The notes under the pieces were generated by a model that worked only from the letters and a program-made list of their open reading frames with translations, did not search any database and was not told where the DNA came from. This document shows positions 1 to 64,000 of a DNA stretch of 64,000 nucleotides, piece after piece. The translations under genes and the position numbers were made by a program. Position 1 is the stretch's first letter; each line of letters opens with the position of its first letter. Source of the stretch: Amphirosellinia nigrospora (lineage: Eukaryota > Ascomycota > Sordariomycetes > Xylariales > Xylariaceae); contig SCHM01000001.1 of the NCBI GenBank assembly GCA_004123355.1, forward strand, positions 6,892,193 through 6,956,192. The letters are read 5' to 3'.

Positions 1-1357
1 TGGCCGTCCCGATAGCTTTCGCTTGTGATGTGCTCTCGGTGCTTGGTGAGTCTGCCTTGGTTTTCCGAGCCCCAGTGCTTGATGGACCGACGGGCCGATA
101 TTTGCTTTGAGGTTGGATGGCAAGGTGTCCTCCTCTTTGGCAAGTGGCCTCTCTTCGGAGATAGCGTGCAGTACTCTCGTATACTCAGATGGAACTTCCT
201 CCCGTGATCTATATCAGCTGAGTTCTATGGAAACGCCTAGGGAGGGTGCGCTGTTGTTGGTGATCGGCTTGGAGACCCGGTTAGTTGACTTCAGCCTTGG
301 TAGCGGGATTGGTTGGCTTGGAGATTTACTCCCAAATTTTTTGTTCACCATTGGCCCAGCTCGCAGCCTTTGTCTCTGACATGAATGCTTGCTAGAATCT
401 TCGGATTCGTCCTTTTATTTTCTCGTGGCCGTCTTGCAGCCATTGTCTCTGACACAAATGCTTGACACCTTTTTTTCATTGCATACCCTGATTCTTTAGG
501 GTTGTGAAGAAGAAATCAATGTTCCCACAGTGTTTCTGCTCGTGTTTTTTGGTATGCTCTTTTGCAATCCTTTCACAAAACGGTTGCCTTAAACTGCGCC
601 GGGTCAAGCAAGCCTTGGATTTTCCTGTTTCTCTGGCACGATCAACAGCGGACGAAGTCTATAGCGGTTTGTACTAACCGGATCGCCTGAGTTACGCATC
701 TCGTTGAAACTAAGCAGAATTCAAGACGCATTTCCAAACACACTCTAGGGTAATGACGAATCTACTACGACGACAGACAGTGTATAACCTGTTTATTCTC
801 TATATGAGCGCTATATAGTTGGTTGTTACCGCCAGACGTATGGACCAGTTCAATACTGCCCCAGACATTAATTAAAGATTGGCCGAATGCTTTTGCAAAA
901 TACTCTGCACATTGCCTGGAAAGCATCCGAAAATTGCTTTCTTCGTTCCAAAGTCCTCTCGATCTAGCAAAGTGGACGCTCGATATAAGAGTCCCCGAGC
1001 TCCTGGAATTGTTGGTAGCGTTGAGGCTTGGGGAGGACACTGTTGGGAAGGTAGGAGGCACAGTATCTTGATGATCCACACCCCTCACGGAGACTGCCGT
1101 GTCGATTACCCCAACTTTTCTACAACCGCAATATCACCACACCTAAATGAGATCAATACTTGTGCTAATCTAGTACCATTAGCCCAATCAACTCATTACT
1201 TTGTTGGATGGTCGATCAACGCGCTTCTGTTTCACTCCCTTCCTCTTCCTCCGCCTTCATTCGATGGTGGTTTGCAATATTAACTAGAAACTACAATACG
1301 CGTCTCTGATTATTATATGCTCGGATCCAACAAGCCCTGCCTCTACTCTCTACGCCT

Positions 1358-1401
1358 TGTCAGCCTACTGTCCCGATCTAATCTGCCTAGGTAGGCTGAC
1401 A
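1358..1401. repeat. Inverted repeat, 11-bp perfect arms
   Basis: The arm TGTCAGCCTAC at 1358-1368 is the exact reverse complement of GTAGGCTGACA at 1391-1401, with a 22-base spacer. Similarity continues a few bases outward with one mismatch. It lies about 170 bp upstream of the next gene start. It could be a hairpin, a palindromic factor site or a small transposon remnant; nothing decides between these. Confidence 0.7.
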
Positions 1402-1415
1402 GGGACATGGCTTAC

Positions 1416-1438
1416 CATGCATGCATGCATGCATGCAT
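1416..1438. repeat. ATGC tetranucleotide microsatellite
   Basis: This is a run of just under six tandem copies of the self-complementary tetranucleotide CATG/ATGC. It is a simple repeat with no evident function, and its length is likely to vary between strains. Confidence 0.85.
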
Positions 1439-1571
1439 ACAGCATAGCACAGCCTTCGCCGCTTTGCTTGTGGTTGAGTGAGTTGGAAGAGGAGGAGAAA
1501 CACTGCGGTCTGGCTGCCTCTTTTTACTATCTTTCTCAAACTCGATATCACAAACGAAGGTATGACAAGAA

Positions 1572-4500
1572 ATGGACCCCCTCAGCGTCATAGCCTCGGT
1601 AGCGGGCCTCCTCACGGCTGCGCATGAGGTCGTGAAGTTGCTGGGACGGTACGTGTCGGCCTCTTGAGACACACCATTGATCGTCGCGCACGTACGCGAC
1701 GAAACTGAAAGCACGCGTACTCTACTACTCGGTTTGCAAACGCTCGTAAGAGAGCTTTCCGGCAGATTTTCTCTAGGGGGGGCCGCTTGTCGGCGTCGAC
1801 CAGGTCGTCACCATCCTCACCAGTGGGGTCCTGTTGTTTGCCGAGCTCGAGGGTGCTGCACAAGGCTTGGTTGCTGCGTCCCCCTCGCTGCTTTCGAGGG
1901 ACGGCTAACGCAAAAGATTTCTGGCGCTCGGGGGCTCTTCTCCACGCAGTACCGATTACCGTTGCGGGCGAGAATGCAATGGGCTCGTCGAGAAGACAGG
2001 TTGGCGCCCTTACTAACGCGGCTGCAGGGTTTTAAGGTGTCAGTAACAGTAGTTCTAACGCTATTACAATGGTGAGTCTCCTCCCCGCTATGAAAAGGCT
2101 CGGACTGATGGTATTCGGCCCCCAAGCGACTCAGACCGCCGCGCTCATCAGCTGCAGATGGAGTTAGCAGCTAATGTGAGCGCTCTTCTACAAAACAGTC
2201 ATGAACTATCACAGCGTATGATGCACTTAGAGGATACCTTCGACGTACGAACAATCAAGAGTAGGTGGAGCGTCGCGTCTTCTGTGATCAAGGCAAGGAG
2301 TGAGGCGCAACGCGGCTTTGCTACCACGGTATCTCCAACTGAGACGGAGGGGGGCTCCATATCGGCGGTCACAGAGCAAACGGCCCCAGCTGGTTCAGTC
2401 CACACTTCATCAGCACCTCCTCCCGGCGACAACACTCTTATGTCCCCTGGTTATAGTTTCCGGTCGGTGTACGAATTTGAGAGCGACCTCGAGACGTCGC
2501 GCGTGTACCGCCGAGCGCAGCGCGACACGATGGACTTTTCCTTCCGAAGCTCCCTTCCACACACAGTGCTTGTCTGTGTTGTCAAGTTACAGCTTAGCTG
2601 ATGTGTCCGTGCTCTCCGGTAAGTCATGCTCGGTACCATTTTTAGTACCTTTTGGAACAAGACACTATTTTGGGACTAGGAGAAGCCAGGGGCTTTTGAA
2701 GCCCCTATACTTCAAGATCTAAATGGGCACAACTAACAACAAGTGTTATAGTCATCGCCCTACCCCTCGGTCTCGAAGACATCGCAAACAGACATCATTA
2801 CATGAATACCGATGACCAGCAGCTAGCTCCTGTGGCCGAGGAAGAGCCATCTACCTCCAAATCCAAGCCTTCACTTACCGAAGAGGGGTCCATCTTTCAC
2901 GACTGCCTCAGGATGCACACCCAGCTTCTCCAGATCCCAGGGTTCCAAGAGCTGTTCAACACGCAATGGCGATCACAGTGGGGGGAGAAGGTGTGGATAT
3001 ATCCTTGATTGTACAATGGAAGACGATAAAAACGGGTTTGGCAGGAGCTTGATGTATTTCGAGCCCTTAAAAGCATATTCCAAGAAGATGTGGGCTACCG
3101 GTTGCTTACTGATGAGCTCGCTCGGGCTCCAACCGAAGAAGCCCGCCAGCGCTCCTGGTGCAAGCCACCGCAGCAGGTTACTTACCTATTACAACTGCTT
3201 TGCATAGAACTTGGTTTTGATCCTGACAAGATACCCTGGGTCAACAGTATTCTACCAGAGGATAACGTGTACTCCCTCAAGGTGAGTTCCCCTCTTCCCC
3301 CTAAAATGAGGCCGTCGCTCGAGAGCTGTCTTTTGTAGAATCTTATTTTCAGTCTCTTTTCTTTTCTCAGCACTTCCCGCTCACCACCATCCCATCTGGG
3401 AGTACAGATGCTAGCCTGCGTTAGCAAAGACCTCGAGTGTCTTGCCAGCGCCGGAACCATTAAACTCACGGAGATAGATGACCTTGACGACCTAGTCTCC
3501 GGCGTGGGGGAATTAAGCCTGCTCCCGAAGTCGGCCTACAAGCGGGCCCTCGAAAGATTCGTGGATTTTCAACGATCGTTTGTCCGAGATCTACTGTGTC
3601 TCATTAACACATCGGAGAAGGACTGGCCGCTACAGCCCGTCCCAAGTCAGCCTGATATTACGGCACTCTTATCTTCATCCTATGTTCATTCCGAAATTGA
3701 GCTTCTCCTTATGCTTGAGAGAATGCTGCTGCCCCGTTTCACTTACACCTCTGGGCCAGTACTGTTCGCAGTGGTCCAACGCAGCGGTACCGCATTACGC
3801 ATCGATGATCATACAAGGGACAATGCCCAAGCAGGCTCTTCAGAAACCTCTTACTACTAGGTGGTACGATATTAGAACCGTAGACGAGTACCTGACATTA
3901 GTCACGAGGTTAAAGCCATCTACAATAATTGCTCCAGCAGCGCAGTTCTTCCAAGAAATATTTGGCATACTGCTAGGAGATTCCGCAGGAATCGAGACGA
4001 TCTCCCCGACCCAGAAAGACGACCTTGCAAAGTGCCAACGGCTTGTGATACGAATGCTTACAAACGTTGAGCAAAAGGTCAAACGGAGCGAGGTTGACAG
4101 ACAAACAGAGTTCGCTCGGCAGAAGGTTGGGCAAACAGAGCTCGATAAACAAGGACTTAGGCAAGTAGAGCTCTATAAGGAGGTTAAGCAAATAGAGCTC
4201 GATAAAGAAGAGGTTAAGCAAAAGAAGCTCAGTCAGAAAATGCAGAGCCTCCTTGTAGGCCTCGAAGACCGGATAGACTATATGGTCAAACACGCCGCCA
4301 TACCTATCCAGGCCGATAAATTAAAAGTCACAACGGCTACAGGGGTCACGGGAGACACAGCGATCACAATGGCCCAGGATGTTGTAGCTGGAGAAGTAAG
4401 TCTCTACCTTAAGCTGCCCCCGAAACAATTTGCCTTTTGATGAAATACCAATCGCCTTATCTTGGTTCGTCTCTAGTACCACGTCTACTTGTTCGAGGTA

Positions 4501-4845
4501 TCCTGCTTTACCTAGAAGAATACCAGCCTGCTACCGAAATAGGGCTGGAGTCTTTGAAGCTACCTCAAGCTGAAGAAGTGGTTGATGTGCTCGATGAGCG
4601 TCTTAGATTTCTGCCGAGGGACCAAATTTTCCTCAGGGACGTCAGAGGCGTTAGATTACACAGCCGACCAGGTTGTAGGTGTGCTCTATTTTACCCTGTC
4701 GGATTGTCTACTAACTATATAAGACCCGGGGTTTCAGCTAGGATCCTATGAAATCCACATTCGGTCACAGTCAGACAGTGGCGTCAAAAGCTCTTTCATC
4801 AGCTTTACAAGCGAGGAACAGTTAATGGAGTGGTACGAGTCTTAG
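1572..4845 (+). CDS. STAND-type N-domain fused to Cdc24-like RhoGEF (broken frame)
   Basis: The start at 1572 reads MDPLSVIASVAGLLTAAHEV, the hallmark of the fungal N-terminal domain of NACHT/STAND and related proteins. Further parts of that domain follow: HVRDETESTRTLL near 1690, LLFAELE near 1840, LEDTFDVRTIKSR near 2240, and VIALPLGLEDIANRHHY near 2750 after an intron at about 2620-2751. A Cdc24-like part follows: a CH-domain opening (CLRMHTQLLQIPGFQ, near 2910), a DH opening (ALERFVDFQRSFVRDL, near 3550), a repeat-rich coiled coil (about 4090-4236), and PH pieces (EYHVYLFE near 4480; SFISFTSEEQLMEWYE at the end). Cdc24 proteins are GEFs for Cdc42. No PB1 domain follows before the stop at 4843. 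The DH core is weakly conserved, and in-frame stops plus frame changes interrupt the reading, so it may be decayed or error-laden. Two adjacent genes instead of one fusion remain possible. Confidence 0.6.
4090..4236 (+). repeat. In-gene tandem repeat of about 30 bp encoding a coiled coil
   Basis: Five imperfect units of about 27-30 bp each encode a roughly ten-residue motif such as VGQTELDKQGL, VKQIELDKEE and VKQKKLSQK. The DNA cores resemble GCAAACAGAGCTCGATAA. Charge and spacing predict a helical coiled coil between the DH-like and PH-like parts of the RhoGEF-like gene. Such repeats readily change copy number. Confidence 0.8.
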
Positions 4846-6367
4846 TACAGCTAATAGAGACTGATCACGTGCTAGTCCACGCATTGTGATGAGCCTATCC
4901 TCGAAAGCCTTTATTCGCGTAGGCGCAAAGAAAGAACGAGAGCCGGAAACTGTACACCCACGGAGGCGATAACCACGACCAAGGTTATTAATACTTAGGC
5001 CAATGGCAACGGCGTCAGCGGCACGTCTGATGTAGGGATAACCCAACCCACTATATTCGGCCGCCATTGCTCCCGCCCTCGACCTATAAAATGGTCTATT
5101 TCTACTATAGCTGTGATATGAAATGGTATGTAGGGAGGAAAGTATACGAGGCGAAGGAATAGCGTGTCCGACGACCACAGAAGTCAGGGATATCCGGATA
5201 AACGCACGTCGTCGGCCAAGAATTATCTTTTTCAGGAAGTTACTGGGAACGGGTTAACTAGGTCAGACTGAATGAAACAAGAATTACACGTAGATGAACG
5301 ATTTTTGTTCACTAATTTTCATGTTTCGATTGTCTTGACATAAAAAAATAAAGATTTGTAGTGGTACTCCTATAATAGCGATAGTGTCACTTTACATAAT
5401 AGGGGTATCCAATATACCCCTGCGCGTCTACAAGATCTAGGTAGCTAACACGGTGCGGGAAGATTTCGAGTATCGTAATAATAGACGAGATCAATCCAAC
5501 TGACTGGAACGTGGTGCTAGTCATGATCGGAACCTATGCCCACATCCCTTTAGCTTCAAGTCAGTTACACCTAGCCGAAATACAATTCGAGGGGGATAAA
5601 ATCTTCCAGATAAAGCGGTTGCGCGGATAGCCCCGCCTCCGCGCGCCAATCGCGTGAAGCGACTACGGAGAAGGTCCCCGGATCCCGCCGAGCGCCAGCG
5701 AGAGCTGCCAAGGTACCTACCTATTCGGCTTCAATTCGCCCATCGGCATCCGACCCGGGAGGTACCTAGCAAAGCAATTTGCTCGTAGTCAAGGAAGCCT
5801 TGGGGCGTTAATCGCTGCCATTTTTTCATGTACTCGTATACCAAAAATCTAATTGATATATTTAGATCTGACAGGGACCGAATTATAGGACAAATGAGAG
5901 AGCAGTCGACGAGTAGTTCTCGCACATTTTGGTTAGGATGTATCCTTACCTATCTTGACAGTAGCCCGCCGACAAATATCTGATGTTGTCTCCTCTGTAT
6001 GGCATGGACGAGAAGGTTAGGGCGCTAGGTCGGGAATAGGGCGGGAGTGCAGGGTAGATGCCAGTTTAGGAACATCCTTGCGGTTCACGTTTCGCGGGGC
6101 GTTGGTAGCTAGCTACTCGAGTCAGCGTTAATATCGAGAGACTTGTTAGGATCAAATATTACTGAAAAATTCATTTGCAATTATTCGGTTGAGAAGAAAT
6201 TTCGCCTCAATAATCGTATCACTACTTCCTTAGAAGAAAGACAAACGCGTAGTGTACACCAGCAAACACTCGAGGGGTATGAATTGTTTTAACTTTTCTT
6301 CATTCGCTATTTTCTCTTACATTTATATGATATCGTAACCCGTGAAATAAATATTAAAAAAATACAC
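4846..6367. other. Intergenic, no gene seen
   Basis: This is about 1.5 kb, AT-rich in parts, with a GC-rich patch near 5620-5700. One minus-strand open frame (about 4822-5178) overlaps the end of the RhoGEF-like gene, but I recognise no protein family in it. No RNA gene was found by eye. Confidence 0.4.
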
Positions 6368-7549
6368 TTATTTGCTAGTATCGACAACGTATCTGCCGGC
6401 AATCTTGTTCTGCTCCATCAAATCAAACACTTCTTGTAGTTGACTCAGGCCAACAACCTTGTAAGGGGCCTTGATGAGTCCCTGGCGGAAGAACTCGATC
6501 GCCTCGGCTGTGTCTTGACGGTTACCGACATAGCTTCCCTTAATGTTGATCATGCTGTTTCTTTTGTTAGCAATCCGTGTCTGTTGAGTTCCCATGAATC
6601 ATGGGGTAGGGGGTGGAACATACCGAGTAACAGTGTCAAAGACGGGGGCTTTCAAGAAAGCATTGGCGGGCAGACCAACGCAGACAATAGTACCACGCGG
6701 GCGGACATACTCGCTAGCCTGCTGGAAAGGCTTCTCGCTGACGGCAAGTAGTAGCACAGCGTGGGGGCCGTAGCCTTCAGGGGTAGCCTTCTTCACATCC
6801 TCGACGAGGTTCTTGGTAGTCATGAAGTCGACGTAGGTGGTGGCGCCGAGCTCCTTGCATACCTTCTCCTTCTCGGCGCCGCCGTCAATGGCGATTGGGT
6901 GGAGACCCATGGCGCGAGCGTACTGGACAGCCATGCTGCCGAGACCACCGCCGGCGCCGACGATGGCGACGTACTCGCCGGGCCGCGCCCCTGACTCCTT
7001 AAGTCCCTTGTATACGGTCAGACCGGCGCAGAGGACTGGCGCGATGGCTTCTAGGTTGCAGTCTTTCGGTATCCGCGCTACGTGCTGGGCCTTGCCGATG
7101 GCGTATTGTTGGAAACTGCCGTCTACTGTATAACCTGAGAGGCTGGGCTCGGGGCAAAGAGGCTCGTCAGACGTCCGGCAGAAAGCGCAGCTCATGCATG
7201 ATCCGTTCAGCCACTTGATACCGGCGTAATCGCCAATCTCGACGTCCTTGACGAATCGCCACGTGCCACGACAACGCCGGCACCCTCGTGGCCGCCGACG
7301 AGCGGGATCTTGGTGGCCAGGGGCCAGTCACCCTTGATGGCGTGCAAATCGGTGTGGCAGACACCCGAGTACTTGATGTTGACCAGGACCTCATCGGGAC
7401 CGGGCTTGGGCACGGGAATCTTCTTGTACACAATGCCTATGTGAACTATTAGTATATACCGCCCAGGAACGTATACGATAGCAATACATACTTCCACCTC
7501 TCTGTTCTAAGACCTGGGCCCATTGCTCAGTTGGGATTTGTGCAGACAT
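6368..7549 (-). CDS. Zinc-containing alcohol dehydrogenase (yeast ADH type)
   Basis: This is a cytosolic-type medium-chain dehydrogenase that interconverts acetaldehyde and ethanol with NAD. Three exons are inferred: 7549-7492 ([19 protein letters not shown]), 7436-6624 and 6560-6368. The introns are 7437-7491 and 6561-6623, the second with a clear GCTAAC branch point. Visible landmarks are [15 protein letters not shown] with catalytic Cys and His, GGHEGAG, the structural-zinc cysteines in [15 protein letters not shown], and a Rossmann motif [16 protein letters not shown]. The end is the typical [17 protein letters not shown] region. One base appears missing near 7257 (after the [11 protein letters not shown] segment), shifting the frame before [17 protein letters not shown]. 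Length and all catalytic residues are otherwise normal, so an assembly error is likely. No iron-type GATA site lies near it, so it is probably not part of the siderophore region. Confidence 0.93.
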
Positions 7550-9253
7550 GGTGTTTGTTGGGAGGTTTGAAGGTATAAGGTTGTTGTAATTATAATTCAA
7601 CGGTTGTTCAAAGAACGGGTATCTTGCTGTTGTATAGATGCTCTGTGATGAGGGATGAGAAGAGAATTGTTCCATATTGATCGTGAACATGAGCCCCTAT
7701 ATATATCCATGAGAGGCATCACACAAGCATGGAGTTCGTCGTCTAAATGATAGGGCTTCGCTACCGAATCTAGATCGACGGTAGCTACACAGCGAGCTAC
7801 CCCTACCCCTACCCCTACCCCACGTTGTCGAAACCCGGACCCGTTCAAATGTCGATACCGTACTGACTATGTGGGATGTTGGAGTCAGCTAACTAGGGTG
7901 ACGATGACTATGGGGTGGTTTTGGGGCTCCCACATCGCGTGTTAGCCCCACTACCGCGTATATGGAAACGCTGCACCACTGTACATGATACCTATTGTAA
8001 CACTGATTCGGCTAACCCGCATCATGTCTCTTGAGTGCTGTTATACTTACAGCAGTCCGGATGGCGGATGCCATCGCGGGGTTGGGTTGTATCGGCCAAT
8101 ATGGGGATTCTGGGGCAGCATGGATGATGGGTTGATAAAATTGTGTCGGGTCGGGATACACGCTGTAGCCAGTGCCGCATGCATATTGTCAAAACGATGC
8201 GGATGCGAGGCGAGGCAAGGCAATGCGATGTCCTGAGTCGAACACTGAGAGACCATGCACGACAGTGCTCGTGACGTAAAGTCGGCTGTTTGGGGCAAGC
8301 CGTGAGCGCGTGTACCCGGCTACAGCGTAGATAGTGACTCGCCGGGCTCCATCCGGCCCACTCCGATACTGACTTGGCTCGCTATATTCTCTGTGCCCCG
8401 ACTGGGATAGTGGGCATAGTGGGCGTACTCCCTACCTGATAATCCGGTACACTACGTACACTACGTACACTACACCCTGCAAGCCACACGCATTGGTCGT
8501 ATCGCCGGGCTCGGTAGAACGGAAGCCAGAGACAATCTCGAGATCTAGAACAAAAACAGCTGAATCCTCTGATAGCCCCAGGCACCTGTTTGTTGTTCGC
8601 ACAAGTAGACGGACTGTTGTAGTACACAGCGCTACAGCCCACTACGGTAAGTCTAGGCGCAGCCGCGGCTCGGCAAGAGAGGGAACAACCAATTGACTGA
8701 CCCCCTAGCCAGACCCTAGGTAAGCGGTAATCCTCTAAGGTTTAGGTAGTGCATCGTCTGTCCAACTCGATAACCTCCACATCTAAATCCCCAAGGCAGG
8801 AGCGTCAAATGCGGTCTCCCCCTTTCAACAACCAGACCCTGAACGTTCGATCGTCTCAATGACGCTAACCTAGAACAAACCCCGGGTTATATTGAGCTTA
8901 CTCGATCTCGTGCAAGGGATTGTCCTGTTGTCGTGATTGGCCAGCGAGCCTGGTCTGGAGTCGCGTTTGACTAGGCACGGAAGGAATCTCTTTCCCCAAA
9001 CTTCTCCAACATTCCCCGCAATGTGACGATAGCCTCATCGCAAATTCCGGGGAACGAACGCTGTCAAATGTGATTGATTATGTTATTAGTTGCTTTGTCT
9101 AATCCATCTGGAGGCTGTTCCCCTAGTCCTTCTCCAGCCCTTGGAACGCCGGCACGTGGTTCTCACTCCGCTTATCCGTAGTTCTCCCCCCAGGATGTTG
9201 ATTCCAAAAATTTACTACCTAACTATCCAGGGTTTGGTGTAGGACATTCACCC
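7550..9253. other. Intergenic, no gene seen
   Basis: This is the upstream region of the alcohol dehydrogenase and the downstream side of the ABC transporter. It holds a TACCCC hexamer repeat near 7800 and a triple copy of ACACTACGT near 8450-8475. I recognise no protein in the short open frames. Confidence 0.4.
7798..7821. repeat. TACCCC hexanucleotide repeat, four copies
   Basis: Four perfect tandem TACCCC units (GGGGTA on the other strand) lie about 250 bp upstream of the alcohol dehydrogenase start. It resembles a telomere-like G-rich repeat but differs from the TTAGGG of filamentous fungi. It could form a G-quadruplex on the minus strand. Confidence 0.85.
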
Positions 9254-12200
9254 TTAATTTTCGCTGCGCACCATAAGCTCTTTCATGTGAGCCCTTCTCC
9301 ACACACCGGCCGTCTCGATCATGAAGATCATGTCAGCGCGTCGATAGTGAAGGCGATGCGCAATCGCCACGACGTTGATACCCCGCGTCGCCTCTCTAGC
9401 CCGTCTTGTAGCAGTCGTTCGGACTCTGCATCTAGGGCGCTCGTCGACTCGTCAAGGAGCAGCAGTCGTGGTTTCCGCCGAGTGTCGAGCGATCGAGAGG
9501 CGCTGTCTTTGACCGCCCGAAAGCTGGCCGCCATTATTCCACATTGTGTATATACCCGTCAGGTAGTGCCATGATTGTGTCGTGTATGTTCGCCAACTTG
9601 CAGGCCTCTTCGATCTCAGCGTCCGATGGTTCAATTCCCGGCTGGCCCCCGAGGGCCACGTTGAAGCGAATGCTTCCGTCAAAGAGCACACTGTCCTGCG
9701 GTACGAGCCCGATATCATCTCGGAACACGGGCTCTTTCCTGGAGCTGATGTCAAATCTTCCAACCTCAATGGAACCGGACTCCAAGCTGTACATGCGCTC
9801 TAATAACGATATGATGGTTGACTTGCCAGCACCACTGGTCCAACAAGGGCGCAGAACTGGCCTGGCGGGATATCGATATTGAGCCCTTTAGAACTTGGCG
9901 ATTAGGCCGAGCTGGGTAAGAGAATTTGACTTCATTGAATTTGACAGCAAGGCCCTGTCCAGGTGCCGATGTTAATGTCCTCGACTCGACCATGGCTTCC
10001 ATGTCATTCGCTTTGCCTGTTGTGTTTGATGATCCAGGTCGATAAGATCGCAGATACGGCCTACAGCTCGGCCTGCCCGGGTGATTTCTGGCGCGAGAGT
10101 AAAGAGTTGTCCCCAAAGCTGAGCGCTCACAAGAAGTGAGATTAGAACGATGAAGAACTGTGCCTGAGTGTACAATCCGAGACGATTTGCTTCGACCCCA
10201 CCAATAAAAAGTGCATAAAGGAGGTTAGAGATGCTCATGGACAATGCTAGGAAGCAGTTAGACCAGATAATAGAGCGCGTCACTTCCCGGCGAGGGGCTT
10301 CAAGGGAACGCTGGTACGTCCCAAGAATTTCCTGCTCCAAGGAAAGCGCTGCGACGGTCTTGATAGAGTTGACAGCTTCGACAGATATTCCGACCGATTT
10401 CTCAAAAGCTTTCCCATGCTTCTCGTCAAATCGGGCGACAATCCATAATTTCATAAACCCTGCGCCAAGCATCAAAGGCACAATGGCAAGCCCAACGATT
10501 GCAATCTTCCATGCGATAATGTGAGAGAGAATGATTGCACCGATGAAGTTGACAAAAATTGAAAACATGGTCCCCGATGATTGACCCCGTCAAACTCCCA
10601 ATGGCAGCTGTGTCGCTTGTATAAATGAGAGTAGTGACGACGGTGTTCGACTTTCCGATTGATGCCATTGAAGATCTTGATCGAATAGTGAACGGAAAGA
10701 CAACACTCTGATGACATATAAGATCTTTTCGGCCACCAGACCGAACACGGACCAGCTAGTTCCATTAGCGAGGAACTCGGCGATAGCGAGAACGAAATAT
10801 AGCAAACCAAAAAAGCTGCCTGCGGCTCTAATTGCTTGTTCCGTATTGCAAGGACTTAGGGCGTTAATTGTGTTGCCGAAGATTAATGCCGAGCCAAGAT
10901 ATGTACCACCGACAATGAGGGATCCAAAAAAGGCAATGAATAGCCACAATAGATGAGGCCGTGTAAATGACCCCAACCTTTTCATGGTCGACCAGGCTGG
11001 TTGGTTAGATTCCCTTTCCTTTAAATCCTTAATCTGCTTGCCCGATTCGGCTTTCTCGGCTGTCCCTCTCACATCGTCATCAACAAAGGAACTTGGCTTT
11101 GTCTTCATGTCGTCTGATGATTTAATTTCCTGTGTAGTGCTGATACTGGAGGTTTCGGATCCCATATTCTGCAACCTGACTAACGCAGCGTAGTCGGCGT
11201 TCTTCGTCATCAGATCGCTATGATTGCCTTCCTCGATGACCCTACCATTACGCATAACCACGATTTTATCCGCATTCTTGACAGTGGCAAGCCGATGTGC
11301 AATTGATATTACCGTCCTTCCTACTGACGCCTTCTCAATTCCGGCTTGAATGCGCTGCTCACTAGCTGAGTCGAGGGAGGAGGTCGCCTCATCAAGTACC
11401 AAAATCCTCGGATCCTTCACTAGTGCCCTAGCGAGAGCCACCCTCTGTTTTTGGCCACCACTGAGGAGATCGCCATTGGGCCCGACGACGGTGCCAAGTC
11501 CGAATTCAAGATTGCCCACGAAAGCGCCAGCATCAGCCAGGTCAACAGCATGCAAAATCATCCGAGCGACCTTGACAGCCTCATCTCCGTGCGGTTCTGC
11601 CGCCTTAAGAATATCTTCGCCACTGCAGATAGCTTCTGCAATTTGCGACAATTGGTTTCCAAGCACCGTGGGTTGAATAGCTCTGTGTTCTGGGCGAGAG
11701 GAGTTCACTAAGCCGAGAGCGATGTTCTCAAGGACCGATCGATTCAGCAACATAGGATCTTGTTGAACAAGGCCAATATAACTTCTCAATTGACGCACGT
11801 TGATGTCTCTTAATTTTCGTCCATCTAAGAACAAATTACCTTGATCGGCATCGTATAATCGAGTGACCAGGCCAGCAATTGTAGACTTCCCACTACCAGA
11901 TAAGCCCACGATTGCTGTGGTTTTTCCGGCTGGAAACTGCAGAGACACGTCTTGGATGACGGGGACATCAGGCCTAGAAGGATATGTGAATGCCACATTC
12001 TCTAGACGTACATCGCCTTCGAATACTTCAGGCGAATATGCCGACGCTTCGTTTGAGTCCTCGATTGTGCCATCAATCTTCGACCGGCGGTCTATATCTG
12101 TTCTAAGTTTATCTAGAGTTGCCGCGCAGAACTGAATATCTGCAGGTAAGGCGAAACTTGACTGATAACAATAGAAGCTACACGCCAATTAGCACGAGTC

Positions 12201-13339
12201 CTAAAGTAGCAATTGAGTTTTCTCACCGTCCACAAGGATGAATATGATGGTGTAAATCGATCCAACGGAGGTCCCTTCTTCACGACCCGCAACAACATCT
12301 GCGATCGTGATACTTCCTTGCCAGTATGCGAGGCCACAAGCAGCGAAAGCGATGAAGTATAACAGACCGGCCTGAATTGCAACTGCAATGGCCTTTTTGA
12401 TATTTTCTTTCTTCGCTAGGCTCAGCTTAGCTGCAAACTTAGCTTCGAGCCTATCATTGGCCCTGAACGCATGGATAACCATAACGTTAGATAAACTTTC
12501 GAGTGCAATCGAAGAGGCCGAAGCAACATGCTCCGACGCCAGGGTCGCGTATTTTCCAACATAGTGGCCACCACCAAACGTCATTATAAGGAATGCGGGA
12601 ACAAGAGACACGAGAATGCCGGCAAGCTTCGGGCCCTTAATGAAAGCGACGATATAAGACGTGATGAATAGTGACAGGACACCGAGGTACACCCCAACCT
12701 TCTCTGATGTCCCATTTTTAATCGTAGCAATGTCAGCACTCAGTCGCGATGAGACCTCGCCGGCTGGCCGTTTATCAAAGAATGAGACTTCTTGGCGGAG
12801 CAGTGACCGGAGATACTTCTCTCGAAGTCTGTGTGCAAGCCTCTCCCCAAAAAGGTTCCAACACACGCTATATAGGTAGATGAGGGCAAACTGCGCCAAT
12901 GCGGCAGCAACGACAAGGAGAATCTTCTGATTGATAGCTGTCTGATAATCCTCCGGCGAGTCTGATACAGGGGTCCCCTCGGCCGCGCATGTTGCCCCGT
13001 TGAGGTCATCGACAAGCTCTCCGAAGATGATTCCGAGAATAGGAAATGGTATGCCGGCACCAATTGACGTAATGGTGCCAATCACGAGCAACGCATAGTC
13101 TAAAGCAGTGGGTTCGGCATAATTGAGCAAATGGAAATAGCGAAAAATCCTGTCAAAAACCTAAGAAATTTAGTGACCAAGAAGGTTTTATCTATCACGT
13201 GAATACATACCTTTGACACTTTTGAAGGCGTACCATTATGTTCGCCGTCAGTTTTACCAGCGTTGCTGCCCAAATCAGGGCTCGGAGGCACGTCGCCGGC
13301 CTCTTGCCTCGACGACGAACTGGTGCCCATCTTGATCAA
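9254..13339 (-). CDS. P-glycoprotein-type ABC transporter (ABCB), siderophore-cluster type
   Basis: This is a full-length TMD1-NBD1-TMD2-NBD2 exporter of about 1300 residues in the plasma membrane. The start is MGTSSSSRQEAGDVPPSPDL at 13330 (or an in-frame ATG at 13339). Introns are seen at 13161-13210 and 12178-12226. NBD1 has Walker A GLSGSGKST, signature LSGGQKQR and Walker B ILVLDEATSSLD. NBD2 has the remains of Walker A (SGAGKST), signature LSGGQRQR and Walker B LLLLDESTSALD. The first half is nearly continuous. The second half changes frame about eight times, for example at the NBD2 Walker A near 9837 (one base short) and near 10573 (an extra G). Aspergillus fumigatus has a similar ABC gene (sitT) inside its siderophore cluster. 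Divergence from a siderophore MFS gene and two iron-type GATA sites between them support such a role here. It is either an error-laden intact gene or an early pseudogene. Confidence 0.88.
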
Positions 13340-13901
13340 CGAATGCGTCGCCGGTTCCCGCGATTATTCACCGGCTATGTAGAAAAGAACGAAGAAAACT
13401 TAGGGGAAAGCGAGGATAGGTACATGATAAAATGATCTAGATTTCGTAAAATTTGCCCAGGTACCATGCTGCAGCAACACCGAGAGGATCTTGTGCTCCA
13501 TGGATACCCACATTCCGTGATGAGCTTGCAGGCTCAAGCATGTAATGGCCATACTTCTAATGGAAGCGGAGCCCAGCATATTGGATACATACAGAACCAT
13601 CTACGGTAGCGGGATTATGGGGATAGGTGGTACGACGCTACACTAGACGGATGAATAGCATCGTGTTGGGCGGATCTCTGTCTTGTCTGCTAGTCTATGT
13701 AACATGTTGACATGTATAACTGCTGAGCCCACATAGTACAAAACTATACCTCAGGGTTCAAGACGGACAAGATTTCGCCCATGCCCTGTCGCCGAAAACA
13801 GGCGATGCACGATGAGGTCGAGGGCCACAGCACTAAGCTTGGTGCGGGAGGAGATGGCAGAAGGACTGGGCATAGATGAACTTGGCGTGCAGAATCGTCG
13901 G

Positions 13902-13910
13902 ATCAGATAA
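13902..13910 (+). promoter_or_regulatory. Iron-repressor GATA site (ATCAGATAA)
   Basis: This is an exact match to ATCWGATAA, the site bound by the SreA/Sre1/Urbs1 family of GATA repressors of siderophore genes. The two bases before the core are GG. It is about 570 bp upstream of the ABC start and 550 bp upstream of the MFS start. Confidence 0.7.
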
Positions 13911-14099
13911 GATGATTTTCAGGCTACTAGGGGTTCCATCGGCGGCACAGTGAAATACATGGAGTAGACTAAGTAACACCTGCATCTAAGTACATGTAGC
14001 ACTCTGGGTCTGTCCGGGTACCCCACGAGTACTTTCTTGCCTTAGGTACGTACATAACAAATAATTGGCCCAAAGCGTTGGGTGCGACGGGGTCTCGGC

Positions 14100-14108
14100 T
14101 TATCTGAT
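14100..14108 (-). promoter_or_regulatory. Iron-repressor GATA site (ATCAGATAA)
   Basis: This is the second exact ATCWGATAA match in the divergent promoter, 350 bp upstream of the MFS start. Unlike the other seven, it lacks a G directly before the core. Confidence 0.65.
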
Positions 14109-14193
14109 GGCGCTAGGGCGAAAGGGGATTTGGCCGATGAGAAGCGTTTCAGTTGAGGGCTGAGCGAGGTATTAAGGCTTTTTCCGACAGGAG

Positions 14194-14218
14194 CCAGCTA
14201 CCTACAGCAGGTAGCTGG
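14194..14218. repeat. Perfect 10-bp hairpin
   Basis: CCAGCTACCT and AGGTAGCTGG are perfect inverse copies around a five-base loop (ACAGC). It lies 240 bp upstream of the siderophore permease start. A dyad factor site or a short hairpin is possible. Confidence 0.75.
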
Positions 14219-14457
14219 AGCTTGTAAGCCTCAGCATTCCCCCTCTTCCAACTAACCAGGTGCTCTTACAAATATACCTAAGGTAGACGAAAAGTCATCC
14301 CACGTCTCCACCATTCCCAGTGTGACCCGTGAGTCGGCAGCGTGGATCAGCCCAATCAGCTGACACGTCACCGCGACCCCCGTGGCTGTTGGCAGCACGC
14401 GGCCAAATTAATACAGCGTACCGTATTAATATTTCACTTACCCAAGGTTGTTTCGAC

Positions 14458-16492
14458 ATGTCTAAAATCCATCGACGTGTTATCACGTCTGTCAGCATGC
14501 AAGACCTCAGCGGCCACAACAGTAGCAGTAGCCAGGCGCCGCTGCTAAGCCCTTCCTCCGGCAGTAGTGATGGCGAGTATGAGAGCGATGTGAGAGCCAG
14601 CTACGGGTCGACTTCCGGGAAGAACGATGCCATTATTACAATAGCCCCCCAGAGTGACGATGAGGAAGGTGATGAATATGATGAAGACCCGCAGCGCGCT
14701 CTCGGAAACTCTGCCTCACATGGCGGCGTCCAACAAGCAGATGCCATAAATCAAGTCTGGTCGAGAGCTGCGCTTTTGACTGCCTACTTATTGTATGCTG
14801 ACAAGTTCTGATGTACGGACCAGATCACGGTTGACAGTATTCCAGTATCTTTCTGTGTAATTTCACCAACGCCCTCCAGTGGCAGGTCATCTTCAACTTG
14901 ATGCCATATGTTGTCAGCGAGTTCTCGTCCCATTCGCTGATACCCACCATCGGCATCGTTTCGAATATTCTCAGCGGCGTGCTCAAGCTCCCGGTAGCCA
15001 AGATCATCGACTCCTGGGTCGAGCCCAAGGATTCGCATCGACGACCCTTCTTGCTGCTCTAGGATTATTGCTTATGTCTCTCTGTCGGGATGTTCAAACC
15101 TATGCGGCTGCACAGGTGGGTGTCACCGGGCAAACCCTTGAAGTCTTTCGTACTCATTGATGATATAGGTCATATATCAAGTAGGAATTAGTGGGTTTTC
15201 TTATATTCTCGAAGTTATCGTCGCCGACACATCCTCCCTAAAGAATCGGTCCCTCGCCGTAGCCTTCAGTTCTACTCCATATCTCGTGACCACCTTTATT
15301 GGACCCGTCATCGCTAGCTCTTTTACCGAAAACGGTCGTTGGAGATGGGCGTTTGGCGTCTCATCGGTCTTCCTCGTTTTGCTATCTATGCCACTTTTTT
15401 ATATCTTAAATTTGAATATGAGAAAGGCAAAGAAGTTGGGCCTACTCCAAAAATCTACCAAGTCGGAACCTTGGACGACCACAAAGATTTACAACTATCT
15501 AATTGACTATGATGGTAAGGTCACGAGTGCTTTACAATATCACATGCCATGCTAATCGACATAGCCATGGGGATGTTACTGCTTAGTGCTGGCATGACGT
15601 TCATACTAGTCCCATTCTCCCTCACTAGCGAATCCACCCTCCAAGACTAGCCTCAACGCCTACACGGCCACTCTTTTTCTAGGATTCGCGTTGGTTATTG
15701 CATTCGGCCTTCACGAGAAAAACACCCAAAAGCCATTCATAGCATTCTCGCTCCTGTGTTCCCGTAACGTCGCTGGCGCATGCCTACTTTCCGTGACAAT
15801 CTTTGTCGCTTACTTTGCCTGGGATGGTTACTATACATCCTATCTCCAGGTTGTTCATGGCCTGAGCATTACTCAAGCTGGGTATATCGGCCAGATTTAC
15901 AGTATCGGGTCGTCTATATGGGGGCTTGTGGTAGGGTACTTGATCCGAAGGTCTGACCGGTTCAAGTGGCTGGCCGTGGCAGCTCTGCCTGTGCATATAA
16001 TCGGGCGCCCTGATGATAATCTTTCGACGACCTGATACTCATATCATATTGGTTATCATGTGTCAGATCCTGTTGACTATTGGCGGGAGCACACTTGTCA
16101 TTTGCGAGTCGATGGCGGTCATGACAGTTGCACACCACGCAGAGATTGCCTCTGCCATGGCTATTCTATCTCTAGCTACATACATTGGGTCGGCGATGGG
16201 GAGTTCACTCAGCGGCGCCATTTGGAACTCCACGCTTCCTGGGGCCCTTGCCGCGTTGCTCCCCGACTTGAATCCTGCCGAACTAGGCAGTATTGCTTCT
16301 GATTTGAAGAAACAGCTGAGCTATCCGATGGGGAGTCCGACGCGCTCGGCTATTATAGCTGCTTATGCGAATGCACAAGCTAAAATGTGCATCGTCGGTA
16401 CTCTGGTCTCGCTTCTCGAAATTGGGGCAGTCTTAATATGGAGGGACAGTCAGCTCAGCCGATCTAAACAGGTCAAGGGGACAGTATTATAG
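14458..16492 (+). CDS. MFS siderophore-iron permease (Sit1/MirB/ARN family)
   Basis: This membrane permease takes up or exports siderophores by proton symport. The start at 14458 is MSKIHRRVITSVSMQDLSGH, followed by an acidic, serine-rich cytosolic N-terminus. Three introns fit: 14793-14845, 15116-15168 and 15515-15564. Family landmarks are NALQWQVIFNLMPYVVSEF, HSLIPTIGIVSNILSG, VIVADTSSLKNRSLAVAFSS and WRWAFGV; 12-14 membrane helices are expected from the family. Three single-base frame changes are seen: near 15016-15018 (GGG where GGGG would restore a WGRAQGF-type motif), near 15640 and near 16005. The gene ends KGTVL at 16492. It faces the ABC transporter across a promoter with two iron-type GATA sites. 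Family assignment is firm; the transported siderophore is unknown. Confidence 0.92.
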
Positions 16493-17552
16493 CGTGTCCG
16501 AATGAAGACCGCTTTCGTCCCTGCCCCTATTGGGACTTAATTGGATAAAGTAGAGATTAATTATAGACAGGATTTTTTATTTATAGTTAATAGATATAAA
16601 AGTTCACTGTAAGTATGCTTTTATGATGCAAGCATTGTTCGAACGCGGTACTAGCTTGAAATATTGCGGGTGGCCGTGGAAGAATAGGGTAGGCCCCTAA
16701 GACGGCCAAATCAATAATGTTTGGATATGAGTGATGCCATTTGAATTGACTGATGGAGTGTCGGGAAAAGTACCTTAAACTGGTATTATTCTAGTCGACT
16801 AGCCAAGGTGAGCTCTGTACTTGGGTACTTTGAGGTACCATAGCCACTGTGTGTTTATTGGTTTGCACTATCCGATCTCGCATATCTTGTACTAGCCATG
16901 CAGGATGGGTCGCGATCTTTTTAATCTTATCTGATCCGACGATTAGATTTTTCTCGGCCCACACATCATCTCGTCCCCTATATTCCCGGTAATCCCAGCT
17001 TACAGATCCAGCTTGTCGGGTGAAAACTCCTTAGCCCTTAGCGAGAGCCCAGCAACGACGGAGTAGTCTCTACTTTAGTTTTACATGTTTCTTTAGTCTC
17101 CCCTTTTTAGTTTCGCGTTTTTGTTGAAGTACCCAAGTTACCGACTACGTAATACCATATCAAAATGTCGACGGCGGTCATATTCTTAGCTTATAGAAGT
17201 CAAAGCCTCTCATCCCGAAGCGAGCCGCTGGATGGAGGGTCTAGTAATATTCACTATTCAACTACCAATCTTGGCCTAGCACGGGTGAGTTCATCCGTTT
17301 GAAATACAGGCCCCCATCACGCAGCATTCATGCCATGGCGTGTTTACTGGGGCCTCGTCGGTCTGAATTCGACTGTGTGAAGAGGGACAGTGGAGCGCAA
17401 AACAAATGGAGAAATACCTCTTCGCGTCATGTTTGGAAGAGCCAGCCGAAAGCTAGCAGACTACTCTCTGCTGGGCCCCATTAGAAGCTCATATGTCGTC
17501 GTGATCCCGGAGTGGTCATTTCTTTACTCATCCCTCAATAATATCGCACATC
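16493..17552. promoter_or_regulatory. MFS-sidI intergenic region
   Basis: This is about 1.06 kb without a recognised gene and includes the promoter of the SidI-type ligase. It contains one exact iron-type GATA site at 16927-16935. Confidence 0.55.
16927..16935 (-). promoter_or_regulatory. Iron-repressor GATA site (ATCAGATAA)
   Basis: This is an exact ATCWGATAA match on the minus strand with GG before the core, about 620 bp upstream of the SidI-type ligase start. Confidence 0.7.
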
Positions 17553-19337
17553 ATGGCTACACAAGAAGTCTTCCAGCCACTTTCATATCGGCCTCAATCT
17601 CAGAGACAAAACCCGTCTATTTTATACGGTCCTGTTGATCCCCATTAGTAGATTTGACACTAGGCGAACTCCTAGATCTACAATGCCAACACCACGGAAC
17701 CCAGGAGTGCATAGTGACACCATGGACGGGGGCCAGGTGGACATACAATGAGCTCAATCAGCAGAGCTCTCAGTTGGCGAGAGCATTGATTTCAATTGGC
17801 ATCGGTGTCGGAGACCGCGTAGGAATAATGGCTGGAAACTGTGAACAGTATGCGGCGGTCTTCTTCGCAGTGGCTCGCATAGGTGCCATACTGGTCATTC
17901 TCAACAACACTTACACGCCGACTGAAGCCCAGTACGCTCTAAAATTCTCAGGTATTTTACTGTTCATTCGTATCGTAATCACGTGTGATAGCTAATAACT
18001 TTTGTAGATTGCAAAGTTTTCTTTACAACAAAGAGAATCGGAAAGGTGGATAACTTGAAACTCCTCGCAGAGATAGCGTCTCAGAAGCAACGTCCAGACA
18101 TCGTAATCTTAAGGGGAGAGTCAGGCCCATACCCGACATACAATGACCTCATCAAGCAGGGACGAAGAATGAGCAACGGTCACTTATATCGGCATGGCCG
18201 AAAAGTCCTGGCCCATAATGTCTGCAATCTCCAATTCACTAGTGGAACGACCGGACTACCAAAGGCGGCGATGTTAACGCACCACAACATCGTTAACAAC
18301 GCCCGTTTCATCGGCGACCGCATGCGTCTCACGCCCGATGATATTCTATGTTGCCCGCCGCCACTTTTCCACTGCTTCGGACTTGTGCTAGGCCTTATGG
18401 CCGTGATCACTCATGGAGCTAAGATCGTTTACCCAGAGGAGACTTTTGATCCTGCAGCAGTACTCCGCGCCATCTCCGACGAGGACTGTACGGCAGTGCA
18501 CGGCGTTCCGGCCATGTTTGACACACTATTCAGTCTGCCCACGCCGCCTGGCTTTAACTGCGATAACCTGAGGACGGGCATAATCGCCGGTGCGCCTGTG
18601 CCTCGGTATCTCATGGAGCTGTTGATCTCGCGCTTCGGCATGACTGAGTTCACAAGCAGCTACGGGCTAACAGAAGCATCACCCACATGCTTCAACGCCT
18701 TCACGGACGACGCCATCGAGAAGCGGCTCACAACGGTCGGAACGCTCATGCCGCACGCGCGCGCCAAGATCGTCGACCATGAAGGCAACATCGTACCGGT
18801 GGGCGCGCGCGGCGAGCTCTGCATCGCCGGATACCAGCTGCAAGCCGGGTACTGGAACAACTCGGAGAAGACGGCCGAGGTGATGATCCGCGACGAGGCG
18901 GGCGTGTTATGGCTGCACACGGGCGACGAGGCCGTGTTCGACGACCAGGGCTATTGTACCATCACGGGCCGCTTCAAGGATATCATCATCCGAGGCGGCG
19001 AGAACATATACCCCCTCGAGATTGAGGAGCGGCTCGTGGAACACTCGGACATCGCACGCGCCATCGTCACGGGCGTGAAGGATGCGCACTACGGCGAGGC
19101 CGTCGCTGCGTTTCTGCAGAGCGAGAGCCCTGCCGGCGCGCGACCTACGGACCAGCAAGTCAAGGAATGGGTTCAATTGAAGTTGGGCAGGCATAAAGCG
19201 CCGGCGCATATTTTCTGGCTCGGGGAGAACGACGTCCCTCTCGATGTCCCCTGACTGGGAGCGGCAAGGTGAAGAAGTTCGAGATGGCACGCTTCGGCGA
19301 AGAAATACTGAGGAAGCAACGCCTAGAGAAGTTGTAG
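17553..19337 (+). CDS. sidI: SidI-type acyl-CoA (mevalonyl-CoA) ligase
   Basis: This is an AMP-forming acyl-CoA synthetase of about 575 residues. SidI in Aspergillus fumigatus activates mevalonate for fusarinine and TAFC side chains. The start is MATQEVFQPLSYRPQ at 17553. One intron lies near 17950-18007 (...GCATACACGCC side to DCKVFFTTKRIG). Motifs are FTSGTTGLPKAAMLTHHN (ATP-binding P-loop), SYGLTEASPT, WLHTGDEAVFDDQGYC and GRFKDIIIRGGENIYPLEIE, then the catalytic lysine region TGSGKVKKFE. Two one-base losses in C runs break the frame: 17640-17643 (CCCC) and 19248-19251 (CCCC). Adding one C in each place joins family-typical sequence (PLVDLTLGELL; PLTGSGKVKK). The C-terminus is -EKL, weakly PTS1-like. 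An upstream iron-type GATA site and a neighbouring sidF support the name over a general fatty-acid ligase. Confidence 0.9.
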
Positions 19338-19682
19338 ACTTGCGCTTGCACATCTTGGGGCTTTTCAGAAGAAGAGAAGAACATAGGGTTTTGCAAGAGA
19401 ATCCGTCCACGGTGCATGACTTGGTCACTACATTTCTGTACGCTTTCACGCTAATCATTTTAGAGTGCATACCATAAGAGGGCATCCCCGACTTCGCATG
19501 TATGGATATATAGGTGTAGATAAGGTTCCAACCTACTAAAGTTTATTATTTAAATATTGAAGGATAACGTCTCGTTTAGGGACTGGAGATATCCATTCCT
19601 ATTATGGTCTTAACCATATATAAGTGACTGCGGATGACATCATCCTAGAAAAGCCTTCTCTTCTTTTCCATTGAGTCACTCA

Positions 19683-20177
19683 TCAAGCACGCCCTCGACT
19701 AAACCAAGGCGTCGTTTTGGCAAGCGATTGGCGGCGCTCACGACGCCGGTACTTGTCGACAGTACTATTATAGTTTCCGCCGGCGCTAGGCTCATCGAAT
19801 AGGGACAACAGTATCCTGTGCTCATTGTCGTGGTAGGCACTACAACACAATGGAGTCAGTTATACCTTTTAAAACATGGATTATGAGGGTTCCAGAAGTT
19901 TCTGGGCATCATCATATCTCACAAAGGAAAACTTGTGCTCTGAAAGTCGTCAAAATAGTGGAGAAATGGTTTCGGGAATTACGCACTACCAGAGCTCGAG
20001 GTGGACTGCGAGCCGCGGACAGAGATTTGTGGCAGAATACATAAGAGCGTTGACCATCTCGAAATGGTCGGGGTTTTTGATGCCGATAACTTGAAGGAAA
20101 CGATGTTGGACGTCCTCATCGACGGCACATGGCGCTCGCACTAGAGAGTCGACGACTAGTTGGAGATCTTCGTCCAT
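19683..20177 (-). CDS. Small two-exon hypothetical protein
   Basis: I do not recognise this gene. Exon 1 runs 20177-19990 and starts MDEDLQLVVDSLVRAPCAVD. An intron at 19840-19989 (GT...TTGTAG, 150 bp) joins in frame to exon 2 (19839-19683), which reads AYHDNEHRILLSLFDEPSAG and ends WFSRGRA before TGA. The total is 114 residues, with an acidic start and a basic, Arg-rich end; no signal peptide or membrane helix is seen. Both exons have normal amino-acid composition and the splice restores one continuous frame, which is the evidence that it is real. It lies convergent to the SidI gene inside the siderophore region. Confidence 0.5.
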
Positions 20178-21170
20178 ATTAATTTATGATGTAATAAGGT
20201 TGGGCTAGGGGACGAAAATTTGAGGTAATGGGGAGTATTTATGATTTCCTAAGGTATTTTTACAAGATAACTAGTGAGTGGAGAGAAAAGATGGTCACTA
20301 GGTGTATGCAGTATCATAGATTCGTGGCTTTATAGCTCTTGAGAGACACCCGAGTATTCAAAACTGCGACAAGGAAAATATACGAGGACACGGACTGTAG
20401 CGAAACATCGGTTACATACAAATTACGCGTGGAGTCGCATCTCTGGCTTTTCTATTAAGGAGTCGTACAAAGAGAAATCTAAAATAAGGCCTCGTATTGG
20501 AGGCGGCAGAGTGTCCTTTATTAATGTTGCAGGTGCTTTTATAAAATTAATATTTGACGCAAAAATATGTCATCAATCTTTTATGACAGACCGCTTGGGC
20601 TCAAGTCAACCGAGGCAATAAATGCAGCTGAAAAATGGTGAGGCAATGATGATGCTCAGTTGTGGTACCCACCCCTTTCATAATTCTGATGACATTTTTG
20701 CGATTCAATGTCCCTCTCTAAAATAAGTAAGAAGCATTAGCGAACTGTGACGTATCTTAATACGACGAGCTTATTTAAAAAAGAGGGTTAGGTTGGCGAA
20801 CCTAAACTCGAAACTCTATTCGGTGCTACCAGCGCACCTTCCCGGTCAAACTGATAATACTATGAATCTCGGCGTTACGAAATATAAATGAAACGATGTA
20901 GTGCTCCAATTGGCCGAATTATTTTGGTTTCATTTGAATGCTTATGCGAGTCACACTCTGTGAAGTTTAGTTCTCGAATTTTCTGCGGAGACTTGCTTGT
21001 TCAGGGCCGAATTATGTCGGCAGTATCTGGTATATCGACATATCTGAAACGTGGCTGCATCTTCTTGTCGCTAATGCAAGCTTAACTCTCTATATACATA
21101 GAAGCAAATACGATGCATTGCCTCGTTCCTGACTTTGCTTATGTTCCTCCTCTCAACGTACTCAAGCATC
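20178..21170. other. Intergenic, no gene seen
   Basis: This is about 1 kb of AT-rich sequence between two minus-strand hypothetical genes. No recognised coding sequence, RNA gene or iron-type GATA site was found. Confidence 0.4.
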
Positions 21171-22170
21171 TTACTCGCTCAAGTCCATATCAGCCGAGCC
21201 AGTATCACTTTCGCAATGATCAGCATGGGGGGTCGGATTGGCTCTAGGTTGTTCAGTGGCCTTTTTTCGTGCCTCTTCCTCACGTTCCTGATGCTCCTGA
21301 AGTACTTGACGTTCCTTGCGTTCCTTCAGTTTCTTCCGGACAGATTGCAGCAACTCTTGGCCGTCCATCAGATCCATCACTTCGCTAATCCCCATGAGCC
21401 CTTGCCTAAAAGCTGCTTCCACGTCGAATGCATAAAGTCGGTCCTTGAGCATGTACTCCATCAACTCAAGGTCAGCATTAAGCTGTGCCCAATGGATAAT
21501 CCCATATGATAGATTGTGTGTCTTGTTGGTGACCCGCTTGGCGATTAGCCATACCATCATGGCTGGAATGCATGCAAGGTTTTCGTGAAGTTGGCATGTC
21601 AAGTAGTCTTGAACCGAGGGTGCGAGAGTCTCGGCGCCTCCCAGCACGCTGTCGTGGATCGACTGGATATTGAGTCGTGCTCTTTCTAGCTTGGTCATAC
21701 TTGGGGATTCTGTGGCGCGAAAGTACTAGTGGAGGGCTGGCGGTAGTCATAGGTGTTGCCATCGTTGCTATTGTTGCGGTTGTCTGCGATGTTGTTGTTG
21801 GAAGTTGTCCGAGAAGCCGTCCCAGCACGCTCCGCTGTTCCCCTTTCCACAAAACCGTCGTACCTATTCTTGTACTTGGGTGCGTTATTGATGCTGTCTT
21901 GGGCCCGATGATACTGTGATGAAGCTACCACGGCGCCGTAATTATGGCTTGAGTACGTGCGCTTTTGGTAACAGGGTGTTTAGCGGGCGAAGGCGGCACA
22001 GTTACTTGCGGAACTAGATAGCTAGTTCGGCCAGAACCAGTCAGAGGAATAGGAGGCTTGGGAGGAAGTTGGGCCTTGCTTGCATCCGGAGGGACCTCGT
22101 TGTAGATGCCGATGGTCGACGGTGACTGCTCCGGAAGCGTGGAAAGTGCTGGTGGTTTGCTCGACATCAT
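21171..22170 (-). CDS. Unrecognised proline-rich, coiled-coil protein
   Basis: I do not recognise this family. The start at 22170 is MMSSKPPALSTLPEQSPST. A proline-rich N-terminal third (PPKPPIPLTGSGRTSYLVPQ) is followed by an Asn/Ser/Tyr-rich low-complexity stretch. A well-folded-looking helical domain comes next (MTKLERARLNIQSIHDSVLG to LMGISEVMDLMDGQELLQSV). The C-terminus is a charged Glu/Lys/Arg coiled coil ending in an acidic tail (SADMDLSE). Two frame changes, near 21955 and near 21710, separate the three parts. The first is consistent with a lost base in an A run. The predicted protein is about 330 residues with no signal peptide or membrane segment. The architecture suggests a scaffold or adaptor, but that is inference. 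Confidence 0.6.
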
Positions 22171-23785
22171 GAATACTAGCGATTAGGTAGTTCGGGTACA
22201 AATAATTTGTGCAACATCTAGATGTTGCTGGAACGATGAAGAATGTTATTAGAAGCGAGTTGGAGTACCCCAAAGTAGCTACAGTTGCCAACCTCAGTTA
22301 TCCGAGTGTCTGCCAGCTTCCAGCCTTCCTGCCTAAGGTAAAGGTCACGATCTTCGTGTAGGCTACCCATAAGGTACAGTATGACGCCCAGCAAAGCAGT
22401 ACTAGCGACCCCAAAGTTGGTAACGATATTTCCGAAGCGGTATGCCAAACAGTAAGATCAGTAAAGCAGAGCCCATCCCTTATTTTCAAGAATTCTTTCG
22501 AAACAAATTGCACCACTAATTATGGATTGTGCGTGTTAACAGAGCTAGCCATTTGCCATGATCACCTCCTTAGCCATCTCTGCTCTCCTAAATTGGCATC
22601 AATAATGCTTTTGGTAGTAGATACTTCATGTGCACCTTTATTAACTCAATAAAATAGGTAGCTGCCTGTGCAAGGTCTATCTATCCGAGCCATATTTTAT
22701 GCAACTGTGATTGAGCTTAACACTGAGAGACTGTCTCCAAATATATACTTGCTTTTCTCGATTTACCTTACAATTGAACGTGTGAGAGATATGACATGAT
22801 GAGCCTGTATTATAAGGCAGAAAGGTACACAGGGCACACACACGCACACGTTCAAGATAAAGAGACTTTCTATAGATAATTAGATAGTCTCCACAGAGCG
22901 GTCAGTGACTTTCGCGAAACAAGTGTGGATGGCTTACTACATATACTGTAAGGTCTTTAACTGATAGCGTCATGAACCCAGTATACGGTACGCAATAGAC
23001 AATTATTGTTGCATGAGGCTCTAGATCTTCCCTCGTGGAGGCTATCTGACTATATACAGGAGTTTCTTTGTCTCACTCTGTGTGTGTGCCTCGTGATGTA
23101 TAAAAAAGCGTCCGAAATTTTAACAATTAGCACTGCATCCTTTACGATGTTGACAGTAGAGTTATGGCTTAGGTTTTATACACGAGGCCAAGTGTGCTTA
23201 CCGTCCTCTTTTAGGCTGAGATGCCTTGATGAACGTATCATCTGGGCAGTGCAGAATCTACTGAACGAGATTGAACTTCATAGACCAATGGTTTCTTAGA
23301 GATATCAGTTACTTAGGTAATATGTGCTCTCTGAGTATCTAGCTAAATCCCATAAATGCTTTTTTTTTTCAGATGCATTTCCTGCTCTGAAATCAACCTG
23401 TATCTCTACGAAGTTGCTACATCGGCAACAAGATGAATCAACATGCCAGACTGTTCCCAAGCCTAATTGTCCTTTGTTCTTCATTTTCCCTTTTCCATCC
23501 CATCAGTTCGTCCACTTCATACCTCAGGACAAGTAAACATGTACCCAAGCCAGCAAATCATATAATAAGTTTGTAGCACCTTTTCCCTCCCAGCTCACAC
23601 CACTTGACTCACACTGAATAGGCTACAATCTACACAATCGCTAGCAAAAAGATTTAGCTAAAAATTGCCCAATAGGGATAGTTATCAAATTAAAATTTCT
23701 TGATGATCATAGCCAGCACAGTGCAGTTATCTTAGCTCCCTGCGACCCAAGTATCGATAGGTGCCGAAGTCGGTCTGGGATTTAG

Positions 23786-23794
23786 TTATCAGAT
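23786..23794 (-). promoter_or_regulatory. Iron-repressor GATA site (ATCTGATAA)
   Basis: This is an exact ATCWGATAA match with GG before the core, the first of a three-site cluster upstream of sidF. Confidence 0.7.
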
Positions 23795-23837
23795 CCGTCA
23801 AAGCTCCACTTCTCTAGCATGACAAACGAGAGGGAAA

Positions 23838-23846
23838 TTATCAGAT
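23838..23846 (-). promoter_or_regulatory. Iron-repressor GATA site (ATCTGATAA)
   Basis: This is an exact ATCWGATAA match with AG before the core, 52 bp (about five helical turns) from the previous site. Confidence 0.7.
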
Positions 23847-23888
23847 CTGACTGCATCATCATCGTCCCCACCCACCAGCCATTTAAAG

Positions 23889-23897
23889 TTATCTGAT
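23889..23897 (-). promoter_or_regulatory. Iron-repressor GATA site (ATCAGATAA)
   Basis: This is an exact ATCWGATAA match with GG before the core, 51 bp from the previous site. The regular spacing of the three sites is notable. Confidence 0.7.
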
Positions 23898-24509
23898 CCG
23901 TGGGTGCATGGCCGCCAAGACACGATCCAACATCTTCCTGCCAATCCTCTTTGCCTTCGGGCGGACTGGATGGGCATACAACTGGCCATTTCATCCGAGA
24001 CGTGTCCTAGCGGTGAAAATTTCTGCCATCTTCCCACCTAGGATGTTGGCTTGTTATGTCTAGGCATGTTGAATGTACCGCTTTAGGGCGGTACCTTCGC
24101 AATACATGGGGAGCTCCAACCTACCTGCATACCCTCAGCGACATTCGGCTTTGGGGCCGAGGTGATGTGCTCTCAGAGTTACGTAGCTCCCTACTACGGT
24201 ATTCGGGAAACTGTCGTTTAGCATGACATGATACAATGACATCTAGTACTCCGAGAAAGACGTCCCATGTACATAGTAGGCTATGAAAACAAGATCTCCA
24301 CTGATGCTCGCTACCTCGGGATACATCGGTAGGTACTGTGAAAGGTTCTATGGAATGCGCGTGCGCTCGTGATAACCCTCTAGTCGCTAGATTTTTTCTC
24401 CATTCGCAAGAGAAGACTAAAAATATTGGCCTTGCACGATCCGTCGAGATTTCTAGTAATTGTCTCACATTGCATTGTTCTCAGTAGTCTCGCTTCTCGC
24501 GCAGTGACA

Positions 24510-25916
24510 ATGGTATCATCTCCTTCAGACAATGAGCTACTCCTTAAGCTCCCACATCCATACCAAACACCATATGGCCTAAGCAAGACTTCACGGACCG
24601 TCGAGGCCTCAATCCCATTATTCCAGATCAAACCCCTTAATACTGACGGCAAGGCTATTACCCTGCCAGAACCCCTTCACAATGACCAACTCTTCTTTAC
24701 CGAGCCGGTAGATCTTAAGTCGAGCGAGCGACCGCCAGAGTCCAATAACACACCATGGGCCGTGCCCGCCGCTCACCCTGCTCGGCTTGGGTCTGGGATG
24801 GCGAGACACCACCTACGCCCGCGCAAGCATGGCTACTCATCTACGTGCTTTTCACTCTGCGGCCAACCATGGAGGGTTTCCGGCTCCTGCTGACGGGATC
24901 TGGTAAAGAAATCCTCTCAGCACAACTCAAGACCGTGCTTCTAGCCATCGACCACCCGATCGCAACAGGCCTCGCCGACGAGCTCTTTGTTCCCCGAAGC
25001 ACCTTCTGGCAGGGCGCCGGATCACCCTTCGGCCCGCGAACGGCGTGGATACCGGAAGACTTGGAGACCATGTCCAAGCCCCTTTCCTCGTACCCCATTA
25101 CGCCTCTCGAGAACGTCATGACGGCGGAGCCTGGACAAGTCCTCACCTGGCACCCGAGACGCCCGGCGAAACCTCGCCCAGGCTCCGTCATCTACAGCCG
25201 CTGGATCCCGCACCTGCGTGAGAACTTCAGTATGGTTGCGCTAGACTGGGAGGACCCGGAGCATCTCCGCCTATTTCACGAGTGGCAGAACGACCCGCGC
25301 GTCTCGCAGGGCTGGAACGAGACGGGCACTCTCGAACAACATAGCGAGTACCTCCGCAAAGCCCATGTAGATCCGCATCAGGTCACAATATTGGCGCGGT
25401 TTGATGACGTGCCTTTCGCGTATTTTGAGGTGTATTGGGGAAAGGTAAGCTCTATTCGTTTTGATTCCAACCGGGAAGACCCTGACGTAGTGCATGTGTT
25501 TGCGCCTGTAATGGTTCATAAGTGAATTGAGCTGACGTGTTCGTGATGTATAGGAAGATCGCCTTGGTGCGTACTACAGCGCGGGTGATTACGACCGTGG
25601 CCGACATTCGCTCGTGGGCGACGTGCGCTTTCGCGGACCACACCGCGTCACGGCGTGGTGGTCCAGCCTTATGCACTTCATCTTCCTAGACGACCCACGT
25701 ACCACTTATATCATCGGCGAGCCCAAGTACACGAATAGCTCGGTGCTGGCGTACGACTTCATTCATGGATTCGGGTTGGACAAGTTCGTGGACCTCCCGC
25801 ACAAGCGGTCTGCTTTCGTGCGGTGCTCGAGAGAGAGATTCTTTCAACTATCGCCTCTTCATGAGAGCGAGAAGGCGGTTGGAGGTACGTTGGTCGGTCT
25901 CTTGCCAAAATTGTAG
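24510..25916 (+). CDS. sidF: SidF-type N5-hydroxyornithine transacylase
   Basis: SidF transfers anhydromevalonyl from CoA to N5-hydroxyornithine for fusarinine-type extracellular siderophores. It is a GNAT-like protein related to bacterial IucB/AlcB acyltransferases. The start is [20 protein letters not shown] at 24510. One intron at 25445-25553 splits EVYWGK from [20 protein letters not shown]. Family blocks are [41 protein letters not shown]-like ([16 protein letters not shown]), [40 protein letters not shown] and [15 protein letters not shown]. The length of about 430 residues fits. One C is missing at 24760-24761, where an added C gives [17 protein letters not shown]. The protein ends LLPKL, a PTS1-like peroxisomal signal; SidF is peroxisomal in Aspergillus. 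Three iron-type GATA sites lie upstream. Confidence 0.93.
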
Positions 25917-26128
25917 ATATAGATTTTCGAGATAAATACATAACATTCATATTTTTCTACTCTGTGGGGTGCTTATATCACGGCTAAAATGTTTGAAATA
26001 TAATCCCTTTGCAAATCTTAGCTACGTAGTGAAATAGTTTTATCTTCAGTAAACCTGCTCAATTCGCCAATGCCCATTTACGTAGAACGCCAATCGCCAC
26101 CCATGCAAAACAACACTCACTCACCTGC

Positions 26129-27518
26129 CTAGGCTGTGATCCCGCCAAGACGAAGATGATCCCAGACAACTGTAACGACATTAGTTACCGCAACTCGACG
26201 TAAGCGAGCTGTAGATTAGAGAACTTACTTCTAAACCCCAAATCTTCCTCGAAGAATATCTGCATCACCTGCGGGCCGTAGTTCATGCCCTCGGTGCCGC
26301 CATACGAGAGGCCGTTCTTACCCACAGCCAATCCAATCATGGGCGGGATCTCCGGAAGCCGGACGAAGTCTGGTTCCTGTCTTGCAGCCGCCGCAACATG
26401 ATTTGATGGATGTTGGAGCCGGCGATCTTGCCCCGTACAGCGCACCACCGCAGCGCTTGATGCCCGACCAGTGGATCATGTCTCCAATGGCGAAATGCGA
26501 CTCGGCGTTGGGGACGCCCGCAGGCAACTGCAGGGTGGGCTGGACGTTCACGTACCCGTCGCTGTCGAGGGCATCGCGGGGCAGGTAGCTCGAGGACGGT
26601 ATGCCGTTTGAAATGGCGGTGATGACCTCGCTCACGACCATCTTGTGGCCGTTGGTAAATTCGACTTCGTAGAGCAGAGACCCGTCGGCGTTCTTGATGG
26701 GTATACTGCTCGCCAATCGGTGGTTCAGGAGTACCTCGACGCCGGACTGCTCTGCAAGCTCGAGTGCGCAGTCCTTCACCATGTCTGGCAGTGGCTCAGC
26801 AGATAAGAGCTTGCCCCTTGAGTGTGCCAGAGTGACTTGGACGCTCGGCTTTGTGTGCTTCAACTCGGTAGCCATCTCAATCCCAACAGCACCTATAGAG
26901 GCGATTAGCATCTCTAAAGCTATCACACTGATGAGTGATACTAACCTCCGCCTACGACGAGCACTGGTGCGGTACTGTTGAGCACTCTGTCGCAGTGCGC
27001 TCCGACTTCCGCAAGATATGCCTCTCGGGTCAGCGCTTGCGGAACAACGGGCCATGTTCTCCGCAGACCAGTGGCGGCGACGAAGAAGTCGTAGCTCTCC
27101 TCCCTCATCTTCTGGGTTTTGTGCTCTGAGATGGTGGCCGTCCTGTTCTCGCAATCGACGTTGGTGACTGTGCCTTGGACGAAAGTGACGTTGGGACGTT
27201 GTAGCCTTTTGACGTCTTTGTAGTCTACCAGGCTTTCTCTGCGTAGTCTCTAGAAGCCATGGCTAATGGCGAGCCGATTATATGGTCTGGTGATCCGCAT
27301 CAGCATGTTGAATGAGTAAATAAAACGAAGCATTTAGCAAACATACAGTATCCATCGCGCTCGTCAACAATGGTTATGTCAACAGATATGGGCAAATCGA
27401 GGGCGTCGCATTTCTCTAGGAGGTTGACCGCGGCCGAGAGGCCACCGTAGCAGCCACCCGCTATGAGGACGCGGTACTGACACGCTGCGATCGGAGTGTT
27501 CATAATGTCTGTCGTCAT
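26129..27518 (-). CDS. AIF2/AMID-like FAD-dependent NAD(P)H oxidoreductase
   Basis: This is a pyridine-nucleotide-disulfide-type flavoprotein of about 400 residues. The start at 27518 is MTTDIMNTPIAACQYRVLIA, followed by the FAD-binding GGCYGGLSAAVNLLEK. Introns fit at about 27290-27350, 26893-26945 and 26170-26228. The second dinucleotide fold reads VLVVGGGAVGIEMATELKH, and the second FAD contact is SHFAIGDMIHW. The C-terminus, after the last intron, reads VWDHLRLGGITA. Frame changes occur near 27228 (one G short; WVDYKDV expected) and twice near 26400-26440. AMID/AIF2 proteins reduce quinones or iron-bearing acceptors with NAD(P)H. The two iron-type GATA sites upstream (28158, 28248) and position beside sidF suggest iron-regulated expression, perhaps in siderophore-iron reduction; that role is inference. 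Confidence 0.85.
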
Positions 27519-28157
27519 CTTCGCTGGTGTTTGGGGTATGGTCTAGCAGGTAATAGATCAAACAGAAACACGGGGGAAAATATTCTTATGGTAGATTTAG
27601 ATTGGCACTCGATTCACGAACGTTTCGCGAGCAGGCGGTGTGTCCCTTTTCAAAGTCCGGGAGAAGGTATTCCTATGATGGCTACCAACTCCTCCTCGGT
27701 CCTAGAAAGCCGTCAGCGCCCACGTAGACAACTAATAGTTCCAATAAACAGGGATGAAAACGACCCGGAGCTACGAACCGGAATTGTCTACTATGGGGTA
27801 CCTAGGGCACAGTAAGAGATAGCTTGGCCTCTGGGATGCCACTAATCCCAAACGTTTGCGAGACATAGCAATCAGTGATCTAGATGATGTATGTACGGTA
27901 CTCGTGCGCTACATAGTGCGACCTATTGCGTTCATTATGCCGATGTCGCCCGGTGGGTATGCGTAAATACGCATCTCCACGTAAGTTAGTGTAGCTATCA
28001 ACTCCTTTCCTTGAAAATTATAGTAAGGGGACAAAAAGAGGTCAGAAGTAAGGGTAGATGCACCTACGGGGGCGTATTCCAAAGATTACTTACTTACATT
28101 AGACTAGTTTCACAAGAATCGCAGTGTGTGAAACCCGCCTGTCAAAATTTTGAGTAG

Positions 28158-28166
28158 ATCTGATAA
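28158..28166 (+). promoter_or_regulatory. Iron-repressor GATA site (ATCTGATAA)
   Basis: This is an exact ATCWGATAA match with AG before the core, about 640 bp upstream of the AMID-like oxidoreductase. Confidence 0.65.
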
Positions 28167-28247
28167 CAAACAGCACACAACACATCCGAAAATCACGCAG
28201 TAAGCGGCAAGATGCCGGAGTGTACAAAGACAATTGTGGGGAAAAAG

Positions 28248-28256
28248 TTATCTGAT
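28248..28256 (-). promoter_or_regulatory. Iron-repressor GATA site (ATCAGATAA)
   Basis: This is an exact ATCWGATAA match with GG before the core. It is in opposite orientation to the site 90 bp away, making an inverted pair. Confidence 0.65.
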
Positions 28257-29875
28257 CCGCTCGTGACAGGGGCCCCGGCATCGTCGGTACTTAGTGATAC
28301 TTAGCGATACACGCTACACTACGCCGCAGCACCGTGACATATTTACCCGGTATAGCATCTCCATCACACAGTACGGTAAGTATCTAGGCTTGGTTCGGGC
28401 ATGGAAAGACTCGGCATTGGTTCCGAAGAGGAAAGAAAAAAATACATCTAGACTAGTGTTTCTAGGCAACCCGTATTTCATTTCTAGATCTATGTTATCT
28501 ACAGTAGATACATTTCGAAGCATCGTTTCTCTCGGCTCAACTTAGTAGCGAATAATCCGAATAGGTGCACACATAACCTCATCTACCATGCACACGAACA
28601 ACCATGAAGTAAAATCAATTACGAAATACCATTCCCATGGAGCCTAGGCTGTCAATATTGCGGGCCATATAGTTCGATAATCAATTATACTTATAAAAAA
28701 GTTCTAGTAGAGATATCAATCCATCAATTCCCCATTGGCAATCAGTGGTTTTTCCAGCTACCGATTCTATCAAAAGACCCATAGCGAACATGCATTTAGA
28801 AAGCGTATAATATGTACACAGGTATCTTTTCACGTAAAATAGCTGGAGTAGATCTTATTCGACAATTCAAGCATGCCCATACCCCCTCACCTATACGGCG
28901 CAGGCGGAAAGGAGCGTGTAAAGAATCGGACCACGTAGTCCGGTTGGGGGTGTGGAACCGGTTGTCTCGATGCGGAATATTCCCCGTAAATAAATAGACA
29001 ATGCTTCTATCAACTCCGATGACCAAGTCTTTATATCTTATTTCGGGTTTTTTATACGCCACATCTTTGCCGGTCTAGCGGCCTTGAAGAAACCACCAAC
29101 TACACTGCCATCTACCACCGCTATAAACATCACAACGGCCACTCTTTCTAGGAGCGGTTGTTTCCGCGATATTCTTACGCGTCAAACATTCAGACAAACC
29201 TAGGTACCCTTAGGTTTTGATATACATGATTAAATGAGAGAAAAGCTGAAGGAGAGTCGCTCGGTCTCGTTTGACCTTGTCGGCAGTTTATACATATCTA
29301 TTCAGTATCTACCATGAACGTCGTCAACTTGGACCGTCATGCCGTCAAAAATAGGCATTTAAAACTCGGCAATGGAAGCGAAGTGTTGGGGATGTTCCCG
29401 GGTATTTTGCCCTTCCCGGATCGCGGATATTCAGGAACCGTCTCCAGTCATGCAACATCATCAGTATTCCACGTAGCTTAACCCAAGCCTAAAGTCTGGC
29501 AAGAGGAGACAATGGCACTTGGATGTGGGGTAACAAACTACATTTAGATCTTCATAGATTATAAAGCTAATAACAATGAAAGGTGAAGTGGTTAGCGATA
29601 CTACGAAACTGCTACTAAATTTCAGAGTGACATTTGCCAGGGATGCTGATACTAGGTAGTGCAACTTGGCATTGGACGTTGAGACGTGATATTCATAGAT
29701 AGGAATAACATTTAGGATGATATCGCCTAGGTAATGTAGGAATGGGCAAAATTGTGGCATTTATAAACATTGCGCAAGAGGTCAAGCTGAATATTATACC
29801 AGCCCCCAATTCCGCCCACGGAGCTCCCCAGGACTACACGAATCTTCCCTATTCAAAAGGCCCAGTGTTCATATC

Positions 29876-30761
29876 ATGTTCTCCTCCAAAATGCTCTGCT
29901 ACACAATGTCAGTCACGTCTATGGCTCTCTTAATTGCAGCTGCTCTGAATGGGGTCATCGCTGCGAAACCTTCATCCGGATGTGGCACTACCCCCAAGCT
30001 AACTGGCGACCCAACTATTGCGCAATCTATCACAGTAAATGACAAAGCGCGTCAATATTTTTTGAAAACTCCTGAGAACTACGATAACAATCATCCTTAT
30101 CGCTTAATTTTCACGCTTCATGCTCTTGGCGGCACAGCCAGTCAGGTTGTTGCCGGAGAAGGGGGTTATTATGCATTTTATGGCCTGCCACCTTTGGTAA
30201 ATGACACCACAGGCGCGATATATGTCGCGCCTGACGGTCTCAACAACGGGTGGGCAAACCAGGGTGGCGAAGACGTAACATTCATATCGGAAGTGATCAA
30301 ACAGGTGGAAGCCGACCTCTGTATCGACCAAAACCTGCGCTTCTCTACCGGCTTCAGTTACGGCGCTGCCATGTCGTATGCATTGGCTTGTTCATTAGGG
30401 GGAGATCCGAGCCGTTGCCGTCCTCTCCGGCAACCCGCAGATCAGCGGCTGCGCCGGGGGCACTAAGCCAGTCGCTTATTACGGCCAACACGGTGTGAGT
30501 GATCAGGTGCTTCCGATGACTGGCGGCCTGGAGATGATGAATCAGTTTGTCGAAAATAACGGCTGCACCCCACAAAGCCCTCAGGAACCCTCCGCTGGGA
30601 GCGGTAAGCACATCAAAACGACGTTTTCGGGGTGCTCGGCAGATCATCCCGTCGTCTGGGTCGCCTTCGACGGGGACCACACGCCGGCGCCGCTAGAGAA
30701 TGGGTCTACGCAGTCGTTTTCGCCGACAGAGACGTGGGACTTTTTTTCGCAGTTCGAGTAG
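29876..30761 (+). CDS. faeC: Secreted feruloyl esterase C (CE1/LpqC-like)
   Basis: This is an extracellular esterase that releases ferulic acid from plant cell-wall arabinoxylan. The start at 29876 gives a signal peptide (MFSSKMLCYTMSVTSMALLI, then AAALNGVIAA). The mature start is a typical SSGCGTTPKL, followed by RQYFLKTPENYDNNHPYRLI and GLNNGWANQGGEDVTF. The nucleophile motif is GFSYGAAMSYA (GxSxG) and the C-terminal histidine is in VAFDGDHTPAP; the protein ends FFSQFE. The frame changes near 30399-30404, where GGGGG stands where GGGG would give EIRAVAVLSGNPQIS. The single-exon length of about 290 residues matches the family. It lies outside the last iron-type GATA sites, so I do not count it in the siderophore group. 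Confidence 0.9.
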
Positions 30762-32717
30762 GAGAGACACGCGAAGATATAAGCGTAAGCAGCATCGTGT
30801 GGGGTTCATAGATGAGTATTTGCGCAATAAAAAATACTATTCATTCTTTACACGATGTTGATGTAATGGGCCTTCCAAACCCAATACGTTCATACCTCCT
30901 CATATGCAGAGGCTACACTACCTCATAAAAATAGGTCGTACTATGCCTTTTTTTGAACCCTCACGCTGAGCCTGACTTGGTATATAACAAATAGCACCGA
31001 ATGCAATCCAAGAAATCTTTGTCTCCTACAATTACATTGGGTTGCTACTGACACCACTATAGTACTTCAAATATCACAGACCTCGTTCAGTTGCCAACGA
31101 TAAGGATAGCCAGGAACATATTGCGCGAAAACATGGCTCCAAACCGTTCATGGTACAACACCATTCCCGACGTCTCTTCATAATTGCCCAATAATGAAAT
31201 AGTGATTTATATATTTATAAAATTATTCAAAAATGATGTGAATTCTCGGTAGATTAGGTTTCCTTAAAACCCCACCACACGATCTAAGTAGAAAAAAATG
31301 CAAAATCATTTAAAAGTTCCCGGCATTAGTCACTATAGTGCAAACGTAGTCAGATAGGAGACATAACTACAAGATTGTGAGTCAACCTTGTTAGGTGTTA
31401 GTGTAGAGGTTATGTTCATAATGCTAAAAGCTGAAAAAAAATAGTTCTGCTATAGACGTGAACTACGTTTATTTATTAATTGATCTCTGGTTAACGTCGA
31501 CTGGGAGGCTACTTTACTGACGGTACAGCTGCTTACTTCTTTTCATATCTTGAGGGATCTTAGACGTGGTAATATTTATTATATAATGTATGATGATACT
31601 AGATCATGCCTTCGTAGGCTTAGCATTTTATCGCTCGTAGTTGCTACGTTTTGATATTTGAAGTTTAGTTTTTATCCATACCTAAAGATCGCTTTTCCAC
31701 GTCCTCGTATACTTGCTTTGCCAGCATACTTCTTCCCGCCGTTCTAGGATCCCTCGTACATACGTCGATAAAAACCCCGTAGGGAAAAGGCCGTTGCAAC
31801 TTAAACGAATGCCGGCGTAATACTCTGCCGCATCCTACGGTCCGAGGCTGAAGATTGCCGGTAGAATTCCGAAGCACTCGTCTACGAAGATTGAGAACTA
31901 TAGAGTCTGCTGGTAACTCAAAAAGAAAAAAAAAAAAAAAAAAAGACCCAAGCACCCTTAATTCGCCTTTTCACAGTTATACTGCTTTGATCATCTAATG
32001 CGACGGAAGGACTTCATTGCACATTCCAGGTTTATAAGGAGTAGAATGTGACTAGGGTCATTATGGGCTATCGTGAACCGCAGAGTTGCCAAATAAGCAG
32101 TTTTATCTTTGCACTTTCCTTCCACATCGCAGTTAATATACTCATTCTCATCAAGTTTGACAATGACCTATGCTCAAATGTTTGGAAAGTCGAGTTCAAT
32201 TTAACTAATGATCTCTTTAGTGCTTATTTATAGGGTATCGGTTCTCTATTTCTTTCTGAAATTTGACCTCGCCTTTACCCCTATTTATAGACGAATCCAG
32301 AGGCCTCCCCCTCTCGTAGGACGTGTAGTTTCGAAATCCTCGATAGAGGTCCGTACTACAAGAGACCATTCTGTCTAGTCAATGCCGCTTTTATCTCTAG
32401 CTGCGTGTCTCAGACCGAGAGAGGGGTCAGAGGCTGTTCGACCTTCTGGGACTCTAGGTAGCGCGAGGCACTGTAGTTTATCCGAATGACGCTAAGCATC
32501 TGGTTTACATCCCGGCTGGTCGAATACGATCGGAACTAAAACGCCGCAGGATAAAGGAACTTAGAGTGGGAACGTTTAATTCACGAGTACGGAGCTACCA
32601 AATAAACCACCTCGTTATACGTGCATTGGTGTTGAACCACATTGAAGACCCGGCGCCCATCTTCGGAAGCGAAGTTGGGCCATATGTAGAGTTCTTTCAT
32701 GCAAATTGGTTCAAATT
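30762..32717. other. Intergenic, no gene seen; poly-A tract
   Basis: This is about 2 kb of AT-rich sequence. It contains a long A run at 31920-31944. A minus-strand open frame through that run encodes low-complexity Phe and then an unrecognised sequence, and I do not call it a gene. Confidence 0.4.
31920..31944. repeat. Poly-A tract
   Basis: Twenty-five bases are all A except for one G, including 19 uninterrupted As. It could be the tail of an old retrotransposed insert or a simple repeat. I saw no target-site duplication or reverse-transcriptase sequence beside it. Confidence 0.7.
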
Positions 32718-33368
32718 TCACCACTGTAGCCAGCCTTTTTCCTCATCGTCGAGCACACCGTTGCAAAGCACATCGGCTCGTAGGTTTTCCGATCGAGGAA
32801 CCCACGTATAGCTCACAGAACCGAGTGTGCTCACCTGATTATGAAGATTATATGCCTGCTCTATGAGATCGCGGTTAGCGACTTCATCGCCCGAAGAGTT
32901 AAGCCACCCATTATTCGCCCATTTATAAATCCAAGTGTCCATGCACCCAATAGCATATCTAGAATCTGAGTGTATTCGGACATCCAAGGTGGGATACGAA
33001 CGCAGTTGCTCGAATCTCTCTAATGTCCATTCCAGAGCCAGGATGATAGCTGTAATCTCAGCTCGTTGATTTGTTGGCATCGGGTTTCGCGGCAGAGGGA
33101 AGGTTTTGTGAGAATGCAATCTGTGACCCTTTCGCATAAGGCAGCACGCAGCGGCGCCAACTAGGATACCTCGAGTCAGTAATTGCCAGTTTGAGTGCAG
33201 TTTGTGATGGTTTTGGAAGCTTCTGGGCATTATATTGATTCAGAAGAAATATTGTGCTTGGAAAATTGCCCAACAAAAAGGAAATGGGTTGAAAGATTCC
33301 TTACTAGCCCTTGGCTGGCCGTTGTGGCGACAGCCGCCGTCGACATAGAATTCCATCACATACACCAT
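32718..33368 (-). CDS. RNase H domain protein
   Basis: Ribonuclease H cleaves the RNA strand of RNA-DNA hybrids. Exon 1 (33368-33305) reads MVYVMEFYVDGGCRHNGQPR. An intron at 33161-33304 joins in frame to GAAACCLMRKGHRLHSH. The catalytic set is complete: Asp in YVDGGCR, Glu in TNQRAEITAI, Asp in HSDSRYAI and Asp in ENLRADVLCN. The typical fungal block WIYKWANNGWLNSSGDEVAN is present. At about 168 residues it is a stand-alone domain with no frame change. The intron and intact active site favour a host gene over a transposon remnant, although RNase H domains also occur in LINE elements. Confidence 0.8.
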
Positions 33369-34942
33369 GATGGCTGCCGAAAATTTGGCGTTGTCGTCCT
33401 AATATGGCAAGGAAATAATTGTTAGTTGCCAAGAAGTAGTTTGAACGCCCATCGTAAAGCGGCTACCGAAGTGGTTATAAATAGCGTGACGTTTCAGGCT
33501 TGTTGGGGCACACGGCCGCCCTGTTCATTAAGCTCGAGCAACCTAGCGTTTGCGACATCTACAAAGTACAAGGCATCGATTTATGAAGCACTCGCAGGGG
33601 ATTAATCAACATGGAAGGGCAGCCGATCATCACAGAAGCTAACGTAATTTCGGTAAATAGGTTGGCTAGTAGAATTTCAAAGCGGGTGGGTGTCGTAATT
33701 GTCGTTCTATTTAAGAAAAGTTATTCTATGCCCTCCCAGCCCTAAAGCTACCAAAAGGTTAAAAGTCGATGGGTGAATCCTGGAACCATTAAAATTTCAG
33801 GTAGGGTGTACATGCCACCTAAAAGCATATTAAACTTTGAGCACCAAGCATTGTCAAGACTTTCGATCCGGTATATATTGTAATGAGGACTTGTGATCAG
33901 GGGTTGGGAAGGTATTCAGACTGCTACCATTTTCTAGGGGACTATAAGGTCTTTGCCTATTGTTCTGGATAAAAAGTCCCTCGTCTATCTATGTATGCCT
34001 GAACAGTTTCGCTTCTAATTGCCTTACCCGCGCGTTAACCTACACCTTCGCCTTCGTATAACTATTTTAGTCAACTAGCCAGGAAATATACAAGCAGCTC
34101 CTCTGTATATAGAGCCTGGTTGCCAGGAAACAGGACCTAGACACACGGATCCAACCGGGAGTGACTCTCTGTATATAGTCAAGTAGTCACATAGAGCCCA
34201 CGGAGATGACTTCACTGATTCTCCGTGCAACAACAAATGTTACACCCTACCCTTGCAAGGTCCGTGACACTGGTACATAGTGCCGCACTATTGTTACAAT
34301 ATACAAGGTAAGTATGTTCCCGATCCCAAGTTGGGTGCCTCAGAAGGTCCAAACATTGCTTCTCAATGTACTTGGGCAAGTAAACAATAAGCGGTGTCGA
34401 TTATATGGACATAGGGAAACTCAAATTTTGTATAGTAGGACGTTTACTCAAACTGACTTCAACAGTTACCAATGCAGCAACATCTAATACTCAAGCCAAG
34501 ACTTGCACGTTGCGGTTTGCAAAAAGGCGAGATACCTTGAGCGGGAACTGGGAACATAATAAGCCGGCCGGCGGGTACCAGCCACACTGTGGCGCCATTA
34601 TCATTATCGCGATAGATATGGTGTGCCTCGGAATGCCGAGCATACCCGATAAGCTAGGTCACCTGTGCAGCGCGCAACCTCGGCACGACCGAATCAGCCT
34701 CAATGCTGTTGCAACCTATTTGTTCGCGTTGGTATGTGACATTTGTCTCATGCGCTAAATCCGTCGGTTGCTTGTGAAATTCCCTCGTCATTCAAGAATC
34801 AAGTGTTGATTAACATCAAGCAATCGCTGCAAGGAATCCGGACGGCTTTCCGATTCTCTCATTGATCTAACGCGCCAAATCGCGATCGTCTCAGCCAGCG
34901 CTACTCTCCAGTCCAACTCATTAATAAGTGCTCGTCGCCGGC
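33369..34942. other. Intergenic, no gene seen
   Basis: This is about 1.6 kb. A short motif CTCTGTATATAG occurs twice (near 34103 and 34170). An open frame at 34405-34758 on the plus strand matches no family I know. Nothing else is supported. Confidence 0.4.
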
Positions 34943-36665
34943 ATGACAGTGATCTCGAAGCAAACACCCCGTCAGTCACTGACGGTGGTGGACAACCGGA
35001 CCAACAAGGTCTATGAGATCCCTATTAAGAACAACTCGATATTAGCAACCGAGTTCAAAAAGATTAAAGCCGCCCAAGGCAACGACCGAAAGGAAGATGA
35101 GACGGAGCAAGGCCTCAGTATGCTTCTCCAAGTTTTTCTTAATTTCCCCGTTTAGCCAAGCCTGTGCTTCGCACGCTCCAGCATACGCTCGAGGCCGCCG
35201 ACTATGAGCTGAATACCTAGGTACTCATCATAAGCCGTAGTATCTAATTCGTGAAATCCTGTAGGGCTGTATGACCCGGCGTACATGAACACAGCGGTGA
35301 TAGAGTCCAAGATTACATATATCAATGGCCAGGATGGAATTCTCCGCTACCGAGGTTATCCTATTGAGCAGCTCGTTTGGAAGAGCAATTTTCTCGAAAC
35401 GGCCTTTCTCCTCATTTATGGTGAGCTTCCGACCACCTCACAATATGAGACTTGGCAAAGTGAGGTCATGCACCACAACTATATACACTCGGATATTGAA
35501 GGCATGTTTAAATCATTTCGGTACGACTCACATCCTATGTCCATGTTGACTTCTGCCTTTGCTACGATGGGTGCCTTCGCCCCGGAGGCCAATCCCTCGC
35601 TCAAGGGACAAAAACTGTACACCAATGCTGCCTCTGGTGACTTGGCATCTTTACAGATACTGGATAAGCAGATCCTTCGTATCATCGGCAAGGCGCCGAC
35701 CTTAGCGGCTGCGTCATACAGAATGCGACAGGGCCGACCTTTCAACCGCCTGCTCAAAATTTATCCTACACCGGAAACTTCTTGTACTTACTAGATCACC
35801 TTTCCGGTAGTGACTACCGGCCTCATCCCGTGCTAGAGAAGGCTCTTGATGCTTTGTTCATTTTGCACGCGGATCACGAGGTGAATTGTAGTACTAGCAG
35901 CGTGCTTCAAGTTGGCAGTTCGCTGGTGGACCCATTTAGCGTTGTTGCGGCGGGATGTGCAGCGCTGGTAAGCAATACCCGGAACCATTTTCTTCTTGAT
36001 CTCGCTTTCCTCTTAGGCCCAGACACTGTTCCAGAAGCTTCTGGGTCCCTCATAAATCATGCTCTAGATGGCGATGACTAACTCCATGTGTTAGTATGGC
36101 CCTTCGCACGGCGGCGATCCGAAAGTGCGATTCGTATGCTGATGGAGATCGGATCACGGAAAATGTGCCAGCATGCAAAAGGTTGAGCGCCGAGAACGTC
36201 CTCGTCGGTTTCGGCCATCGCGTCTACAGAACGTGGACCCTAGATCAACAGCCATTCGAGCGCTGGCCGACGAGGTGTTCCGTGTTACAGGACGCAACCA
36301 GCTTTTAGATACCGCTCTGACACTCGCAGATTATGCACGCAAGAGCGAGTTCATGCGCAGCCGAAATCTCTACCGAATGTCGACTTCTATTCGGGTCTCA
36401 TTTACCAAGCCATGGGTTCCCACTTGACTTCTATCCGGTCCTGTTCGCTGTCCGCGTTGCGTTGGCTGGCTCGCCCATTGGCGTCAGATGATGCTAACCC
36501 CGTCCGGCGTCAAGATCTGGCGTCCGCGTCAGCTATACATTGGTGAAAGTGAACGAGCCTATGTCGAGGCGAAGGACCGCAAGAGAATGCAATGCGACTG
36601 TTTTTGACGCACCCACTCCATTCCTCATGGAGGCGATAGTAAAAGAAACGAGTTGGCTACTCTAA
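34943..36665 (+). CDS. Citrate synthase-like protein (type II / non-mitochondrial form)
   Basis: The enzyme condenses oxaloacetate and acetyl-CoA (or propionyl-CoA) to citrate (or methylcitrate). The start at 34943 is MTVISKQTPRQSLTVVDNRT, with no mitochondrial presequence. Introns fit at 35118-35264 and 35968-36094. Landmarks are GILRYRGYPIEQL, HADHEVNCSTS, YGPSHGG (first catalytic His), GFGHRVYRT (second His) and NVDFYSGLIYQAMG (Asp). The end reads APTPFLMEAIVKETSW before a stop at 36663. Six or so frame changes are present, the clearest near 35746 (a C missing before PAQNLSYTGNFLYLL) and several between 36120 and 36480. All catalytic residues survive, so either sequencing errors or recent decay. 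It is unlikely to be the main mitochondrial enzyme and may be a duplicate. Confidence 0.85.
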
Positions 36666-37406
36666 GGACAAGGTTGGGAAGACAAGGCGAAATTGTAGGG
36701 CAATTTGACAATTGACAATTGTACGCTCGTCGTCGTTTGGATATGTTGCTTTTTTTTTGTCATTAGATATACCATTATCCTCATGGAAGCACGCGTAGAG
36801 TTTTCTGTAGTTTTATTATGCCACCATCTTCATGAGTGTATTTAATTTTAGGCCACTTGTTCCTACTGTACCATCATCCAACTGCACAGCCCAATTGATT
36901 TCAAGCTGAGATGGGCCGCGCTCTTCTAGAACAGTATGAAATATGTACCAGTCTGTTTATTAATAAAAATTCAATCTTCCCTAATTGAGATGTGTTTTCG
37001 GTCCGGAGTATAACGTCCATAATGGTATCAGTCAGTCCTTGGCAGTCGATTGCTTCTGTGGGTCGGGCGTCGCGGCCCTGCTTTTGGTACTTTTCGTACA
37101 ATTACAGAGTCATGACATCATTAACAGGAATTTCTCAACAAGTGAGACTCATTGAGATTCTCGACAGTGCTAGTGTACTATTGTTACCTAGGTAAATCGA
37201 GTTGTGACGTAGTGTTTTTTTTTTTCAAAAGTGCACAAATCCATCCCATTCCCCAATCACAAAGCCAATTGTATCACATAATTCCATCCCTCTCACTACC
37301 TACCTACAGCTTTGCAAACCTTCTCATCCAAACTTCTTATCTATAAAAGCATCATACTTCTCTCTTCCATCCTCCTCCTGAACTCACTGGAAAAGTACAA
37401 GCCATA
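36666..37406. other. Intergenic, no gene seen
   Basis: This is 740 bp holding the 3' side of the citrate synthase-like gene and the promoter of the next gene. A CT-rich stretch (about 37240-37380) just before the ATG at 37407 is typical of strongly expressed fungal promoters. Confidence 0.5.
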
Positions 37407-38746
37407 ATGAACGCCGCAAGATCTACGACTCGAACCACCCTCGCGCGCTCTGCCCGTGCTGGTCGTGCGACATGCCCTGCACGTGTGCGTTTCCAATCAT
37501 CGTCATCCACCTCAACATCTAGCAATGCAGCTGGTCAGGGCAGCTCACATTTTGCCGCTGGTGCGGCGGGTGGCCTGGCAGCTGGTGTAGCTCTATACGG
37601 AGTGTATCTGATGACGCCGTCGGGCAAAATGCACAGGACGATTAACAAAGGCGCAAGGGAAGTGAACAAGCAGTACGCGGAAGCCGCCAAGAAGCTTCAA
37701 AGTCAAACACCAGACGTGGATGGAGCAATCAAGTATATGAAGGAGTTCGCCTATTCAGTAAGTACCTCCTTCGAAGTCGTTCATCGCCCCATCATGTGCT
37801 CCAAGGGACTCCCAAACGCCCCAATCATGATGAAAACACACGGCGTTAGTGGTCATTACTAACTTAAGACTCCTAACAGTATGTCGCGTGGGTACCCGGT
37901 GGGAGACAATACGTCGACACTGTGTTCAAGGACGTCGAAACTCTAAAAGAGAACCACCGAGACGAAGTCAATCAAATCATCAACGATGCCTATAAGCAGT
38001 TCCAGGAACTTTCCAAATCAGGTCTCAGCTTAGAGTCGGCATCCAAAGCATACAATATCCTAGCCGATCTTGCAAAGAAGTTCGGGTCTCTGGCCGGTAG
38101 CGCGTTGACGGATATTCTCGACAACCACCCTCAGGCCAAGGAGAAGTTCGGCGGAAGCATTGACAAGCTGAAAGAGATGGGTGAAAACTACGGTCCTGAG
38201 GCAAAGAAACAGGTCGACGAGACATGGAAACAAGTTAAGGAGGTATTAGGCGGCGGTCTGAACGCTGCCAACTTGGATAAGGTCCGCCGTCTAATTGAAG
38301 AAAAGATTGAACAGGTAAAGAAGCTGGGCGATGAAGCTTGGAAAAAGGGCCTAGAAGGAGCAAAGCCCTACCTCGACAAGAACCCCAAGGTCAAAGAGCT
38401 CATTGAGAAGAACGAAAGCGCCTTGAAACAGGGTAACGCGAAAGAGGTGTTCGACCAAGTGAAAAAGGCAGTTGAGTCGGGCGATATAGGTGATCTCGAG
38501 GACTATGTTAATAAGGCTAAGGCGAAGGCGCGAAGAGGCCGCCAGCAATCTTGGTATCGATCAGTACTTCAAGATGATACCTAGCGGCTCGGAGATTTTG
38601 GAGAAGGTCAACCAGCTCAGGGAGGTTGCCGAGAAGCACAAAGACGAAGGACAGAAGCTCCTGCACAAGAGCTGAAGCAAGTCTTAGAAAAGAAGTCGGA
38701 GAAGGCGAAAGAGATTACTGAGAAGGCGAAAAAGGATGCCAAATAA
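37407..38746 (+). CDS. Mitochondrial coiled-coil protein, calcofluor white hypersensitive family
   Basis: The start at 37407 is MNAARSTTRTTLARSARAGR, an Arg/Ser/Thr-rich presequence typical of mitochondrial import. One membrane helix follows (FAAGAAGGLAAGVALYGVYL). An intron at 37758-37879 joins to YVAWVPGGRQYVDTVFKDVE. The rest is a long, Lys/Glu-rich helical region (KQVDETWKQVKEVLGGGLNA, VEQVKKLGDEAWKKGLEG-like) ending KAKKDAK. About 385 residues. Frame changes near 38540 and near 38665 interrupt it. Fungal homologues are annotated as calcofluor white hypersensitive proteins; a precise molecular role is not known to me. The topology suggests an inner-membrane-anchored coiled coil. Confidence 0.75.
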
Positions 38747-39560
38747 AAGCAAAGATTTTGTTGATCCATGACCTTACGAGTATTACTATAAGCTGTACTT
38801 TAAGGAGGTTAGGGACTGGTTTTAATAGCGCGCGGCGCCATAATAATACCTCATCGTATCGCATGAACAGCCGTATACGAATATTCAGGCCCGATGATGA
38901 TGTGCTTATGACGGGTTGGACGAGGGAATCCAGTGATGGCGAAACAATTTCGCAGCATCACAAAACCTAGGCGATAGAGGCCTAACATAGACACTTGTGG
39001 GCATTTCTCGTGTCCTTTTAATTCACCGTTCTCCTTCACTCGAGATGAATGTTGACCCAGTGGTGCACCTCATAGAATACCAAATCGCTGGTACTAACGA
39101 ATATGACACTAAAAAAGAAAGCCACAGCTACCTACATAGTAGGTAAGACATCGTCACTTTATAGTGCACCTACCCCAGACCCCGCGCATACCAATACTAC
39201 TCCACACGTTGGGTTCTTGACTATCGATAACCGATAGCGGCCGCCCAGGTAAGTATGCCGTCACAGTCACAGTCATAGTCATAACCGACCGCCACTGCCA
39301 CATTCGATTCACTGGAATCAGCCACGTTCCCCGAGTTACTCATAGGCTCTTTATCTTTAACCTCAAGTTATTTTGGGAATGACTCTACGCATCCTGTATA
39401 TATACACATCCGTATTTCTTGGGACTTTGTGCCAGCATTCTGTTCATATATATCATTGAAATCACCGTCTTCCTACTACTCACTGCTTCCCCCATCGCTT
39501 ATCATATTGGCCCAAATGATCCCGAATAAACCCGTAATCCAATATCGCTAAGAAGCCACG
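38747..39560. other. Intergenic, no gene seen
   Basis: This is 814 bp with the promoter of the GTPase gene. It contains a short CAGTCA-type repeat (39260-39284) and small palindromes (CTATCG/CGATAG near 39222-39238; TACCTA/TAGGTA near 39130). No gene is recognised. Confidence 0.45.
39260..39284. repeat. GTCACA/GTCATA short tandem repeat
   Basis: Four imperfect hexamers of the GTCAYA type lie about 280 bp upstream of the GTPase start. It is probably a simple repeat. Confidence 0.6.
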
Positions 39561-41765
39561 ATGACAGGGAAAAGCGTCACCAAACAGGCGCCACACGAGC
39601 GGAGAAAAGGCGAAGCTGTATGTGTGGATGTGCAACGGGATCGGGTAGCAAGGGAAGCTGGCACTGACGACGTCTTCTTACCTAGGCATTGAGTGACTTC
39701 GCCGAGTTTGTTGAGAAACAGCAGGCCTTACGATATCCCGCCGCCTCTTCCTCGTCCTCGACGCAGCCGACCGAGTACCACAAGGAGCTGGATATACTTG
39801 ACTCGCTTAATTTCGACGAATCCGAACCCCAAGTCCCGCTGCGAGAACTCCTCCTGCCCTCAACCGAACACGATGAAGAGAACCAGACGAAACTCGCCGA
39901 GCACATCACTGAGCGACTAGCCGAAGGTCATGGCGAAGCCATGTTCGACCTCGGCTTCGAGAACAGTGGCGAATCCATGCGGCTCACCCGTGCTGAGTGG
40001 GACGTGGCCCTTGCCCGGCTGGAGGATGCCGCTAAGAAACAACGTGCCGACTGCGATATCCTCACCAAGAACGTGGGAGGTCCGAAAGAGGCTGGGTCGA
40101 CGGCGGCTGGCAGTGAAAGCAAAGACAAAGACAAGGACTGCACTGGCAAAATACTGATCAGGCAGACGCCCAAGACGGTTGAGGAAGTCATCGAGACCCG
40201 CATTGCTGTGGTCGGGAATGGCATGTCACCCCCTCGCCCTCTACCAGTCACATACTAACCCTCCTGATAGTCGATGCTGGTAAGAGCTCTATGTTGGGTG
40301 TTCTCGTTAAAGGCGACCTCGATGATGGCCGTGGCAAGGCTCGTGTCAACCTCTTCCGCCATAAGCACGAGATTGAGACTGGTCGGACTAGCTCCGTGGG
40401 GATGGAGATCATGGGCTTTGACACAGTCGGGAATGTCATTACCTCCGACACGCCAGGTAGAAAGCTGTCGTGGGAAGAGATTGGCAAGCGAAGTGCTAAA
40501 GTGATCACCTTCACCGATCTTGCAGGCCACGAGCGTTATCTAAGAACCACCGTCTTCGGGCTACTGTCTAGTAGCCCCAACTATTGCTTGCTCATGGTCG
40601 CCGCCAACAATGGGCTTATTGGAATGAGCAAAGAACACCTTGGTATTGCCCTGGCACTGAACGTTCCGATCATGGTAGTGATCACCAAAATTGATATTTG
40701 CCCCCAAATATCCTTGAGCAGACTATTCAACAGATCACCAAAATCCTCAAGTCTCCGGGTGCCAAGAAGATGCCTATCTTTATCAACAACCGAGAGGAAT
40801 GCATCAATACAGCTACACAGTTTGTGAGCCAGAGGATTTGTCCCATTTTCCAAGTATCCAACGTTACAGGTAAAACCTGGATCTGGTTCGGACTTTCCTT
40901 AACATCCTCCCCCCACGGTCGGTATGATTCAGACGCACCTTTCGAATTCCATGTTAATGATACCTTCTCTGTTCCTTTCGTCGGCACTGTTGTTAGTGGC
41001 ATTGTCAGGTCCGGCGTCGTTCATGTGGGCGATAACATTCTCATTGGACCTGATTCACTTGGCCAGTTCACACAAACCAGCAGTAAGTGTACTCTCCTTC
41101 TCCCTTCCTTTTCTACAGGCGACGTCCAGAGTAGAGGCAAAATCTGGCTCAAGACACTGTTCAAAATGTTGAGATCTTTTGCATTATACTTGTTTTTAGC
41201 CATCATCAAGGTGATCACTAATGTTTTAACGTTAAAGTTCGGTCAATCGAGCGCAAACGAATTGGCGTCCCGGCCGCCTCGGCTGGACAGTCTGCTAGTT
41301 TTGCACTAAAGAAAATAAGACGAAAAGATGTCAGGAAAGGTATGGTGGTGCTGCCAAAAATTGAAGGCCAGCCGGCCCCCAAAGTATCCCGTGACTTCAT
41401 CGCCGAAGTTCTTATTCTGTCACACGCGACCACTATCAAGACGAAATACCAAGCGATGTTGCACGTTGGACCAGTTCAGCAAACCTGTTCTATCATTGAC
41501 GTAGATCGTCCGTTCATAAGAACAGGTGACCGTGCCACAGTGGCATTCCTTCGTGCAGCGTCCCGAATATCTTGCTCCTGGGGATCGGTTGTTGTTCCGG
41601 GAGGGCCGCACTAAAGGCCTAGGGATCGTAAAATCTATTGGGTATGATTCAAACAATCCTCTGATGCCCAGAACAGCAGAAGATCCATCAAATGGCTCGG
41701 AAGGGTCCAACCCATCCGCCGACCAGGGCCTACAAGCAGCACCCGGAGTAAGAGTTGGCGCGTAA
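39561..41765 (+). CDS. GTPBP1-like translational GTPase
   Basis: This is an EF-Tu-related GTPase of the GTPBP1/GTPBP2 (CGP-1) family, cytosolic, linked in other organisms to mRNA decay and tRNA delivery. The start at 39561 is [19 protein letters not shown], followed by an intron at 39618-39685. G1 is [12 protein letters not shown], split by a GC-AG intron at 40221-40270; G3 is [15 protein letters not shown] and G4 is VITKIDIC. A further intron at 41083-41237 precedes [20 protein letters not shown]. Domains 2 and 3 are recognisable ([51 protein letters not shown]). Frame changes occur near 40701-40705 (five Cs where six fit), near 40872, near 40910 and near 41550. About 600 residues, expected length for the family. 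Confidence 0.88.
40221..40270 (+). other. Apparent GC-AG intron in the GTPase P-loop
   Basis: The 50-bp intron begins GCATGT and ends CTGATAG, with an ACTAAC branch site. Removing it joins VVGN to VDAGKSS, giving the exact G1 motif. GC-AG introns are a known minority class in fungi. A single base error (GT read as GC) would give the same picture. Confidence 0.65.
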
Positions 41766-44354
41766 ACACGATGGCCGGACCAACTTCCTCACTGTGCCCG
41801 AAATGAACTCTAATAGGACCAGATGAATGGTTGGGCACTTACATATAAGGCGAGAGCTATCGCTCGTCGCTATTTACTTACTTTACCAATCGCACGTTTT
41901 GTGAGCGATTCTATGTATACAGCATTCGTTGGATGATATCGAGGTTGCATGGGGGTGTTGAAAAAGGAGTTATGGCGTCACAGAAGAGGGCGTCAGAGGA
42001 GCAGAGGCCTTAGCGGAACTTACAAGGCGGCATAACCGCCGCCAGTATATCCAGCGTTGTTTGTCTTCATGTTCTATACGTTAGGTGTTGCCCTACAATC
42101 TTATATAAATTTGACGAGCACATTATGCGTTGCATATTTTCGGTGTACTTGCGTCTCTTCGGATGTCGATGTCAATGTCATGACCGTGTTATTTAACCTG
42201 GCCGTGATATTATATCACCCATATTGTATTCTCCTTTTCCTTTCGTCCCCAGTTCGTTCTATGTTAGGTACCCTGACAATTATAAAACACCACCTATCCG
42301 TTTAACATCTCGAACTACGATGACTAATGAGCAGATCTGAACCTATTTATAATCTCCGTAATGCAATTGGATACTAGATAAATGCAACCATGCTGCGCGG
42401 TGCTCATCCATTACGGTTAGCAACTAACCAACCTACCAGTACTACTGTAGACTACCTATGCTTAAGTACGAGTTAGATGTTAAATCACGCGTGAAATGAT
42501 GGGTTAATGTAACAAAGATAGTGTGCAAGCCTACTATTATTGAATGATTATACACTTTACAACACATTCAAGACATGGACTGGATTCCACCACCAGGCTT
42601 CTTCGGCTTTTCTAGAAGGAATATTAGTAAATGGTATTCCAAATAGGGATGCGGCGCAAATTAGTTTGGTAGCGCCGATCCTAACTGGCGGGTCGACCAC
42701 TATACCTCGTTTCAGGCTCCTTTTCTTCCATTAAAACGCTCTAGGTATACTTAGTAAGTGTATAGAATACCTTACTTCATTTTGTCTGCATCGGGCTTCA
42801 AATTTTCTGGAATGTTTACGCCTTAAAGGTTGTTAGAAGGTATTTTCTCAAACCTTGTAGGTTTTCCGAGCAGCGAATGTCAAGTTGTGCTGGCACAAGT
42901 AGCAGCCAACGGGGTTTGCCGTGAGAGTTGGAGGCAATGCATGTCTAACCTTGTTTGAACTCCGATGCACACGATGGCACATGACTTTTCCCCAGATATT
43001 AGCGCTAATATAAAGGGCAAACAGCCCCAGCCACGATCGTCTCAAGTGTCAGCTCTCTAAGTAGCTCTCTATTTTATCACGCTACTATCGTCTTCAATGT
43101 TCATATTTATCAGGGAACATCACTGCAGAGTCATCAACACGACTAAAGGATTTGCAGCATGGATTGTTATAGGGAAAATTCATATTGAAGTATTAAACAT
43201 CGATAAATGGCATTTTCCTGCTCTAGATGATGTGAGCTTAGAAAATGAAGCTGATTGGCTATGTCGGACTTCTTGTTATGGATGGGGCCGACTCGGAGCC
43301 TTAGGGACGTGAATAGCGCCATCATTTCCCAGGCCGGCGGCAGAGGGGCGCCACAATGGCATGCTGTGGTACTACACTAAGTCCAATACTGCAACTTTGC
43401 CATCATCCTTTCATAACTAATTGTGCATTTATTCAAGAGTTGCTCTTTGCTGATAGTTGAGGCCAAATGTTATGACAACTAGTTTTCTTGCAAATACCCT
43501 CAAGCATTCGATATCAGTTGTGATAATGAAAGAACCGCTAGAAATAGCAACAACTTCTAGAGAATTAAATTCTGTGCGAGATTGTGGCCAATCAGGAAGA
43601 AGGTTGGCTTTCTCCTGGTGCTGAAGTAGCAGGGATCTTGATATCGCCTTGAACAATTCTATATCGGTAAGATCAAGTGCCGTGGAATGGATTATTTCAA
43701 CCAACGTTCACATGCGAGAATAGTATTATAGCTAGTAACGCGACAATAAGGGGTTGTCGGACAGCCGATTAGGCAGATTACATGACGGATGCCGTAACTC
43801 TAAAAATAAAATCGAGGTTTTAGAATTCTGTGTCAGTACGACAGTGGTTCCAGTCTTGGTCGTTCGACTAGAAGAAAGGTGGGCTACTATCCTTGTAGTA
43901 GTAAGCGACACGGCTTACACCTGTCATCCTGCCAAGGGTTCTGGTCAGAGAATCTTAGCTTGCTAAACAAAATAAGGCCAACCGGCCAGCACAACACATG
44001 CAATTGGCGTTATCCTGATATCAAACGATTGCCGACTCGAGTCTAGTGCAGTTGTATAGTGCCCTTATTATTAGTATTCCGAAGCAGATACCAGGATTTG
44101 AATGCTCGGTCTCTCCCAGGTGTGGGTGGCCTGCATGGGTTACCGAATGCCCTGTTTAAGTATCAACCCTCACCCACGGATTAGTTTACCCTCGTAGTCT
44201 TCCGAATTGGCTGCGTGTATATACACACTGCATCTGAAGGGGACACGGTTTGGTGATTGATTGATTCTACGACATCGTCGAGAACCCCGGTCTATGAGAG
44301 ACTCCGAGTGATTTCAACATCCGTAGATCAACGCCAGTCGGCTAGACAGGCACA
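41766..44354. other. Intergenic, no gene seen
   Basis: This is 2.6 kb. A minus-strand open frame at 43429-43704 has protein-like composition but no known motif. A sequence near 44095 loosely resembles a tRNA B box but does not fold into a tRNA. Nothing else is supported. Confidence 0.4.
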
Positions 44355-46157
44355 ATGGCGATCCTGTACTACGGCCTCATATCGGTAGGTTCATCCTGAT
44401 CAGCCAGCCTCTCCATCACCTCTTATTCCGAAACCGACAATCCGAAAGTTGAGCCAGCCAGCCACTTTATTCCATAGCTGGCGTCTACCAACACCAGAAC
44501 CTGGGCTAACAAGAGAACCACATACAGGTCGCATTATATGTATTCGGGAGCGCTTTTTACAACTTCTTCCTGCACCCTCTCCGCAGATTCCCCGGCCCAT
44601 CTCCCACAGGGCCTCCTATCTTCCGCGTGCCTGGCATCTATTTAACGGCACTCTCACATTCCATGTCGGTGATCTCCACAGGAAATACGGCACTGTTGTC
44701 CGTATCGCTCCCAACGAGCTCGCGTACGCCAGTCCTCAGGCTTGGCACGACATTTACGGCCACAAGAAGGCCGGTGAGGAGGAGTTCCCCAAGTCCGACC
44801 GCCTCTACAAGCTATTCATCGAACCCCCGAGGCACATCATCAATGCTAGACGTCAGGAACACGGCGCCCTGCGCCGCCAGCTGGCCCACGGTTTCAGTGC
44901 ACGCACTATGGCCGAACAGGCTCCTCTGATCCGCTCATACGTAGACCTTCTGATCCAGCGTCTCCACGAAAACGTCGAGAAGGCCCCCTCCGTTCCTCTT
45001 AATATGCGTGACTGGCTCAACTACACCACTTTCGACGTTATTGGTGATCTTGCGTTCGGTGCTCCCGGTGGCTTCGGCTGTCTGCAACAGAGTGACTACC
45101 ACCCGTGGGTCCGTCTCCTAACCGACACAATCCGAGAGAACGCCTGTCTGATTGCGCTGGCCAACATTGGCTTCAGCACTCCTATTCAATGGCTTGGAAA
45201 GACGGCCGCTTCTAAGAACACGCAGCACCGTGCCGTCGTCAGGGAGAAGGTTCAGCAACGTATAGAACTCGGTGCCGAGCGCCCCGATTTCATTGAGGGT
45301 CTACTCAAGAAGAAGGACGATCTCGACCTCGACCTCGAACGCCTCACCATGAATGCCTCCATGTTGGTTATTGCTGGCTCCGAGACAACTGCTACCCTCA
45401 TGACCGGTGCTCTATACCTCATCACCAGATACCCCGAAGTCCAGCGCAAGCTCGAGCACGAGATCCGATCCACCTTCAAGAGTGAAGACGAAATCCTACT
45501 GAACACTGTTAACGAATTGCCCTACATGTTGGCTGTTCTCAACGAGTCCCTCCGCCGATACCCACCCTGGCTAGCGGTATGCTTAGAGATGTTCCCAAGG
45601 GTGGAGCGACCGTCGATGGCGACCCGCTACCTGAGGACGTAAGTTTATCCCTTCTGCGTTTGAATTGTCGATAATGGAGAAATATCCCAAACTGACTTGA
45701 ACTTGCTTAGACCGTTGTCTCTGTCTTCCAATGGGCCATCAACCACTGGGACAAGTACTGGACCGACCCCATGGAGTTCCGACCCGAACGCTGGTTGGGT
45801 GACGCCAAGTACAAGACTGATGTGTTCGATGCCATGCAAGCCTTTAGCACCGGTCCCCGAAACTGCATTGGAAAGAAGTGAGTCCTTCGCCCTTCCCCAT
45901 GTCCCTACCAAATTTCCCCCCTTTGGCCACTCTCGATCTCACAAGTATTGACATATTTAAATAGCCTTGCCTACGCGGAGATGCGTCTCATCGTTGCCAG
46001 AATCATATTCAACTTCGACCTGACGCTCGACCCTGCATGCCGTGACTGGATCCAGGACCAGAAGGCCTACGTCATCTGGCACAAGCCCCCTCTAAACATC
46101 CACTTCAAGCCCGTGTTTTCTAAGTACCCTACATTAGAGGAAGAATTTATAAAATGA
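44355..46157 (+). CDS. Cytochrome P450 (CYP65-like)
   Basis: This is a membrane-anchored haem monooxygenase of the ER, related to fungal isotrichodermin C-15 hydroxylase-type P450s. The start at 44355 is MAILYYGLIS; an intron at 44385-44527 joins to VALYVFGSAFYNFFLHPLRR, the usual anchor and hinge (FPGP). Two further introns are 45639-45710 and 45878-45964. Landmarks are VVRIAPNELAYASPQAWHDI, the I-helix AGSETTAT, ExxR in NESLRRYPP, FRPERW and the haem loop FSTGPRNCIGKN. Frame changes are seen near 44600 (after RRFPGP) and near 45565 (after RRYPP). The length of about 500 residues is normal. The substrate is unknown. No other secondary-metabolism gene is adjacent. Confidence 0.92.
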
Positions 46158-48173
46158 AAATGGTTTAGAGAAATCATTGTTTCGGCGCACAAACTTATAT
46201 ATACATGTATCATGAAATTTTATAAATGGGAGATATCGGGGGAGGGTGGGTGTTTTGTGAAAGATTCGGGTTGGGAATCATTGCATGAAACGAAGAAACA
46301 TGGCTAAGGCATGTACAGATAGAGGATACATGTGATAATAATCAAGCATAGGACCTCAACACAATGTCGGCTATTCGCCGTCTCCCTGCTCGATGAGTGA
46401 AACAACAAGAACTAGGTGTGTGATCTATTATTGGGTTCCTTGTGCCCCGTACACTGGACGGTACCGATATCAAGGCCATCCTTAGCATTCCTGCCTGTAT
46501 GTTGTCCCGGATAAGAAAGTGTATTGGTCGATTGCCAACAAGATATGTTGCCAACGGGTCATGTGTAGAGAAAACATGGTGTCGAGCACATTGTAGTGAG
46601 TGTATAAGAGACGAACGACTGACTATGTGATTCTTTAAAAAATGTGTTATTACCTCATCTCTGCTCTTTAGGGGCAGAAGTAATCGGCTCATCCTGAACG
46701 ACCGAAGACGGGGAAGATGTGATTAAATAATGTTTAGAGTAAACAACATTGCACTAGAGTTATAGCTCGGTAATCTACGGGTCTTCACAAGTAAAGTGTC
46801 CGAGCAAGAATTGAACTAGATAAGAATACAACACGCTTAGACTTAATCCCGTGATAGGCTCAGACCGGTACACATAACGACCTCCGGCTCAACCCCAATG
46901 CCGCGTGCTTGGGTTATAATCTAGGGTCATGTATATGGATCTGACGAGATTCTATATACCCCGTAGTACACGGTATGGTGTCAACTCTCCATCGACCATC
47001 TATCTAAGCCACAGAGGACGTACTGCTTAATGTACCACTATGCTAGACCAAGGCGTTGAGTCGTCTTCCATCAAATAAGGACGTATCCAGTTCGCGAGTG
47101 GATGTCACCGCTCAGGGAGGCGCCTCCACATTTAGTCATCGTATCACGTTATTTACGGAAAAGAGTTCTATCTTCATTACATTGTCGATATCCCAGGCTT
47201 GAATTTGCACGACAAGGACGACTAATACTACTAGACACTATCCAAACTCAAAATGTAGAGAGCTGGAGATTTCCACAACCGTAACAAGGACGTGTAGGTA
47301 AGAGATTGGAAGGATAGTCTAGTTGATATCAGCCTCTAGGGCTTAACCCCTATTTCAGCTGAGCGAGAGGTTTATAGACTAAATGTCCAAACAGCCTTGC
47401 TCGTTTGTTTCCAACTCTCATATATCTCTATCAGAAGATTAGATATACTTGTAACCTATAACCTGAAGCCCTGTACTGAGTTTCACATCGCGTGACTACA
47501 AACATGATAAGCAGTTCCAAGTCCTCGGATATGTGCGACATACAAGGGGGGTCGGCACGATTATATCGATAATTTTTGGGTCTTTCGAATTCAATTCATC
47601 TACGAAATGTCCTTTCTAACGTGATGAATTTGCCGTTATTTACCGTGAATAAGTGTCATCGTTCTAAGTACAATCGTCAATAGGGCACCAAGGTGTTTAC
47701 GTAATGCTCTCCCTCTATTTGCCCCTCCCCGCTCCGTGACTGGCCAATCCAACTCGAGGCCGTCGTGATCTCGCGAAATTGTTCAAACATCTGTCATAAA
47801 AAAGAAGATGTCGTCGGTAAAGTCGGGCAATGGGCCGGTCACGTGTAACTGATTGTCTGCAAGTCGTTCAGCTGGTAACAAAATGTGTCAGAAAAGGCCA
47901 TGTTCGGCTTTCACTCGGCTTTAGAAATATGCGGGCTCTCATTGGACAATTGCTTATCATCCTAAACCTAAGCCACTATCATTTCAAGATCCAGACTGGC
48001 TGCTTAAATGTTAACTGTGCCTATGACAATTGCTTCCTTGATTGCTTTTTCCCCCCAAGGTCGGTCTTATGTTATCCACTGGCTGGGGATTTATGATCTT
48101 GGGCGTTGGTTAGACTTTCTTTCCTCGGGCTCAACCCCGATTCTGCGAGTCATTCATACAGGGAGTCAGCCTC
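46158..48173. other. Intergenic, no gene seen
   Basis: This is about 2 kb between the P450 and the serine dehydratase. Small open frames on both strands lack recognisable motifs. No RNA gene was identified by eye. Confidence 0.4.
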
Positions 48174-50417
48174 ATGATGCGGCCCGCAGTCGCGCCACGC
48201 CTGGCGGTGATGCAACGCGCTTTGCAAAATCATTGCCGCTTACATTCAACAGCAAGATGGCGATCGATGCCGAGTTACATGGCTCGGGCTCAACGGCTAC
48301 AAGTCCCTACACATGTACCGCAAGGAAGACCAACACGATCTTTCAGCGACGATAGTTCAGCCAGCGCAGACAGCGGCGGAGATTCCGAATTAGGCACTTA
48401 CAGCGAAGCTGATCACGAACATGCCGTCATATCAACATTTGATTTGTTCTCCATCGGTATTGGACCGTCGTCTTCGCATACGGTCGGCCCAATGAGAGCC
48501 GGTAATATTTTTGTTGCCGACCTCAAGGAAGCCGACCTCCTTCACAAAGTCCATAAGATCCGCATAGCTATCTATGGTAGTCTTGCACTCACTGGCGAGG
48601 GTCACAGTAAGTAGTTGTCGGACTATCCTACTCCCGGCCTGCTCATTCAAAGAATAGAAAGGAGCTAGGATGCCCATCACTAATCTCGTGTATTGCAGTG
48701 ACCCCTTCTGCACTGCTTCTGGGGCTCGAGAGTGCCAATGTCGAGAGTGTTGACACTGCGTACGTGCCCTCTCGCTTTGCCCAGATCAAGAAGGACAAGA
48801 AGCTTTATCTTGGCCATGGGCTTACCGAGGGCACGGGTAAAGAGATTGACTTCGACTATGAACGAGACTTCAAATGGGAGTGGGGACGTAAGCTCCCACT
48901 ACACAGCAATGGGATGCGCTTCACCGTGTTCGACAAGCAGGGCACGATGCTCGCAACGAACGACTTGTTTAGCGTAGGCGGCGGCTTCGTCGTGAACGGC
49001 GCGCTTTCAAAGGATTCAAATTCGTCCACTGCTGGCCAGCAGGCCGCCGAGATGAGTCAACCAGAATCGAAGGACTTGCAAGTCGAGCCTAGCGGAGGCA
49101 GCCCGGCAGATTTAGCCGAAAACATGTTTTACAAGGAAATCAGACGTGCGGATGCTGCAGGAGGACGACGCACTGGGTCAGAGATCAAACCTCCTGAGAC
49201 GGTTGATGAGTCGACCGCAATAGTTGATGCTCAATCCGTTCGTCCCACTGTCGATTCACCTGCAGTGGATGCACCTAGCACTACGGAGGCTGGTGCTCAG
49301 AAGCCTCGTTATCCGTTCCGCGATGGGCAGAGCCTGCTGGCACTCTGCAACAAACACAATTTGACGATTGCCCAGCTGGTATATGAGAATGAGAAAAGCC
49401 ATGGCTACACAGATGGAGAGATTCTCGAGAAATTGCTCCGCATCTGGGACGTCATGGACCAGAGTATCCTTGAGGGCGTGCAAGCACCCTCGATGCCACT
49501 CTGCCCGGGTCGTTGAAGCTACATAGACGCGCGCCAGGCCTATACCAACGATTAACACGGGGTCTTTACCCATCTAGCCAGAACCTCGCAGGGCCGGACA
49601 TCCGGGGACAACTGTCATCTACAAAATCCGGGGACGTGAACAATTTGCCAACGACTGGAAGTCTTCAACCAGATGAAAAAGCCAAACCGGCGACGATGGC
49701 TCTTAGCCGGAAGGCAACAAATGGTAAAAGAGGGCCGCCGCGTATTCATGGATCAGTCTACCATCCGATTATGCCCTCTCCGCCTCGACGAACGGCACTC
49801 CCTGCTATGGATTACCTTACTGTTTACGCAATAGCTGTGAACGAGACCAACGCAGCAGGAGGTCGCATCGTAACGGCGCCCACTAACGGGGCCGCAGGAA
49901 TCATCCCGTCTGTGCTGAAATACACTATCGAGTTTATTAGCGATGACCCGGAACGCGATATCCTGACGTTCCTGCTGACAGCCGCAGCCATAGGCATGCT
50001 CTATAAACGAGGAGCCACTATCAGTGCTGCTGAAGGCGGCTGCATGGCCGAAGTGGGTGTTGCCTGCTCGATGGCGGCAGGCGCTTTTGCGGCGTGCATG
50101 GGCGCCAGCCCAGAGACGATCGAGCAGGCAGCTGAAATAGGCATTGAGCATAACCTAGGATTAACCTGTGATCCATCGGTGGCCTGGTCCAGGCACCATG
50201 CATTGAGCGGAATGCGCTCGGAGCTATCAAGGCTATTTCTAGTGCGAACTTGGCACTGAGTTCCCATACCGGTACTCAGAAAGTTAGCCTCGATGACGCG
50301 ATTCGTGCCATGCGGCTCACGGCCCAGGGCATGCGGAATGAGTTCAAGGAGACAAGCCTCAGCGGGTTAGCTATGAGCGTACCGTTCGGCATTCCTGTCA
50401 GTGTACCGGACTGCTAA
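48174..50417 (+). CDS. Bacterial-type Fe-S L-serine dehydratase, probably mitochondrial
   Basis: The enzyme deaminates L-serine to pyruvate using a [4Fe-4S] cluster, unlike the PLP-dependent CHA1 type common in fungi. The start at 48174 ([20 protein letters not shown]) gives an Arg-rich presequence. The beta domain has [20 protein letters not shown]; an intron near 48607-48699 follows LTGEGH. A Ser/Pro/Asp-rich insert (about 48990-49310) precedes [20 protein letters not shown]. The alpha domain has [20 protein letters not shown] and the cluster cysteines in [14 protein letters not shown] and [10 protein letters not shown]. The end is [11 protein letters not shown]. Frame changes occur near 49480 and near 50173 (CC where CCC gives DPIGGLVQ). 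Both domains are fused as in single-chain bacterial enzymes. About 710 residues. Confidence 0.88.
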
Positions 50418-53400
50418 AGGTCTCTCAGTCGCTTTCTTTCTGCTGTTCCGCCGGTTCTGTGGGGCTCGTGGGTTTCATTGTGTTTACATTCGATGTTAGC
50501 GACGCGTAATCAATTGGCTTTGAGTTTGGCGTTGCATTGCCAGGAAAATCTATAAACATACACTAGATTCATTAAGTTCTTCGAGTCGTCAGGGCGAAAA
50601 CATCACGCCTCCGTAGGGGATTGGGATAACATAGATTTCTATTTAAGTCGATAGAACCTATAGGTAAACCGGGAGCGTGTTTCCATGCTCAATTTAGAAT
50701 CACAAAGTCATTTTATTCAAACGCCGACCTCTTAGCATGATATCAGCTCTCCTACGCACCTCGACTTTTTATGGCTACTCGCCGATTTTGACTATGCCCA
50801 CGCGCGAGGGAGACTACTGCAGCTTGGATTTACGCCGGGTAAGAGTTTCGGATGACTGCTCAAGCCCTGAGGGCGTGCGGCTCCTGACGGCGGGAATATT
50901 ACTTCGGGGCACGTAGCAGTCTGACCGCTGTCCTCCGCGGAGATGCCGGCCGCGTGCCACCCCGCTTATCCCGTTGCGGCGTGACGGTGGCATGTAAGGT
51001 TAATGACGTGAGCCGATACCGGCCGTCTAGCAACCTGACCGTTTGTTTGTCTGTCTGGCGCTCTATCTAAATAATTCCCATTCTCGTCTCGTCGCAGGGT
51101 TTGAACGCGTGAGCTTTTATACATCATGACGTGGTCATCGGAACTCAGATTAAGTATACGGTGCCTACAGGTACCTAGGCATGCAGGGGCGGGAAAAGTA
51201 ATGGTCCCCTAAAACCTTTACGTTTAAAGGGTACTCAGGTCATGTCACCGGCGTTACTGCTGCAGGTGGTCACAGACAACGTAACCAATTCGGGATTGAA
51301 TGACTACCTAATTTAAGGCCTTGCGGTTTCAACCATGAGATTGACCTGTTGGCAACCGATAACATGACTTTCTTCGCTGGGCGATATATAACCGAGACAT
51401 GATGCTTTTCTCTTCTGTTAAATTCCACAGATTAAGCGTCCTCCTTGCCCATTTTTAACTTGCGCGCTTCGTACGCTCTTTGATCGATAGAAATCGGTTT
51501 CGTTTGCTTGTTAATGGACGGGAAACATGAAGACAGATCTTTCTCAACAGCGGAAGTCGCGACATTCTAAATACTTGACGTTCCATCGAACAAGAGAATA
51601 GGCCTTTTTATGATAGTACAAGTATACGAGCGAAATTCTGCCTCGCTTCAGAGCAACGTTGTGGTATTTTCTCATCTCATACGACGACGACGGCTGCAGC
51701 CGGATGCAAGCGGCAGAACCCGAAAAGAGTCATCGGCTCAGTATTATTGGAATCATGCTACAATGGCCTATAGCCGTCCCTGACAGCCATTTATTGACAC
51801 TGACCGCTAGCTTGTTCCACTTCCCAGGTTCTTGCTGTCATCCACAATGCCTGTGATTGAGAAGAGATTTTTTGTGGTCTTACGTACTTAGGAAGTACCA
51901 TACCGCCGCTTTGGTGGAGTCTCGGCAATGTGCGGCATTGCGCTACATAGTAATATTTTGGATCGAACATATCGATCGATCTGTTCCTGTTTCACGTATA
52001 ACAAAATACGGAAATTGAAATACCATGGTAACACCCGGCTTTACTTATTGCCATTTGAGAGTGGCGTAGAAATGTCTCGGGGGCTTGGAAGGGTTTTCCA
52101 TGACCGGATTCTAGCCTGCAAGGAGGCCTTTGTACCTGGGTAACCCTTAGACTTAAAAGTCGATGAATAAAGAAGACGAGAGGGCTGGAAATACTGGGAG
52201 GTGGCAACCATGGGACGACTGAGTTTGGAGCACAGGAAAATTGAGAAAAAAACAGTCATGACTGTCCTCAAGATCGATCTTGCACCTAGGTATTTGAAAG
52301 ATGTGTTCTTCAATACATACTGTAGCGGAAAAAATTGCGGAAACTAGCGATGACAGCACGATGCGGTAAATATTGACCAATGACACCGTAGAAAACCGAC
52401 GGATTAGGATGTTCTAGAAACGGGACCTTACGATGCAGGGCTAGTGGTCTCGGGAGATCCACCGACGAGATGCCGCCACGATCAACATTTTCTTTCTCTT
52501 TCAGCTACCTTTGCTCGCGTGTCTGGATTGAGAGCTGGGATTGCGTTAATTTATTTGCGGCTCTGTACGGGCGGTTACCTTTTCCGGGTTCGCTGTGGAT
52601 TCTATAGGGTAACGATGGTGTAACAAGCTCCGCCTGGCTGCGGCTATTAGCGAAAGGAGGCCACAAAGTTGTGAGCCGCATTGCTATGATTCTCTGAATC
52701 GCCCCTGACTATTTTTCACGATGGCTTCATGGCTGTGGAGCTCGAGGGAAAATTCTTCTGCACCTTGCCGTTAACAACTACCATGAATTCCATCCGGTGT
52801 GGAGCTGCACCGTACCACGTTGGCCAACATCGAATTCATCGTGGGTACCTGCAGAACCTCGTACTAGCAAACGTGTCGCAACTTTCGGTGGATCATATGA
52901 TCTTGCAATTGATTGAAGAGTACCTGGTTCTGTACTGTAGCTGGTGAATACTGGATGACTGAAGCCACAGCGTAAATCAGACCTGGCTAACGTGTATCTA
53001 ATAATGTAGGGCTGGTTGATTACCCTTTCAGGCAACATAGTGGCCTAATCCAGAGATGTGATTGGACACGAATTTAAACTTTAGGGAAAATATTGTACCT
53101 GCAGAAGTACCGATGTACCTTACGCCGCCATCGAGCTATTTTCATGCTCGTCGCAGTCATAACCAGGATACGTTACCTCTGGCGTTTTGGCCATGGCTTA
53201 TGGCATTATCGTCCGGCGCGCTGAATCTGTACATGACGCAATAAGGCCTCATACCGATGAAATGGTGAAATCGGGAGGATGCATTCGTTGGCAAGGTTTC
53301 ATACTTGATACTTATATTTTGCTCATGTCGTTCGTTCCAAGAACCCTGAATTATCAACCAGAGTTGCACACCTAGGTACTTCACTTTAGGTACTAACTTT

Positions 53401-54294
53401 TTGGGTGTGATCACGCGAAGGGCGAATGAAATTGCAGCATTCGGCACGTTGTGACTCTTCGTGCTTATAACTGCTATAATTATGGGGGACCTTGACGGCT
53501 AACCCACTGTAGATGTCTAAATTTTTAGAAGGGCGTGGCCACACGTCCGGGTTCTGCCCGGCTGAGCGCCCTGTGACAATAGCGGGACCGGCCACTGCGG
53601 CGCTAGCCAGCCGGCCACTGGGCTACATTCCATGACACATAATTACTCGATCGAAACAGCGGACGAGACCAAAGACATGTCTTTAACCTGTAATACAGTT
53701 TTTCCCTGCGTCAAGTAGAAGGTACTTGGGAGTCATGGGAACGAAAACGTATAATAATAACCGGTGCCCTCGGGCGCATCATCGTGAGCTTAGAGCTGAA
53801 TTATTTGATGTTCGATGTAAATAAACTGAGCCCTTTCTGCGAAAGAGCCGTCACATCCTTTGAAGCATTTGCACTATAAACCCAAGAGAACGTTACTGGG
53901 CCTACCACGATTCTTTATTACACTTTCAAAAACCCCAACAAATATCAAAGAACCCAACAACTAAAAGAGACATTGTTAATCATCTTCCCCGACGAACCTC
54001 TATTTGAGAGCCAGCTAATACTGGATATACGCACTACATCCCGAGATTAGGCGAGGTTGACACAGCTGTATCGTATTGGGACAACTTGTCTCCTGAAAGT
54101 TGAGAATTCGACGAGGTAGCAAAGTGAACCGGGACAAGATGCCTCATCGCGTGGTGGATTTCTTCCGCTCGCCCAACGATAGCATTCACATCATTAAACA
54201 GACTGTACAGCGCCACACAACTCCTCCCACATCCCGCCAGGATCGAGAGAGCGGCAGCGTCCCACTCGCACATCGTCGTACGCATCCTCAGCCG
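50418..54294. other. Long intergenic region, no gene seen
   Basis: At 3.9 kb this is the longest gene-free stretch in the window. Open frames are short and share no known motif. I saw no terminal repeats, tRNA or tandem repeat. It may hold a decayed element or a non-coding transcript, but nothing supports either. Confidence 0.4.
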
Positions 54295-55754
54295 ATGGTG
54301 AAGGCGTTCTCGAAGATGGTCACCCGGTCCAGCTATTTCGGCCTTGGAGCCCACCAAGGAGAAGCACAAAGAACATCACCGCCTGAGCTTCCCGAGCCTG
54401 CATTTGGTTGGGTACAAAGCGCCAAAAGATGTCTCGCAACATTCGAATGCATCTTTGGATTGGAAGATCGAGTCATCTCCAGCCATTTTCTATGGTGGTC
54501 CAGAGGAGAGTACCGGTGCTTTAATATCAGGACAATTGCAACTTCGTGTGAAGGAGGGGTGGCTTGAGGTTGAGAACCTAGAGGCCAAATTCGAGATATG
54601 TGTGACGCAGAAGAAGCCATTTAACAGTCACTGCCAGGACTGCGCAAGCCAGAGGACTGAACTGAAGAGTTGGTCGCTCTTGAGCGAGCCAGCTGTACTG
54701 ACACAACGTATGCGATTTCCCTTACTTCCCGCTTCAATATTTCAGTAAGCTAACACGATTCTGCAGGCACACACGATTTCCCGTTTTCTATATTATTGGA
54801 AGGTCACTTGCCCGCTACGACGGACAACCACCTCCTATCCATCGAGTATGTCTTCACAGCAGAAGCACGAAGGCGAGACGGCGGGCTACCGCTCAAACTG
54901 CGTCGTACTATTGACGTCCGACGCTCGCTATCCGTACCCCGACCCCCCATCACAGTGTGCGCATCTTCCCGCCTACCAATATCACGGCGAATGTGCATTA
55001 CGACGCTATCGTGCACCCCCACACCACCAGCAGCTTCAATCTGAAACTTGAGGGTATTGGCAAGCTCAATACAGGCGTCCGTAGCGTAGAGTACTGGAAG
55101 CTGAAGCGACTATCGTGGAAGCTGGAGGAGAACGTCACGACGGTGGCCCGGCATGCCGGAAGCACACGCCCAAGATCCCTCGTCGGGGACCGAGGCCAGC
55201 GACAACGGAAACGAGCCGAAGAAGGGCGCGACACGGACGGACACGCGCGTCATCGCGCACGCCGACCTGCACTCGGGTGGAAGGCAGACTACTGTTCGGC
55301 GGACGGCAGCATCGAGGCCGAGATCGAGTACCACACGGGAGGATCGTCATCAAAGCCTGTGAGCTGCGACGTGCGCGGCAGCGACGGGACCGAGGTCACG
55401 CACAAGCTCGTGGTGGAGATGGTGGTGTCGCAGGAATACGCGCCGCTCGCCTACGCGCGCCACGTCACGCCCACGGGCGTCGCGCGCATACTGCGCATGA
55501 ACTTCGCCGTCGTCATCACCGACCGCGGCGGCCTCGGCGTCAGCTGGGACAACGAGGCGCCCCCCATCTACCAGGACGTGCCCCCCTCCCCGCCCTCGTA
55601 CGCCCGCGCCGTCGTCCGGAGCGGCACCGTCGAGGAGCTGAGCCTGCCGTCGCCGCCTTCGTCCGTGGACGGCGAGGCGAGCCCGCCCTACTGCGGGTCC
55701 ATTTTCACGCCGGAGGAGCTTGGCTCTTCCTCGCAGCCGAGATTTGTGTCATGA
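54295..55754 (+). CDS. LDB19-type arrestin-related trafficking adaptor
   Basis: These alpha-arrestins recruit Rsp5-type ubiquitin ligases to plasma-membrane transporters for endocytosis. The start used is MVKAFSKMVTRSSYFGL at 54295; an upstream start is possible. The arrestin-N part reads SPAIFYGGPEESTGALISGQ, then FNSHCQDCASQRTELKSW. An intron at 54708-54766 joins THDFPFSILLEGHLPATTD. The second part has VRIFPPTNITANVHYDAIVH, VEYWKLKRLSWKLEENV, HKLVVEMVVSQEYAPLAYAR and a C-terminal DVPPSPPSYA, which may serve as a PY-like contact. Frame changes occur near 54345, near 54948 (a C run), and two or more times between 55140 and 55290. The 3' third is strikingly GC-rich at third positions. About 450 residues. 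Family is firm; the target transporter is unknown. Confidence 0.85.
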
Positions 55755-57010
55755 TAGGACTAAATCGCAAGCGGATCTCCTTTTTTTCCTCCTCTCTGTC
55801 ATTGTCGGGACTACTAGAAATACGCGGGTCGGAGTCGACGATGAATAGGTTTTAGACTTTCGAATGCTTTGATTCTCAGGCACGACGGGCATCAAATTTG
55901 TTTCACTACAACGCAAAAATACCCCCAAAAGCGATGATTTCTTATTACAAAAAAATCCTACTCCTTGCGGCCGGTTAGATATACTAGGTCGGGAAAATAG
56001 AACGACTAGTGGGAAATGGGATTGACGGCGGATTAATAGATAGAGAGACTACACCACTTAGACAGTGGTTTTAATGATAATGGAAATGAGTTAAAATCTT
56101 ATCACATCGTTGTTGTTTTTTTCGTGTCGTCTTCGTGCTTTAGTCTTTTGAGGCCGCTTGGCAATGCTATAGTTAAACGGGCCCTTGGTTAACTTTACAT
56201 CCCCCCTTTGGGTCGACACGCCTTGGGGCTTACCTCTCTTATGTTCGTGAGAAGATGATTAGCCTACAATACTGAGAATATCATTCTCCAGAAAGGAACT
56301 ACCAGTAGCCAGGGATCTAAGATAGCCTCGTAGCATTACGGGAATGAATACTGATCGCCATGGCTGCCTCATTTAACTGCGCGACTCGGATTCAAGTATG
56401 AACTATCACGATGGATCTGACGTTAAACGAATATCGAACATATGACTGCTATTCAACCATGATAAAACATCCCTGACGTGTGGGGGCTAGAAAGAATAAT
56501 GCTGCTAGGCGCGGATGATATTTGGCCGTTGAAGGGCACCTTATTGTATCTTGGATAAAAAACATATTCCGGGTTCTACCAAGGAAAAGACTCGCACGAT
56601 GCTCTTAACAGTCGTTGAATACATTTAATCGAGATTTGACAAGGCATTCTTCTTAACTTGCATCTTTTCGGCGTATATTTAATACGGAAGGAATACTTGG
56701 TCCTTGATTGTTGGCTACTTCTCTTTGCCAGTGCTAGATAAGGAGCTTGTCATCTAACTTATCCTTGGACTCGGCGGCACACTTGTCGAGTTCTATCACA
56801 TCAATTTCTCTAGGATTCATCAATAATTAGCTCGGCCTTCAAGCCGGGAGGAAGAATGAATTGGTGTTGACAACCTTTCGGTGATCGGGCGAGTAACATT
56901 CATAAGCTTAGTGTTCAGATATGATAAGTTCTAACATAACCTGCTCGGGGAGAACATGGCCAGGTGACCAACCACGCCATTTATTCATAATTCACGCTAT
57001 ACAGCGATAT
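55755..57010. other. Convergent intergenic region, no gene seen
   Basis: This is 1.26 kb between the 3' ends of the arrestin (plus) and the complex I assembly gene (minus). It is AT-rich with no recognised coding sequence; terminators for both genes should lie here. Confidence 0.5.
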
Positions 57011-58161
57011 TCAAATCTGCTGTGTCTTATACGCGCGCCAGAGTCTCCAAGGCAGTTTCCAGCTGGTTTTTGTCTTGAACGGGTTAAAGTTCTCGGCTTC
57101 CAGTCGAGTGAGATAATCGTCGACGGTATACTCTCTAATAACACCCCGAGCCCCCTTCGGGCAGGGAATTATACTCTTTGACAATTCCGGATTGGGATGT
57201 GCATGCTGCTCTTCATTCTGGTGCTCATATTCGTGTCCTGGATGTTCTCCTGCTCGAATATTCTTTAACATCTCCCGGGCAGTGATGAGATGATCATTGG
57301 CACGAGTAGCGACTGTGAAGACGGCATCCTGGAAACCTTCGGCTTCGGGGCCATGGCGATAGACATCCTCTTCCCTCAGGCCCGCCTCGGCCATGACATC
57401 TAAGGGCAGAAGTAGGACGGGGTTCCTGCTAGCAGCTACACTTGCACCGTCGGGGACTTCACGGGAGGCGCAGGCGCAGCCAGGATAGGTATGCCTCTGC
57501 ACAAGGCAGCAATACCACAGGCCTTGCCGATGTGGCTCGCTAGATGGTCCATGTGAGTGGACTGAACAGACAAAGTGGCCAATGTTGAGTACATGAGAGT
57601 GGAGTATGTGTTTTCGGCATAGTCCTCTAGAGCGGCAAGGCTCGGGAACGGCCTGTTGTCCATATGTTTCTCCCTCGCAGCAATCATGCGCAGCAGCCAG
57701 AAGCGGATGGAGCTGGGTCTACTCTCAGGATCAATCTCGGCGAGGCGCAGCAGGACGGCGTGGAGCAGTATCATGATAGGCTCCTTGGGCGGCCGTCCGG
57801 CGAAGGTGTTGTTAATGGCATCGCGCCAGAATTGCATGCGCAGCTGGCCGATGGTTGGGTTCGACACCAGCTCGGGGAGGCGCACAAGCTCGAGGTTGAG
57901 AGCGCGGAAAGCGTCGTAGGCGTCGCGTCGCGATTCGGGTATGAAGTTTCGGATTAGGAAGGAGTCGTAGTCTGACTGTCTGATACCTTTAGCGTCTGGT
58001 TCGTGTCGTTGCGCTTATTATCGGTACCTCAATTGAGCGACGCAGTATTGTCTCGCCTTGGCCACATCGGCGTCCGTCACCAAGGTTCGTCGTGAGAATT
58101 GTAGAGTCGGCTTGGGCCGCTGCCTTTGTAGGCCTCGGTGGGCTTGAAGTGCGCGATGCAT
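57011..58161 (-). CDS. NDUFAF6-like complex I assembly factor (squalene/phytoene synthase fold)
   Basis: This is a mitochondrial protein needed for assembly of respiratory complex I. It shares the phytoene synthase fold but lacks that activity. The start at 58161 is MHRALQAHRGLQRQRPKPTL, an Arg-rich presequence. An intron at 57980-58027 joins to QSDYDSFLIRNFIPESRRDA. Family blocks are LVRLPELVSNPTIGQLRMQF, WRDAINNTF, STLATLSVQSTHMDHLASHI, GKACGIAALCRGIPILA and VLLLPLDVMAEAGLREEDVY. The protein ends WRAYKTQQI. A one-base loss near 57447 (CC on the plus strand) breaks the frame between PPVKSPT and GASVAASRNPV. It is divergently transcribed from Rad5 with a 372-bp shared promoter. About 360 residues, normal for the family. 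Confidence 0.88.
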
Positions 58162-58533
58162 CGGGAATAGAACAAAAATTTATATTATACAATCCATTGA
58201 GATATCGCACAATGGCAAAGTCTATGAATTGCCTGGGAGTGCCAGAAAGATGACGTATTCTTTAGTTGGATAAATGTCCAAACTCATCAACGCCGTCAGG
58301 TGACAACCCGTCGAGCAGTCGCGTCACCCCGCTTAAGCTCGGCCTGCTAAGCGCGTCGCGCTTTTGTAAGTAAAGACACCATCTTACATCTCCATCTAAC
58401 GTACCAGAATTCGGTACGCCTTCACGCCTCGTCTCCAAAGAATTTGTTATGGCCCTCTGATTATTGATGAGAAATCTCCAATAAAAATGCGCACCACTTT
58501 TCTATCTTGCTATTGCGAATTGTGTGGCTCAAT
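58162..58533. promoter_or_regulatory. Shared NDUFAF6-like/rad5 promoter region
   Basis: These 372 bp separate two divergently transcribed genes and must contain both promoters. A GC-rich patch lies near 58310-58360. No specific factor site is called. Confidence 0.5.
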
Positions 58534-61500
58534 ATGAATTTCGCCACCTCCGACGAACCACCGAAAAAGAAACGACGGTTCTTTGTCGACGTCGACTCCG
58601 ACCCCGACGAGGAGAACCACGTATCCGATAATACTTCCACGGATGGCCTGAAAAATGGCCATCTAAGCGTAGAGACACCGGAATCTCTAGAGGCGCCTAA
58701 GCCCTCTGCTCCCGAGCCACAACCTTCCACCGAATCCGGCGCTGCTGTCACATTCGACCAGGATGCCTTTCAGAGCCTGGTGGGCGATGCCGTCAGCCCG
58801 GAAATCCTGGCTATCATTCGCGATAAATGTGGTGATAGTCTTGAAAGGGCTGTCAATATGTACTTTGACGGCACCTGGAAAACTTTTCAAAAACGCACCC
58901 ATCCTTTGATGATGAAGTCATCAGCACCCTCTCCCTCTACCGCCACGCCCGGCGCAACGAAATCCCCTACTAGGGCTGAACCTCATCCATTTGTTCATCC
59001 TCCCCGGGGCGGTCTCAAAGCTCGCTATATCGGCGCTTTCGGTGCTGAGGGTTGGGCCACGAGGAGTGGCACCAACCTGTTGAAACATGGCGATGTTGTC
59101 AAGATTGAGCGGCACAAACCTCAGCAGACCCCCATACGAATGCGTCTAGCAGCGTCTGGGAAATCTGATGTCATTGTGCGCTTTACTGATAGTAAAGGAT
59201 CGGAGGTGGGAAGGTTAGCCAAGGACGCCGCGAATTGGATTTCATCGCTCCTCGACCAGAACGTTTGCAAGTTTGAAGGCACTTGTGTATACTCCCCCGA
59301 ACGGTTGCGCACGAATGATACCATTTATCTCCAGCTACGCTGCTTTCTGAAAATGGACGTCTTTCAAAGCACTGGGTTTGCGCTGGCTGACAATCGTTCT
59401 ACCGGATTATTTGAGGAGAAGGAATCTACCGAAGAGAGGAATTTGCGCCTACGACAAGTGGGTATTGTAAGGCTATTTCAAGAACTCAATCTTGCACCCA
59501 CAAAGAGCAATGCAGCCTCTGCTACTAGCGCCAGACAAGGTCTTCTCGATGCGGCTGAGATGGCCGAGAAAAAGAATAAAATACCTGGTCCTGATAACCG
59601 GTATGTTTTGTGTTCGAGCCCACTCAATCCACTGTATGCTGATTTCACTACAGTGATACTCCAGGCTCGCAGTCAGCAGACGAGGAAGGAGAGGAGTTGG
59701 AACAAGACCAGCTAGATGCCTTATATCGTAAGGCACAGTCTTTTGACTTTAACACCCCTGAGGCCGAGCCTGCTCACACTTTTGACATGAACTTGCGGCC
59801 GTACCAGAAACAGTCGCTGTACTGGATGATAGGAAAGGAGAAGGACGAGAGGAATGAGGCGAGGGAAACCTCCATGCACCCATTGTGGGAGGAATATACG
59901 TGGCCACTCAAGGATGTCGATGATCAAGAGCTCCCCGAGGTCGAAGGACAAGCCAACTTCTACGTGAACCCTTATTCGGGCGAGATGTCATTAAACTTCC
60001 CCTATCAAGAACAACATTGTCTAGGTGGCATTCTGGCTGATGAGATGGGTCTAGGGAAGACCATCCAGATGCTGAGTCTCATTCATTCCCACAAAGCCGA
60101 AGCCATTACCCATCATACAAGCCCACCTGCTAAACCCGTCAACAGTTTAGTGAGGACACTGCAACGATCATCTGGCTCCCAGGGCACTACTTCTGCTCCT
60201 AAGACAACCCTGGTGATTGCGCCCATGTCCTTATTAGCCCAGTGGCAAAGCGAAGCAGAAAACGCCTCCAAAGAGGGCACGCTGAAATCAATAGTCTATT
60301 ATGGCAATGATAAGATAGACAACATGCGGACTCTATGCTGCGAATCTAATTCAGCATTAGCTCCTGATCTTGTCATCACGAGTTATGGTGTTGTTTTATC
60401 CGAGTATTCACAAATCAATTCTCGACTAGGCGGTAGAGAATCTCATAGAGGCTTATTCTCTCTCAATTTCTTTCGCATTATACTTGATGAAGCGCATACC
60501 ATCAAGAACAGGCAGTCTAAAACCGCGAAAGCTTGCTACGAACTGTCTGCAGAGCATCGCTGGGTTCTCACTGGTACCCCCATCGTAAACCGCCTGGAGG
60601 ATCTCTTCAGCCTAGTCAGGTTTCTGAGGGTAGAACCCTGGAATAATTTCTCATACTGGCGCACATTCATTACTACTCCTTTTGAGTCCAAAGATTTTAT
60701 GCGTGCCCTCGACGTTGTGCAGACGGTTCTAGAGCCTTTGGTGATGAGACGAACCAAAGATATGAAGACACCTAGTGGAGAACCGTGAGAGATTCCACAT
60801 GCCCGATATTTCAGTAAAAGCTAATGATCACTTAGTCTAGTCCTTCTACCGCCAAAATCTATCGAAATAGTTGATGTTGAGTTGTCGCAGGCAGAGCGAG
60901 CCGTATATGACTATGTTTTTAATAAAGCAAAACGCACGTTCTCGGCCAACATTGAGAAAGGTACTGTAATGAAGGCATATACCACTATATTTGCTCAAAT
61001 TCTACGTTTGCGCCAAACCTGTTGCCATCCAACACTTGTCCGTAATCAAGATGTTGTTGCCGAGGAGGAGCTTGCTGGTGCGGAAGCGGACGCCGCTGCG
61101 GGATTGAGCGATGATATGGACCTTCAATCTTTGATCCAACAATTCACTGCCGCCACGGGCGATGAGAAGGATGCGAATACTTTTGGGGCCAATGTCCTTC
61201 AGCAGATCCGTGATGAGGCGGTCAGTGAATGCCCATATGTTCCGAAGAACCCATGATCGACCAGACGGTTACCGGCTGCTGGCATTCGGCTTGCAGAAAC
61301 TGTCTTTCGGACTATATGAAACACCACACAGATCGACACGAAACACCACGATGCTTTAACTGCCGTAAACCACTCAGCTCCCGTGATGTATTCCAGGTTG
61401 TTCGACACGACGATGATCTCAGCAGCTTCCAGACCTCCCCAAGATCAGTCTACAGCGCTTAGGTGTTAACGAATCATCGTCGAAGGTGGTATCATTAATG

Positions 61501-62059
61501 AAGCACTTACGAGACTTAAGACGGGAACACCCGAAGATGAAATCAGTTGTTTTCAGTCAATTCACGTCTTTCATGTCACTTATTGAACCTGCACTTACCA
61601 AGGCAAATATGCAATTTCTTCGGCTTGATGGTACTATCAACCAGAAGTCCAGAGCAGCTGTCCTGAAAGAGTTTGCAGAGTGCAACAAATTCACTATTCT
61701 ATTATTAAGTTTGAGGGCTGGCGGTGTCGGCCTTAATCTTACACAAGCAAAGCGCGTTTATATGATGGATCCCTGGTGGAGTTTTGCTGTGGAGGCACAA
61801 GCTATTGATCGAGTTCACCGAATGGGTCAGGATAGCGAAGTTAAGGTATATCGTTTTATCTGCAAGGACAGTGTAGAAGAGCGAATGCTTAAAGTCCAAG
61901 ACCGTAAAAAATTCATGTGAGTCCTATAACCTATGATCTTCGTTGATGTATTCCTCTACTAATACTCTATTCGTTTCAGCGCGACCTCATTAGGTATGAT
62001 GAGCGACGAGGAAAAGAGACTGCAAAGGATTTGAGGATATTAAGGATTTATTAAGTTAA
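58534..62059 (+). CDS. rad5: DNA repair helicase/ubiquitin ligase Rad5
   Basis: Rad5 polyubiquitinates PCNA and remodels stalled replication forks. The start at 58534 is MNFATSDEPPKKKRRFFVDV with a basic nuclear signal. Domains in order: a UBA-like region (near 58760-58880); HIRAN (GAFGAEGWATRSGTNLLKHG to LRCFLKMDVF); a SNF2 core with LADEMGLGKTIQML and ILDEAHTIKN; a C3HC4 RING embedded in the helicase (CPICSEEP to RCFNCRKPL); and helicase C with FRLDGT-like FLRLDGTINQKSR, LRAGGVGLNLTQA and AIDRVHRMGQ. Introns: 59601-59653, 60785-60835, 61917-61979. Frame changes sit at 61232-61234 (CCC inside the RING), 61437-61440 (CCCC) and 62030-62032 (TTT). Each is a one-base homopolymer change restoring family sequence. 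The length of about 1100 residues is normal. A conserved repair gene broken in this way argues for sequence errors. Confidence 0.95.
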
Positions 62060-62746
62060 ATGTAACCTCCTACCGGGCTGTAATACCCCTGTACATGGCA
62101 TACCCATCGGCTTAGCGCTGGCGTTTGAAGTTGGTTCTTCAGCACTACACATACAAAACTCGCTTTTAGGAACATAATTATGCTCGAGCAATTCTAGTTA
62201 CGTGGATGAGCTGAATTCCGGCCAATTCTCCACGATATTCGAATTGCGTTCCTGCGTGATAAGACGAGTAACTACAACTTTACACGGTGTGATGTGCTTG
62301 CAACCCCGGCAACAATATATAAAAAGTGCTTTCAACCTCTCTAGTTTACTACTCATGAGATAAAGCAATTACATCCTTAGTGTAATGCGTTATGCAGGAG
62401 GTTATAGGAACGTTTAGGGGCTCTTCTTTGACCCGGCGGGCCGCGGGGTCCGTATCGCGGTAGCCCGACGACGCCGGTTCCGATGTAAGCTGGCATGAAA
62501 GCGTGAGCAACTTGCTCTATTATTCATAAATTTATAGTATTGCTTTGTTTACATTTTGAAATTCAATATCGAACTGACCTTTGGGGCTTCGAATAGAACT
62601 TGCGTGCCTTCAATCCAGTCCCTCTCTACGACGTTTCAAAATATTATTGTTCTTGCAGCTTTTTACTCGAGATCTAATATCGAAAACAAATCTATTTATT
62701 CACGCCTCCGTCGGATTTCGAAAGTCTTCTCTACCACAAATTCCCG
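62060..62746. other. Intergenic, no gene seen
   Basis: This is 687 bp between rad5 and the ceramide synthase, containing the rad5 terminator and the ceramide synthase promoter. No gene or repeat is recognised. Confidence 0.5.
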
Positions 62747-64000
62747 ATGGAAACTCACGATATTGTCGATCCTCCAGTCGACCTACTACACCCGAGTATA
62801 AACAACAGAAACGTGCACCAACGCAGCCCTGCGCAACCACGGAGTAAAGGTATCAGAGGCCAAAATGCAGTCAACGCCACACGACCAAAACAACCAGCAA
62901 AACGGCGAAAGTCCTCAAGGAAGAACGCGCCGACGGACTGGGAAAGCTGGAGATGGAAAATCCCCCTCACGCTCGTCATCATCGTGCTATCGCTATACGC
63001 GTTGAACCCAACAGAATCCAACGCCGTACACTCCCTCATTTTCCTCTCCTACAAAGTCGGAGACGCCTCCTCGCCGGAATACGGCAAGGGGTTGTGGGAC
63101 GTCGTCCTCGTGGCCTTCTACACCGTCGTCCTCTTCTTCGCGCGCGAGTTCATCATGCACGAGATCCTCCGCCCCTTGGCGATCTCTTGCGGCATCACCT
63201 CGCGGAGTAAACAGGCGCGCTTCAACGAGCAGTTGTACGTCGCCATCTACACCGGGATCGCCGGCCCCCTTGGTCTCTATGTGATGTACCACTCGCCGAC
63301 GTGGTATTTCTCTACCGCCGGCATGTACGCCGATTACCCACACAAGCGCACTCCGCCGTCACCAAGTTTTATTACCTCGTGCAAGCCGCGTTCTGGGCAC
63401 AGCAGGCGCTCGTCATGATCCTCGGACTCGAGAAGAGGCGGCGCGACTTCAAGGAGCTTGTCGTGCACCATATCGTCACTGTCTCTTTGATCGCGCTCAG
63501 CTATCGGTTTCATTTTACGATGATGGGCGTCTTGGTCTACGTCACGCACGATATTAGTGATTTCTTTTTAGCCGTAAGTTTGGGCCCCAAGTTCCCTACT
63601 CTCTATCCCACGCCGCAACAGAGACATTGTGTAAGCTAACCTAATCTGCCTGTGGCCAGACCTCCAAATCCCTCGTCTACATCGACCACCCATTACAAGG
63701 CCCGTACTACGCGCTCTGCATCGTTATCTGGGCGTACCTGCGCCACTACATCAACCTGAAGATCTTGTTCTCCATCCTGACGGAGTTCCGCACCATCGGC
63801 CCGTACGTCCTGGATTGGGAAGCTGAGCAGTACAAGTGCGGGATCTCGGGCGTGATAACGTTTACCTTGTTGGCCGCATTGCAAGCGCTGAACTTGTTCT
63901 GGCTGTATTGTCTCTTGAGGAATGGGTACCGCTTTGTTGTCTTGGGTATCGCCAAGGATGATCGTGAGGAAGACGAAGATAAAGAGAACGACCAACGAGA
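62747..64000 (+). CDS. lag1: Ceramide synthase (Lag1/Lac1, TLC domain), 3' end outside window
   Basis: This is an ER multi-pass acyltransferase joining fatty acyl-CoA to a sphingoid base. The start at 62747 is METHDIVDPPVDLLHPSINN, followed by a basic cytosolic stretch and a first helix (KIPLTLVIIVLSLYAL). The TLC domain contains the Lag motif with its double His (KELVVHHIVTVSLIALSYRF) and VYVTHDISDFFLA. An intron at 63574-63659 joins to TSKSLVYIDHPLQGPYYALC. The open frame reaches the right edge in an acidic tail (DDREEDEDKENDQRE). One frame change near 63337-63339 (CCC; one C short) precedes HSAVTKFYYLVQAAFWAQQA. All catalytic residues seen are intact. The family has LAG1- and LAC1-like paralogues that I cannot separate here. 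Confidence 0.93.

What the first reader, a model, noticed from the sequence alone, without database searches (positions are those of the whole stretch)
13902..28256. Eight exact iron-repressor GATA sites mark a siderophore gene neighbourhood
I find eight copies of ATCWGATAA, all between 13.9 and 28.3 kb and all in intergenic space: two between the ABC and MFS genes, one before sidI, three before sidF, and two upstream of the AMID-like oxidoreductase. About one copy is expected by chance in the whole 64 kb at equal base frequency. This is the consensus of SreA/Sre1/Urbs1 repressors. The sites group genes of different families into one predicted iron-repressed regulon: exporter, permease, acyl-CoA ligase, transacylase and flavoprotein.
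Basis: partly seen in the sequence, partly recalled or inferred. Interest (0 to 1): 0.85.

Follow-up and report, generated by a model that had tools for sequence, protein, structure and literature searches.

The report
Iron-repressor sites in siderophore gene cluster
Eight exact copies of a known iron-repressor DNA site sit in front of five neighbouring fungal genes for making and moving iron-scavenging molecules, a real but already known kind of iron-controlled gene cluster; one member, a flavoprotein of unproven role, is worth testing.

Summary
Confirmed, and of a known kind. The window looks fungal. ATCWGATAA occurs 8 times, all between 13,902 and 28,256, in four intergenic stretches; 0 of 100 shuffles reach 8, nor does any of the other 7,559 letter permutations. 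Plain HGATAR is not in excess in three of the four promoters. Seven of 8 sites carry the 5' G of the Histoplasma consensus (G/A)ATC(T/A)GATAA. The genes: a full-size ABC transporter, an MFS permease, an acyl-CoA ligase (sidI-like), SidF (7.3e-66 to solved SidF) and an AIFM2/FSP1-like (AMID) flavoprotein. Histoplasma groups the same kinds of gene in an iron-regulated cluster with the same site. Differences: no NRPS or ornithine monooxygenase among all 247 ORFs of 75 aa or more; and the sites at 13,902 and 16,927 share 21 exact bases. Binding and iron response are inferred; no genome is held for a genome-wide control. Frames are broken inside and outside the cluster, so assembly error is likelier than decay. 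Most novel open reading: the flavoprotein reduces ferrisiderophores inside the cell.

The parts
9331..13330 (-). full-size ABC transporter (two membrane and two ATPase parts), SitT/ABC1-like by position; frame broken
   Evidence: Pfam ABC_membrane 1.3e-51 (12204-13160), ABC_tran 4.3e-29 and ABC_membrane 1.5e-09 (10593-12188), ABC_membrane 1.6e-16 (9975-10589); second ABC_tran 1.5e-09 (9537-9887). Both ends are my readings.
13902..13910 (+). SreA-type site ATCAGATAA; core of a 21-bp repeat at 13893-13913
14100..14108 (-). SreA-type site ATCAGATAA (the only one of 8 without G at -1)
14459..16492 (+). MFS transporter, candidate siderophore-iron transporter; frame broken
   Evidence: Pfam MFS_1 6.8e-11 (15169-15552), and below the gathering score 1.4e-07 (15610-16032) and 0.00047 (14835-15059); DHA2/EmrB-type NCBIfam matches far below their cut-offs; no PDB sequence hit for 15610-16032
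16924..16944 (-). 21-bp element AATCGTCGGATCAGATAAGAT containing the SreA-type site at 16927-16935; identical to 13893-13913 (+)
17554..19338 (+). acyl-CoA ligase, SidI/SID4-like; frame breaks near 17.64 kb and 19.25 kb by my reading
   Evidence: Pfam AMP-binding 2.8e-24 and 6.1e-63, AMP-binding_C 2.4e-10; best NCBIfam match PRK12583, 1.5e-123, below its cut-off. The name SidI rests on neighbours.
23786..23794 (-). SreA-type site ATCTGATAA
23838..23846 (-). SreA-type site ATCTGATAA, 52 bp from the previous
23889..23897 (-). SreA-type site ATCAGATAA, 51 bp from the previous, same orientation
24510..25916 (+). sidF, hydroxyornithine:anhydromevalonyl-CoA transacylase; ends PKL (PTS1-like); an intron near 25.44-25.55 kb is my reading; frame break near 24.76 kb
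   Evidence: PDB 7qf6 SidF 7.3e-66; N-terminal piece 1.5e-08 to 8kd8 SidF; Pfam Acetyltransf_8 in two pieces; C-terminus
26130..27518 (-). AIFM2/FSP1-like (AMID-like) pyridine-nucleotide flavoprotein, counterpart of Histoplasma OXR1 by position; frame broken
   Evidence: Pfam Pyr_redox_2 2e-07 and 3.3e-06 in two pieces; PDB AIFM2/FSP1 entries 7e-09 to 3.2e-07 for one piece, none for another. Ends are my readings.
28158..28166 (+). SreA-type site ATCTGATAA
28248..28256 (-). SreA-type site ATCAGATAA; shares 16 bp CGGATCAGATAACTTT with the site at 23889

Best explanation
This is the extracellular-siderophore neighbourhood of an ascomycete, repressed in iron-replete cells by a SreA/Sre1-type two-finger GATA factor. 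When iron is plentiful the repressor binds the quasi-palindrome GATCWGATAA (one finger on WGATAA, the other probably on the opposed GATC half) in four promoter stretches and shuts five genes: a SitT/ABC1-type ABC transporter, a Mir-type MFS permease, the SidI-type ligase, the SidF transacylase and an OXR1-like flavoprotein. When iron is scarce the repressor leaves and the genes are expressed together. Shown here: the sites, their excess, their promoter positions, the gene families and the SidF identity. Inferred: that a SreA orthologue exists in this fungus, binds these sites and represses, which finger takes which half, and the substrates of the transporters.
For: 8 exact sites against about 1 expected, all in four promoter stretches. 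HGATAR is not in excess in three of four promoters (3, 1, 13 and 9 found; 3.45, 3.25, 7.13 and 7.2 expected) while ATCWGATAA is about 7 to 14 times the window's rate, the pattern reported for the SreA regulon. 7 of 8 sites are GATCWGATAA, fitting the Histoplasma (G/A)ATC(T/A)GATAA that Sre1 was reported to bind in vitro. Flanks of the 8 sites resemble each other more than those of random positions in the same promoters: summed extension reached in 0 of 40,000 draws, and in 37 of 40,000 with base -1 masked. The gene kinds match Histoplasma SID3, SID4, OXR1, ABC1 and an MFS gene (MFS1 outside the cluster, MFS2 inside it in one strain), reported as iron-regulated. SidF by 7.3e-66. Mutating the SreA site in A. 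fumigatus ftrA removes iron repression; FgSreA occupies ATCWGATA promoters in Fusarium.
Against: No binding or expression data. No genome, so no genome-wide density and no proof of a SreA gene. No sidD, sidA or sidH counterpart was found in the window, so the cluster is incomplete. The sidF promoter shows 13 HGATAR against 7.13 expected, so that promoter is not clean for the argument. By my reading the frames are broken in all five genes as sequenced. With bases -1 to -3 masked the summed flank similarity is only marginal (1,486 of 40,000 draws). CCAAT, AtrR-type and SrbA-type motifs show no clear excess. In Scedosporium the mir gene of the comparable cluster did not respond to iron starvation, so membership in a cluster does not guarantee regulation.
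Confidence: 0.87

Rival explanations
1. The sites serve another GATA factor (nitrogen AreA/Nit2-type or light-response), and the link with iron is only by gene neighbourhood.
For: HGATAR, the core of the site, is called the recognition site of fungal GATA regulators in general; AreA/Nit2 are recalled.
Against: The excess is in the extended form, not in HGATAR, in three of four promoters; the 5' G in 7 of 8 fits the Histoplasma consensus; the genes are siderophore genes.
Confidence: 0.06
2. The cluster is a decayed relic: sidD is gone and the reading frames are broken, so the sites are leftovers.
For: Frames are broken in all five genes by my reading, for example near 10.6 kb (ABC; profile positions 1-102 and 117-272 in two frames 42 bp apart) and 24.76 kb (sidF); no NRPS, monooxygenase or enoyl-CoA hydratase family in the 247 ORFs of 75 aa or more.
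Against: The same kind of break occurs outside: an ADH gene (profile 1-51 and 51-104 in adjoining frames near 7250) and citrate synthase (profile 2-141 and 133-211 in overlapping frames near 35.73 kb). Breaks inside and outside point to assembly errors. 8 sites are exact, and the domain matches are strong (6.1e-63; 7.3e-66).
Confidence: 0.07
3. The sites are a chance or low-complexity artefact.
For: The sites lie in intergenic DNA, which is AT-richer in parts (one search shows GC 0.44-0.45 in the 20-24 and 28-32 kb bins).
Against: 0 of 100 shuffles; 1 of 7,560 permutations, the motif itself, and Markov order 1-5 expectation 0.68-1.56.
Confidence: 0.01
4. The operator is composite: the flank CGG / AATCGTCGG is read by a second factor, so the working element is longer than the SreA consensus. 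This refines the best explanation and does not exclude it.
For: Sites 13902 and 16927 share 21 exact bases; apart from short tandem repeats it is the only exact repeat of 18 bp or more in the window; 0 of 40 order-3 simulations reach 21 (maximum 19). CGG precedes 5 of 8 sites.
Against: Only one pair shares the long form; it could be a small copied segment. No CGGN12CCG (AtrR-type) in any of the four promoters, and CCAAT is near expectation.
Confidence: 0.15

Closest known systems
Histoplasma capsulatum SID cluster (SID1, SID3, SID4, NPS1, OXR1, ABC1, with MFS2 in strain G186AR; PMC2275787, passages and Discussion seen)
   Same: transacylase, acyl-CoA ligase, oxidoreductase, ABC and (one strain) MFS genes in about 25 kb; (G/A)ATC(T/A)GATAA at least once in each 5' region
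Aspergillus fumigatus SreA-regulated gene clusters (PMC2610380, passages and section 12 seen)
   Same: ATCWGATAA over-represented while HGATAR is barely so; sidF and a siderophore transporter in one cluster
   Different: there sidF lies with sidD and sidI with sidC; no EstB- or SidJ-like esterase was recognised here, though no search was aimed at them
Scedosporium apiospermum sidD cluster (PMC5932178, passages seen)
   Same: sitT, mir, sidF and sidI in one cluster, sidH elsewhere
   Different: sidD and sidL are inside that cluster and not in this window; the word oxidoreductase does not occur in that paper's main text
Paracoccidioides siderophore cluster (PMC4144954, passages seen)
   Same: RATCWGATAA upstream of the cluster genes except sidD; mirB inside
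   Different: includes sidA; the word oxidoreductase does not occur in that paper's main text

Membership tests
SreA/Sre1/Urbs1 regulon | extended GATA site in the promoters | tested here: met
   8 sites in 4 promoter stretches
SreA/Sre1/Urbs1 regulon | extended form enriched, plain HGATAR not | tested here: met
   three of four promoters show no excess of HGATAR; the sidF promoter does, 13 against 7.13
SreA/Sre1/Urbs1 regulon | motif rarer in other promoters genome-wide | tested here: inconclusive
   0 sites elsewhere in the 64-kb window; no genome held
SreA/Sre1/Urbs1 regulon | binding by, and iron repression through, the GATA factor | not testable with these tools
   needs ChIP and transcript data
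Histoplasma-type siderophore cluster | SidF orthologue | tested here: met
   7.3e-66 to PDB 7qf6
Histoplasma-type siderophore cluster | acyl-CoA ligase gene | tested here: met
   AMP-binding family; orthology with SidI/SID4 not tested
Histoplasma-type siderophore cluster | ABC and MFS transporter genes | tested here: met
   substrate not testable
Histoplasma-type siderophore cluster | siderophore NRPS and ornithine monooxygenase in the cluster | tested here: not met
   no such Pfam family in any of the 247 stop-to-stop ORFs of 75 aa or more (40; 81, 6 of them repeats; 132; tally). Exons under 75 aa were not scanned.
Histoplasma-type siderophore cluster | oxidoreductase orthologous to OXR1 | tested here: inconclusive
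   AIFM2/FSP1-like; no OXR1 sequence compared
peroxisomal SidF | C-terminal PTS1 | tested here: met
   frame ends LLPKL; PKL is listed for SidF of 4 of 5 Sordariomycetes and 1 of 2 Leotiomycetes
Eurotiomycete-type SidI | N-terminal PTS2 | tested here: not met
   no match in three forward frames of 17150-17800
Sordariomycete/Leotiomycete-type SidI | C-terminal PTS1 | tested here: inconclusive
   the frame after the break ends EKL, not a listed PTS1; the sequence is noisy there
AMID/AIFM2/FSP1 family | pyridine-nucleotide flavoprotein closest to AIFM2 among solved structures | tested here: met
   6 of the 7 PDB sequences at E up to 1 are AIFM2/FSP1, 7e-09 to 3.2e-07; the seventh is an NADH:ubiquinone reductase at 0.18. 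Another piece had no hit.

The most novel reading that the evidence does not exclude
The AIFM2/FSP1-like flavoprotein at 26.1-27.5 kb, with two SreA-type sites upstream like its siderophore neighbours and matching Histoplasma OXR1 in position, is a cytosolic NAD(P)H-dependent reductase that frees iron from imported ferrisiderophores. [quoted passage not shown] a 2021 review credits yeast Fre3p at the plasma membrane with siderophore reductase activity (PMC8781417, passages), so the gap is the intracellular enzyme.
Probability: 0.12. Interest if true: 0.75.

Novelty: new member of a known kind. Interest (0 to 1): 0.35.

Why it matters
It adds a fungal locus in which the SreA-type operator and the siderophore gene kinds go together, and it shows again, as in Histoplasma with OXR1, an oxidoreductase grouped with siderophore genes, here of the AMID/FSP1 family. 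That pairing gives a concrete candidate for the intracellular iron-release reductase that a 2023 review calls unidentified in fungi. The 21-bp shared element suggests that the working operator may be longer than the published 9-10 bp consensus.

Tried and rejected
Genome-wide control: not possible because no genome is held; replaced by shuffles, permutations and Markov expectations. Co-regulator motifs: CCAAT 18 in four promoters against about 14 expected, TCANNCCA 5 against about 2.6, CGGN12CCG 0 against about 2.8: no clear signal; the single RTCAYSCCAY in the window (14294) lies in the MFS promoter but one hit is not evidence. My first test of flank similarity let random positions overlap and was replaced. 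Solved-structure searches of one MFS piece and of one oxidoreductase piece gave nothing. Decay of the cluster was considered and rated low because non-cluster genes are broken in the same way.

Literature: of 31 papers holding at least 4 of the 5 terms AMID, siderophore, sidD, oxidoreductase and gene cluster, 15 were listed, and none of the fungal siderophore papers among those 15 holds the word AMID. A search for the motif letters gave 10 papers, of which only PMC10294635 is on fungal siderophores. PMC12840751 (Fusarium NPS6) holds AMID-like once, but the passages shown did not include it. Papers on Metarhizium, Blastomyces, Histoplasma peroxisomes and Neurospora AMID were seen in passages only and do not change the verdict. 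The library holds open-licence papers only.

Full report
What is there. Pattern search confirms eight exact ATCWGATAA copies and no others in 64 kb. Three controls agree that this is not chance: dinucleotide shuffles (mean 1.16, maximum 4, 0 of 100 reach 8), Markov models of order 1 to 5 (0.68 to 1.56 expected), and all 7,560 distinct letter permutations of the same pattern (mean 1.03; only the pattern itself reaches 8). The 29 one-mismatch copies do not gather in the region. So the excess is in the exact form.

Where they are. Working from open reading frames and Pfam/PDB matches of separate pieces, the sites lie in four promoter stretches: between the divergent ABC and MFS genes (13902+, 14100-), before the acyl-CoA ligase (16927-), before sidF (23786-, 23838-, 23889-, spaced 52 and 51 bp, same orientation) and before the oxidoreductase (28158+, 28248-). 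Distances to my start codons are about 350 to 770 bp. The starts are sequence readings and may shift. The nearest other gene models, an unknown gene at 21.2-22.2 kb and a feruloyl-esterase-like gene at 29.9 kb, are about 1.6 kb from their nearest site, so I assign the sites to sidF and the oxidoreductase.

What the genes are. The ABC protein has two membrane and two ATPase parts. The MFS protein matches MFS_1 in three pieces, one of them above the gathering score, with weak DHA2/EmrB-type matches. The ligase matches AMP-binding at 6.1e-63 and is nearest to the PRK12583 acyl-CoA ligase group. The transacylase matches the solved SidF of PDB 7qf6 at 7.3e-66, and its N-terminal piece matches SidF entry 8kd8 at 1.5e-08. 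The oxidoreductase is nearest to AIFM2/FSP1 at 7e-09; that AIFM2, FSP1 and AMID are one protein is recalled. SidF ends in PKL, listed for SidF of 4 of 5 Sordariomycetes and 1 of 2 Leotiomycetes but 0 of 9 Eurotiomycetes, and no PTS2 was seen at the ligase N-terminus. This hints at a Sordariomycete or Leotiomycete; it is an inference, and the ligase C-terminus (EKL) does not fit the expected PTS1.

What the sites are. In A. fumigatus HGATAR is just slightly enriched in SreA-regulated promoters while ATCWGATAA is 5.4-fold enriched (PMC2610380 section 12). Here HGATAR is 3, 1, 13 and 9 against 3.45, 3.25, 7.13 and 7.2 expected, and ATCWGATAA is 2, 1, 3 and 2 against 0.14, 0.13, 0.29 and 0.29 (the expectation is the window's own rate, which includes the sites). 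In Histoplasma the consensus is (G/A)ATC(T/A)GATAA, and Sre1 was reported to bind it in vitro (PMC2275787, citing a paper then submitted).

Something beyond the consensus. The sites at 13902 and 16927 share 21 exact bases (13893-13913 and 16924-16944). Apart from short tandem repeats, and with words of one or two letters left out, it is the only exact repeat of 18 bp or more in the window. In 40 order-3 simulations the longest non-simple repeat was 19. Sites 23889 and 28248 share 16 bases. CGG precedes 5 of 8 sites. Flank similarity among the 8 sites exceeds, in sum, all 40,000 random draws; with base -1 masked 37 of 40,000 draws reach it, with bases -1 to -3 masked 1,486 of 40,000. So G at -1, and perhaps CGG, is supported; anything further rests on one pair.

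Comparison. Hwang and colleagues found seven iron-regulated Histoplasma genes, including SID3 (sidF orthologue), SID4 (acyl-CoA ligase), OXR1 (oxidoreductase), ABC1 and MFS1; all but MFS1 lie in about 25 kb, and MFS2 lies inside the cluster in one strain. The present locus has the same five kinds of gene. It lacks the NRPS and the ornithine monooxygenase: all 247 stop-to-stop ORFs of 75 aa or more in the window were scanned with Pfam (40 at E 0.001; 81, of which 6 were repeats, and 132 at E 0.01; tally), and no condensation, carrier-protein, ornithine-monooxygenase or enoyl-CoA-hydratase family appeared; AMP-binding appeared only in the two ligase pieces. Exons shorter than 75 aa are not covered, and the genes may lie outside the window. 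Scedosporium also has sidH away from its sidD cluster.

Assembly quality. By my reading all five genes change frame at least once without room for an intron, e.g. sidF near 24.76 kb (SidF residues 29-102 in one frame, 98-341 in the next) and the ABC gene near 10.6 kb. The same is seen in an alcohol dehydrogenase (ADH_N 1-51 and 51-104 in adjoining frames near 7.25 kb) and in citrate synthase (profile 2-141 and 133-211 in overlapping frames near 35.73 kb). Errors of assembly explain this better than decay of one cluster. I report the breaks and mend nothing.

Mechanism. Shown: sites, excess, positions, gene families. Inferred from named precedents: repression by a SreA-type factor in iron-replete cells. 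Mutation of the SreA site in A. fumigatus ftrA abolished iron repression (passages), and FgSreA occupies ATCWGATA promoters in Fusarium (passages). Against a simple equation of cluster with regulation, the mir gene inside the Scedosporium cluster was not significantly induced by iron depletion (passages). I rate the explanation 0.87.

Open reading. [quoted passage not shown] A 2021 review describes release by a reductase for coprogen and ferrichrome families as one of four mechanisms, and siderophore reductase activity of yeast Fre3p at the plasma membrane (passages). Neurospora AIF and AMID mutants keep normal respiration (passages), so the role of fungal AMID proteins is open. An AIFM2-like flavoprotein with SreA-type sites amid siderophore genes is a fair candidate for an intracellular reductase; nothing here tests it, and I give 0.12.

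Noticed in passing
window 7249-7252, 10583-10626, 24758-24773, 35719-35743; by reading of overlapping ORFs also ~59.64-59.71 kb and ~63.3 kb: Reading frames change without room for an intron in genes inside and outside the cluster, which suggests indel errors in the assembly.
   Followed up: partly
window 13893-13913 (+) and 16924-16944 (-): 21-bp exact repeat around two of the sites, the longest in the window that is not a short tandem repeat.
   Followed up: yes
window 23786-23897: Three sites in the same orientation spaced 52 and 51 bp, close to five helical turns.
   Followed up: no
window 29735-30758 (+): Feruloyl/PHB-depolymerase-type esterase (PDB 8jh8 2.1e-30; NCBIfam 4.4e-12 below cut-off), about 1.6 kb from the nearest SreA-type site; two overlapping frames near 30.4 kb.
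   Followed up: partly
window 21174-22182 (-): Apparent gene between the ligase and sidF with no Pfam match for two pieces and no NCBIfam match for one, about 1.6 kb from the nearest SreA-type site.
   Followed up: partly
window 14294-14303 (+): Only RTCAYSCCAY (SrbA-like) match in the window, about 160 bp before the MFS start; may be chance.
   Followed up: no
window 17166-17290 (+): ATG-led open stretch ending at a GTGAGT upstream of the ligase, a possible first exon that would put the site about 230 bp from the start.
   Followed up: no
window 32721-33239 (-): RNase H domain ORF (2e-15), cellular or transposon-derived not decided.
   Followed up: no
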